Shown in pieces: positions 1-64,000 of a DNA stretch of 64,000 bases. The translations under genes were made by a program, and so were the position numbers. The first letter of the stretch is position 1, and each line of letters starts with the position of its first letter. This DNA comes from Antennarius striatus. Lineage: Eukaryota > Chordata > Actinopteri > Lophiiformes > Antennariidae. A model generated the notes under the pieces. That model had not been told where the DNA came from. It saw only the letters and a list, made by a program, of their open reading frames with translations, and made no database searches. The stretch covers positions 21,565,001-21,629,000 of the forward strand of contig NC_090779.1 in the NCBI RefSeq assembly GCF_040054535.1. The letters run 5' to 3'.

Positions 1-269
1 AAAAAGTTCCGATTGAATCAAAACTAATGAGAAGTAACTCCAGAAAGACCAACAGCATTGAGACTTAAATATTAATAGTTTGCTTTGGAAAATGAGTGCA
101 TAAAGAAATACCACGTGTTTGGCATCTACTCCTTATATCTCATGAAGAATATTTTGTAGTCCCAGTTCCCTACCATTATTAAAATCATATACAGCAACTT
201 TTATGACTGGATTATAATAAGTAATGCATTCATGAGGCTGTCGTTATTTTTTCTCTCTGTAACTAATCA

Positions 270-535
270 AAGGAATCATTCATTCATTCATCATCTACCG
301 CTTCAGCCGCTGTGGCGGGTCGCCAGGAGCTGGAGCCTATCCCAGCTGACTGAAGGCGTGAAGCAGGGGAAACTCCGGGCGCGACGCCTGTACGCTACGG
401 AGCCACACAGAGACAGAGACAAGCATGCAGGCACACACTCAGTCCTACGGGCAAGTTGGAACGGCCAATTAACCTGAAGCTCATGTTTTTGGAGGTGGAA
501 GGAAGCCGGAGCACTACCCGTTGGGCCATGCCGCC
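270..535 (+). repeat. Teleost interspersed repeat, copy 1
   Basis: This stretch runs from a cattcattcatc-type start, through a segment about a squared-off 'gcgggtcgccaggagctgg' core, to 'catgtttttggaggtgg' near its end. The same order of blocks recurs at 8585, 12050, 42890 and 45845, and in reverse orientation at 37097 and 53591. It is a high-copy family in fish genomes; I cannot assign its class from sequence alone. Small open frames inside it are not genes. Confidence 0.75.

Positions 536-536
<1 letters not shown>

Positions 537-633
<97 letters not shown>
537..633. repeat. (TAA)n microsatellite
   Basis: An almost pure run of TAA/AAT triplets about 97 bp long, directly following the interspersed repeat. 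Confidence 0.97.
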
Positions 634-1056
634 TTGACATAAACAGTGTAAACATAAACAATAACTATGTTAAATAATAATTCAAAACCTAGTTAGTTCA
701 AAACCTTATGAGTTAGTTCAAAGTCAGTAAAACCAAACAATGGGATCTTCTAACTGAAGAAGCGTCTTTGAATTTGAGTTTTAATAGGTCTAAATAATGA
801 GGAGAGATCTCATCTTGATGCTCCCTCTGCCCACATTGTCTCGAGCCTGAAATTTACAAACGGGAGCTTTGTGTTTCTTTGTGTTGTGGAATCTAGAGCA
901 CTCCTTTCAGTGATTATCACTCATGTATCCTTTCTCAGGTCAACCGGATTATTTTTGCTCACTGATGCTTATAATGTGTTTATTTTCTCTCCTAACATGC
1001 CAATCCCCTCCTCTGCTTCCTAGGACCAATAATTACTCCATGATGAACCCGGGCCC

Positions 1057-3616
1057 ATGATGGAGCTCTGTCTCCAGCTACTGGTTTTGGGGGTTGGTAT
1101 TGGAGTGAAGCTGCAGGTTCAGGGGGACCAGATGAAGCCCGCTCGGGTGCCTCTCATCCCTCATCGGCCTTTTGTCGTCGTATGGAATGCTCCGACAGAG
1201 TCCTGCCGACTTCGATTTAAGGTGGATTTGGACCTCAGCGTTTTTGACATTGTAGCGAACCTCAATGAAACCCTGAGTGGACCAAACGTCACCATATTCT
1301 ACCACAGCCACTTGGGATACTACCCATACTACTCCAACTCTGGGATCCCTATCAATGGAGGATTGCCCCAGAACCAGAGCATTTCCAAGCACCTAAGCAA
1401 GGCACGAGCTGACATTGATAAACTAATCCCCCATAAGGATTTTCGAGGCCTGGGTGTGATTGACTGGGAGAACTGGAGGCCACAGTGGGTAAGAAACTGG
1501 GGCTCGAAGGATATTTATCGAGTAAAGTCTAAGGAACAGATACGGAAACTTCACCCAAGGTGGCCTGAGAGCAAAGTCGAAAAGGAAGCGAAGGAGAGTT
1601 TTGAGAGAGCTGGTCAGGCCTTCATGAACCTGACCTTGGCCTTGGCTGAAGGTCGTAGGCCAGACGGGCTGTGGGGGTTCTACCTGTTCCCAGATTGCTA
1701 CAACTATGGGTACAAGCAGCACCCGCAACGCTACACTGGAGAATGCCCCAACGTGGAGCACGTACGCAATGACCATCTCATGTGGCTTTGGAAGGAGAGC
1801 ATGGCGCTCTATCCCTCCATCTATCTGGACTATGAGCTTAAGTTGTCCCCCAACACTGTTAAATTTGTACACTATCGAGTCAAGGAAGCCATGAGGGTGG
1901 CGTCTATCGCCCGTACAGACTTCACATTGCCTGTGTTCGTCTATTCACGACCTTTCTACGCTTACACTTTTGTAGTTCTCTCAGAGGTGAGTTTTCCATT
2001 TTTCAGTTTTGAAGAAGAGACATTTTCACGAGACATTTTAGAGACTGAAACAATCAATTACCATAAAATCAACTTTATCAAAGTCAAAGTCAACTTTATC
2101 GTCAAATGTAACATATATGCACGACATACAGCACAGATGAAATTGCAGTCCTCTCAGACCCACGTTCAACAGGCAGTACAATAAGCAGAACAACACAGGC
2201 AGTACAACAGGTAGTACAGCAGGCAGTACAACACAAAGTATAAGACGAAACACAAGGAGACGGTAAACATCTCTATACACTCTCTAATCCCATAAGGGGA
2301 AAATGACGTGTGCGCAGTCCCTGAGTTGACGGGGGGAGAAAGAGAGAGAGGTATTCAGAAGAATAGGATATCTGCCTTGACAAAGAGGCATTCTTCTCAG
2401 CCTGTTTGTAGCCACAATGACTTGATCATGAAATACCCAAACAGAGTGAAGAATTTTAATTGCTGCATGTGTGTATGGGCACTTTCTTAATTAAATGCAG
2501 ATTTCCATGCCAGCTTGTTTCCATGCCATATGTTCTTGCAAGATTTCCTAAAGCTCGTGCAGAAGATCAGAGATTTTCACATTCTTGTGATACTTTTTCA
2601 TGCAAAGAAAGTTACAAACTAATGAAAATACAATAGTTATTTACAAGCTGGATGTTGTGTTGTTTACTATTTAAACTGCTGTCAAGTTTCAGCAATGATT
2701 CAAGTAGAACCCATCATTTCCCCTTCAGGTCGCTTCAGATTGCTTTATTTTAAAGCAATCAAAAAGTTTGTGGAGAGAAGGGTTGTGGATCCTCACCCTC
2801 ACTGATATCTTATAAATAATGATGTAAAAACTGTTTGCCATGTCAGGAGTCCACTCTTCCAAAAGCATCATTCTGTTTCAGAGAGACTTGGTGCACACCA
2901 TCGGGGAGAGCGCCGCTTTGGGAGCATCGGGTGTCGTCCTGTGGGGATCATCAGAGTATGCTCGATCACAGGTAACTTAGACAACTACAAACCAAAGAAC
3001 ACTGGCCAGTTGCGTAAAGCTGCAAGGGAATTGTGTCACATATGTCACATCACTAGCAATCACTGGGTATTAGGGTTAGCACTAGCATTAATACTACAGA
3101 ACCAGCATCTCTTATCTTCTGCCTCCCTAGAGGAACTGCCTGACAGTGAAGAAGTACATCGATGGCCCACTGGGACACTATGTCATCAACGTCACCTCTG
3201 CTGCCAAGCTGTGCAGCAAAGCCCTTTGTAAGAAGAACGGCAGGTGCGTCCGCAAGAGCCTGGACTCGGGTGCTTATCTGCACCTGAACCCACGCTTCTT
3301 CCACATCCATCACAACCCGACACCCAGGGGCTCTCGCTTCCACGTCAGCGGTCACCTCAACAACCACGACATCCTGGACATGAAGCACAAGTTCACCTGC
3401 CAGTGTTACCAGGGTTGGACAGGGGTTTACTGCGAGATGCCCCAGGCTCCCTCCCACTCTCCACCTCCCCCACTTCAGCCCGCCATCCCCCTGCCTCACC
3501 CCAGAGGGAACAGCCTGCTGGGAGATATCCTGCTCCTTCTATCCCTTCATTTCTCCTGTCTATGTATAATTATGTTCTTGGGACTCTGTCTGATTATCAA
3601 GTGTCTTATCCTGTAG
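1057..3616 (+). CDS. hyal6: Hyaluronidase, hyal6 (HYALP1)-like, three coding exons
   Basis: A glycoside hydrolase family 56 enzyme, expected to cleave beta-1,4 bonds in hyaluronan at the cell surface. Exons are 1057-1986, 2882-2971 and 3131-3616, joined in phase 0 with GT-AG introns, giving about 501 residues. A splice acceptor ends at 1023, so a non-coding upstream exon must exist, but I did not find it. The N-terminus is a hydrophobic signal peptide. The catalytic motif is VIDWENWRPQW with D136 and E138, followed by a typical LWGFYLFPDCYNY segment. The last exon carries the Cys-rich EGF-like domain (CSKALCKKNGRCV, then FTCQCYQGWTGVYC), a proline-rich linker and a very hydrophobic tail that could be a GPI signal or membrane anchor. 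The middle exon reads WGSSEYARSQ where the other genes have WGDxN. The hyal6 name rests mainly on position next to hyal4 and is less certain than the family. Confidence 0.9.
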
Positions 3617-6600
3617 AAACTCACAGCAGTAGAGAAATCTAAGTTGTAGATCAATTTTTAATAGAACTACATGAAATAGATGCTCCATTAAGCCATGATT
3701 TGAAACATGGTGACATCTTATGTAGTTGTTATTTGCTTCAACCTATCAGAGACAATTTTGTATATATTTATCCCCATTACAGCTAAAGCAGAGAAGGAAT
3801 AGTCAATGGATAATCCATAATGTAAAGCTGCATGAAGGCATCATTCCATCGTTTTTATTGCCCTGTACAGATTGGTTTGACATGCATTGCTGGTAGGAAA
3901 TTTTAAATAAGCATTTATACATGCAGAAGTCTTAGTTTCATGACGTAGAAAACATATTTTTCATTGATCACGCATCCAAAAAGTATCATAAAATTGTCAC
4001 TTTCTGTTCAGTATGGAGGGAAATATGAGTCAGACGTGAAGCCAGGTCTGGGTGTGAAATCTGAAAATGTATGCTGCCAACATTTCAGTGCCGACACGAC
4101 AAAAATACAAAATATTTTCTAGAGTTTTTATTAATATTTCATTATACTAGTTACATGTTATGGTTCTGTTTCAAGAAGACGACAATGATGCAAAATTTAT
4201 AGTTGTATTTCAAAAAAGTTTGAAATTTCTTGTGAAAAAGAATTCCAAATTTAAGCCAAAATGATTGTAAAGATAAATGCAAACTTTTTTTACAGCTGCA
4301 GGATGTATTTAAAAAAAATGTCTGTATTAGTAAAACACTGGATTCTAGACAGCGCTGAAGTCAACTATTAGTCTTTACCAAACCGAGTGTAACAGCAACT
4401 GTTTCATCTCCTGCTAATGAAGGATCCTTGAGCTGCATGATCATATAAATGTTAGAGATGAAGGCCATGGGATTTTCCTTTCATTTATAATCATGTAGTT
4501 ATCACTAAATGAAGTGGTGGGTAGAAACGTTTGTGTAAATTTTGTTTTATGATAATGTCACATTCCCTTCTTTGAGTGAGTGATGAATTACTGCAAACAA
4601 ACTGCATGAAAAGAATCTTTCTTTCTTTTTTTAAACACTCTGGGGAACATAACTCTCACTCTCAGAAAGAAAGATAAGTACAGAGCTCGCGTCAGGATGT
4701 GGTTGGAGTAGAAAAAGTGGAAAGGGGGTTGCTTGAAAGTTGAAATAACACCCACTAGCACTGTTAAATCTCTTGATTTAATTACTGCTCAACAACACAC
4801 ATAGACCTTAGATTGAGTTTTATGGTGGAAATATCAATCTCCACTCTTGCCGATCAACCAATCTGCAGTGGAGAGTTGTCGTTACTGGCCAGATGTTGGC
4901 AAACATGTTTTATAATTATTGTAAAATCTTTATGTTTCCAGTATTTACATTCAGTCACTGTGGGCTGCCGACACGGAGCCACACCAGCCTGCGAGCTTGC
5001 TTGTATTTGATGTTCTACGTTTTGGAAGATGCCCCGAGTTGGGCCATTAGAACCAGTGCTGACAGAAAAATGGGGGGTTGATTCATCACTAATGGATACA
5101 GAAGTGGTCTTGCATCCCAGAATCCAGCTATGCAGGCACACAAGATATAATATGAGCTCCACTTTCCTTCATACAACCATCAGGCTTACAGTCTCCACCC
5201 CATATTGTTGGGGTGTAGCAGTCAGGGAAGCTATGGAGATGTAGAGAATGGGATGGAGATGAAGAAGAGAAGGGTTGCAGTCAGAGGCCAATGGGAGATG
5301 AGATGAAGAGGAAAAGAGTTGGTGAAGAGACGAGGAACTGATACGTGTGAAGAATGAAAGAGATGATGAAATGATTCATGACAGAAATCAGACAAGAAGT
5401 AAATCTCAGCTTGCCATGGTATCAGGATATTACCCTTTGATGTCACGCTGCATGATAATCAATAATTCCTTTGATTTCATGCTTGTATTGAAAATCACTG
5501 AACAGCCACGTCACAAAAAGCTGCCTTGCTCCACAAAGACGTCGACAATTATCTCCTCTTATTAAACTCATAGGAGCTGAGTCTCACTTATGGACGCACA
5601 TGCTTTGAGGGAAGTGGTCGGCAACGATTCACCACAGTCGTGTGGTGTAGTGGTGGTAATGGTGCTCAAGTCAGTTGCGGTAGTGGTAGTTGTACTAGTG
5701 TAGAATTTGTAGTAATTAAACCTGTAGTGGTAGTAGCAGTCATGGAAACAGAAAGCGTTAGTGGTGAGCGGTCCAATGCCTGATTGATCCTGCTTCTGAC
5801 AGGAGCAGCAAATATTCCAGGAACATAAACCAAGTCATATTTGTCACAAGCCAGTTATCTGTTCAGTCACCTTACGAAAAGCAACTGCTTTAAACTAACG
5901 AGGAGGATCACGAGGTCCCATCGTCATGACTCCTGTCAACACTTCGGTTTATTTACAATTCCATTTATTCTTAGTGTTTTCCTTCATCAGTATGTCCTGT
6001 CATTTCAAAGCCTTCTCCACCTCCCTGCCCTCAGTTCATCCCTTCCCATGTCCTTTCTCAGTTTCCTGTAACCCGACTGTCAATAAGTCTCCACCCTACA
6101 CATACGCTACTCCACCCTCAGTTCCATTCCAGATTGTTAGCATTCATCCTACTGTCCAGCATTCCAGTTTTCCGCCTGAATATCCAGTACTGACTTTGCC
6201 TGTTGCCTGCTCCTCGTCAGATTTGTTTGCCTATTTGGACTGATTGGGTGTTTTGAATTCTGCTCTTGAATGAAATGTAAATTTTAATGCTACTCTCATG
6301 TCGTGGTTTTTGGGACTCATTTTATTTACCAATATGTGACCGAACACAACCATGGAACAATTAAAGTCATCAATCCATGCATTACACAACAGTAACTGTT
6401 TTTAATATTTGAGTATTTTGTTTTACAAAAACACAATGATGTAACATTTGACTCTTTGAAACAGAACATAAGTTTAAATCTTCAAGATTATTGAAGGCAA
6501 ACATACATGCACTCTTGTCCGCTGTTTTCGAAATATAGTTTTTGACAGAAAATCCGGGAAATAAACTCTGACCGGTATAAAACAAACACTGCTCAACAAA

Positions 6601-8584
6601 ACAATACAAGAAACAGGAGCATTCGGAAGGCAGACTGCGGTCAAGAAGCAAAAAGAATCGTCTGACAGTGAGGAAGAGTGGAGGCTGGTTTAAATATCCA
6701 GCTGAGGTCAATGAGGCACAGGTGTGTCTCATATTCCTGCTGAGGAGGGAAATAAACAGGATCAGGGGAAAAACTGGAGTAAAAGATAAAGATAAGCATA
6801 AAATAGGACTAAAAGAATAATTTTAATGATATTAAAACAGTACAAAAAACAAATTATGTAAGATTAGACAATAAAATAGATACAATTCCAATAATAAATA
6901 AAAACAGAATACTAAGATTAGGCCAGTGTCAGAGAACCTCAGTGCCCATGTGGCTGAGTTTTGTAGTTATTGGAGATTTAAAATACTTTGTTCAAGAAGA
7001 CCAGAGAGCAGAGCATTACAATAAATCCAGGTGACAAGGAATGAAAGCATGGCTTAGCACCTCCGTGCTGGCCTGAGAGAGCAACAGGCGGACTCTGGCT
7101 ATGTTTTTCAAGTGATAAAAATCTGTATTTTGTTATATTAATAATACGTGGGATAAAAATTAGCTCAGGGTCAAAAATCACACCCAATTTTTTTACTGAC
7201 TCTGTAGGTTTAAAATTTTGTAGTTTTGGTAAGAATTAAACGAGTGAAGAACAGTACTGGTGAAGACAACCAGGTGTCTTGAGTCTTTTTAATAAAATAT
7301 AATGGTCTACCCTATCAAAAGCAGTGCTTAGATCCATAGAACCAATAGTTTTATGTAGATATTTGGTGACTCTACTTGAAAAATCAGGACAACGAATACC
7401 TAAACCAGATTTCTTTTAATCTGTAAATGTGACTTAAGCGTAAGTGAAGATGACTGAAGGCACAGTCCTCTCATCTTCATGCCAGGTCTCTGTCTGCTTC
7501 ATCTCCTCAACACAAACCTGAGAACATGAAATTATATCAGTGAACGTTATATCAGGTAATAGTTTTGACTTTTAAAAGCAGGTTTGTCTCCTTCAACAAC
7601 CACATTTAAAGAGTTGACTTTCTAAATCACTCTACTCGACTGTAATAAATCCACTTTCTAGAGTAAACTTGAATATGTCAAATAAAGTATACAGAAACCA
7701 AACACCTGTCATTTTAAAAGCCGCAGACATCAGCCAGATCCTGTACTTTAAATAATAACCGTAATCAGCTTTAGCTCCGTGTCAGCAGTGACTCTGGATG
7801 TTCGAGTCTGAAGAGACGCAACACCAGAAAGATGTCTGGTTTTAAACCAAAAAGACATTCAAGAGGAAAAAGTCACCAAAGCTTCAAAAGGACCTTTATC
7901 TTAAAAATGAAAAGACTGATGTTTTATGTTTCGTTACTTTTTATATGATCAAACTTCAAGAAAACGTTTTCCATGAAAAATGGTTCAGTAGGTGACTGAA
8001 ACAGACGGTGAGTGTTTGCGGTTGACCCAGAATGTTGAATGCAGACTGATTTAAGCTCCCAGTGACTTTTTCGCTGCAGCTCTGATTGACAGTTCATCAT
8101 CTCTTCATCGCTCCTCCTCTGCCTCTTTTCTGCCTCTGATTACAGACCGGGACAGAAACATTTACGAACGGTATACACAAGCAATTCACTCGATCTAAAC
8201 ATTGACTGCTGGCAGAGAAGATTAATAAGATATCTCTCCTCCCCCCCAAAAAAACAAAGCAAAACGTCAACACCGACTCCTCTTCTAGCTTTCTGTAATA
8301 TAGTTATAGTGCTGAGCCACCCTAAGGAAAACACATAATTTCCCTATTTCAAAATTAAAGTATATGTAGGAAAAATGAAACTGTTACTGTTTTTGTGGTT
8401 GTAAGCTTGAATTAAAAAAAAAAAAAGAGGGATCTAATTTGCTTATTTTCTTGGCAGGTCCATAGAGGTCTATAAAGGCTTACCTTTCCCAGATTGCTAT
8501 GCCGTTAGCTTCTATGACATCTGTCAGATGTGTCTCATAGTGGAATAACCCATCAGAAGAAAGTCAGTGGATCACCAAATTCAT
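3617..8584. other. Intergenic region without recognised genes
   Basis: AT-rich sequence with no conserved coding segment on either strand. It holds the presumed 3' UTR of the hyal6-like gene, a degenerate GTG-rich patch near 5640-5740, and AT-rich, probably repeat-derived sequence at about 6780-7200. The longer open frames, such as 5926-6243 and 6382-6732, show no domain or recognisable similarity. Confidence 0.5.
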
Positions 8585-8925
8585 CCATCCATTCATCCAT
8601 CTATTTTCTTGATTTTGTCTATGGACACTTAGGTCACGGGTCTGCTGGAGCCTGTCTCAGCTGCCTACAGGCGAGAGGAAGGGTACATCCCGGATGAGAC
8701 GCCAACTTAAAGATAAACAAGCACTCACACCTGCAGACAGTTTTGAGGCATTAAATTTACCTATGCTGCATGTTTTTGGAGGTAGGAGGAAGCTGGAGAA
8801 CTCAGAAAACCTAAACAGGCAAGAGGAGAACATACAAACTCCACACAGAAAGGAATTCAACCCAGCACCCTCTTGCCAGGAGACAACAGCACTAACTACT
8901 GCGCTATTGTGCTACCATTCACTGA
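8585..8925 (+). repeat. Teleost interspersed repeat, copy 2
   Basis: Same family as 270-535: a ccatccattcatcc start, a ctgcctacaggcgagagg block, 'catgtttttggaggtagg', and an end reading like 'acagcactaactactgcgc'. Confidence 0.7.
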
Positions 8926-11900
8926 AATTCGGAAGTTTTTTCCATACAGTCCAGAAACCATCTAAACCCATGTTCCTAAACTCCATAATGTGGAACAAAA
9001 GAGTCACGATTATCTGACTGACCTATTAATCATGTTTATCAACCACAACGACAGTTAAACAAAAGGCTATCTCCCTATAAGGCCTAGCGTAGTGTTGTAG
9101 GAAGAGAAACAGTTCATCACGGTCAGTAGGAAACTTCTCCCCCAATGAAAACACTGCTTGGCGGCCATCTGAGCGCCCCTGGCGTCGGCCTGTTGATTCT
9201 GAATCCACTCAACCTCTCAGATCCCGATCCTGCAGCATTTCTGTGAAGCCCCTCCAAAGCCATAAGACAGAAATAGGTGGGTGGGCGAAAGCATGGCATC
9301 AGAAACAATAATATGTCTGCTGGAGAAAACTGGCAGTCCGACTGTGAAGCAAACGTGAGGTTTATTTCACTGGAATGTTTGAGGGAAACCAAAGTGGCTG
9401 TGTGAGAAACCCTCTTGCAGATCAGTGGATAATTATTACTGTTTTACATGTGTTAATGATTGAACATGGTAGACTTGGTTTCAATTCCTGGAATCACGGC
9501 TGATTGATGGGACCATTCCTCTTTGTTTCCCTTGTGTTTGATATCCAGAGACCCTGGTGCCCTGGTCTTCACGCACTTCAACACACATGCTGCCAACGTC
9601 AAGTATACATATGTAAAAGCCTCAGCCATGGATAACTCCTGATGCTGTGCCACTTGTGTCAAAGTGGATCCAGATCTGAATCATAATCTGGGTCATGGAG
9701 ATTAAAATATAAATTGTGTATATAGGTTCTACCAAACCTGACACCATTTATACCCAATGTTAAATCTCTACACAAATGTCTCTGTTTGTATTGTTCATTT
9801 TGGGGGCATTATGGCCCTAATTTAAGCAAACACGACAAATAGGACATTGTGAAGAACATAGTTTAACATGACCACGTGTTGGATTCCACGTATTTAGCTG
9901 ACACAAAAGAAATGCACCAAACATATTCTAATGGCAAATGAAGGTCTTGCTGCTTGGATGTTCTTCAAGTCTGGATTTGTCAGTGGAATTAAAGAGAGCC
10001 CAGCAGATATTCTGATTGCAGACAAATTTATTGTAAAATTTATTTCATTCCGGCCCTGAGAGTTCTGTTCACATTTAGTGGTGAACATCTTTGTATCCGA
10101 TTTCATTCATTCAGTCATAATTCCTGTGTTGAACATATAGAAATAACTCATACTATAACAACGTGATAACAACGTGCATTCACATTACCAAACTAATATA
10201 CTTATTTATTTTAGTTATATTTTTTGCTCAACTAGCCAAAGGAAATTATGACATGTACCACAGATGACCACCAGGGGGCGCTGGAGATTTTTGTCCTCAC
10301 TTTTTAAGAACAGTGTTGCCGTTATTCTTTTTCTATTTTTGATTAATGGTTTTGGGCTTGCGTGTATTTTAGAAAATAGTGTAGAGTTAATATTACCGCT
10401 GTCAAAAAATATAGTTTCTCTAAATATCCAAAGTCAACAAAATGCTGGCTGGGGCGAATTATTGCAGAGGGAATGTCAAGTTTTCATGGAAATAAAAAGA
10501 AATCTTGCCTGGAAGGAAATTTGAAAACTTAAGAAGTGGTTTGGAAAAGATCAACAGGAGTTTAAAAACTCGTGGTGTAAAACATGCAGAACTAAAGCTG
10601 ATGCTAGTTAAAATACAAATACGTCAAATCTTGATGAAAAGATGGTGACCTTCAACTGCAGCGTCGCAAGTACAAGAAGTTAAATTAGATTTCTGTCATC
10701 CCTCATCCTGCAGGAGTTCAGTTTCCATCTCCATCTCATACAGTGAGCACTGAACACAAACTGACCCTCGGCTGTAACTTCCTCCGCTGGCCTGTTGCCT
10801 CATTACAGTCCAAACCTTTGAAGTGGCGCGAGGATCCTCGCAGTCTGAGCGCCGACATTTCTCTAACACGATCCATATGTTTGTCAGGAGGTTCTGACCA
10901 CCAGAGTTAGTGATGCTGAGGTTTCACTGCGGGGATGGGGGGGGGGGGGTGAGAAAAAGAGAGACTTGCATGGGCTCAGGGTGGGCCTTTCATCCAGAGG
11001 TGCTGGAAACGAATCTGCAGTCAGGATCAGAATGTCGGGCCAGAAGAATTCAATACAGCCCTCCGCCCACTGGAATGCGGTTTCCTTCACACTCCCTGGG
11101 GTAGAGGTCTTATGAAATCAGTCTGAGTTTGCATTCATTTGAACATTTGTAAGAGTGTATGCCTGTGTGTGCAACTTTAAGTCAGTACCACCATCAGCGT
11201 CAGTGTGGTGGAGAGTTCAAACCTTATAGTTCACTTTTTTTTTTTTTTTTAGATTTATGGAGGCACATGGAAAGGTGGAGATGTCTTCATTGTTCTCATT
11301 AAACACCTCTGCTGCTGATAATCAATCTGAAATAATGGAGAAATGTTCAGGGATACTTATGGAGGTGAGTTTCATTCCATCTCTGCAACGTCCCATCTGG
11401 AGACGTCTTTCATCTACAATGGAAGCAACAGACGGCAAAATGAAACTCACAAATACTAAAAACAAAATCCAAAAGTTCCTCTGGTTTAAATGCCGCTGAA
11501 AACATTTGGGAAAACTGGTATAGCTGAAGCTGTTAAATATTATAGCTTTAATGTTCAAGGTTAAACGCTGTCAGGCATCAAGTTAAGATCTGCCAGATTT
11601 TCCTAGAACTCAAGGCGGTTCCCTTAGATTTAAATCATGTATTTAATGTATTTAATTTGGGTGAATTCAGCAAAGGAACCATGTTTGAAGCCCTAGAACG
11701 TCCATCAGATGCCGACAGTCGGCCCTGGTGTCTCCTTCAGATGTCCTTCAGTGTCGGCGTCTGATGCACAAGTCCTTCCTGCCCTGAAGCCTTTCTGACT
11801 TGTGGCTGACGTCAAAGCTGTCTTTGGTTAAATATAAGCACAGAAACTATGTGGTGAGCTTTGGGAAAGGGATGCTGACATTTCTTTTCACACGAGATGC

Positions 11901-12049
11901 AAATTGTCTTCTGGGTGGAAGTGACCCTCCAGTCAACTCGGACCTTCTGGCCATCTGACGTGATGTGGACATGATTTTATTAGTTCAATTTAAGAAGGTC
12001 TTCACTGGGCTTTTGTTTGGTAATCAGTTAATCTAATACTGAAACGCGA
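8926..12049. other. Intergenic region without recognised genes
   Basis: No coding segment, RNA gene or transposon could be recognised. It contains short homopolymer runs, such as poly-G near 10935 and poly-T near 11230, and small open frames with no domain signature. Confidence 0.45.
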
Positions 12050-12215
12050 CGGTTTAAATGTTTTTGGTTGTGGGAGGAAAGCGGAGTGACCGATGAGAAC
12101 AAAAAGACACAAAGAGCATTCACAAACAGAGCAGTCCCAAGACATCGGGTGGATATGAACCCAGAACCTCTTTCCTGTGTTGTGACAGTGCTACCCTGAC
12201 GCCACCATGCTAACC
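12050..12215 (+). repeat. Teleost interspersed repeat, 3' part
   Basis: The segment from 'atgtttttggttgtggg' to 'acgccaccatgc' matches the last half of the 270-535 family in order and orientation. It is more diverged and 5'-truncated. Confidence 0.6.
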
Positions 12216-12548
12216 TCAAAATGGCATTCGTGCAGCAAATGAAACATGAAGACACAATTAGGAAAACAGCAGCTGCAGCTCCTTGCTTCATGTTTTTGTT
12301 TTTGTCACATTCCTTTTTATTTTTTCAGGCTTTAATAGAAGTCAGCTTTTTATCCAGGAAGGGTCACCTGGAAACAACTTTTAGCAGAATAAAACAAAGG
12401 AATTTTCCAACCCACCACTTGGTTTTTAAGTGTGTTTAGCTGCTGATGTGAGCATCAGAAAACACCATCAAACACAGAAAACAAATGCAGAGAATCTAAA
12501 TACTATCTGCAATTGATGGCTTCTGATTGGCTGTCGCAATGTCCCGCT

Positions 12549-12579
<31 letters not shown>

Positions 12580-15001
12580 CTGTGTGCGTGTCTGCGTGTG
12601 CGTGTGTGTGTGTGATGAAACTGAATGCTCAGCCACAGCAGCAAATCAGAGAAAATTGCAGCACCTGAAGACTTCAGAGAGATCTGAGGGAGTCTCTGAT
12701 GACTAATTACACAGAAGCCAGGAAAAAAAAGAAAAGAAGAACATCAAATGTTGGCTCCAAGAACCCGGTGATTTATAGAAAACACACAAACACGCCAGTT
12801 CTGACGTCACAACGTCGGTTTCTGGTAGATTTGTTTTTTGGTAAACCTTTGTGTCCTCGGTGAAACAAAGGTATAGATGTTTAGGTCCAGTGTTTATATT
12901 TTGTATATTATAAGGCAGGGTGATGCAAGTCTGACGACCATGAAGACGAGTCTAACGGCCACAGAAATGTGTCTTTCTGGGTAGCGTCATCTCAGATCGA
13001 GCCGTCTCATCCTCATTTGACTTCCTATTCCAGGCTGGCGGCCTCCTGTTGACCCTGGGTCTGAACATTTCACAGCCTTATTAGAATCCCTGATGAGTCC
13101 AGTCTGTTCTTTAACAGGATAAAGGTTTATGGAATGATTCCATCAGTTCAGTGTGTGCAAAAGAAAACTAACATAATCAAAAGAAATGAAGACAGTGGTC
13201 TTACTGTCGGAGCGTGGAAGTTCCCAAGCATGGAAACTTTGGTCTCATGGCAAATTAGCCACATTAAAGGAATAAATATGTACAAGAACTGGAAGACATA
13301 CAGTGTGTGTGCAAATATAACGTGGAGCGGATGGAGGTAAGTAAAAAAATATGGGGCTATAAAAATGAAAACAACGTGAAAAGCAAAACATGGAAAGGAA
13401 AAAGAGAAATGAAAGAGATCAAAGCAAACATTAATATAAGAGTAAATTATAGAAAAAGTTTAGCATATCTTTGTGCAAACATTTAGAAATGAATGATTAT
13501 TATTGCACTCGTTCAGAATGTTTCTTTTGCATTTTATTATTTCTCTCTCCAGCAGTGGCCTTGGTCAGAAACTCGCTCCTGATCATCTTCAGACGTATGA
13601 GCGTGAAGATTTACTGTTGTACCTTAATAATAACGTACAATTAAACAAATAAAAAACTATATTTGCTGCAGAAAATTGCCGTAACTGCATGTTTGGATGA
13701 TATTTACTCAGAACAAAAACACTGCAGGGAAAATCCATGCCCATATTAAACCTCCGGACTGGATGCGATGGAGTTCACGGTGACTTTTGTCTCCTGGTTG
13801 TAAGCTTGTGTGGTGAACCACTGGAATCTCAGCTCGGGTTGCGTTCAAGTGCAGGGTCCACATAGAATGGCTTTCTATCAGCACAGCCCCCACTTTGCTG
13901 CAAAGTGAAGTCAAAATACGAATCAAGACGCACATGAATCTGACATAGAAAACTGTAAAAGATGTGTCAGCATGTGATGATTCCCCGGTTATCTGCCGCA
14001 TAGATTTTCTAGATGTCTTCAGTTCATGTGGTTTTAAACAGAGCAATAATAAAAGAGGGTTCCCAGTTCAATGTCCAGCAGAATTCAAGAACAGGTGCTC
14101 TTCATGCATGAACATACAGTCCATTGAATGTTTCCTATTTCATATTTTAAACTCATACAGTTTATAGGCATGGTGTCCGTGAAAGGAGCTCAGCAGAAAT
14201 GCATCATGGGAATCCTTGAGGCCTGATAAATATTTTGAATTTTGAATCACATTCATGTCTACTACTTCCTTGCTTTTTGCAAGCATAAATTCAGTATTTA
14301 AATATTACATGCACGCCAATGGAATAATGGTGAAAGCTTCAGAAGGATAATGTATTATTAAAGTCTTTACAGGCAAGTCTGACCACTTAGCGTCCATGCT
14401 GACGGCGCGTTCAGGTAGTTATTACAGGCGTAACGTCACATCCTGTGGTCAGTGCGACGTGAAAATGTAGAGACAGTCAAACACTTTAAAAACTTTTTTG
14501 TCTTTGTCTTCATGGCCAAACTTTTGACCTCCTACAATCAAACTATTTGAATTGACTGTAAGACACAAATGTACAACTTCATGAAGTATCTGTGGTCTTT
14601 AGCACTTAATAAGAGCCCAGATTAAAAACAAAACATAGACCTAAAACTTCAGTATATTATAAATAAGTTTCCGTCCACTCCAAACCACCTGAATTTTTCT
14701 GCTCCTTCAACCTGAAAAACACATTTTTATGATGGTGGGTGTTTAAATACTGAAGTACAGGAACACAAACAAACACACAAGAATACATCCACAAACACAC
14801 ACAGGCATCTGCTGACTACAACTTTGTGTTTACATGTGTCGTCCTTCCTGATACTGATTGCAGTGGATGAGCCGAGACTTTTTCCTTCCAGGGAGGAAGG
14901 ACAGGGATTTAAAACCTCCCTCTCTCTCACCCCCCCTCTCTGTTCTCTAATCGCTGTGTTGTGGTGGTGATGACGCTTTCTCCTCCTTCTCCTCTCTCAG
15001 C
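12216..15001. other. Intergenic region upstream of hyal4
   Basis: No recognised gene. A TG microsatellite lies at 12552-12614. The last few hundred bases lead into the predicted hyal4 promoter and include pyrimidine-rich, TC-rich sequence at about 14970-15000. Confidence 0.45.
12552..12614. repeat. (TG)n microsatellite, imperfect
   Basis: TG dinucleotide run interrupted by single C substitutions. Confidence 0.9.
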
Positions 15002-15011
15002 TATATATAAG
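15002..15011 (+). promoter_or_regulatory. Candidate TATA box of hyal4
   Basis: The sequence tatatataag is a strong TATA match. It lies about 30 bases before a stretch that ends in a consensus splice donor, which fits a promoter for the non-coding first exon of hyal4. The gene's coding exon is preceded by a splice acceptor, so such an exon is required. Assignment to hyal4 is inference from position and strand. Confidence 0.45.
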
Positions 15012-15031
15012 TGTGGATGACTGGCTTGTGT

Positions 15032-15189
15032 TTCAGACTGAAGGAATGAATTCAAATCCACTGGACGGACAGGACGGAGGGCTGCCATGACCCCCCTGTG
15101 GTGACCCCGAGGAAGAGTCCCCCACCTCCCTGCTGGACTGCTCCTTAATGTTTGGCGTGCAGCATCTGCAGGAGAGCTGTTGAACACAG
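15032..15189 (+). other. Candidate 5' UTR exon of hyal4
   Basis: Predicted from the TATA box at 15002 and the donor AACACAG|GTACAAAG after 15189. Splicing to the acceptor at 19538 would remove a 4.35-kb intron. The exon contains two short upstream ORFs: one begins at 15046 and ends at 15090, the second begins at 15087. Both could reduce translation of the main frame. No transcript evidence is available here. Confidence 0.4.
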
Positions 15190-18100
15190 GTACAAAGTTT
15201 TTGTTTTTCTCATTTGTCTCCCAAAAGTGCGGCTTTTCTTGTGCAGCATAACCAGGAAAACAAAACGTGGGTGCCCCCCCCCTTTTTTTTGACGGAGGCA
15301 CCAGCTCTGGGTGTTACAGCACAAGTGTATGTTTTGGTTGTTGCAGGAAAGGGGAGGGGTGGACTGTCATGCCAGGAATGTTGGCCGGTCCTTAACAATA
15401 CCCTCGAAGAGAGTTTCTCTGATTTAGAAATCAGACGTACAGCAATGCATTTCTCAAGTATAAGAGTTGTGTGTTCATCCAAGCTGCATGCCTGTTGTAA
15501 CGGAGCCGTTTAGAGGCCTGTTTAGGTGGAGTTTCAGTCATTGAGCAGATGCTCTGACTCATGATAGGTTACAGTAAACAACCAGGATGACAACACGGGA
15601 GGTCACAGATTTGAGAAACCAACAGCGGGATTAAAGCTTGTCTATAAAAAGCTCTTTTCTGCTTATGGATGGTAGGATGGTGCGTGGAGCTGTGGTGTTA
15701 ATCTGACCAATAAGATCAGAGGAGAAGTTGTTGTGTTTGCATGAACAGGACGTGTTATAACTGAACGTTGTGGTTTTATTTTCTCAGTTACAGTGAGGAA
15801 ACTCCACATATCTGAGGAGGGAGAACTCTGATGAATAATTTACACCATATCAGAATGTTTTCACAGCTGATTTCGAAATCGGTGGCAACTTTGGTTAGAA
15901 ATATCTTGTAGAAACATGACAATTTTGAGTTCATCGATAATAAAATCCTGCAGTTGAGAATTCTACCCTGCAAAAATCTATAAAATAACAACGAGTTATT
16001 CAAATAATTTGCATTAGCATTTGAAGTAGCCAATCAGCTACTACCTACTTCAAATGACCACGCCTTCCTCATCTGTGGCCATGGAAACAAACCATATTTT
16101 TAAATCATTATTCTCATCAGATCTGACTCCATCCCGTCCGGCTGGTTTCTCCATCTCAGAGTTAAGTGTGATTCCTGGAGCCTCGGGTTTTCACATTTGG
16201 TGGTTTCTGGCTGTACAGATTTTGTTTTCAGCCTCCCAGTTGAGCAACATGAGTAACAACCACATTCAGTGACCAGGATTATTTGTTGGACTGGTAGATT
16301 TCCTCTGGATTACATGCTTCATACAGTTTTGTGTGATTCCCGGAAGTCAAAGATTGAGAGACAGATCATCATGTGATGACGATCTGTTAATCATGTGATT
16401 AAAACTCCAAAGAACTGGTAGAAGCTTTGTGGAATTTGAGGAATTACTGTCATACAAACATCATCCTGCTTTGAGACTATTTGATCAGTCAAAATGAGAA
16501 GTACAAAGACGACACCTTTAACTCTATGAATTTATGATGGATATAATCCATGAAATTTAACCGCTCAGAGAGCCCAAACTTCAGGCAGCAAAGGCAGCTC
16601 AGGTTCCGCATAACGTCTTCATGCTGAAGAGCAACAGCCCAAAAACACTAATGGTGATTTTCTTCAGGACATTAACTTTTAAAGATATAGCAAATGACCA
16701 AGTAAATTACCCGGCTGGAGTCAGAAATGTTTTCAGATCCTGGCTGTTCCTGGTAACGTGACTTTGTGACACCAGGCTACCGTTGGAGCAGGTTTTTCTG
16801 ACAGGTGTCGTCCATGAGGGGGGTCAGGCTCCGGCCCCGTGACCCTTGATTAAGGGATTGGTTTGATTCCCAAACATCAAACGGGTCATTCTTCAGCTTC
16901 TCCTGGCATGTCTGACTGTGCTCAAGATGTCCTCTTCTTTCCCATCTGAAGGGAGCTGCAGGATGACGCCCTCCCTTCCCTGCCTTGTCTCATCTTCACT
17001 TTTGCCACTCATCACCTGATTCAGAAATTTAACCAGCAGAGACCAGCAGGAAGAGACCAGTAGGAAATTTCAAATGCTGCTCAAGTTCACCCCAATTTTC
17101 CAAAAGAGACACAGAAAATTGGACCGTGTCTTTCTCGTTTTAGCTCAATGAGCAGAGCCGTCCCACAAGAACCGCAGACATCAACAAAGTCTTATCTTAA
17201 TCAATGCCAGACTGACCAATGGCTCCAAACTGCTCTGGATAAATAATTCGCTTTGACGCAAAGCCAAACTTTAAACATGAATTCCAGTCCTCTCAAGTTG
17301 AGACCGCTCCCACCACCTTTTATCACCACAGCACACACTGGCTTGGTCCTACTGAGTCTTCTAGGACAACCCAAACTGCAGTCACTCAGGAATTTTTTGG
17401 GCTTTTGATGAGAACGAGTCCTAGAAGTTGGAATTAGACTGTGATACCTGATGTGATCTACATGAGAACAAAATCAGTCGCACCTTAAATATTGACCAGG
17501 ATTTTATCAAATTATATATAAATCATGGGAGGTTTAGGATGAACACGACTTCTGCATCACCTAAAAGACATTATCCATCCATACTACTTTGCATTTACTG
17601 CAGCACAGCTGGATTTGTGCAGTGAACTGTTTTCACATATTGAATTCATCAAATTACTCCCAAACATGGAAAACCATGCAGCAACACAAAGAAAAACTTT
17701 ATCCAGACAAGGGAAAATAATAAGATTCATTTAAGTTATAAGGTGAAAATATAAGGTGAACATAATGGGAGATTGAATGTGTCTGCAAACATATAAAATA
17801 AAGATTGTGTTAGCAGTTGAACTAACACAATAATATAGTATAGGGACTGTTTGATATTATAAGAGGGGATTGACTGATACAAACTTGAGGAGAAATAGTG
17901 AAATAGTTGATTAATTGTTTTATTGTTATACAGATTTGTTCATGTTTTGTTGAAGTTTAAATAATGCAGTGAGTTGACAGCTGTAAAAGATTCTTACAGT
18001 TAAAAAGTAAAGACTTTTCTGAAAGTGATGGCTGTATGGCCCTTTAACATGCACGCTTTGGCCGCTAACAGTGCTAACTGCTGCTAATGCTACGTGTATA

Positions 18101-19538
18101 TGGGTTTGAACCTGCATTTACCATCTTGGCTACATAGGTACCCATTAGACCAGTGTGCTCTCCATTCTGTCACAGCTCATAGACTAAAAGACTCCTTAAC
18201 TTTAATATGGGTCAGCCGTATTTTCACTTGTGCAGTTTGCAGATTATGGATTGTGTTAAATGATGGAATTTACATCATATACTCTCCGTGTGCCCAGAAC
18301 TCCCAAGTCATTACAATAAAAGTAGCAAAAATTGGTTGAATTTTGGAATTATATTTAGAAATAGTGAAAAAAGAACAGAACTGTAAGAATCAAATTTGGG
18401 TCATCTGCAAAAGAATCAACCATCATGTTTCATCAGATATACTACCCTGGTTTAAATAAGATCCTGTGTTCAACCGGCAATGTGTGCAAATCCTGACTCA
18501 GGTAAATGCAGTCTAGCTGTAGGAAGGTCAGCCTGGTGTTGAGATGCTAGCACATAGCTAGTAATAATTAAAAACTTAAATTGTTGCGTGACACAGAGTG
18601 AAACCGAAGTGCAGAGGTCAAGCTGATTGGATGTATGTGGGACGCAGAGGCACAGCCAGCACTGAGACTTCTGGCAGGGAAGCCTGTCATTATGGCCTGA
18701 GGTTTCAGCTCTGGTCAGAGGAGGACTAGATGTCGACAGCAAAGCAGCCGTGGTCTATCCAGCTTAAGTCCTCTCACCAAAAACCTGGGTGTCAACGAGC
18801 TCCTGCTCTGTGATCTCTGACCTTTGGAAGTTGTGGAAATGACTCACGTCTGTCAAGACAGGAGATAATCTGCGTGCATTATCGTAAATCAGTCAATGGT
18901 TGAGCAGAAATGACATTGATCAGTAATTGTGATAATTTTCATATCTAGTGGGAAACTTGGGAAACTAGAATCCAAAAAAATAACTGGTGCTTTCTACAGG
19001 CAAGGGATTTTGGCTAAAATGTTAACAGCTGTAAAATAAAAGCTGTTTTCGGTTTTTTTTTGCTCTTTATAATCAGATGTTGTGCTTTTTTTTTTACCTA
19101 CTTAAACATGAAAAAAGTGTTTACTCAGAATCACAATGTGAAAGCGTAGGCTGCAGCTGTTATGGAACAAATTTACAGAGCAGAAGCTGTAGATGACCAG
19201 TTTTCCATAAAGTCATTACACAGTAAGAACATAAAAACAGTCAGAGGGTCAAACGAAGCGACAGAGACTTCTGCAGACGTTCCACATTGTCATTAAAGAC
19301 TTACATACTTATATATAATTGGGATAATTGTCTGGACTGCTGAGTCTGTCAACGTGTCAGCATCATTTAGGAGACGTGACGCCATGTTGTCTTAATCCAC
19401 GCCCAACATCATCTGCATAAATGAAGTTTTCTCTTCTCGACACCTGTAGTCATGTGACTGCTGGAGGTTAAAAGGGAACATATTACAAAACGTTTGAGTA
19501 ATGTTGGCTTCCTTCTCTTGTCCTTTCTCTTTACTCAG
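15190..19538 (+). other. Presumed 5' UTR intron of hyal4
   Basis: No coding exon recognised. The segment at 18348-18497 recurs near 46.8-48.0 kb (see separate entry). The acceptor at the right end reads ctttctctttactcag, a good pyrimidine tract. Confidence 0.4.
18348..18497. repeat. Segment repeated near 46.8-48.0 kb
   Basis: About 150 bp, from attatatttagaaatag to tgtgcaaatcctgac. It recurs with few changes at 46831-46908 plus 47948-48019, where it is split by a TIR element. This copy therefore shows the uninterrupted site, with catca at 18421-18425. It may be a low-copy repeat or a trace of the rearrangement that created the second SPAM1-like unit. Confidence 0.85.
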
Positions 19539-19571
19539 GATGATTGACAGCTCTTCCGTTTGAACCCCAGG

Positions 19572-22026
19572 ATGCCTGCAGTGCCAGTAGGCGGGGCATC
19601 CTCCTCCCACCACCTCGTACCTGTCGCCCTCATCTGCTCCTGGCTGCTCCTGCTTCTCCATGCTGCTTTCGGACAAAAACCTGCCAAGCTGCCTTTGATT
19701 GGCCGGAAGCCCTTCATCGCTGCCTGGAACGCCCCTCTGGACATGTGCACCATCAAGTACAACATCACCACTAACATCGACCGCCTCTTCCACATCCACG
19801 GCAGCCCTCGTGCCGAGTGGACGGGCCAAAACGTGACCATATTCTACGCCAATCGACTGGGCTACTACCCTCACTACACGCCGCAGGGCGTGGCTGTGCA
19901 CGGCGGCCTGCCGCAGAACTGCAGCCTTGACCTCCACCTGTTCAAGGCCTACCAGGACATCAACCACTTCATCCCAGTGGAGGACATCCGTGGGCTGGCC
20001 ATCATTGACTGGGAGTTCTGGCGGCCTCAGTGGAGCCGTAACTGGCACAAGAAAGATATCTATCGACGCAAGTCGAGAGAGCTGACCGCCAGGGCGTACG
20101 CTAACGTGACGGAAGCACAGGTGGAGGAGCTGGCACGACGGCGCTTTGAGAAGAGCGCCAGGGCGTTCATGCAGAGGACTATTCAGCTAGGGATACTCCT
20201 TCGCCCCAACACTCTCTGGGGTTTCTACCTCTACCCTGACTGCCACAATTACAACCTCCATGATCAGAACTACACAGGCTTGTGCCCCCTGCTGGAGAGA
20301 CTGAGGAACGACGAGCTGCAGTGGCTGTGGAACAGCAGCACGGCGCTCTTCCCATCTGTGGCCATCAGGAAAAGTCACACCAACAGCATCAGCAACCTGC
20401 ACTTCTCCCGGCACAGAATCCGAGAGTCGCTCCGCGTCGCCTCGCTGACTTCTAAAGAGTATGACCTCCCGACCTACGTGTACCTGAGGCTGGGCTACAG
20501 AGACGATGCACTGACCTTCCTCACCACCGTAAGGGCAATGCTTCTCACAATAAAGTAGTCTGTTTACCATGAGCTCACTATTACACATGATTTACACACA
20601 CCTATTCCGAGAAGATAAGGAAAATGTTCATCTCTAGAGTCATAAGTCTATTAAACTCATTCAGAGGTTTATCAGTGTCTCTGCACCTTGCAGTGGTAAT
20701 AACTGATTTGTTTGCACTGACTGATGGATGAGTCCTTTGTTTGTGATTTACTGTCACCTAGTGGAGATCTGTGGAAGTGAAGCTCTGGGTGAAACATCCC
20801 TTGAAGGAATTTTAATTCAATGACTTTCCTTTAAATTTCTTTGTTTATGAGTTAATGACCTGTGTGGGGAAAATATTCTTTCAACAGAATATGAACAATA
20901 ACTTGTGGGTCTTTGTTCTATAGAAAATTTTCTCTGTTCTTATAAAATATATTGGTCCAAGGTTCCGTTTTATTGTCATTATTGTGCATTACTGCAAGGA
21001 TGACCAAGTGCTGGTCCGGGATCCAAATCCAGACCGCAAGGCCTTCTGACTTCTGACTATAATTAAATTTAATCATTAAAGGGATTGGTGTGCATTTATC
21101 CAAACTTCAATGATTGGAAAGGTATCTTTATTAGTGTTAGTACATTAGTATTTTTTGGTTTATATTTTCATCATCACTATTATTTTATATCACTGTTTGG
21201 AGTCTCCAGCCTCTGACAGGAAGGTTGTCATTGATTCCTGCAGTATACAGAAACACTTTTTCCTCTAATGTTCCTTTGACGTTCTGGATCAAACATTGGG
21301 GTCATGTGACATCTACACTTGTGTGCTCTCTGCAGAAAGACTTGATTCATACCATTGGGGAGAGTGCTGCTCTGGGAGCTGCGGGATTTGTCATCTGGGG
21401 AGACCTGAACCTGACTTCTTCCAGGGTGGGTGTCTTTTGCCATAAAGTCTTTGCTACCTCCTGATTATCCAAAAGTTAGACTTTCCATTATGTGCTTTTG
21501 TTATACTCAGCATAACTGCACCAAGGTGAAGGCCTTCCTGAAGTACCGCCTGGGTCAGTACATCACCAACGTGACTCGAGCTGCCGAGGTCTGCAGCGAC
21601 TTCCTGTGTCAGGGGAACGGTCGATGCGTCCGACGGGACCCTCTCGCCCGCCACTACCTCCACCTTAGTACCAACAGCTACCGCATCCAACTCTCCACGG
21701 AGGGGGAGTTCTCCATCACCGGGTGGCACTCGCAACACGAGCTGCAGCTGCTGACCGAGAGGTTTCGTTGCCATTGCTATGAAGGCCACCAGGGCGAGAG
21801 TTGTGACAGCATCAACAAAGTGAGGGAAGATGACGGGCCGTGGGGGGACGGGAAGGAGGAAGAGGAGGAGGAGGATGAGCACGAGAGGCGGAGGACAGAG
21901 TGGGAGGACGAGCAGGGTGAATGGTGGGAGGGGAGGGAGAGCTCGGCATCACGGAGCGGATACAGCCTTCATCTGATGCTCTTCGTCCTCCTGTTGAACT
22001 TGTGTTTATTCAGGACCTTCGTATGA
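19572..22026 (+). CDS. hyal4: Hyaluronidase-4, three coding exons
   Basis: GH56 family protein of the HYAL4 type; the mammalian relative is GPI-anchored and acts on chondroitin sulfate, and which substrate is preferred here is not visible from sequence. Exons are 19572-20528, 21336-21425 and 21511-22026, phase 0, about 520 residues. The ATG at 19572 is chosen because it begins the signal peptide; the frame upstream lacks another ATG. HYAL4-like blocks include [27 protein letters not shown] and HGGLPQN. The catalytic motif is [11 protein letters not shown] (D146, E148), followed by [14 protein letters not shown]. The last exon has the EGF-like domain ([27 protein letters not shown]), then an unusually acidic, Trp-containing linker with a run of six Glu, and a hydrophobic C-terminus consistent with a GPI signal. 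GC content of this gene is clearly higher than that of its surroundings. Confidence 0.93.
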
Positions 22027-23810
22027 CGGTGCAGGAGTTTGGATTGAAAATGGAGACATCCTGGTCTTTTTGCTGGATTTGTACTCAGAACATTACTGTA
22101 CCAACAAATGCTGTTTACTCTTATTGATACTTTCTATTCATGCATTCCTTTGATCAACTTGACAAACATGAATTGAACTAACAATAGCAGGTTCTATTGG
22201 AACCTCAAATATCGGTCGAAGTGACTCCGTTCAGGAGGAGAGCTGTTAGTGAGCTGTGGTGACGGAGTCGACTCCAAAGCATATCGATGTGTGTTTCAGA
22301 GGATATTAGAGCCAGATATAAGTCACTTGTACTTATGAATGTGATCAAATGTGATCTGAGCAAACGGAGTGGATTGGAAAATAAGGTTTGTAATGTGAAC
22401 ATAGTCAAAGAGCAGCTGAACGAAAAGAAAACAAAAATCTCGATGCCAGATCAGCTTGACTGTCAGGAGGCATTCAGTTAGATGATCTGACCACCTCTGC
22501 AAAAGCATTGAGTCAACAGCAATCCTAGCAGTTTGGTGCTGTACTCAGAAACAACTGTGCCTTGAGTTAAATGCTAATGTCAGCATGGTGACACAGTGTT
22601 AGCATGCTAATGTAAAGCAGGTTTGGTGTAACGTTCATGACATGTTAACCAGTTAGTTTGGCCAGTATACATGCTTACATTTGCTATCTGGTGTTAAACA
22701 TAACACACAGTTGACCCTACAAGAAAGGTCATGGGGTCGTCCACTGGGAATCCCGAATGTGCACAGAAAGACAAAAAGGTATTCAAACAGGGGAACATCA
22801 TCTGATCGACGTATTAATGATTAAAACGGCTCCTATAGGAGGAATGTGACGGCACTTTAAAAGACAGAGTTTTGACGTGTTGATAGAGGTTTGGTCCAAC
22901 CAGGTGAATGCTGGGTAAACTCTGCCACAAATCTGCACTGCCTTCTTTGCCATCAACTGCATTAGTTCTTTCAGGAATGTGGATTAGTGGATGGAATGAG
23001 TGGGTCATCCTCGACAAAGAGAAAGGTTGGACTGATCATCCACTTTCGCTGCTGAGCCGAGGATTGGATTAGAGGAATCATGGTCGGTCAAATCACCGTA
23101 AAATGTGACTCTAGTGATCCCTGAGTTTGGAGAAAACAACCTTTAATGAAAATCAAAGGTGTTGAAGATAATCATTAATGTTTGACGTTTAGTTGGTGCT
23201 GTTTCTGAAGACATCAGATGTCAGATCAGAATTGCTGCATTTGGTTTATTTGCAGTGGAATGAAACTTGTTTTATTCTCAGCAATAAGCTGTTATTATAC
23301 TTGACATTATATTGAATATAAATTGTCTATTATTTGTACTGTTGTTTATGTTGTACTCTTGAAATAGAGGTTGCAAAGAAACAGCTCATACATGAGCCTG
23401 TTTCTTGAACTTTTGATATCTTGCAGACCAAACAGTTGTGTCTTTGTCTTTGAAGCTAATAGAAACATATTGTTTCTATGACAAAACAGTGAACAGGATG
23501 AAAAAAAGAGTCCTACCCAACTGAAAACAAGACTCAGCAGATCTCTGTGTTTCTGGGAATATATTATCAACAAAGTCGGTACACTAATTATAGTAGTTGA
23601 AGTACGTTCCAAAACATTACCGAAAATGGAGATCTCACCTCAAGGAACTGTTCGCCTAAAAAATAACATGTCAGTTATTCTTTGTTGTACTGAAAATGGG
23701 GGAAATTTGGACAAAATTAATTTGTCTGAAACAATTATGTACAAATATTTACGTTTCTGGAGCTTAACAAAAAGCTGCTGTCATTCTTCTAAACAAATGA
23801 AGAGCATGGA

Positions 23811-23847
23811 CAACAAACAAACAAACAAACAAACAAACAAACAAACA
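23811..23847. repeat. (AAAC)n microsatellite
   Basis: Nine tandem tetranucleotide units. Confidence 0.9.
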
Positions 23848-24608
23848 CGTACACATTATATTACTTCATGCTACTCATCAAAAATATTCTAAATCCCCAG
23901 AAATGGGTGAAATTTACATTTTTCATCTGAGCATTGCACACATGAACATGTTGTTGGCATTCTTTCAAAAGTGGGTTAGAAATACCATCATGTGGAACAT
24001 CAAATTTACATGTATGACTTAAATACGATATTGAGTAAACATTTTAACATGAGAATAATGTCACGTTATAGGTATACTATTCATTAATTTTTTTTAATTT
24101 TCATTAATATCTAACTTCTAATGGTGAATCTAACTTTCCCCTCGAGAAAGTCAGACCACATCCAGAACAGCATTGGACCTGAGACCCGGGTCAGACTGGG
24201 CCGTCTTTTAGAATGTCATTGCCTAACAACTCAGACTTTCTGGTCTGAACATGCAGCATCTGTCATGTCTTTTTCACACTCATCCTGGTCTAAACTGAAT
24301 CAGTATTTTCATCTCAGATGGGCCTGCATTCTGCATTTCAGGTCAGAAGAACTGGATTTCATTCATCACTACATCCTGCACTTTAAGTGTTCTGTCTTTC
24401 CAGATTGTAAACCAAATACGCAACAGGAACTATGCAACTCCTCACAAATATCTGAATGTAAATGCACTGCAAATAAAGTGTTTTCTTCAGTGTACCTGTG
24501 TTTCTTATTCTCTTTAACAGTTCGAGTCCTGTTCTGTGTGTGTTTCCTCTCACCTGGAAAAACATGTAGCTGAGTTGATCGGCTCCAAATTGTTCACAGG
24601 TGTGATTT

Positions 24609-24615
24609 TGTGTGT

Positions 24616-24647
<32 letters not shown>

Positions 24648-24675
24648 ACGTGCGTGCGTGTGTGTGTGTGTGTGT
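24609..24675. repeat. (TG)n microsatellite, compound
   Basis: TG run with embedded tacgtgcgtgcg variation. Confidence 0.9.
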
Positions 24676-26579
24676 CTAAACACACACACACCACGATCCA
24701 CACTCCAAGATCAATCACCTCTATTGATGATGTCATTTTCAAATTGACTGGTCAGTAGGCGTTGCCTTTACACCCGACATAACCTGCTTTGGACCAGGTT
24801 AGCCGTTTAGTCAACCGTTATGAGAGGGTGCATTCTGGTACAAAACAAATCACATTTACAGGACTAAAAACCATGATTAGCGTTGAAGTTACCTCACTAA
24901 CCCAAATAATGCTTCATACAACACGCCCCTAGTACCAAATTACTAAAACTTGATTTGACTTGAATCTTCCACAGTGGTGTGAGAGTACATGAGTGATAAA
25001 TATGTGTGTGTGTGTGGAAGGTTTTTTCTTGTATGTGTGGAGAGTTTTTTGATAACCTAAGAGATCAGGGCAGAAGCAGATAGAGCAGAAAGTCAATGAA
25101 CTGATTCCTATTGCACAAGACTGGTTGTCCAGCCAGAGTTTAAACACCAAAAACACACCTGAGCCCTCAGGTGTTCCGGATTAGTTTAGCAATGGTCCAG
25201 GAGAGTGAGTAAAGAGAGATGAATCATACAGGAAACACCAAATTACACAACTGGAGTCGTCACGGCAGTGACTGACAGTCCGCCTCTGTCTTTTGACAGG
25301 ACTCCCGTCGGTGGACACACTATTTTTACAAGTGATTTATGTGTCTTTACAGGAAGTGTCTTGTGTTTGTTCAATAGAATCCCCATCTCTGGCAGCTTCC
25401 GGTGTTGTTAGTGTAGGGAGGAAGAAAAGGACGATGACAAGTTAACCACGGTTCTCTGAAACACATTCACTGGTTGGACTGGTTTATCTACAGTAAATAT
25501 TTTGAAATACTGACTGAACTGAACTCACTGAACTGACGACTGAGCATATTTCCTGCCATACAATCTGTGCTCCCAGGAATCGAGAGATCTGATCAGGAGC
25601 AGCCTTGAATGGATTAAAGTTATTTTGGCAATTGTGTTCTTTATGCAAGGAAGAGACAATAAATCAATAAGTCACTATCAAAAGTTGGTACACCATTATC
25701 CAGATATCTACCACCACAGAAAGTTCACTATACCTCAAAACCCTCACAAGAAAAACCACCACCAGGTGTGCATTGTGACAACTTGAGACACTTTGACAAG
25801 TGAGGTCATATACAACATCTACCGAAAGGATGTGTCAAGGTGGACATGTCAGAAATGTCATGTTTTCTTGTGTCTGAATGCAAACCAGGCATTCTTTGCT
25901 TCATACAGCTAGAAGTAAGGTGGCTGTAATGCTCAAAAAGCATTTATGCTGTTGCAAAACCAGGTGTGTCGAAATTAAATGTTCAGAAATGAAACTCTGT
26001 GTGAGCTGAAGATATTTTCAAGGGAGGATATTTTATTTGCACTTGTGTTTGCAAGGTTTCTTCAAAGATAGAAAGAGTGTGGGTCTTGTGCAGAAATAAA
26101 GTGTATTTAATGCCTAATGTCATTTTCTTTGTTGATGTCTTTAGAAATATTTGACATTTTCAGCAGTTTGCTGTATTTGCATAAATTTTTGTTATATTAC
26201 CATCAAATGATTCTCGACCACTGGTTTAAATAATAAGTACAATAATAAGTACAAATTGATTATGCAAGAATTTTGACAATTATAACTGCAATATCTACTT
26301 TAATAAAACTATGTCTTTAGCGAGACTACATCAGCAGGAATTTAACTTTAGATGTTAAATACTGTAAGACATTTTTTTGAAGCAGGGTTCAAGTCTACTT
26401 CTTGGGTGTCAAATTCAATTAGACAAGCTACAGTATACCTGAAGGTTTTACTCAGTGACAGTGTCCCACAGCAAAGAATCCAAAGGCCAACTATGTGACC
26501 AAAACCGTCTGACAAGAATCACAAGGTTCAAAACAATCTAGAAGCAACATGTCTGAGTCTGGCACCTGTCAGTGACAGC

Positions 26580-26648
26580 GAATGAATGAATGAATGAATG
26601 AATGAATGAATGAATGAATGAATGAATGAATGAATGAATGAATGAATA
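26580..26648. repeat. (AATG)n microsatellite
   Basis: About 17 perfect tetranucleotide units. Confidence 0.95.
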
Positions 26649-27130
26649 TCTGCTTTGCACCATCATAACTGCAATAAATACACATTTAATAATAAATGTT
26701 ATTTTATTATTATTATATTTTTAAATGAGGTATGTTTGTATTCATTGTTTAATTTCAGTTCATTCATTTTTCAGTTGGTGCCAGGTCAGCCTATCTTTTC
26801 ATTTTTTGGGGCGGTTTAAGTGAGTAGTAAACACAAATAGTGTCGACTCCTCTCATGGTAGAGTTATAGATCTCATTCTAGATTATCAGTAAAGCAGCAC
26901 CCAACATCTATTACATGTGAATGAAGCTCATTATGCTGATGCGTCTGTCTGTGACATACTGCTATCTGCTATCTGTTGTCTCCATCAGTGCTACCTGATG
27001 AGAAGGAATTTGGGGCAGCAGCGGTCATCAAATGATCGCAGGATTGGCAGTTCACTTCCCTATCCCGTCTATAATCCGTTATTATTATTACTATTTTTGT
27101 TATTTAAAATCAGTTTATATTTCTTTAAGT

Positions 27131-27175
27131 TTCATTCATTCATTGGTTCATTTGTTCATTCATTCATTCATTCAA
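27131..27175. repeat. (ATTC)n imperfect microsatellite
   Basis: ATTC units interrupted by GG and TG changes. Directly followed by sequence resembling the start of the common teleost interspersed repeat (gcttatccaggtc). Confidence 0.7.
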
Positions 27176-27513
27176 TCGTTTTTTTCTGCTTATCCAGGTC
27201 ATTGTGACAGCAAAAAGTTCAAATCTTCCTCTCCTGACCCACCTACTCCAGGTTTCTTGGGGGTGTCCCAGGACATTTCCAATCATTCTGAGGGACATCC
27301 CACCCAGTCGCCCAAACCACCTCATCTGATTCCCTTCTATGTGGTTGATCCTTACAGACCCCCTTATGAATGGCTGAGTTCCTCACCATATCTCTAAAAC
27401 TCAGCCCAGACACCCTGAGGGGGAAACTCATTTCAGCGTTCTTTTTCTTTTTAGTCATCATTGACCAAAGCTTGTGACCTCAGGTGAGAGTAGGAATGTA
27501 GACTGACCAGGAA

Positions 27514-27515
<2 letters not shown>

Positions 27516-27586
<71 letters not shown>
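27516..27586. repeat. (GA)n microsatellite
   Basis: Pure GA dinucleotide run of about 70 bp. Confidence 0.97.
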
Positions 27587-27589
<3 letters not shown>

Positions 27590-27936
27590 TTGATTTTTAA
27601 AATCACATTTATTCGTGAAGTTGATATTACAAGATAGTTACGTTAACAACATCCAAGAGAGATTCACTCAAACATGAACACACATCATTCATAAATCATT
27701 CATAGCTCTGAAATAGTTCAAATCGATTCTGATTCTTGTTTGACACATTCTTCTGAAAATGGCTTCTGCACTGCAGTCAGACGAACCTTCAACCTTTTCC
27801 TTCCTGCTTTGATAAATCGCCATCTTTGCTTGGCCCAGAAGAAAGTTTAGAGAGAGAGAAAGGATCATATGCATATTTGTATGAATATTACTGATATATA
27901 TAGATATGGATATACTGTATACAGTATATACTGTAG

Positions 27937-27940
<4 letters not shown>

Positions 27941-28018
<78 letters not shown>
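27941..28018. repeat. (CA)n microsatellite, perfect
   Basis: Thirty-nine uninterrupted AC units. Open frames reading through it on both strands (poly-VC, poly-HT) are artefacts. Confidence 0.97.
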
Positions 28019-28020
<2 letters not shown>

Positions 28021-28139
28021 ACATAAATACAACAGTTCAGTCCATTGCCTACTAAAGCTGACCAAGCCCACGACCAAATTTTCTCTATACTGTATACTTT
28101 TTGTGTCCATCCTTGGATAAGAAAAGTGTGCCACTGTAT

Positions 28140-28700
28140 TTTTCTATTTAATTTATTTAAAAGGGACAGTGTACAGTTCAAACATAAACGTTGTCACTTA
28201 GCTTCAAGCTAATTCACATCTGCAGTCTCTTGGCAGGGTCACATTAAAAATACACGACAACAACAAAACAGTTAAAACAACATACTAATATAATCAGAAC
28301 ATAATAACCACAACAGCGACACACTCCTGCTTGTAACCCCCCCATCCCTCCCAAGCCTACACCCTCACCCTCCCCCCACACACACACACAAAAGGGCGTC
28401 CTGAGGACCAAGTTAGTGTTTACAAAGCTGAGCAGCTTTTTAACTAAATTTGTTAGGTGGGATTTGGAGATACTGAGAGAGATTCAGCTTCTTACAACAT
28501 CAGAAAAAGCGTTCCACTGATTTGTGGCTCTTATAGAAAAAGCCGAGTTCCAGTGCGGCAAAATGGTTTGGTATAACCTCGTATGGAGGATAGTCTATTG
28601 TATTTAGCTTCATCAAGGCATTTAGGAGCGAGCTCGTCCTCACACCAGGTTGTCCATATCTAAAAGGGAAGACCTCAGGCCTGCCACTCATTCCACCCTG
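28140..28700 (-). repeat. Probable interspersed repeat relic
   Basis: Includes 'aaagggacagtgtacagttc' and a minus-strand frame of 63 codons (28500-28691) that looks like the end of a retrotransposon-type open frame. I recognise the style as repetitive in fish genomes but cannot name the family. Confidence 0.35.
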
Positions 28701-28748
28701 ACAAGTTCCTGCACGTGTTCCGACTGTAATTGAGGCTCCTGCGAAAGC

Positions 28749-28757
28749 AAATATAAG
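28749..28757 (+). promoter_or_regulatory. Candidate TATA box of the first SPAM1-like gene
   Basis: The sequence aaatataag lies about 75-80 bases before a consensus donor (CAGCAG|GTAGGT after 28830). The SPAM1-like coding exon at 30238 is preceded by an acceptor ending at 30224, so a non-coding first exon in this area is expected. Confidence 0.4.
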
Positions 28758-28779
28758 GAGAAGCTGTTCAGGCTCAGAG

Positions 28780-28830
28780 AAGAGAGTGAGATAATTTTAC
28801 AACTCCCAAACTTTGCATTCAAGACAGCAG
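28780..28830 (+). other. Candidate 5' UTR exon of the first SPAM1-like gene
   Basis: Delimited by the predicted start about 25-30 bases after the TATA box and by the donor after 28830. The implied intron to 30224 is about 1.4 kb and holds no other recognised feature apart from a poly-A tract near 30079. Inference only. Confidence 0.35.
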
Positions 28831-30237
28831 GTAGGTGGACCTACAGAGCAAGTTAGTATGCTTTATTATTATGTCATTAAATAGGGGAAAAAGTTCACTG
28901 CTTTTTTCTGAAGGTTTAATCTGAAAATTTATGAGCTCCATTTCACCAGACAACATTTTTAATAATGTTTAAACAATTTTAATTTCTGACAATGCCATCA
29001 ATTGAACATAAGAGTCTTGTACTTTTGTATGTCCTGTTGTTCAACATGTTTCTGACAGATTTTTAACTGATCTCTAGGTCAATAAACCCAATGAACCCAA
29101 TGAATTGTACTGTAGTTTGCCGGTGGAGTTAGTTAGTGTGTGATTTGATTGGATATGGATGGCTGTGGATCAGTTTGTTATTGCTTACTTACAGTAGTAC
29201 GAATGCCAGTGCTGTATGAATGTTTGCATGAATGGATGAATGTTGGTTACTGTTGTAGTCCATCAGTCTGGAAAGGTGCTATTTAAATAAGAATGGTCCA
29301 TCAACAGTTAGGTATTTACATGTAATATTCATAACAGTTATCTGACTATTAAGGTAAACTTGTGAAGGCACCACATTAAAGACAGACTGAGAGACAGTTA
29401 GACCCTGATGGGTGTATTCCATCTGAAATCTGGTACATTTTCAGGGAGTTTAGAGATAGGGACAAGACCAACACAACAAAGCAATAGTACTAGAAAATGT
29501 TTGCATTTAAAATTCAAGCCAAGCTCAGAAAAGTAAGCAGACAAAATTAAGATAAAGTGAGTTAAAATATGAGAAAACTCTCCATCCTCAAACCCTGATG
29601 TACCTCAAGGCCTCACTGACAACGACTCAGTACACTTCCAGTCTTGGTTGTTCTCAGAACCTTTGACACCACTGCCCTCATTTGGTTGTATTGATGTTAA
29701 TTTTAATGTCAAGAACAGACAGAATATAAGTACATATGCTTGTAAAGTGAGTGGAGTGTAATGGGCTCACTTGTAGGTTTCCGTTGGACAACCTGTAAGA
29801 GCTTGTCTGATGCTTTAGACTAAAGACTTAAGCTGCACTAATCAATTTACTATGAGGTATTAGCGGTGAGTGATATTACTCTGAGTAAAATAAAAGATCC
29901 TTCTCCATCTCTTCAGATATTAGCCAAGTTTGCTGAAGTTAGTAAATCAGCCCTTTGTCTTCATCTAATTAAAAAGACATACATCTTTACTGTAATCACA
30001 ATCTGGTACTGAGTCAAATGAAAACCTTCCAACTTCATGTACTAGCTTGAAGTGAAGGTCTAATTTGCTGAATCATTAAAAAAAAAAAAAAAAAAGGAAA
30101 CGAAGTCATGCATGCCAGTGACAAAATGTAATACAAAATCAAAAGAAAAGTAAAAAATATAACTGAATATAAATAGATAAATAGATTTAGATCGAGGAAC
30201 TGATCTCCTCTTTTTATTGTACAGATAATAGTGCAAG

Positions 30238-32243
30238 ATGCTTGATTCAAATCAGCCAATCTTCTACATCGTCACAATTTTGGCTCTACTGTGGTTGGTT
30301 CAGGCCTTACCGAGTACAGATCCTCCCATCCGTTCCAACATCCCCTTCGCCTTCATGTGGAATGCTCCAACTGAGCTGTGTGACATTCGCTTCGGCATAC
30401 CCCTCGACCTTTCCTACTTCGATTTTGTCACCAGCACACTGAAGACAGCGACCAACCAAAGCATCTCCATGTTCTACACTGACCGTTTTGGCATCTTTCC
30501 CTATGTGAATGAAGAGACTGGTATGATGTACGATGACGGCCTGCCTCAGCTGATTGATATGTACGAGCACCGTGAGCTGGCAGAGGATGACATTGAGTAC
30601 TACATCCCTGCTGACCAACCAGGCCTTGCTGTGCTTGACTTTGAGGAGTGGAGGCCACAATGGGACCGAAACTGGGGCAGCAAAGATATCTATCGACAGA
30701 TTTCTATTGCAGTTGTACAAAAGAAGAATCCCTTGTTGTCCGAACAAGAGGCAGAGGACTTGGCGAAGATTGTGTTCGAACGTGCAGCCAAGAGGTACTT
30801 TGTTCGATCCATACGCATTGGCAAGAGATTGCGTCCCAAACGACTCTGGGGTTACTACCTGTACCCTGACTGCTACAACTATGACTACAACCAGGACATT
30901 GTGGGCTTCACTGGAGAGTGTCCGTATATTGAGAAAATCAGGAACGATGAACTGCAGTGGCTCTGGAATGAGTCCACAGCACTTTTTCCATCAATTTACC
31001 TTGAGCTGGTGCTGAAAGACACTCAACAAGCTCGATTGTATGTTCGGAATCGCCTAGAGGAGGCCATGAGGTCTTCAGTACTACCCAACGGATCATTTTC
31101 TATTCCTATGTATGCTTTTATTCGTCCGGTGTACAAGGACAGCACTGACGACTACATGTCAGAGGTAAGACACACCTTCTCCACTGTTCTCTCTCAGTCA
31201 GACCTTATATATAACATTTTTATGCTCTATCTAAATTGAATAGGAATATCTACTTGCTAGCATGTGTTTATGGTTCCACTTGAGAACTTGGGGAGTGCAG
31301 GGGTGTAAACTGCAGGTAACCATGGAACCAATACTGATGCTTTAAGCTGAATTTCAGGGCAAAAGGCCAATTTTACCTGTCTTGACAACCAGAGGTGGTA
31401 ACTGATTCAGTACAAGATTTACTAATTGTTAGGATTTTGTTATCCAATTCCAGCTGGCTGTGAGCGAGAGGAAGGAGTACTTCCTGGACAAGTCGCCAGC
31501 TCATCGTGGGGCAATGATATGTCTTTTTAAAAAGCTTATTTACAAGAATAATCTCAGTCACTCAGTCAGGAGGTGAAATCTACTCTCTGTCTTTAATTGA
31601 TCAGCTCAACTTAAGTTGTTTCCTGCTCTGTCTTTTTTTTTGTCTCTCTGGTCCGTTCGGCAGTTCGATCTCGTCAACACTATCGGAGAAGCTGCTGCTC
31701 TCGGCGCCGCTGGCATTATTTCCTGGGGAGACATGAACGTCACCAGCACAGATGTAGGATCTGACATCACTCTCAGGTTTTCTGAAAATCATAGCAATAT
31801 GTTAGCAGTGATTGTCTAATAAGTGTCAAATCTTGCAGGACACCTGCTATGATGCTCGTCAGCACCTGGATCAGGTCATGAATCCGTACATAGTCAATGT
31901 CTCCAAGGCAACGCAACTCTGCAGTGAGGCACTCTGCCAGAACCAAGGCCGCTGTGTGAGGAAACAATGGGACATGGACGTCTTCCTTCACCTGGACCCC
32001 ATGCGTTACCAGATCCATCGGCAGCACCATCATGGTCCTTGGACTGTGACTGGAAGCCTCTCACAGTTTGACATCGACTGGTTTGACAGCCACTTTGACT
32101 GCATGTGCTACAGCCAGATGCCATGCAGATCGGTGATGACAATCAACACCGTTGAAGAATCTTTGCTGAAGGATGGTGGCACTGACAGATCTCGCCCCCT
32201 GCTGGTGATGATACTGCTCTGCCTGATGTGTGCTGTGCTGTGA
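30238..32243 (+). CDS. spam1-like: SPAM1/PH-20-like hyaluronidase, copy A
   Basis: GH56 hyaluronidase with exons 30238-31164, 31664-31753 and 31839-32243, phase 0, about 473 residues. The ATG lies 13 bases after a splice acceptor (tattgtacag, ends 30224). An N-terminal hydrophobic segment ends near ALPSTDPPIR. The catalytic motif is VLDFEEWRPQW, keeping D134 and E136 but with Phe between them instead of the Trp seen in hyal4. LWGYYLYPDCYNYD follows. The last exon has a shortened EGF-like region (CSEALCQNQGRCVR, FDCMCYSQMPC) and a hydrophobic end (PLLVMILLCLMCAVL), which suggests a GPI signal. In mammals PH-20 works on sperm in cumulus penetration; the role in fish is not established from this sequence. 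The donor of the middle exon is GTAGGA, weaker than the GTAAGA of copies B and C. Confidence 0.9.
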
Positions 32244-33234
32244 ATATACAAACACAAAACAATACTGTTGCTGTATAAGATGTCTGATTGGAGGGAGTCA
32301 GAAGATAAGTTCCAAAGTTCTTGCAGTTTATTATAATTTTTTATGTTATAGTTGTTTATCTGTTTTACCTGCCTTTCCATTAATTTAGTTTAGCCAGTTT
32401 TCTCAGTCTCATTTTAACCTTTTTAGAAGGTGCCATCCTGCTCAGTCTTCTCTCTCTGCCAATGTCTTCAAGCCTTGTCTACTAGCCAATCAGCTACAAG
32501 CCAGCTCAAACCTGTGATTTGTTTCTGATTTACTTGAATATTCCAACCAGTTTTATTTTGTCTTTGCCAGACTTTTTGGCTGAGCCACTGCCTGCTGTCT
32601 ATCGCACATTTGAATGTTTTTGGACTACTTGGATTATGACTTGTGCCTGTTTTCTGATTGTGCCTCAGCCTTACGTCTCTTTACCTCTGCCTGGAATCTG
32701 AACATTCCAGATTGCCTCTCTAGACACCTTAGACATTAGAAATGTCATATTGACTACCATTAAAATCACATTTTTAATCTCCCGGCCATGTAATCCGTAA
32801 TGTAAGCATTTCATTGTGAAGAAATGAGGGATTTTTGACATTTTTATTGTATCCCACGAGGTTCTGCTTTTTTCCATTGTAGGCTGATGCATGAATGTCT
32901 TGATTTTGGAGCCATGTGACTCCCAGGGATCCCTAAGAGTGTTTTTGGGGCATGTGCTAGGGTTACAAGCACATACCCCATCTCTTCGGGAACACCCTCT
33001 CTTGGTAGGTTTTAGAGGACTCCCACTCAGGATGGACTGATTTCCACTCGACCTCCAGCAGATTCAAGTCTCAGTCTAGAAGTCAGGAAAGCCTTGAATT
33101 AAATCCTATGGCATACACAATATTTGCAGTAATTCAAACCTGATATAATGTATTACGTATTAAAGACAACACAACAGAAAACATATTATATTATTCAGAG
33201 ATTAAGCATTTATCAGCATTTTGGGACATTTTTG
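32244..33234. other. 3' flank of copy A
   Basis: Presumed 3' UTR and downstream sequence with an ATTAAA near 32758 that could serve as a polyadenylation signal. No coding segment recognised. It is repeated at 48789-49790. Confidence 0.45.
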
Positions 33235-33625
33235 TAGCTGAAGGTTTGTCCAGTCCTTCAGATCCAGATCAGATCAAATCCTGAACAGCCTCGAGTACCA
33301 CTTCTTCTCTTCCTTTTGGATTTGGGCCTCAACTTCCTCCAACTGGAAGATCAAGGTCTTCTTGTTTTCCAACTCCTGCGCTTTCTATAGCAGAGTGGTC
33401 TTCAGAGACTCTGTCTCTGGGAGGAGGAATGAATTTCCTCTTTCCACTGGGTATGGTAGCTTCTGGACTCCTGTTCCTTCTACATCAGCGCGTGTTTGAG
33501 CTCTAGTTGGTCCTTAATGAGAGACAGCTTCTCCTCCTGGCAGTTCACCTCACTGGTCTGAAAGAGAAGTTCAGCCTCTTTTGTGTGTTGCTGTCCGTTG
33601 GGGTGACGGTGGGGCTGGGTTTCAC
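33235..33625 (-). pseudogene. Relic of a coiled-coil protein gene
   Basis: The minus strand reads as Glu/Lys/Leu/Gln-rich helix in pieces: KEAELLFQTSEVNCQEEKLS, continuing LIKDQLELKHALM to a stop, then KEQESRSYHTQWKEE. After a frame change it continues as AQELENKKTLIFQLEEVEAQ. In-frame stops and frame changes show that it is broken. The absence of introns suggests a processed or exon-derived relic. The parent gene is not recognised. A second copy lies at 49790-50185. Confidence 0.5.
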
Positions 33626-33720
33626 ACCCAGTTCATCAAAACATAAACACACCTTTTATTAGAGCCTTTGATGTGTTGTTGCGAGGATAGTAGTTTGCAC
33701 CAGAATACCCTGATTTTCAC

Positions 33721-33768
33721 TCATTCATTCATTCATTCATTCATTCATTCATTCATTCATTCATTCAT
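33721..33768. repeat. (TCAT)n microsatellite, 12 units
   Basis: Twelve perfect units here, against four at the same place in the second duplicate (50265-50280). Confidence 0.95.
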
Positions 33769-33769
33769 A

Positions 33770-34916
33770 TTTAAGAAGGAGATGGAGGTGGATAGCGCAT
33801 GTCCTCAGAAAGATGACTACGTGAGAACAGCACTATACTGGACACCAGGGGGCAGAGAAAACGGGCAGGCACAAAGATTCCTGGTGTAGAACAGTGGCGG
33901 GAGAGATGAAAGTAATGGGACATACACTCTTGCCCAAAACAGGCAAGAGTGGAGGTCTTTTGTTACTGTCCTACAAGTCAGTTTGACATGAAAGACAGTG
34001 AGAAGATGAAAAAGAATAAACCATCTTGCCAGAAACCTGGGATCTCTTTCATCACAAATTTTGATCCTCCAAATACTTATTTGTGTTGCAATTTCACGCA
34101 CATGCCCCTTTCACATGAAAAGAATAAAGCACAGTGACACATTAAAGTCAAAGCAAGGAATTCTTTATATTGCATGCACTATCAGAACATCAGCCAAAAT
34201 CGACTAAAGCTTGAAGAATAATCAGAAATTTCTAGGAGGTATGATATCATGTAATTGATATCACTTTATCTTTAATACAAATACATATTTGTCCTTGCAT
34301 TTTCACACAAGGCACATTTTCTTTTATGCAAAAACACAAATCATTGCCTGCCATCCTTAAGATCGCACCTAAGCCAAATGTATGTCATTTATCTGCATAA
34401 GCCATTCGGCCATACTAGAAACAAAAGATATTACATGAAATTTCTCCTGAAATCAAAAATTGATAAATAACACGATACAGTGGAAAACATTAAAAACAAC
34501 AATTTTGAGGCATTGGATTTAGAATGGAAGCCTTTTAATCTGTAAATAATAATGTAAAATAAAGTATTTCAAAGCTTTTCAGTTGACCAAAATGGCCATG
34601 ATGGAGACAAGTGGTACAACAGATTTACACAGTGTATGATTGATATATTGAATATGCTGAAGTTAAAAATGACAAAATCACCAAAAAAAATCTAGAGAGG
34701 ATTAATTATGTATTTGTTAGAATGCATGTCCACTCTTTGCTAAATATTTGTATTCCTAATACATGCATGCTACGTGCTAGTGTAGTCTAACAGATATTGT
34801 TTCAAATGTCTGTTTAATATTTGCTAGGGTGGAATGGGAAATAATTATTTGGATAAGGTCACTGACCTCTAAGCATAGCTTGTTTGTGAACTGATCTGTT
34901 TCTTTTTCACATATAG
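33770..34916. other. Upstream region of copy B
   Basis: AT-rich and without recognised genes. It ends in a splice acceptor (tctttttcacatatag, ends 34916), so a non-coding first exon of copy B must lie somewhere upstream; none could be picked out. The equivalent region at 50282-51430 is nearly identical. Confidence 0.45.
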
Positions 34917-34930
34917 GAGTGCAAAACAAA

Positions 34931-37065
34931 ATGAGGCTTCGTTTTAATCAATGTATCATTGTAACGCTTGCAATGTCTACTCTAGTTGAGGCATTAGACT
35001 ACAAAACAGATCCTCCAATCCGTGCCGGCAATCACTTTGCCTTTATGTGGAATGCTCCAACTGAGCTCTGTGAATCCCGATTCAACTTGCCCCTCAACCT
35101 TATCTACTTTGACTATATCACAAGCCCATTGAGGACAGCAGTCAACCAAACCCTCTCGATGTTCTACATTGATCGTTTTGGTATACATCCCCGCATTGAG
35201 CTTCACAAAAATCTAAGCATAGCTCATATTATTCATGGTGGCCTACCTCAGGTGATAAACATGACTGAGCACCTTCTGCTGGCAGCGAGTGACATTGACA
35301 ACTATATCCCTCCTAACCATGCGGGCCTTGCTGTGCTTGACTTTGAGGAGTGGAGGCCACAATGGATCAGAAACTGGAGACCAAAAGATGTCTATCGAAG
35401 GCTGTCTATAGAATATGTTTACAAAAGGTACAGTTCATTGTCTGAAAGAGAGGCAACGGAAATAGCAAAGGCTGAGTTTGATCAAGCAGCCAAGACTTAC
35501 TTTATTGACTCGATACGCCTTGGTAAGAGACTTCGTCCCGATCGACTCTGGGGTTACTATCTGTTCCCCGACTGCTACAATTATCAATACAAGAATCCAA
35601 AAAATTTTGAAAGCTACACAGGCGAGTGTCTGGACCTCGAGAAATTGAGGAACGATAACCTGAAGTGGCTCTGGAATGAGTCCACAGCAATTTATCCATC
35701 AATCTACCTTGAGCTGGTATTGAAAGACACCATACAAGCTCGACTGTATGTTCGAAATCGCCTTGAGGAGGCCATGAGGTCTTCGGTACTTGCTGAGAGA
35801 AACTTGTCTATCCCTGTGTATGCCTTCATTCGTCCGGTGTACAAGGATTTCACTGACACATACATGTCAGAGGTAAGACACACTTGCACCACTGTTCTCT
35901 CTGTCATACCTAACATATAACTGTTTTTTTTTACCCTATGAATTTGAATAGGAATACCAGATTGGCTAGCATGTTTATAGTTCCACAGGGGAATATGGGG
36001 AGTACTGGTGTGTAAACTGCAGAAATAATACTGGTGCTTTAAGCTGGACTTAAAGCACCAGTATTGTTTCCACGGTTACCTAGAGGCCTATTTTACCTGT
36101 CTTGACAACCAGAAGCAGTAACGGATTCAGCACCAGATTTAATATCTGGTTTGGATTTTAAAGCTTCCATAGCGGAAACCAAGTTTCAGGCTAATCCTAA
36201 CATTAAAGAATTTAATCTAGCCATGAGTCAAATACACATAGTAAAGTAATAAATGGGAAACAACTAAATTAATTTTAGAGAGTTAAGGGATAATTGGACG
36301 TCAGGTTGTTGTTGGTCAAAATAAAAAATAAAAAAAGTAGTCTTGTGTTAATATATTTTAAGTCTTCTGAAAAAGCAAATGTAGAAGAAGAACCTCAGTC
36401 AGTAGGTGAAATCTGCTCTCCATCTTGTTGAATCAATCAGCTCAACTGAAGTTGTTTTCCTGTTCTAATCGTTAGTTTTTGGTCTGTCTGTTTTGTTTGG
36501 CAGTTTGATCTCGTCAACACTATCGGAGAAGCTGCTTCTCTTGGCGTGGCTGGCGTTGTTTCCTGGGGAGACATGAATGTCGCTCGTTCGGAGGTAAGAT
36601 CCAACATCACTGACATCAGGTTTTCTGAACATCATAACAATATGTTACAACGTGTCACTGTCTTTTTATCAAATCCTGTAGGGCTCCTGCAATGATGCTC
36701 GACGTTACCTGAATGAGATTTTGAATGCGTACATACTCAATGTCTCCACTGCAGTGCAAATCTGCAGTGAGTCGATCTGTCAGAACCAAGGCCGCTGTTC
36801 AAGGAAAATATGGGACTCGGACACCTACCTCCACCTGAACAAAACGGAATACCAGATCCATCGGGGGCCCACAAATGATACCTGGGTTGTGAGTGGGAAG
36901 CTCACACAGTTTTACATCGACTGGTTTGACAGCAACTTTGACTGCATGTGCTACACCAAGAAGCCATGCAGATTGATTGCTACAGCCTCAGGGCGCAGTT
37001 TAGTCGCTAACAGATCTATCCTCCTGCTAATGATGCTGACCTTGTATGTTGTGCTGTTCCACTAA
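34931..37065 (+). CDS. spam1-like: SPAM1/PH-20-like hyaluronidase, copy B
   Basis: GH56 hyaluronidase with exons 34931-35872, 36504-36593 and 36682-37065, phase 0, about 471 residues. The first in-frame ATG after the splice acceptor at 34916 is 34931; it begins a signal peptide (MRLRFNQCIIVTLAMSTLVEA). The catalytic motif is VLDFEEWRPQW with D137 and E139. LWGYYLFPDCYNYQY follows. The middle exon keeps WGDMN. The last exon has the EGF-like Cys pattern (CSESICQNQGRCSR, FDCMCYTKKPC) and the hydrophobic tail ILLLMMLTLYVVLF, suggesting a GPI signal. Its non-coding flanks and introns are almost the same as those of copy C, yet the mature proteins are only about 77% identical over the first exon. 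No disabling change was seen. Confidence 0.9.
36027..36065. repeat. Perfect inverted repeat in intron 1 of copy B
   Basis: Arms aatactggtgctttaa and its exact complement (16 bp each) around a 7-base loop, enough for a stable hairpin in RNA. The same structure is at 52543-52581 in copy C. Copy A has only a diverged left arm (near 31333), so the right arm seems to have been gained before the B/C duplication. Confidence 0.9.
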
Positions 37066-37096
37066 AAGCTCAAAATTCTCTTCATAATATTAAGTG

Positions 37097-37560
37097 GGGG
37101 CGGCACGGTGGCGCAGTAGGTAGCACTGTCGCCGCACGCCAAGGCGTTTCCGGGTTCACGTCCCACTCTGTGTGGAGTTTGCATGTTCTCCCCGTGTCTG
37201 CGTGGGTTTTCTCCGGTTTCCTCCCACCCCAAAAAACATCAATTTAGGTTAACTGGCCTGTCCCAAACTGACCGTAGGTGTGAGTGTCAATGCTTGTCTA
37301 TGTGGGTGTCTATGTGTGGCTCCGCGGTGCACTGAGTGGCGGGCAGCTCCTGCTTGGTGCGCCCCAAATGAGCAACTTGTAAGGGGGACGGCGCCTTGCG
37401 GAAGGGTGCCTCGACAGTGCTCCGAAGGTCAGCTGACACCTCCCACTGTCAGCTCACCTTCGGGTGTTTTTTAGGGCGGGAGCGGGAACTGAACCCTGAT
37501 CTCAGAACATTGGATGACCTGCTCTACCGTGCGCTCTACCACTGAGCCACCACCGCCCAA
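37097..37560 (-). repeat. Teleost interspersed repeats, reverse orientation
   Basis: Starts with ggcggcacggtggcgcagta and runs through 'tgtggagtttgcatgttctc', the reverse complement of the family at 270-535. A second block up to about 37560 contains tgcgctctaccactgagcc and is likely an additional repeat. Present at the matching place in the second duplicate. Confidence 0.75.
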
Positions 37561-37605
37561 AAGCCACTGCCGCCCCAATTTCTCTGGATTTCTTTCAGAG
37601 AAAAC

Positions 37606-37817
37606 AATCAATCAACCTTTATTTGTATAGCACTTAATCACATTAAAGACATCAATCTATCGAACCATCCTGAACTGGATTTAGATCATAATCTTAATCC
37701 AGTTCACAAGTTTATTTTAGTTTAGTTTAATTTACCATAACAATGTAGTCCTTTAACCATCAGAAATATAACCTTGCAATGTTGCAATGTTTGAAGCCAG
37801 TGATAATGAAAATGTTT
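37606..37817. other. Short retroelement tail and flank
   Basis: The segment caatcaacctttatttgtat resembles the terminal part of a common fish SINE or LINE. It is followed by ordinary AT-rich sequence up to the RTE insertion. Confidence 0.4.
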
Positions 37818-39094
37818 AAGAACAAGGGAGATGTGCAGAGTTGTGGCAACTACAGAGGAATAAAGCTGATGAGCCATACAATGAAGTTATGGGAGAGAGT
37901 AGTGGAAGCTAGACTAAGGGCAGAAGTGAACATTTGTGAGCAGCAGTATGGTTTCATGCCAAAAAAAGAGTACTACAGATGCAGTATTTGCTTTGAGGAT
38001 GTTGATAGAGAAGTACAGAGAAGGCCAGAGGGAGCTGCATTGTGTTTTTGTAGATCTGGAGAAAGCTTATGACAGGGTGCCCAGAGAGGAACTGTGGTAT
38101 TGTATGAGGAAGTCTGGAGTGGCAGAGAAGTATGTAGAGCGGTGCAGGACATGTATGAGGACTGTAAGACAGTGGTGAGGTGTGCTGTAGGTGTGACAGA
38201 GGAGTTCAAGGTGGAGGTGGGACTGCATCAGGGATCAGCTCTGAGCCCCTTCTTGTTCGCTGTGGTGATGGACAGGCTGACTGACGAGGTTAGACAGGAA
38301 TCTCCATGGACTATGATGTTTGCAGATGACTTTGTGATCTGCAGTGAGAGCAGGGAACAGGTGGAGGACAAGCTAGAGAGGTGGAGGTTTGTCCTGGAAA
38401 GGACAGGAATGAAGGTTAGCCGCAGTAAGACAGAGTACATGTGTGTGAATGAGAGGGACCCAAGTGGAAGAGTGAGGTTACAGGGAGAAGAGATCAAGAA
38501 GGTGGAGGATTTTAAGTACTTAGGCTCAACAGTCCAGAGCAATGGAGAGTGTGGAAAAGAAGTGAAGAAGCGTGTACAGGCAGGATGGAAAGGATGGAGG
38601 AAATGTCAGGTGTGATGTGTGATAGAAGAGTTTCAGCTAAAATGAAAGGAAAGGTACAAAACTGGTGAGACCAGCGATGTTGTTTGGTCTAGAGACAGTG
38701 TCACTGAGGAAAAGACAGGAGACAGAGCTGGAGGTAGCAGAGATGAAGATGCTGAGGTTCTCTCTGGGAGTGACCAGGAAGGATAGGATCAGGAATGAGT
38801 ACATCAGAGGGACAGCACATGTTAGAGGTTTTGGAGATAAAGTCAGAGAGGCCAGACTGAGATGGTTTGGACATGTCCAGAGGAGAGATAGTGAATATAT
38901 TGGTAGAAGGATGCTGAGTTTTGAACTGCCAGGCAGGAGGCCTAGAGGAAGACCAAAGAGGAGGTTTATGGATGTAATGAGGGAAGACATGAAGGTAGTT
39001 GGTGTGAGAGAAGAGGATTCAAAGGACAGGGCTAGATGGAGGAAATTGATTCGCTGTGGCGACCCCTGAAGGGAAAAGCCAAAAGGAAAAGAAG
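37818..39094 (+). mobile_element. RTE-type LINE, 5'-truncated
   Basis: Closely matches the 3' 1.28 kb of the full-length element at 57418-60547. It begins inside the reverse transcriptase domain and includes the FADD catalytic motif (MMFADDFVICSES). Several frame changes break the protein. It ends in the same gaagggaaaagccaaaagg tail. Flanking 15-base sequences at 37803-37817 and 39095-39109 match except for one base and are probably the target-site duplication. It has no counterpart at the matching place of the second duplicate, so it entered afterwards or was lost there. Confidence 0.85.
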
Positions 39095-39149
39095 ATAATA
39101 AAAATGTTTTTAATGTTGTTCTTGCTTTCTTCTGTAAAAATGCTGTTTT

Positions 39150-39635
39150 TTCTTAGTTGGTAATTGGATTCATTAATCTGTATTTGTGATTGTAGATTTT
39201 GAGGTAAATTGTTATTGGCTGCTTTATACATACGTTGTACAGGTTTATAAAGCCCATTCTTCAGCTGTCGAGCTTGTTTAGCGATATCAGCATTCTTTTT
39301 GGTGAGATTCTCATTGATGTAGACGTCTTTTCCTTGCAGTTTAGGGCCTCGTTTCAGAAGAGCAATTTTGAACTTGCGGTTGTAGAACTTTATCAGCACT
39401 GCAGGTGGTCTCCTACCTCCAGATGGTAGTGGGTAACAATCTAGTCCGGCTCGATATTAATCTCCAGGTCCCTCAGTTGAGTAATCACCTGTTGTTCCAC
39501 CGACTCATAATCAGTGCTGTGTACATCTTCCTCTCCTCTGGTCATGGCGTGAGCATAATTTCTCGGCCTAAGTTTGATGCCGGTGATGATCACATCATTT
39601 ATTCAAATGCTTTGCTCAAATTCCTTCATTCTTTT
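39150..39635 (-). mobile_element. Relic of an L1-type LINE ORF1
   Basis: The minus strand encodes the C-terminal part of the ORF1 protein that is more complete at 55143-55792: RRPPAVLIKFYNRKFKIALL-like text is broken here, followed by KRGPKLQGKDVYINENL and QLKNGLYKPVQ. This copy continues past the point where the other is interrupted. Frame changes are present. Confidence 0.7.
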
Positions 39636-39889
39636 GATAGACTTTCAGACCCTTTTCCCGTTCACATCTCCCCACATAATTATCTCTAATTTACAATATT
39701 CTGTTTGCTCAATCCATAAAGAAGTTTTATTGTAAGTTTTGTCAGGAACTACTTTTCTGGATGTGACTCAGGTGACCCAAAATGATGCATAATCCTTTTT
39801 TTCATTCTCATGTTTGATTTTTTTAATACAGACAAATGATTCAATACATTTTCTGAGCTTCTACCCCATGTTTTGCAAGAAGTTGCTTC

Positions 39890-40440
39890 TCATTTCTTAA
39901 ACAACTATTTCAAAAGACACAAGCTGTGGCTAAGGAAATGACGTTAGTCAGTTTGAGAAGGATCAAATCGTTGGGAAGCATCAAGCAGAAACTACTATAA
40001 CAAAGTTAAAAACTGTCCCAACGCATTATTAAAAATTGGAAGATAGTGGAGACCATTGTCTTCAAGGAAGAAATGCGTCCAGAAAAACTCCCTAAATTAT
40101 TGTGATCGGCGATCACTTAAACGTTTGGTGAAATCAACTCAAAGAAAAACAACAGTACAATTCAGGGCAATGTTGAAAAGTAAAAGTACACTACAGAACA
40201 TTTCCACAGGTACAGTGCAAAGGGAACTCAAGGGATTGGGACTGACCGGCTGTGCAGCCTTAAAAAAACCACTAATCAGTGAGGCTATCTGGAAAACAAG
40301 GATTCAGTTTACTAAGAGGTCCAACAAAAATGTTCGAGTTGTGGCCTTTTTTATTGATGATGACTTTTTTTGGGCCAGGGAAAATCTCAGGGATAACCCG
40401 AGATTTTCATCATTTCAATAAAAACTATCGAACGAAATAT
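39890..40440 (+). mobile_element. Tc1/mariner-type transposon relic
   Basis: Degenerate transposase N-terminal half. Text such as RRSLKRLVKSTQRKTTVQF, then STGTVQRELKGLGLTGCAAL and KKPLISEAIWKTRIQF, follows the order of helix-turn-helix and linker segments in Tc1 transposases. The catalytic DDE region is mostly missing. Inverted terminal repeats were not identified. Confidence 0.65.
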
Positions 40441-40508
40441 GTCAAATACTACATCCACAAAGACGCAAAATTGTGTTTTAATGTTCATTCCAATACTATT
40501 TATTTCTC

Positions 40509-41547
40509 TAGTTTCAATTTTGTTCTTATATAGCCCAGATTCACAATGTCTCAAAGGGCTTTACAATCTGCACATGGGTGATATCCCTCTGACCTTTGTG
40601 CACTGCGAGTGTAACTGGCGCAAGACCTAGGGGACTCTGGACCGGCTCATACGATGCACAGGCCAAATACACTGCGAATCGGTGGTTGTGTACTGTGGAT
40701 CAACAGCGGAGCACAAGGATTAATGTCCTCACAAGTAAGTCATTTTATTAATCGATACAACATAAAAAAAACATTTAAATGTTCACCAATAAAAGAAACA
40801 ACCAATAATCTGCAAAACAACAAATAAACAATGGTACAATAAAAGCAAATAAATGAATATTTATCAAAATAATTTAACTGGAACATAAATTAAGGATTAC
40901 CAAAATATCACACCCATACAAACACCCCAACGTAACGACACACACTCGTCAGAAACACACAACCAACTCCACCAACAAGCGCTCTCCATCCACCAGTCAT
41001 CCCGAACACAGAACAGACATCTCCCACTCATCCACACCTGGACAGCCACAACCCAGAGAGCCATCAAATGTTTCTACGGTACCTGCGGATCAACAGCGGA
41101 GCACAAGGATTAACGTCCTCACCAGTAACAAGTCGTTTTATTAATGACTCGCGCCAATAAAGCTTGTGAAGATGCCGCTCCCCTAGATCCCCAGGAGCGC
41201 GCTAGCGCCACCCACTGACTTGGCGTTGCAAGTGCATCCCAGTCACATCCCAGTCTAACATAACTCTCAACAACGTCTCAAAAAAATAAAGGGGGTGCTT
41301 ATTTCCTATTCAAAACTTAACTGATTCTCATCCCCACTACACGAGCAGTACGACCCTCACATCGGATATGGAACAACTCCCCCCAAAACCCTTTTAACAG
41401 GGGGGAAAATGGATGGGAGACACCTCAGGAAGACTGCAGAGGAGGGACCCCTCTTCCAGGAGTGGACAGACGAAGCAATAGATATCGCATGTACAGATTA
41501 ACAACACAATGGTAATAATGACAGTAACAATTACAATAATAAATCTC
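40509..41547. mobile_element. Insertion of about 1 kb, unclassified
   Basis: Absent from the otherwise matching sequence near 63519, so its edges are well defined (within the ambiguous tctc at both sides). Near its left end it has tcacaatgtctcaaagggct, and near its right end cctcaggaagactgcagagg, both typical of fish retroelement ends. It contains two direct repeats of about 55 bp at 40697-40752 and 41087-41142. No protein-coding segment recognised. Confidence 0.65.
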
Positions 41548-41689
41548 ACTTCACGGAAAGATAGAGCCGTTTTGTTTTGAGCCTGTATTGCTGGAATATA
41601 TTTTATATTTTTTATTGATAATGTATTTATTACAAAAATATAAACAGATGTCATATAGTGTTTCATTAATAAACTATTTGTTATTGGTG

Positions 41690-42010
41690 GGGTTACGACC
41701 CACAAGCAGAACACCAGAAGAGAAGTTCATAGTTTAACAAAAAACAAAAGTTGCTACAACAGCTTTCAGGTGAACGAACAAGGAACAGACCAACAGGCAA
41801 AAACCAGGAAACTAATAAAATCTCAAAAAGAAAGCTAAGGAGTACAAAGGGTTGGTGACAATCTGGCAGTACACTGAGGTCTGAGCTGTGTTTAAGTAGG
41901 TAGAGCCTGATTGGAGATGGGAAGCAGGTGGCTGTAGCAACACAGGTGACCGGAATGAGTGGATTGAGTGGGAGCGAACCGTGGGTACAGAGGACAGGAG
42001 GGAAAACTTC
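41690..42010. repeat. Interspersed repeat within the AT-rich block
   Basis: A non-AT-rich island (tacgacccacaagcagaac to aggacaggagggaaaactt) that interrupts the AT-rich repeat array. Also found at 63659-63976. Probably an inserted element older than the duplication. Class unknown. Confidence 0.5.
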
Positions 42011-42680
42011 ATTAAAAATAAATATATAGTCTATTATAAAAACATCATATAGTGTTTTACAGATAAATTACTCATTAAAAACAAATATGTAGTCTTTTAT
42101 TCATGGTCTATTATAAAAAAAATAGCATAGTCTTAAATGAAATATTCAAACAAATATTATATTGTGATTTTGATAAACTGTGTTTTATTCATAGTCTATT
42201 ATAAGCAAATTTCATGAAGTGTTTTATTGATAGACTAAACTATTATAAACAAATATAGTGTTTTATTGGTCTATTTATTGTAAAAACAATTTACTATGTG
42301 GTGTTTTAGAGACATACAATTTAAAATGATTACATTTACAGTGTTTTAGTGACAACTTATATATAATAAGTAATATATAATGTTTTATTGATTAATGATT
42401 TTTAACACATAGTGTATTTTCTCTTTATGATTAACAAATACAGTACAGTGATTTATGGATAAATTTAATTTAATTTAATTTAATTTAATATACTGTTTTG
42501 ATCCCCGAAGGGAAATTAAGATGAACCATAAATAAACTATTGATAAAAAACAAATATACTGTTTTATGGGTAGTCTATAACAAACAAATATTGTTTAATT
42601 GATCTTTACATTTCCCAGTTTGGGTTGAATAAAGTATATCTATCTATTACAAAAAATTTCATACAATGCTTTATTGGTAA
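42010..42680. repeat. Degenerate AT-rich tandem repeat
   Basis: Recurrent variants of 'agtgttttattgatagtcta' and 'attataaacaaatat' at roughly 50-60-base spacing. It continues leftward to about 41600 on the other side of the island. The unit is too diverged to define exactly by eye. Confidence 0.6.
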
Positions 42681-42889
42681 CCCATCTGATCTATGTCATA
42701 CAGCCTGCGCTTTGATCTGTGGTCTTTGTTAAAGGCATACCCACAAAATTACTTACATACTGAGGGACACGTGCAATTATAATATAGATGGAAAGAATCA
42801 TCTGTAAATATTCTTCTATATTGGATCACATGAGATGTATAGATAAACTGATAACAGGGAGCTCAGGAGACCAACATCTTCTTCCACTT

Positions 42890-43205
42890 TCGCAGGTCAC
42901 GGGTGTTCCTGGAGCCTGGACTTATGGGTGAGAGGCAGGGAACACTCTGGGCACAACGCCGGTGCACTGCAGAGCCACACAAAAGACAAACAACCACTCA
43001 CGCACGCACTCACACCTACAGGCAATTTGGAACCAACCAATCCACCTGAAACACATGTTTTTGGAGGTGGGAGGAGGCCGGAGATCCCAGAGAGAACCCA
43101 CACAGACAAGGGGAGAACATACAAACACCACAGAGAACAGGAACTGAACCTGGAACCGTTTTGCTGCGAGCCGACAGCGCTACCCACTGCGTCGACGTGC
43201 CACCC
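42890..43205 (+). repeat. Teleost interspersed repeat, copy
   Basis: Same block order as 270-535, ending in 'gacagcgctacccactgcg'. Confidence 0.75.
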
Positions 43206-43774
43206 CATTACAAATCAACTGGCATCAAATCAACTTGTGTCTGTAAATGTGCAGCTAGCTCTAATTTATCAAATATGTTTTTTTTAATATGTCTGTACTG
43301 GTGTTTGGAACAGAAGAATATTATCCAGCTCTGTCCCATCCTGGGTATTTTGGTTGCCGTGGAGGCCTGGCTCATGTCCACCAATCAGGGGGTGGTGATC
43401 CTGGACCTCCCAGTACATCAGTCTCATTCCAGGGCACAGCCCTGGGAGCAGCTGGAAGAAGGTCAGGCTGTCCAGCAGCACAGCCTCAGTTTCCGTGTTG
43501 GACCATTGTTTCTTAATGAATGGGGATGTCTAATTACTGGAACAGGAACTGAGGTTGCCAGTGTTCTGTACAAAAGATTTGAACACGCAAGTTTTGGTGC
43601 CAGAAGAAAAAATGAAGGGCAAATAGATAATTAGAGTACAATGTGGTTTACATACAGAGTCCTTTCGGTGAGTTTGTGATGAACGAGAATGTTTTTTATT
43701 ATCCAGACCATGAATCTGCGAGGCGTGTTCAGTTTTGATCCTTCCTTTGATGAAATAAAAATGTTTAGAAATAA
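43206..43774. other. Unassigned stretch
   Basis: Contains moderately GC-rich sequence with a frame of 157 codons beginning in the preceding repeat (43161-43634). No domain or family was recognised. It may be repeat-derived. Confidence 0.35.
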
Positions 43775-45640
43775 TTACAAGTTGGGAAGGTGGGGGACTC
43801 ATCATTTACACCAACAACCGTTGGTGTAACCACGGCCATGTATCAGTGAAGGCGGTTGTACGTTGCCCTAACCTAGAACTGCTGGCCGTTAGCATACGGC
43901 CATACTATTTACCTCGGGAGTTAAGTCACGTGATCTCCCTCTGTGTTTACATCCCTCCATGGGCCAACACATGCAAGAAGATCACTAGTGTCGTGGCCAC
44001 AAAGCCAGGACCAGAACTGAGGAGGGAGGGGTGCAGAGGGCCAATGACCTGAATGTCTTTTTCAATAGGTTCAACCAGGCCCCCCTGCACCAACCCCTAT
44101 CACCCTCCACCCTCAAGACCTCAGCAGCAGCTCACCAGCCTCACACCCATCCCATGCCCCCTCTCCTCCTCCAAGGCAGCAAAGTGGCCCCTACCCACAC
44201 CCCCACCACATACCCCTCCCCCCAGGCCCGCCCTCCTCCATCCAACCTCCCGACATAGCCTCAACTCATCTCTAGTTACAGAGTAGTTTTCAAGTGTCTT
44301 TAATACCATCCAGCCCTGTATACCGTAGGACAAACTCTCACAAATGCGAGCAGACCCCGCCCTGGTTGTCTGGATCCATGACTACCTCACCAACAGACCA
44401 CAGTTCGTCAGGCTAAAGGATTCCACGTCTGATACTGTGGTCAGCTGCATCGGTGCTCCACAGGGGACTGTCTTGTCCCCAATCCTCTTCACCCTGTACA
44501 CGGCGGACTTCTGCTACAACTCAGAACTGTGTCACAACCAGAAGTTCGCAGATGACATAGCCATTGTGGGATGTATCAGGGACAATGAGGAGGAGGAGTA
44601 TAGATGCGTGGTGATGGACTTTGTTGACTGATGTCACAGCAACAGTCTGCAGCTCAACACCTCCAAAACTAAAGAGCTGGTCATTGACTTCAGAAGGGGC
44701 AGACCCCAACCTAGACCAGTTCTGATAGGAACGGAGGAGGTGGAGATTGAGCAGACCTATAAATATCTTGGGCTGTTGCTAGACAACAAGCTAGACTGGA
44801 CCAGCAACACGAGGCAGCTGTATACGGAAACACAGAGCAGGATGTACTTTCTTAGGAGGCTGAGGGCATTCAACATTTGCAGGAAGCTCCTGTGGATGTT
44901 CTATCAGTCTGTGGTCGCCAGCGTCCTGTCTTACGCTGTGGTGTGTTGGGGAGGGAGTGTGACCAAGGCAGATCTCTCCAGGCTGGAAAAGCTGATCAGG
45001 TGGGCCGGCTCTGTGGTCAGGATGAAGCTGGACCTTCTGGCAACGGTGGCGGAGAAGAGAATATTGGACAAACTGCTGGACATCATGGACAATGTCAGCC
45101 ACCCTCTGCACACCGTTACCAACAACCAGAGGAGCCTAAGAAACCTGAGCAGCCAGAGGCTGCGCCTCCCAACATGCCAACAGACTGAAGAACTCCTTTA
45201 TCCCCCGAGCCATTAAATTGCTCAACTCCTCTCTGGGGGAGGTGAAGAAAAAGACAGTCCGCACCAGGGCGGAGGGATGACAATAAATAAATAAATAAAT
45301 TTACCAAACAATGTAAACAATACACACACTGCCTATGCCTATCCATGTCTATTTATTCATGCCTTTTATTCCTTAGGTCATTTATGTCTCTGTATTTGTG
45401 TATTCTCTTTATTTAGTGGGTTATTATTATTTATATTCTCTCTATCTGGTGGGTTATTTATTTATTACTGTTTCTTTTTGGTGTTGGCATTACTTTCTGT
45501 GTGTCTTTTCTTTCTGTGTACTCACTGTGCTGTGTGTAATGTGACAGAGGAATTAATTTCCCTGATGGAACCTCCTGAAGGGATGAATAAAGTCCTACTC
45601 TACTCTCTCTACTCGCTCTCTCTACTAAGATCGTCCAAAT
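43775..45640 (+). mobile_element. Rex1/Babar-like LINE, internally deleted
   Basis: The left part (43780-43975) reads as a LINE endonuclease segment: IRPYYLPRELSHVISLCVYI followed by PPWAN. After a proline-rich stretch the reverse transcriptase follows (44344-45216): GAPQGTVLSPILFTLYTADF, then KFADDIAIVG with the catalytic DD, and later YKYLGLLLDNKLDW. A stop at 44629-44631 and missing endonuclease/RT sequence show it is dead. It ends with gggatgaataaagtcctac and a short CTCTACT repeat, a typical LINE 3' end. The clade is given from the overall look and not from alignment. Confidence 0.8.
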
Positions 45641-45844
45641 ATCGGTCTTGTTCCAAGATTATGATGTTGTGACGTGAATTTAGATGTCAGATGGTTTGAT
45701 GACCGTGATAAAACACAGCTGATTAATTTTGATGCTCCCTTGACTGGCTGGAATTCTACTTGCATCTGAACATGGTACTGCTAAAGTACTGTTTTTCTAT
45801 TTTATTTTTGTTTATCATTTTGGCAACTAAATTAAAACAATATT

Positions 45845-46175
45845 CATCCATTCATCTATTCTTCCATCTTCAGCTGCTTATCCAAATCCAAGTCGCACTT
45901 ACACTTGAGTCTATAGTAGCTGAATTGCAAGCGAGAAGCAGGGTATACCTTGGACAAGTCGCCTGTTTATCACAGGGCCACACAGACAGTCTAACACTCA
46001 CACTCACACCTACAGGCAATGTGGTGTCACAAACCCACCGACGTTACATGTTTTTGGAGGTGGGGGGAAGCTGGATAACCCAGAGAGAACCCACCCACAC
46101 AGGGAGAACATACAAACTCCACACAGAAAGGAATCGAACCCAGAACCCTCCAACTATGAGGCGACAGTGCTGCCT
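45845..46175 (+). repeat. Teleost interspersed repeat, copy
   Basis: Same family as 270-535: ccattcatctattcttccat start, 'gtcgcctgtttatcacaggg' block, 'tgtttttggaggtgggggg', end near 'gaggcgacagtgctgcc'. Confidence 0.75.
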
Positions 46176-46518
46176 ACATCTCTCCTCACATCTCTCTTTT
46201 TCTCAACATGAAATTGATTGATTGAATTATCTGAAGTTTAAAAGATTTGTAATCATATCTATATCTACAGTATTAAAATATGTCATGAACGCACAAAAAC
46301 ATGAGTGAGAAAGGAAAACGCTATAAACTAATACCGACTGTTTCTTCATACCTAACATTCTATAAACAGTGAAGTCAGTACTCTAAACTCAGCGGTTTGA
46401 AGTTCATTTCTTTAAAGTTTTTTTAAAAATGCACCTGATATGTCAACATGTCCACTAATCAAATTCATAGTCATGTCAGAAGGTCAGAACAAGCTCCGCC
46501 CCTCTCTGAGGTCCGACT

Positions 46519-46824
46519 TCAGCAGCGTGTCCCCCCAATGGGGTAAGAAGCGGAGTTGGGCATCTCCCGGCGCACAGTGTTGAACGGTGACAGCTCCAAC
46601 TCGGTGGTGGGGCATTCGTTATCGCTGTCGCTGGCGGCGGTGGCGGGTGAACCGTGCAAGCCACACTCATCACAGCAGCAACAACAACAGTCCAGGAACG
46701 CTCTGGTGAACAGCTGGCACAGGAAGAACAGCAACACCGGCGTCACCGCAGACTTACAGAAGAGCAGCAGTTGGCTGACCAGCTGCAGGATACTCAGAGT
46801 CACCCTGAGAATGCTGGCGGCCAT
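46519..46824 (-). CDS. Hypothetical small membrane protein, doubtful
   Basis: A 101-codon frame with a GC-rich composition unlike its surroundings. It starts at an ATG followed by GCCGCC. The first 45 residues are hydrophobic (LSILQLVSQLLLF, then VTPVLLFFLCQLF), suggesting a membrane segment or two. A run of six Cys follows, then an acidic, Ser-rich tail ending in GGTRC. The Cys run comes from a CAG/CAA-like repeat, which weakens the case. I do not recognise a family. It could be a single-exon gene, an exon of a larger gene, a retrocopy, or chance. Confidence 0.3.
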   Translation of the reverse strand: MAASILRVTLSILQLVSQLLLFCKSAVTPVLLFFLCQLFTRAFLDCCCCCCDECGLHGSPATAASDSDNECPTTELELSPFNTVRREMPNSASYPIGGTRC

Positions 46825-46908
46825 TTAGGCATTATATTTAGAAATAGTGAAAAAAGGACAGAACTGTAAGAATCAAATTTGGGTCACCTGCAAAACAATC
46901 AACCATCA

Positions 46909-47942
46909 CTGGGCTTGCACTAGGAGGTAGTATGACTAAGCCACTGTGGCTCAGTGTAAAAGAATTGAGTAAGCCACAAAAAGCCACACTCTGTGTCCAA
47001 GATAGCGGCTGGCTGTAATAGCAAGTAAAACTTACAAGTAAACATTGACTAATACCAAGAATCAAATTTATTAAAATCAAAGTGTCTAAGTCAAAGTTAA
47101 AATGTCTTGTAGTACAAGTAAAACTTACAAGTAAACATTGAGCAATATTTTGTATGGCTGTATGTTCACATAGTGAATGCAAGTTTTCAATTGAGAGTGT
47201 AAAACCACACTTGACATAGGGGGGTGTGGGGGGATACCCCCCTGCATGGGGGATCGGAGGGCTCCCCCGGGAAATTTTTTAGAAAATGGGGTTGTTTTCC
47301 TGCATTCTGGTGCATTCTGAGGGCAAAATCTTCTGTTCAGTTTACCTACAAAAATACACTAAAGTCAACAGTTCAAGCTGAACTATCTTTATTTCTGTCC
47401 TACTTTATGCAGGTATAAATGTGATATTCAACAATTGAAAACTTGCATTCATTTACCTTCTGATCGGTCTGTCACAACTCCTAACCCCTCTCAGCATTCA
47501 CAATTTGTTGTTCAATTAGAATTTTAATGCAATATCTACTATAGAACACTCTATTCTCATTTTCTTTCAATCGATCGTCCTCGCCTTGTCGTACACCAAT
47601 TCGCGGGTTTAGCTTGTAAAAAAAGAATCTTTTTGTTTTTCATTGGACGAGAGGAGGTCATGACCCGAGTGCATATTTAATGATCGGGAGCTTTTGCGTC
47701 ACTTCGGGTATTTCCGTCGGCTATTTCCGTTGGCTATTTCCGTCGGCATGCTTCAGCTAAATTCCGTCGGCATGCGGAAATAGAGACGCCGGCGGAAATA
47801 GCGGCGCTAGCGAGCGAAAAAGTATTAAGTTTTAGCCTTTTTTCCATAAAAATAAGAACGTCACTGTGGCTACACAGTCTAAAAACCTTTTAGCCAATCT
47901 GGAATTTACTTCGCCTACGGCGAATGGCTAGCGCAAGCCCAG
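46909..47942. mobile_element. Non-autonomous DNA transposon, 1,034 bp
   Basis: Begins CTGGGCTTGCACTAG and ends CTAGCGCAAGCCCAG. The termini are inverted repeats of 15 bp with one mismatch. It is flanked by catca at 46904-46908 and 47943-47947, and the uninterrupted site at 18421-18425 carries catca once, so a 5-bp target duplication is directly supported. No transposase is encoded. Internal features are a 27-bp direct repeat near 47020 and 47115, a 20-bp inverted repeat, and tatttccgtcgg-type repeats near 47709-47810. The superfamily is not clear. Confidence 0.8.
47174..47451. repeat. Inverted repeat nested in the TIR element
   Basis: Perfect 20-bp arms at 47174-47193 and 47432-47451. They could mark a second, nested element of 278 bp or a structural feature of the host element. 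No target duplication was seen. Confidence 0.6.
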
Positions 47943-48196
47943 CATCATGTTTCATCAGATATACTTTCCTGGTTTAAATCAGATCCTGTGTTCAGCCGAC
48001 AGTGTGTGCAAATCCTGACAAGTCGCCAGCTCATTGTGGGGCAATGATATGTCTTTTGAAAAAGCTTATTTACAGGAATTATCTCAGTCAGGAGGTGAAA
48101 TCCACATTGTGGTTCTCTCTGTCTTTAATTGATCACCTCAACTTAAGTTGTTTCCTGCTCTGTCTTTTTTTTTTGTGTCTCTGGTCCGTTCGGCAG

Positions 48197-48788
48197 TTCG
48201 ATGTCGTCAACACTATCGGAGAAGCTGCTGCTCTCGGCGCCACTGGCATTATTTCCTGGGGAGACATGAACGTCACCAGCACAGATGTAGGATCTGACAT
48301 CACTCTCAGGTTTTCTGAAAATCATAGCAATATGTTAGCAGTGATTGTCTAATAAGTGTCAAATCTTGTAGGACACCTGCTATGATGCTCGTCAGCACCT
48401 GGATCAGGTCATGAATCCGTACATAGTCAATGTCTCCAAGGCAACGCAACTCTGCAGTGAGGCACTCTGCCAGAACCAAGGCCGCTGTGTGAGGAAACAA
48501 TAGGACATGGACGTCTTCCTCCACCTGGACCCCATGCATTACCAGATCCATCGGCAGCATGGACAGCAGCATCCAGTCACATCATGGACTGTGACTGGAA
48601 GCCTCTCACAGTTTGACATCGACTGGTTTGACAGCCACTTTGACTGCATGTGCTACCACCAGATGCCAAGCAGATCGGTGATGACAAACAACACCGTTGA
48701 AGAATCTTTGCTGAAGGATGGTGGCACTGACAGATCTCGCCCCCTGCTGGTGATGATACTGCTCTGCCTGACGTGTGCTGTGCTGTGA
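48197..48788 (+). pseudogene. SPAM1-like hyaluronidase fragment (last two exons only)
   Basis: Duplicated from copy A: exons at 48197-48286 and 48372-48788 correspond to its second and third coding exons. There is no first coding exon, because the duplicated segment begins inside intron 1. The middle exon and its splice sites are intact. In the last exon a TAG at 48501-48503 replaces a Trp codon, and the Cys of the MPC motif has become Ser. A small in-frame length change (about four codons more) lies near 48560. It cannot make an active enzyme because the catalytic exon is missing, although transcription or splicing to another first exon is not excluded. Confidence 0.9.
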
Positions 48789-49789
48789 ATATACAAACAC
48801 AAAACAATACTGTTGCTGTATAAGATGTCTGATTGGAGGGAGTCAGAAGATAAGTTCCAAAGTTCTTGCAGTTTATTATAATTTTTTATGTTATAGTTGT
48901 TTATCTGTTTTACCTGCCTTTCCATTAATTTAGTTTAGCCAGTTTTCTCAGTCTCATTTTAACCTTTTTAGAAGGTGCCATCCTGCTCAGTCTTCACTCT
49001 CTGCCAATGTCTTCAAGCCTTGTCTACTAGCCAATCAGCTACAAGCCAGCTCAAACCTGTGATTTGTTTCTGATTTACGTGAATATTCCAACCAGTTTTA
49101 TTTTGTCTTTGCCAGACTTTTTGGCTGAGCCACTGCCTGCTGTCTATCGCACATTTGAATGTTTTTGGACTACTTAGATTATGACTTGTGCCTGTTTTCT
49201 GATTGTGCCTCAGCCTTACGTCTCTTTACCTCTGCCTGGAATCTGAACATTCCAGATTGCCTCTCTAGACACCTTAGACATTAGAAATGTCATATTGACT
49301 ACCATTAAAATCACATTTTTAATCTCCCGGCCATGTAATCCATAATGTAAGCATTTCATTGTGAAGAAAATGAGGGATTTTTGACATTTTTATTGTATCC
49401 CACCAGGTTCTGCTTTTTTCCATTGTAGGCTGATGCATGAATGTCTTGATTTTGGAGCCATGTGACTCCCAGGGATCCCTAAGAGTGTTTTTGGGGCATG
49501 TGCTAGGGTTACAAGCACATACCCCATCTCTTCGGGAACACCCTCTCTTGGTAGGTTTTAGAGGACTCCCACTCAGGATGGACTGATTTCCACTCGACCT
49601 CCAGGAGATTCAAGTCTCAGTCTAGAAGTCAGGAAAGCCTTGAATTAAATCCTATGGCATACACAATATTTGCAGTAATTCAAACCTGATATAATGTATT
49701 ACGTATTAAAGACAATACAACAGAAAACATATTGTATTATTCAGAGATCAGCATTAATCAGCATTTTGGGACATTTTTGTAGCTGAAGG

Positions 49790-50185
49790 TTTGTCCAGTC
49801 CTTCAGTTCCAGATCAGATCAAATCCTGAACAGCCTCGAGTACCACTTCTTCTCTTCCTTCTGGATTTGGGCCTCAACTTCCTCGAACTGGAAGATCAAG
49901 GTCTTCTTGTTTTCCAACTCCTGCGCTTTCTATAGCAGAGTGGTCTTCAGAGACTCTGTCTCTGGGAGGAGGAATGAATTTCCTCTTTTCACTGGGTCTG
50001 GTAGCTTCTGGACTCCTGTTCCTTCTACATCAGCGCGTGTTTGAGCTCTAGTTGGTCCTTGAGAGCGACAGCTTCTCCTCCTGGCAGTTCACCTCACTGG
50101 TCTGAAAGAGAAGTTCAGCCTCTTTTGTGTGTTGCTGTCCGTTGGGGTGACGGTGGGGCTGGGTTTCACACCCAGTTCATCAAAA
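49790..50185 (-). pseudogene. Coiled-coil relic, second copy
   Basis: Duplicate of 33235-33625, with the same stops and frame changes plus a few small differences. It was already broken before the duplication. Confidence 0.5.
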
Positions 50186-51444
50186 CATAAACACACCTTT
50201 TATTAGAGTCTTTGATGTGTTGTTGCGAGGATAGTAGTTTGCACCAGAATACCCTGATTTTCACTCATTCATTCATTCATATTTAAGAAGGAGATGGAGG
50301 TGGATAGGACATGTCCTCAGAAAGATGACTACGTGAGAACAGCACTATACTGGACACCAGGGGGCAGAGAAAACGGGCAGGCACAAAGATTCCTGGTGTA
50401 GAACAGTGGCGGGAGAGATGAAAGTAATGGGACATACACTCTTGCCCAAAACAGGCAAGAGTGGAGGTCTTTTGTTACTGTCCTACAAGTCAGTTTGACA
50501 TGAAAGACAGTGAGAAGATGAAAAAGAATAAGCCATCTTGCCAGAAACCTGGGATCTCTTTCATCACAAATTTTGATCTTCCAAATACTTATTTGTGTTG
50601 CAATTTCACACACATGCCCCTTTCACATGAAAAGAACAAAGCACAGTGACACATTAAAGTCAAAGCAAGGAATTCTTTATATTGCATGCACTATCAGAAC
50701 ATCAGCCAAAATCGACTAAAGCTTGAAGAATAATCAGAAATTTCTAGGAGGTATGATATCATGTAATTGATGTCACTTTATTTTTAATACAAATACATAT
50801 TTGTCCTTGCATTTTCACACAAGGCACATTTTCTTTTATGCAAAAACACAAATCATTGCCTGCCATCCTTAAGATCGCACCTAAGCCAAATGTATGTCAT
50901 TTATCTGCATAAGCCATTCGGCCATACTAGAAACAAAAGATATTACATGAAATTTCTCCTGAAATCAAAAATTGATAAATAACACGATACAGTGGAAAAC
51001 ATTAAAAACAACAATTTTGAGGCATTGGATTTAGAATGGAAGCCTTTTAATCTGTAAATAATAATGTAAAATAAAGTATTTCAATGCTTTTCAATTGACC
51101 AAAATGGCAATGATAGAGCCAAGTGGTACAACAGATTTACACAGTGTATTATTGATATATTGAATATGCTGAAGTTGAAAATGACAAAATCACCAAAAAA
51201 ATCTAGAGAGGATTAATTATGTATTTGTTAGAATGCATGTCCACTCTTTGCTAAATATTTGTATTCCTAATACATGCATGCTACGTGCTAGTGTAGTCTA
51301 GCAGATATTGTTTCAAATGTCTGTTTAATATTTGCTAGGGTGGAATGGGAAATAATTATTTGGATGAGGTTACTGACCTCTAAGCAAAGCTTGTTTGTGA
51401 ACTGATCTTCTGTTTCTTTTTCACATATAGGAGTGCAAAACAAA

Positions 51445-53564
51445 ATGAGGCTTCGTTTTAATCAATGTATCATTGTAACGCTTGCAATGTTTACTCTTGT
51501 TGAGGCATTTGACTACAGAACAGATCCTCCAATCCGTGCCGGCAATCACTTTGCTTTTCTGTGGAATTCTCCAACTGAGCTCTGTGAATCCCAATTCAAC
51601 TTGCCCATCAACCTTACCTACTTTGACTATATCGCAAGCCCATTGAGGACAGTAGTCAACCAATCCATCTCGATGTTCTTCGTTGATCATTTCGGTATAC
51701 ATCCCCGCGTGGAGTTTGACAGAAATCTAAGCGTAGATCGTATTATTCATAATGGCGTACCTCAGCTGATAAACTTGACTGAGCACCTTCTGCTGGCAGC
51801 GAGTGACATTGTCAACTATATCCCTCCTAACCATGTGGGCCTTGCTGTGCTTGACTTTGAGGATTGGAGGCCACAGTGGGTCAGAAACTGGGGAACAAGA
51901 GACATTTATCGACAGCTGTCTATAGACTCTGTTTACGAAAGGTACAGTTCGTTGTCTAAAAGAAAGGCAATGCAAATGGCGATAGATGAGTTTGATCAAG
52001 CATCCAAGGCTTACTTTCTTGAAACATTACGCCTTGGTAAGAGACTTCGTCCCGATCGACTCTGGGGTTACTATCTGTACCCCGACTGCTACAATTATCA
52101 ATACAAGGAACCACACAAATTTGACAGCTACACAGGAGAGTGTCCGGACGAGGAGATATTGAGGAACGATAACCTGAAGTGGCTCTGGAATGAGACCACA
52201 GCAATTTATCCATCAATCTACCTTAAGCTGGTGCTGAGAGAAACCAATCAAGCTCGACTGTATGTTCGGAAACGCGTGGAGGAGGCCCTGAGGTGTTCAG
52301 TACTTGCTGAGAGAAACGTGTCTGTCCCTGTGTATGCCTTCGTTCGTCCAGTGTACAAGGACTACAGTGACACATACATGTCAGAGGTAAGACACACTTG
52401 CACCACTGTTCTCTCTCAGTCATACCTAACATATAACTGTTTTTTTACCCTATGAATTTGAATAGGAATACCAGATTGGCTAGCATGTGTTTATAGTTCC
52501 ACATGGGAATATGGGGAGTACTGGTGTGTAAACTGCAGAAATAATACTGGTGCTTTAAGCTGGACTTAAAGCACCAGTATTGTTTCCACGGTTACCTAGA
52601 GGCCTATTTTACCTGTCTTGACAACCAGAAGCAGTAACGGATTCAGCACCAGATTTAATATCTGGTTTGTTTCAATTTTCAGGCTAATCCTAACATTAAA
52701 GAATTTAATCTAGCCATGAGTCAAATACACATAGTAAAGTAATAAATGGGAAACAACTAAATTAATTTTAGAGAGTTAAGTGATAATTGGACGTCAGGTT
52801 GTTGTTGGTCAAACTAAAAAATAAAAAAACATGAGTAGTCTTGTGTTCATGTATTTTAAGTCTTCTGAAAAAGCAAATGTAGGAGAAGAACCTCAGTCAG
52901 TAGGTGAAATCTGCTCTCCATCTTGTTGAATCAATCAGCTCAACTGAAGTTGTTTTCCTGTTCTAATCGTTAGTTTTTGGTCTGTCTGTTTCGTTTGGCA
53001 GTTTGATCTCGTCAGCACTATCGGAGAAGCTGCTTCTCTTGGCGCCGCTGGCGTTGTTTCCTGGATAGACGAGGATATTGCTCGTTCGGAGGTAAGATCC
53101 AACATCCCTGACATCAGGTTTTCTGAACATCATAACAATATGTTACAACGTGTCACTGTCTTTTTTATCAAATCCTGTAGGAAACCTGCAAAGATGCTCA
53201 ACGGTACCTGGATGAGATTTTGAATCCGTACATAATCAATGTCTCCACTGCAGTGCAAATCTGCAGTGAGGCGATCTGTCAGAACCAAGGCCGCTGTTCA
53301 AGGAAAATACGGGACTCGGACACCTACCTCCACCTGAACGAAACGGAATACCAGATCCATCGGGGGCCCCCAAATGATACCTGGGCTGTGAGTGGGAACC
53401 TCACACAGTCTTACATCGACTGGTTTGACAGCAACTTTGACTGCATGTGCTACACCAAGGAGCCATGCAGAGTGATTACTGCATCTTCAGGGCGCAGTTT
53501 AGTCGCTAACAGATCTATCCTCCTGCTAATGATGCTGACCTTGTATGTTGTGCTGTTCCACTAA
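51445..53564 (+). CDS. spam1-like: SPAM1/PH-20-like hyaluronidase, copy C
   Basis: GH56 hyaluronidase with exons 51445-52386, 53002-53091 and 53181-53564, phase 0, about 471 residues. The ATG follows a splice acceptor ending at 51430. Its first 15 codons are identical to copy B at the nucleotide level. The catalytic motif is VLDFEDWRPQW with D137 and E139, and LWGYYLYPDCYNYQY follows. The middle exon reads SWIDEDIARSE where copy B has SWGDMNVARSE, an unusual change in a very conserved place. The EGF-like domain (CSEAICQNQGRCSR, FDCMCYTKEPC) and hydrophobic tail are intact. No stop or frameshift was seen, so it is likely functional, perhaps with altered substrate or partner binding. Confidence 0.9.
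52543..52581. repeat. Perfect inverted repeat in intron 1 of copy C
   Basis: Same 16-bp arms and 7-base loop as at 36027-36065. Confidence 0.9.
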
Positions 53565-53590
53565 AAGCTCAAATTTCTCTTCATAATAAG

Positions 53591-53860
53591 TGGGGGCGGC
53601 ACGGTGGCGCAGTAGGTAGCACTGTTGCCGCACACCAAGGCGTTTCCGGGTTCGCGTCCCACTCTGTGTGGAGTTTGCATGTTCTCACCGTGTCTGCGGT
53701 TTCTCCAGCTTCCTCTGACCCCAAAAATATCAATTTAGGTTAACTGGCCTGTCCCAAACTGACCGTAGGTGTGAGTGTCGATGCTTGTCTATGTGGGTGT
53801 CTATGTGTGGCTCCGCGGTGCACTGAGAGTGGCGGGCAGCTCCTGCTTGGTGCACCCCAA
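53591..53860 (-). repeat. Teleost interspersed repeat, reverse orientation
   Basis: Counterpart of 37097-37370 in the second duplicate, with a short deletion near 53695. Confidence 0.7.
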
Positions 53861-53871
53861 ATGAGCAACTT

Positions 53872-54100
53872 AATAATAATAATAACCATTACTTTAATTG
53901 TCCCTCTTGGGGAAATGCGTTTTACACATCACACTTCACATATACATATGTGTTAATTACACACACAGCAGTTACAGGCCCCAGAACACAGCACACACTA
54001 GGGGCCTGTAGGCATGCAGTTAGTATAGAGAGGACATACAGAGGTACAAGGAGGCAGAGTGACGGGTCACGCACGAGGGTCACGCCCCAATGAGCATCTT
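53872..54100. mobile_element. Small retroelement insertion in the second duplicate only
   Basis: About 229 bp absent at the matching place near 37378. It starts with (TAA)n and contains tgtccctcttggggaaatgc. Near-identical sequences ending 'aatgagcaactt' and 'aatgagcatctt' flank it, consistent with a target-site duplication. Confidence 0.55.
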
Positions 54101-54656
54101 GTAGGGGACTTGTGGGGGGACTGCGCCTTGCTCAAGGGCGCCTCTCAAGGGCACCTCTCTCAAGGGAGCCTCGGCAGTGGCTGGGAGGTGAGCTGACGCC
54201 TCCTACCGTCGGCTCACACTCCGATGGTTCTTCTGGCGGGAGCGGGAATTGAGCCCCTGATCTCAGAACATTGGTTGACCCGCTCTACCGTGCACTTTAC
54301 CACTGAGCCACCACCGCCCAAAAGCCACTGCTGCCCCAATTTCTCTGGATTTCTTCCAGAGAAAACAATCAATCGACCTTTATTTGTATAGCACTTCATC
54401 ACATCAAAGACATTATCTTTTGCACCATCCTGAACTGGATTTAGATCATAATCTTAATCCAGTTCACATTTCACAACAGCTCCCCGTGACCCGCTGCGGA
54501 GGATATGGCAGTGGTAATCTGAAGATAACTAACTAACAACATTTTAGTTTAGTTTAGTTTAATTCGCCATAACAATGTAGTTAGTTGGTAATTGGATTCA
54601 TTAATCTGTATTTATGATTGTAGATTTTGAGGTAAATTGTTATTGGCTGCTTCATG

Positions 54657-55142
54657 CATCCAATCCAATCCAATCCAAACTTTATTTGTTGAGCACTTTA
54701 CCACAACCGCAGTCGACCAAAGTGCTGTACAGGCGAATGAATAAAAAAGAACAAACATTATAGATAAAAGACAAAATGGCTCAAATATTATAAGTAAAGT
54801 TAATCAACTAAAAACATAAAACATAAAATTGCTGATTTGCTGAGGCAGATTGTTCCACAATTTGGGTGCCACAACAGCAAAGGCACGGTCCCCTCTGAGC
54901 TTCTGTTTGGTTTTAGGCACATTCAGGAGCAGCTGATCAGCTGACCTGAGAGAGCGAGCAGGTGCATAGCGGTGTAGAAGCTCAGAGAGGTAAGGTGGGG
55001 CAAGGGCATTCAGGGATTTAAAAGTAAATAAAAGAATTTTTAAATGGATTCTAAAATGTATGGGCAGCCAGTGGAGTGAGGCTAAAATGGGGGTAATGTG
55101 CTCATGTTTACGGGTGCTGGTCAACAGACGTGCAGCAGCGTA
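54657..55142 (-). mobile_element. L2-type LINE 3' fragment
   Basis: The minus strand encodes the C-terminus common to fish L2-group reverse transcriptases: HITPILASLHWLPIHFRIHL, then LNALAPPYLSELLHRYAPAR and DRAFAVVAPKLWNNLP. It ends in (ggatt)n-like repeats at 54657-54674, as expected for an L2 3' terminus. It is inserted in the L1-type ORF1 relic. Confidence 0.8.
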
Positions 55143-55792
55143 AGTTGTACAGTTTTATAAAGCCCATTCTTCAGCTGTCGAGCTCGTTTAGCGATATCAG
55201 CATTCTTTTTGTTGAGATTCTCATCGATGTAGACGTCTTTTCCTTTCAGTTTAGGGCCTCGTTTCAGAAGAGCAATTTTGAACTTGCGGTTGTAGAACTT
55301 TATCAGCACTGCAGGTGGTCTCCTACCTCCAGATGGTAGTGGGTAACATGTCTCAATCTGGTCCTGCTCGATATTAATCTCCAGGTCCCTCAGTTGAGTA
55401 ATCACCTGTTGTTCCACCGACTCATAATCAGTGATGTGTACAGCTTCCTCTCCTCTGGTCATGGCGTGAGCATAATTTCTCGGCTTAAGTTTGATGCCGG
55501 TGCTTTGTTCAAATTCCTCCATTCTTTGTTGTCCTTGCTCTGCGCCTTTCTGCATTTTTCCCATGTCATCCTCCACTTTTTCCATGCGGTCAATTAACGG
55601 TTTCAGCTTTTCTTCCAGCCTCTTATCAAATTCACTGTTGAACTTATCGAAGTCACTCCTGTGCTTGTCCACAGTGCGGGATAGTGCACTCACAGTGCTC
55701 TGTAGCTCTTCCATCCCAGAGGCCACCCGTTCAAGGGTTTTATTCTCATGTTTATTCTCAGACTCCTCGGATTTCCCTCTCCCTTTTGGCAT
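55143..55792 (-). mobile_element. L1-type LINE ORF1, interrupted
   Basis: From an ATG at 55792 (MPKGRGKSEESENKHENK) the minus strand encodes a basic start, a long coiled coil with heptad-like Leu/Val/Met spacing (about residues 25-110), and a C-terminal nucleic-acid-binding part containing GGRRPPAVLIKFYNRKFKIA and KGKDVYIDENLNKKNA. This is the layout of L1-type ORF1 proteins, which coat the RNA of the element. The frame is cut off by the L2 insertion. No ORF2 sequence was recognised next to it. Confidence 0.75.
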
Positions 55793-56684
55793 TTTGAGGG
55801 AATCAGTGAAAGTTAATGAGTGTTTATCCAATAGGAGTCTTAGAGAGATAGCAAAGTTAGCAACAACGAGAGACAGAAGAAAAGACGTCTGCTCTCATTG
55901 AAAGCCAGAAGTCTTTTGGGGATGGATGGGAAATTTACAAAAACACACCAACTTTGGACAGTGGATGCTCTCTGCGAAGCCATTGTGACCATTTGAAAGG
56001 AACATTCTCACTAGCCTCATGGAAACACAATCATGTCAAAATGAATTTTTAAAGTGATCAAAAAGAATGGCGCAGTTACTCATTACTGAGTCCTTTTTTT
56101 GGAAATTTAATTCCCATTTGTGGAGGGGGTGTTGTTTTTTGTTTTGTTTTTTTTTAGATGTGGTTTTAAATTTGTGATCAACTGATGAACAGTCTGTTTT
56201 GGGTTGCTTGTTTTTCATTACAATGATTGTTGTGTTTCAGAACGTGAGGACATCAAATAAAGAATAAAGAATTCGTCATTACAAAAAAACTTATTGTTCC
56301 TTGGTATTCTTTTACTGGAGCATCCTCTTCAGGTTCTTCTCCTAATCCTCCTTGGCCTTTCTGATATTAGTCCTGATGTGTAAGTGGGTGGTTCTCAGCT
56401 CCTCTCAGCTCTAAAAGTCCTTTTCTAATCATTCAGAGTGACTTTGATGTCTTTTGTTACCCAGGTCTTGTTGTTAGGATAGCAATGAACAGTCTGAGCT
56501 GAAAGAGTTACACAGAAGTTGATATAGTCTGTGGCGCATTCTGTGAGCCTGTGGAAGTCCTCCCCAAATGGCTCACAGACTCTGCCAGTCTGTCATCTAA
56601 AAACAATCTTCAAGTGCCTCATATGTCTCGTTAGTCCATCTCCTGAAGGTGGTAGTATTATCCAGCTGTCGCTTCACCGGAGGA
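55793..56684. other. Retroelement-derived flank
   Basis: Contains the probable 5' UTR of the L1-type element (to about 56280, followed by an A-rich stretch) and, at about 56300-56660, sequence such as aacagtctgagctgaaagag that looks LINE-derived. No gene recognised. Confidence 0.4.
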
Positions 56685-56930
56685 TCATGTGATGATATTG
56701 CACCAGCTTTGGTTCACGACAATGGGAAGGCCTCCACCTTTCTTCTTAACACTCCCGGTGCCATCCTTGTCGGTAAAAACAATCTGTAAGTTATCTGGCA
56801 TGTCTTTACATAACCACGTTCCTAGGAAGGCACTGGAGCAGCCCTCTTCTCTTGTAACACAGTAAAACTCCTTGTTGCAAAATGCTGATGTTCCAGAGTG
56901 GGGATCAGGAAACAGATTTGTAGTCCTCAA
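56685..56930 (-). mobile_element. LINE endonuclease fragment
   Basis: The minus strand reads AFLGTWLCKDMPDNLQ and later KKKGGGLPIVVNQSWCN, which fits the N-terminal endonuclease of Rex1-like LINEs (compare 43775). Only a short piece remains. Confidence 0.55.
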
Positions 56931-57417
56931 CGCTTCTCTGGTCTTCTCTTACTTCCCCGGCCAAAGATAGTTCTTCCCACCCCGTAGAAACTGTCTGTTC
57001 CCCCGTACCCTCGAATCAATAACACTGCCTAAATCTGCTACTAAAGCTCGTAATGATTATATCAATCTGAGTTCAATTTATACATGTAATCTCGCACCAA
57101 TATTATTTGGTAGATACATGCTGACACTAGGTAAAACTTTCATTGTTATGCTGAAGCACCCAACCTTACTTGTCATCATATTGTGTGTCTTTAATTGCCT
57201 AAGACACACCAAATGATGACAACCGCAGGTCGTCTATGGTGCCCCAACAACCCTCTGGGGTTATGGGATAACCTAGGCTAGGTTAGGTATTATGGAATAT
57301 GAAAACAATAGAAAGGTTGGTCACCATGACAGCGAACAAAACATGTATATAATACTGGGGAAATAGTTTTGTGTTAGAGGAACTAATTCATGCTTAGAAA
57401 TGACTCTATCACTCGGA

Positions 57418-60400
57418 ATGTAGCCGCAAGAGGACACAAGCCAGTGTCTTATTGTGCCGGTCCCAAGCCTGGATAAATACAGAGGGTTGCATCAGGAAGG
57501 GCATCCGGCGTAAAACGTTTGCCAAATCAAACATGCGAATCAAATGTATGACTTCCATACCGGATCGGTCGAGGCCCGGGTTAACAACGACCGCCATCGG
57601 CGCTGTTGACCTACAGGGCGCCGGTGGAAATTGGATTACTGTTGGTCGAAGAAGGAGATGAGGAAAGTGCGTTCGCTCGAAGAAAGAGAAGAGGAACACC
57701 AAGAGTATAGGACTAAGAGTAGGGACGTTGAATGTTGGAACTATGACAGGAAAAGGTAGAGAGTTGGTTGACATGATGCAGAGAAGGAAGGTAGACATAC
57801 TGTGTGTCCAGGAGACCAGGTGGAAAGGTAGCAAGGCTAGAAGTTTAGGAGCAGGGTTCAAGTTGTTCTATCATGGTATAGATGGGAAGAGAAATGGAGT
57901 AGGAGTTATCTTGAAGGAGGAGTTTGTTAGGAATGTCCTGGAGGTAAAAAGAGTGTCGGATAGAGTGATGAGTCTTGAAGCTAGAAATAGAAGGTGTGAT
58001 GTTCAATGTTGTTAGCGGGTATGCACCACAGGTAGGATGTGAGCTGGAGGAGAAGGAGGAATTCTGGTCGGACTTCGATGAAGTGATGCAGAGCATGCCT
58101 AGAAGTGAGAGAGTTGTCATTGGAGCAGACTTCAATGGACATGTTGGTGCAGGAAACAGAGGTGATGAGGAGGTGATGGGCAGGTTTGGTATCCAGGAGA
58201 GGAACGCAGAAAGACAGATGGTAGTTGACTTTGCAAAAAGGATGGAAATGGCTGTAGTGAATACTTTCTTCCAGAAGAGGCAGGAACATAGAGTGACCTA
58301 TAAGAGTGGCGGTAGGAGCACACAGGTAGACTACATCTTGTGTAGACGGTGTAACCTGAAAGAGATCAGTGACTGCGAAGTAGTGGTAGGTGAGAGTGTA
58401 GCCAAACAGCATAGGATGGTGGTGTGCAGGATGACTCTGGTGGTGAGGAAGATGAAGAGGGCAAAGGCAGAGCAGAAGACAAAATGGTGGAAGCTAAAAA
58501 AGGAAGAGTGTTGCATGACTTTTAGGAAGGAGTTAAGACAGGCTCTGGGTGATCAGGAGGTGCTTCCAGATGACTGGACAACTACAGCTAATGTGATCAG
58601 GGAGACAGGTAGGAGAGTACTTGGTGTGTCATCTGGAAGGAAAGTAGATAAGGAGACTTGGTGGTGGAATGAGGAGGTACAGGAATGTATACAGAGAAAG
58701 AGGTTAGCTAAGAGGAAGTGGGACACTGAGAGGACTGAGGAGAGTAGACAGGAGTACAGGGAGATGCAGCGTAAGGTGAAGGTAGAGGTAGCAAAGGCCA
58801 AACTAGAAGCTTATGATGACTTGTATGCTAGGTTGGACAGTAAGGAGGGAGAGCCTGATCTATACCGGTTGGCAAGACAGAGAGATAAAGATGGGAAGGA
58901 CGTGCAGCAGGTTAGGGTGATTAAGGATAGGGATGGAAGTCTATTGACAGGTGCCAGTAGTGTGATGGGAAGATGGAAAGAGTACTTTGAAGAGTTGATG
59001 AACGTGGAAAATGAGAGAGAACAAAGACTAGAAGAGGTGACTGTTGTGGACCAGGATGTCGCAAAGATTAGTCAGGATGAAGTGAGGAGGGCATTGAAGA
59101 GGATGAAGAGTGGAAAGGCAGTCGGTCCTGATGATATACCTGTAGAGGTATGGAAGTGTCTAGGAGAGGTGGCAGTACACTTTCTGACTGGGTTGTTCAA
59201 CAGGATCTTGGATGGTGAGAAGATGCCTGAGGAATGGAGGAGAAGTGTGCTGGTGCCCATTTTTAAGAACAAGGGAGATGTGCGGAGTTGTGGCAACTAC
59301 AGAGGAATAAAGCTGATTAGCCATACAATGAAGTTATGGGAGAGAGTAGTGGAAGCTAGACTAAGGGCAGAAGTGAACATTTGTGAGCAGCAGTATGGTT
59401 TCATGCCAAAAAATAGTACTACAGATGCAGTATTTGCTTTGAGGATGTGGATAGAGAAGTACAGAGAAGGCCAAAGGGAGCTGCATTGTGTTTTTGTAGA
59501 TCTGGAGAAAGCTTTTGACAGGGTGCCCAGAGAGGAACTGTGGTATTGTATGAGGAAGTCTGGAGTGGCAGAGGAGTATGTTAGAGCAGTGCAGGACATG
59601 TATGAGAACTGTAAGACAGTGGTGAGGTGTGCTGTAGGTGTGACAGAGGAGTTCAAGGTGGAGGTGGGACTGCATCAGGGATCAGCTCTGAGCCCCTTCT
59701 TGTTCGCTGTGGTGATGGACAGGCTGACAGACGAGGTTAGACAGGAATCGCCATGGACTATGATGTTTGCAGATGACATTGTGATCTGTAGTGAGAGCAG
59801 GCAACAGGTGGAGGAGAAGCTAGAGAGGTGGAGGTTTGTCCTGGAAAGGAGAGGAATGAAAGTTAGCCGCAGTAAGACAGAGTACATGTGGGTGAATGAG
59901 AGGGACCCAAGTGGAATAGTGAGGTTAGAGGGAGAAGAGATCAAGAAGGTGGAGGATTTTAAGTACTTAGGCTCAACAGTCCAGAGCAATGGAGACTGTG
60001 GAAAAGAGGTGAAGAAGCGTGTACAGGCAGGATGGAACGGGTGGAGGAAAAGGTCAGGTGTGATGTGTGATAGAAGAGTATCAGCTAAAATGAACGGAAA
60101 GGTGTACACAACTGTGGTGAGACCAGCGATGTTGTTTGGTCTAGAGACAGTGTCACTGAGGAAAAGACAGGAGACAGAGCTGGAGGTAGCAGAGATGAAG
60201 ATGCTGAGGTTCTCTCTGGGAGTGACCAGGAAGGATAGGATCAGGAATGAGTACATCAGAGGGACAGCACATGTTAGAGGTTTTGGAGATAAAGTCAGAT
60301 AGGCCAGACTGAGATGGTTTGGACATGTCCAGAGGAGAGATAGTGAATATATTGGTAGAAGGATGCTGAGTTTTGAACTGCCAGGCAGGAGGCCTAGAGG

Positions 60401-60547
60401 AAGACCAAAGAGGAGGTTTATGGATGTAATGAGGGAAGACATGAAGGTAGTTGGTGTGAGAGAAGAGGATTCAAAGGGCAGGGCTAGATGGAGGAAATTG
60501 AATCACTGTGGCGACCCCTGAAGGGAAAAGCCAAAAGGAAAAGAAGA
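57418..60547 (+). mobile_element. RTE-type LINE, full length, inactivated
   Basis: A 3.1-kb element flanked by a perfect 22-bp direct repeat at 57396-57417 and 60548-60569. It encodes one long protein: an AP-type endonuclease (NVGTMTGKGRELVDMMQRRK, VQETRWKG, GADFNGHVGAG, VDYILCRR) and a reverse transcriptase (GLHQGSALSPFLFAVVMDRL, MMFADDIVICSES). It ends with a gaagggaaaagccaaaagg tail and GAA repeats. Two lesions break the frame: a one-base insertion near 57974-57977 and a premature TAG at 60300-60302. The truncated copy at 37818 lacks the second lesion. The RTE clade is supported by layout and tail; the family name is not certain. Confidence 0.88.
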
Positions 60548-60569
60548 AGAAATGACTCTATCACTCGGA

Positions 60570-61314
60570 CCACTGGAGCATCATTAGTCATCAAAAACAT
60601 ATAGATGTTTACACATAACTAGTCATAAATCAATCCTTTCAATGTAAATGCCTATTTATTTGCCTATTTATATTTAGAAATATAATGCCTATTTGTATTT
60701 ATAAATAGGCATTATAGTTAGATAGTTAGTTAGTTAGTATAGTTAGATAGAATTATAAAACAAGGAAACAACTCCTGATACTATTTGAAGGAAGCCAACA
60801 CACGTCTAACTGCTTCCTGTATTTATCCTCGCTGGAGAGGAGAACATGGTCAAAATCCGGCTTCAGCCAGCAGCTACAAAGTTTATCTTAGCATAAAGAC
60901 AGAAGAAGAAAGGAACCAACCAGCTTCACTATTTGTTTGTCTGTCACAGGAAGCTGGAATTAAACACAAGTTAACAGAGAAACCATTCATAAGAGACTCC
61001 AGCACTCAATACACATTTAAATGTCACAACATGTCATTTCACGTCCTCTCATTCATATTCAGGACTCATCAGCTGGTCTTTCAGAAGAATCTGACATCCG
61101 AGTGACCATGATGAACTGGCCTGTTGTGTGCTGGATGAATATTTCATGTCTGAAGTTTCTTCCTGGCTTCAGCTGTGACCCAGTGGTTCAACCAAACCTC
61201 CTGTGGTTGACTGTGAGTTTGAATTTTGGTCTATGCCTTGAACTTCTGATGTTTGAAATGTTTGTGTTGGTTGATCCGGCCACAGAGTTGCAGATCACAC
61301 TTTACAGCACGATT
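60570..61314. other. Unassigned stretch
   Basis: Contains short ATTT/TAGT repeats (60650-60745) and small open frames without domains. Confidence 0.4.
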
Positions 61315-61925
61315 TAATTCACTCATGACTGGCAGTGAAAATAGTGGCCATTAGATAAGCTGCTATAGGCCTAGACCGCTGAGGGTATGTTCTCTGTCTC
61401 ACCCGTTGAAGTGCGTTACATTATTTACTTTAGGAGTTTCTGTTGTTTCTCTTTCTTTGCTTTTCTTGCTCATAATACATTGATGCTTCACATGCTTGCA
61501 AGATACTGCCGCCGTCTATATGCTTTCACTTGACAGGTGTGGATGAAGTGTGGAAGACAAAAAATCTGAAGGCCTGACAATCCTGCCCCCACTTCAGCAG
61601 CTGGATCTAAACTTTAGACTGCAATTCCATCCAGCCTATCTGCCATTCTCCCTCTGTTTCTCTTTCTCTTTTCCTTCCCCTGCCTCTATCCCCATCGTAT
61701 TTCCTCTCCCACCCAACTGGTCAAGGCGGACGGATGACCACCATCCAGAGTCTGGGTCCTGCCCGGAGTTTCTTCCTCAATAGAGTTTTTTTTTTCCCTG
61801 TTTAGTGCTGCTTATGCTTGCTCTGGAGGTTTCTGTTGGGCTTCTCTGTCTGTTGAAGCGCATTGAAATGCCTGCTGATGTGATTAAGCCCTATATAAAT
61901 ATAAGTTGATTGATTGATTGATGTT
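61315..61925 (+). repeat. Teleost retroelement 3' end
   Basis: The order ataagctgctataggcctag, then gtcctgcccggagtttcttc, then gaagcgcattgaaatgcc and a terminal (TTGA)n is characteristic of a high-copy fish retroelement tail. The exact family is not named. Confidence 0.6.
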
Positions 61926-62647
61926 TCCTACTGTGTGTGACAAACCACACAGATTGTTTCCCACTGCTCACTGAGGACTGCTATTTAAAGCCCAGAATTA
62001 GAATTGCAAGTAGAAGTAGAAGTAGCTCACTAAATGAGCCCAAACTGTTTATTCTCAGTGCAATTTGTGCTGAAAAGACTGAAAAAGGTCAGAAAACTTG
62101 AAGAATCCTACATTTACTGTCTGTAGATATATGAAGAAGGAACATCATCGCCAAAGTTCTGTCTCTCAATGCCAACTGAGACCTGCCGGAAACAAGTCAG
62201 TCCAGTCTAGACTGACAGCCATCGCACCCAGTGTCGGAATACCGCCACCTCTTCCTGGTGGAGCTGTCGCCCTCTGTGCTCAGGCAGCCTGGTCATCCCA
62301 GCCCAGCTTGGCTCAGCTAGGCGTCCTCCTGCCCGAATAATCAAATAGGAGCCCCTCCTTGGGGGAATAAAAGCCTTATTGTCCCGCTTCTCCTTTGTTT
62401 GGCATTCCAGCAACATTTCTAGGTCACTGACTGCCTAAAAGCGCCGCTGCCTAAACTGATTCCACACTGAGGGAATTTACCCCCTCATACTTTTCCCAGC
62501 GCTGCTAGGGAAACACAATTGGAAATATGTTCCCAGCAACAGCGGCCAGGCTGTCAAACCAGTCCAGCTTCTGTTTTCTGTCAGGGAAGATACATTATTG
62601 TTGCTGAGCCAAACCTCCCATCAAAAGGCTCTTTCATGTTGATTATT
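61926..62647. other. Unassigned stretch
   Basis: No recognised gene; small open frames only. GC-richer than the flanks at 62200-62340. Confidence 0.4.
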
Positions 62648-64000
62648 GGGTGGATAGACTTTAAGACCCTTTTCCCGTTCACATCTCCCCACATAATTAT
62701 CTCTAATTTACAATATTCTGTTTGCTCAATCCATAAAGAAGTTTTATTGTAGGTTTTGTCAGGAACTACTTTTCTGGATGTGACTCAGGTGACCCAACAT
62801 GATGCATAATCCTGTTTTTCATTCTCATGTTTGATTTTTTTAATACAGACAAATGATGCAATAAATTTTCTGAGCTTCTACACCAGGTTTTGCAAGAAGT
62901 TGCTTCCATTTTCTTGAACAGAATAAGACACAAGCTGTGGTCAAGGAAATGACATTAGTCAGTTTGAGAAGGATCAAATCAATGGGAAGCATCAAGCAGA
63001 AACTACTATAACAAAGTTAAAAACTGTCCAACGCATTATTAAAAATTGGAAGGATAGTGGAGACTATTGTCTTCAAGGAAGAAATGTGTCCAGAAAAACT
63101 TCCTAAATTATTGTGATCGGCGATCACTTAACCGTTTGGTGAAATCAACTCGAAGAAAAACAACAGTACAATTCAGGGCAATGTTTAAAAGTAAAAGTAC
63201 ACTACAGAACATTTCCACATGTACAGTGCAAAGGGAACTCAAGGGATTAGGACTGACCGGCTGTGCAGCCTTAAGAAAACCACTAATCAGTGAGGCTATC
63301 TGGAAAACAAGGATTCAATTTGCTAAGAGGTCCAACAAAAATGTTCGAGTTGTGGCCTTTTTTATTGATGATTTTTTTTGGGCCAGGAGGTGTATTTCAG
63401 GGACAACCCGAGATTTTCATCATTTCAATAAAAACTATCGAACGAAATATGTCAAATACTACATCCACAAAGATGCAAAATTGTGTTTTAATGTTCATTC
63501 CAATACTATTTATTTCTCACTTCACGGAAAGATAGAGCCGTTTTGTTTTGAACCTGTATTGCTGGTATTTTATGGTTTTTATTGACAATCTATTTATTAC
63601 AAAAATATAAACAGATGTCATATAGTGTTTCATTAATAAACTATTTGTTATTGGTGGGGTTACGACCCACAAGCAGAACACCAGAAGAGAAGTTCATAGT
63701 TTAACAAAAAACAAAACTTGCTACAACAGCTTTCAGGTGAACGAACAAGGAACAGACCAACAGGCAAAAACCAGGAAACAAATAAAATCTCAAAAAGAAA
63801 GCTAAGGAGTACAAAGGGTTGGTGACAATCTGGCAGTACACTGAGGTCTGAGCTGTGTTTAAGTAGGTAGAGCCTGATTGGAGATGGGAAGCAGGTGGCT
63901 GTAGCAACACAGGTGACCGGAATGAGTGGATTGAGTGGGAGCGAACCGTGGGTACAGAGGACAGGAGGGAAAACTTCATTAAAAATAAATATATAGTCTA
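62648..64000. repeat. Block repeated from 39636-42040, running off the window
   Basis: Matches 39636 onwards, without the 1-kb insertion, and is still matching at the last base, so the repeat continues beyond the window. Confidence 0.85.
62900..63450 (+). mobile_element. Tc1/mariner-type transposon relic, second copy
   Basis: Duplicate of 39890-40440 with the same broken transposase N-terminal half and a few substitutions and indels. Confidence 0.65.

Follow-up and report, generated by a model that had tools for sequence, protein, structure and literature searches.

Divergence concentrated in the mature protein between tandem PH-20-like hyaluronidase genes of Antennarius striatus

The window, a stretch of 64,000 nucleotides of Antennarius striatus DNA, carries three hyaluronidase genes, referred to here as A, B and C, and parts of two copies of a tandem unit (Table 1). 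The gene models of B and C have three exons each with GT/AG splice sites, and the frame of A is open across its exon junctions. The pseudogene A′, absent from the initial annotation, sits within the duplicated unit that carries C; in translation its exon 3 is cut short by a premature stop, and one cysteine codon is altered. The second unit runs about 5.3 kb past the window, to position 69330 when the flank is included. When the genome was searched with 32250-34900, 41544-42674, 42663-43755 and 46216-46831, full-length or near-full-length matches were found only at the two units among the candidates scored (40 of 578 for 41544-42674 and 40 of 6252 for 42663-43755).

Table 1. Hyaluronidase copies and parts of the tandem unit, in window positions
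Feature	Position	Strand	Description
Copy A, predicted SPAM1/PH-20-like hyaluronidase	30238..32243	+	Exons 30238-31164, 31664-31753, 31839-32243; outgroup for B and C
Copy B	34931..37065	+	Exons 34931-35872, 36504-36593, 36682-37065; 471 aa, hydrophobic C-terminal tail
Copy C, accelerated copy	51445..53564	+	Exons 51445-52386, 53002-53091, 53181-53564; 471 aa
A′, truncated copy of A, pseudogene	48018..48788	+	Exons 2 and 3 only, from alignment to A
Tandem unit, first copy	31487..46831	+	Tail of A, intergenic DNA, B, repeat-rich downstream part; self-comparison with flank
Tandem unit, second copy	48018..64000	+	A′, intergenic DNA, C, downstream part; self-comparison with flank
Mature-protein span of B	34994..36987	+	Codons 22-446; contains almost every coding difference from C
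Intergenic DNA between A and B	32244..34930	+	37/2652 different from counterpart 48789-51444

From their translations, A, B and C are predicted PH-20/SPAM1-like hyaluronidases of family GH56. Exon 1 of A matches GH56 in Pfam, and the matches of B (residues 32-368, E=6.7e-120) and C (E=1.1e-117) cover positions 4-334 of the 335 in profile PF01630. Both B and C have DFE at 137, YPSIY at 255 and Trp 335, which we take, from HYAL1, to be the catalytic D-x-E and the surrounding Tyr and Trp positions. Among solved hyaluronidases, C scores best with the PH-20 chain 9jub_A (371 bits, E=6.3e-110), followed by HYAL1 (281) and the bee enzyme (148), and exon 1 of B is likewise nearer to PH-20 than to the others, as judged by match scores rather than a tree. 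A hydrophobic C-terminal tail, which bears on a possible GPI anchor, can be seen by eye in the translations of B and C. The predicted structure of C exon 1, made with five window sequences, has a mean pLDDT of 60.9, too low to place surface sites.

The hand count of the initial annotation is borne out: between B and C roughly one amino acid in five differs, in 73 of the 314 codons of exon 1, 6 of the 30 of exon 2 and 19 of the 128 of exon 3 (a total that includes the stop codon, where the hand count had 127). The first 15 codons are identical, the first difference falling at codon 16; the silent-only codons, put there at about 14, come to 15 (14, 0 and 1 in the three exons). In bases the exons differ at 99/942, 10/90 and 22/384, and in the sliding comparison that had been suggested, made with 150-bp windows, the exon peaks stand out. 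The figure of 1-2% given earlier for non-coding DNA holds for the intergenic DNA (1.40%), intron 1 (10/606, 1.65%) and intron 2 (1/88, 1.14%), but not for the 3′ flank (13/303) or the tail of A intron 1 (7/169). Pooled, the near non-coding DNA differs at 56/3600 sites, a pool that excludes the 3′ flank following the stop codons; with that flank added, the value becomes 69/3903 (1.8%). Nonsynonymous sites differ from the pooled non-coding sites with p=1.8e-31.

The divergent stretch is the mature protein, rather than the exons as such. The signal peptide (2/63) and the C-terminal tail (0/78), with limits read by eye, resemble the introns, so that the cleaved parts together differ at 2/141 bases compared to 129/1275 for the mature part (p=1.6e-4). 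Since the limits of divergence closely match those of the mature protein, the target of selection can be read from the DNA. Mutation specific to exons was considered and rejected, given that the cleaved coding ends are low, as is exon 2 between A and A′ (2/90), though exon 3 between A and A′ is not (18/405, above the introns, much of it in one 12-bp indel patch).

Polarising the differences by A shows that, as had been claimed, both B and C carry derived changes, though asymmetrically: 57 nonsynonymous changes are derived in C and 28 in B (relative-rate test, p=0.002), compared to 8 and 10 silent ones, with a further 14 nonsynonymous and 3 silent changes that are unassignable, 6 of mixed type and 4 codons in gaps of A. 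In branch tests on the 462 codons present in all three copies, omega is 3.1 for C (p=0.008 against 1), 0.61 for B and 0.59 for A, so that B evolves at the family's ordinary rate. The diversifying selection on the mature enzyme that had been proposed for the pair is thus found for C, but not for B alone or for B and C together (omega 1.48, p=0.097 against 1; Nei-Gojobori dN/dS 1.27), and the heterogeneity between the omegas of B and C is modest (p=0.037; Fisher test on nonsynonymous and silent counts, p=0.11). Loss of constraint was rejected as an explanation, as the exon 1 changes between B and C avoid the positions conserved in A, HYAL4-like and HYAL6-like sequences (10/85 vs 56/209, p=0.005).

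The initial annotation also saw little silent change, which is correct in that silent-only codons are few, but incomplete. Silent divergence between B and C (24/310, Nei-Gojobori) is about five times that of the near non-coding DNA (p=4e-9). The corresponding dS is 0.07-0.08, and by maximum likelihood the best dS for B and C together lies near 0.073; the drop in fit remains below 3.84 down to somewhere between 0.04 and 0.05, and upwards to about 0.11. Intron-level silent divergence was rejected, both with dS fixed at 0.0156 (p=2.4e-8) and when scaled by the silent/intron ratio of A and B (0.0257, p=5.1e-5), a factor of 1.65 given by the A-B dS of 0.50 over the A-B intron 1 divergence of 0.303. 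The silent differences moreover adjoin the amino-acid changes, at a mean distance of 4.5 compared to 10.3 expected (p=0.002), a test that is free of any threshold. When distance thresholds of 5, 8 and 12 bp are considered, there are no silent differences among the 102 effective silent sites (in codons without amino-acid change) lying farther than 8 bp from any amino-acid change (p=8e-4 under 7%), and 4 among 151 at the 5 bp threshold, a count that is compatible with a rate of 1.56% (p=0.21) and lower than 7% would give (p=0.02). Neither A-B (p=0.09) nor A-C (p=0.43) shows significant clustering of this kind. That silent changes are both raised and clustered indicates that a young duplicate under positive selection does not account for everything seen.

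Farther from the genes the two units differ more. Three downstream pieces, with full-length matches only at the two units among the scored candidates, differ at 34/1114, 22/1090 and 26/611 sites, in total 82/2815 (2.9%), which is above the near non-coding value (p=2.5e-4) and fits an older duplication. The six collinear downstream blocks, three of which were checked for copy number, give 156/4294; this count omits 37066-37378 (13/305), 37402-37708 (35/306), 37812-39095 (35/1283) and 39231-39585 (11/355), two of which are out of order between the units while the others adjoin a break in homology. A dS fixed at 0.0495, that is 3.0% times 1.65, is not rejected (p=0.094).

The pattern is best explained by selection on C combined with gene conversion that homogenised the other DNA, a reading to which we give a probability of about one half, conversion being deduced from contrasts of rate in one genome. 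Observed directly are the strong contrast of silent and non-coding divergence along the unit, the amino-acid excess in C and the peak over the mature-protein coding span. Gene conversion had earlier been offered as an alternative to selection; it fits better in combination with it, with the homogenisation deduced from the rate contrasts. The sequence of events may have been as follows. A tandem duplication would have taken in everything from the tail of A, through the intergenic DNA and the complete gene B, into downstream DNA, so that the new unit held gene C and the dead fragment A′. Interlocus gene conversion would then keep most gene-proximal DNA of the two units at about 1.5%, and would homogenise the parts coding for the signal peptide and the cleaved tail as well, while selection for a changed C enzyme would remove those conversions that erase useful amino-acid differences. 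Silent sites beside the selected differences would be sheltered, producing the peaks of divergence. C would be the neofunctionalising copy and B would stay at the ordinary rate of the family; candidate drivers of C are a role in gamete interaction, use as a secreted, skin or venom enzyme, or a shift in substrate. Because B and C both retain an intact catalytic motif, we lean towards a C enzyme that may still be catalytic but is altered in its surface recognition or in how it handles substrate.

Several observations sit less easily with selection plus conversion. The absence of silent changes beyond 8 bp would need very short conversion tracts, or another cause of clustering, as long tracts would leave silent sites at that distance unconverted too, and identical runs in the near non-coding DNA are not unusually long, the longest being 303 compared to 289 expected. 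The three downstream pieces vary (2.0% to 4.3%) and hold repeats, so that a faster rate of their own may be all that sets them apart; taken by itself, 42663-43755 (2.0%) is close to the near-gene value. Silent divergence (24/310) also still exceeds the unscaled downstream value of 82/2815 (p=8e-5), so that the match between silent and downstream divergence rests on the factor of 1.65.

A possible but rather unlikely alternative is a recent duplication after which positive selection acted strongly on C and to some extent on B; no conversion is required here, and the silent changes would be multinucleotide or otherwise clustered mutations. The silent changes do lie a few bases from amino-acid changes, with none beyond 12 bp, 17 codons have two or three changes compared to 12.3 expected (p=0.07), and the near non-coding DNA shows a slight excess of pairs of differences within 6 bp (9 vs 4.9, p=0.04). 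However, adjacent coding differences are not in excess (15 vs 13.2 expected, p=0.34), and by a rough estimate every second amino-acid substitution or so would have had to bring a companion mutation with it, far more than the usual few per cent. The higher non-coding divergence downstream is also left unexplained. We consider it improbable that B and C represent two old, functionally distinct lineages of a sperm-type fish hyaluronidase, in which ongoing selection separates almost the entire mature protein in an MHC-like or gamete-recognition-like arms race on a GH56 enzyme and most of the surrounding DNA is homogenised.

Somewhat more doubtful again is a duplication that joined two old balanced alleles, as in the MHC, with exon differences older than the duplication and allelic recombination having kept introns and flanks alike. 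Balanced alleles predict the same signature, with silent divergence raised near selected sites and ordinary diversity of about 1.5% in the flanks, but here divergence is higher away from the gene (82/2815; 156/4294), the reverse of an allelic peak, and the amino-acid excess is on C only, an excess that ordinary balanced alleles need not show. It is very unlikely that the assembly has set two haplotypes of one B gene in tandem: although fish heterozygosity ranges to include the 1.5% seen in non-coding DNA, the second unit lacks A exon 1 and carries the pseudogene A′, the sequence across the junction is free of gaps (the window plus 40 kb contains no N, in a 548-Mb assembly of 42 contigs), and most of the 1.2 kb preceding the junction has no counterpart in the examined DNA beyond the second unit. 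Even such an artefact would still require balancing selection for the exon peak. Least probable of all is that a diverged third paralogue supplied the exon sequence now seen in B or C, for instance via a cDNA, with the introns spared, an import that had been raised before and is disfavoured here even though the differences begin and end near splice sites (in exon 1 the last lies 19 bp from the end, those of exon 2 run from 14 bp in to 12 bp before its end, those of exon 3 from 2 bp in), because no fourth close copy was found (a genome search with B exon 1 DNA gave three matches, A, B and C only, and a protein search 14, the best after A, B and C at 43%), because the 57 nonsynonymous to 8 silent changes of C are unlike a constrained donor, and because silent divergence is uneven over the exons (0/102 beyond 8 bp, p=8e-4 under 7%).

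Venom phospholipases, in which accelerated exon evolution leaves silent sites at about intron level, resemble B and C in their lower intron divergence and many amino-acid changes. The likeness to venom-type accelerated exon evolution drawn in the initial annotation holds in so far as exons are more diverged than introns, but not for silent sites, which are above intron level (p=2.4e-8 to 5e-5). A similar picture emerges for the duplicated small serum protein genes of snakes, for which the portions consulted report lower divergence in introns and many amino-acid changes, as in B and C (PMC6609765). In contrast to both, silent divergence between B and C is about fivefold that of the introns and only one branch has an omega clearly above 1.

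Among hyaluronidases, the parts consulted of a selection study in fish describe selection that is mostly negative, with episodic selection at 18 sites (PMC6315956), and some PH-20-like fish enzymes serve in bony-fish venom (PMC6315956, PMC4448160, in part). These are PH-20-like as B and C are, but the portions consulted describe no tandem pair with an exon peak, nor does the part consulted of a further venom review (PMC12737323) describe such a hyaluronidase case, and we recognised none in the literature by titles and abstract openings among the matches listed. B and C point to rapid change in a fish PH-20-like enzyme, of a group related to the venom hyaluronidases of bony fish (PMC6315956, in part).

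Closer in kind are paralogues that keep islands of divergence. GOT1p1 and GOT1p2 of the copepod Tigriopus show such islands despite gene conversion, as seen in population data, though in a different enzyme and, in the portion consulted, with no tie to the limits of a mature protein (PMC3728101). The red and green opsins of primates are tandem copies with introns alike and a peak of divergence at the exon holding the function-changing sites, which has been read as selection resisting gene conversion (PMC3924837). B and C share the alike introns and the coding peak, and as in the opsins their silent divergence is raised at the selected sites and low in introns and flanks, except in the 3′ flank (13/303). 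Between the two units of B and C, divergence is lower near the gene than downstream. The opsin peak, however, lies in one exon around two sites and was compared in a second species (PMC3924837), whereas that of B and C, compared in a single genome, covers the mature protein in all three exons with one fast copy. The contrast between B and C probably arose as selection drove the proteins apart and gene conversion evened out the DNA around them. The pair is a new case of a known kind of divergence pattern. It is also a clean natural case in which rapid exon evolution through positive selection after a recent duplication could be told apart from selection that maintains differences in the face of gene conversion, two readings that are often confused.

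Once the splice sites of B and C, two tandemly duplicated SPAM1/PH-20-like hyaluronidase genes, had been fixed, codon counts gave an amino-acid difference at 98 of 472 codons and a silent-only difference at 15, in agreement with the counts in the initial annotation. Exons 1, 2 and 3 of the two copies diverge by 10.5, 11.1 and 5.7%, introns 1 and 2 by 1.65 and 1.14%, and the intergenic DNA by 1.40%, so that the reported excess in exons over non-coding DNA is also borne out, and the level shifts sharply close to the splice sites. Exceptions to the low non-coding level are the 3′ flank (13/303) and the tail of intron 1 from copy A, the outgroup gene (7/169). The mature protein, rather than the exons, is the better description of the stretch that diverges: codons 1–21 differ at 2 of 63 bases, the middle at 129 of 1275 and the last 26 codons at 0 of 78, with the limits of signal peptide and C-terminal tail read from the sequence by eye. 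Intron 1 of both copies holds a perfect palindrome, its two 17-base arms flanking a 5-base loop, and the right arm falls in a gap in aligned copy A; such hairpins can favour breaks and conversion.

The initial annotation had also described little silent change, which holds for the number of silent-only codons, but not for the rate (Nei-Gojobori dN 0.104, dS 0.082). Silent divergence at the level of the introns was rejected, even after scaling for faster silent sites from the A–B comparison (dS 0.50 against 0.303 for intron 1), and this raised silent divergence is the main correction to the earlier observation. A three-taxon codon model gives branch omegas of 0.59, 0.61 and 3.1 for A, B and C, with branch dS values of 0.048 and 0.025 on B and C, respectively. 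Only C is shown to exceed 1 (p=0.008); in the same model B does not depart significantly from 1 (p=0.28), nor are B and C jointly significantly above it (p=0.097).

Silent divergence between B and C is 8.3% in codons that also carry an amino-acid change, 7.3% at 1–3 bp from the nearest such change, 9.5% at 4–6 bp, 5.1% at 7–12 bp and 0/65 sites beyond 12 bp. The 15 purely silent changes lie nearer to amino-acid changes than expected by chance (p=0.002, 0.0025 in a repeat test; 0.010 within the mature part), and the same proximity is not significant for A–B or A–C (p=0.09 and 0.43). This clustering makes both uniformly old exons and simple selection on a young pair unlikely, and fits divergence peaks round protected sites, or clustered mutation. 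As a control for exons 2 and 3 of the duplicated unit without the selection on B and C, we compared A to A′, a truncated pseudogene of A with exon 1 absent, a stop in exon 3 and an altered cysteine codon. They differ at 2/90 positions in exon 2 and 18/405 in exon 3, much of the latter in one 12-bp indel patch.

The duplicated unit, matched in pieces, continues beyond the limits initially proposed. Among the best candidates, to which scoring was confined, from genome searches with four unit pieces, full-length or nearly full-length matches lie solely at the two units, and three of the four pieces have repeat fragments elsewhere. Three downstream pieces differ at 3.05, 2.02 and 4.26% of their non-coding sites, compared with 1.56% near the genes (p=2.5e-4). 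Exon silent divergence is incompatible with the near non-coding yardstick and with the unscaled downstream value (dS fixed at 0.03, p=4e-4), and compatible with the downstream yardstick multiplied by 1.65, the ratio of A–B dS to intron 1 divergence (dS fixed at 0.0495, p=0.094). The second unit carries a long LINE reverse-transcriptase reading frame, and a related piece lies out of order with respect to the rest of the unit.

Features at the hyaluronidase locus (window positions)
Feature	Position	Remark
HYAL4-like gene	1057-3616 (approximate)	upstream of A
HYAL6-like gene	19572-22026 (approximate)	upstream of A
Duplicated unit, first copy	31487-46831	matches second copy in pieces
Duplicated unit, second copy	48018-69330	end counted in window plus fetched flank
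A′	48018-48788	fragment of A
Palindrome, B	36027-36065	intron 1
Palindrome, C	52543-52581	intron 1
GDMNV segment, B	36567-36581	adjoins Trp 335
IDEDI segment, C	53065-53079	adjoins Trp 335
LINE reading frame	57972-60302	RVT_1, 776 aa
LINE-related piece	37812-39095	

In the genome searched (548 Mb, 42 contigs) the 64-kb window lies on contig C4 at 21565001-21629000, and holds A, B and C besides two genes we take to be HYAL4-like and HYAL6-like. The DNA is animal, and we read its genes and repeats as those of a bony fish. The first exon of each hyaluronidase copy gives a GH56 match, the domain is complete in spliced B and in spliced C, and PH-20 is the closest among solved chains. Further hyaluronidase-like matches occur on contig C5, near 10.28–10.31 Mb and 12.35 Mb. 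Changes between B and C in exon 1 avoid positions conserved in other paralogues and the catalytic motif is intact in both, so both look, from their sequences, like working enzymes. Charge is altered by 31 of the 98 amino-acid changes, and the mature part of B carries a net charge of −3, compared with −14 for that of C. Additionally, C has two extra glycosylation motifs (56, 417) and one extra cysteine (284), and four of the five residues directly after the conserved Trp 335, presumably a substrate-binding residue, are changed.

Most probably, C is the member of the tandem pair that would be acquiring a changed function, and gene conversion would homogenise the DNA that selection leaves unprotected. 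A review of this process gives the same pattern for the primate opsins (PMC3924837).
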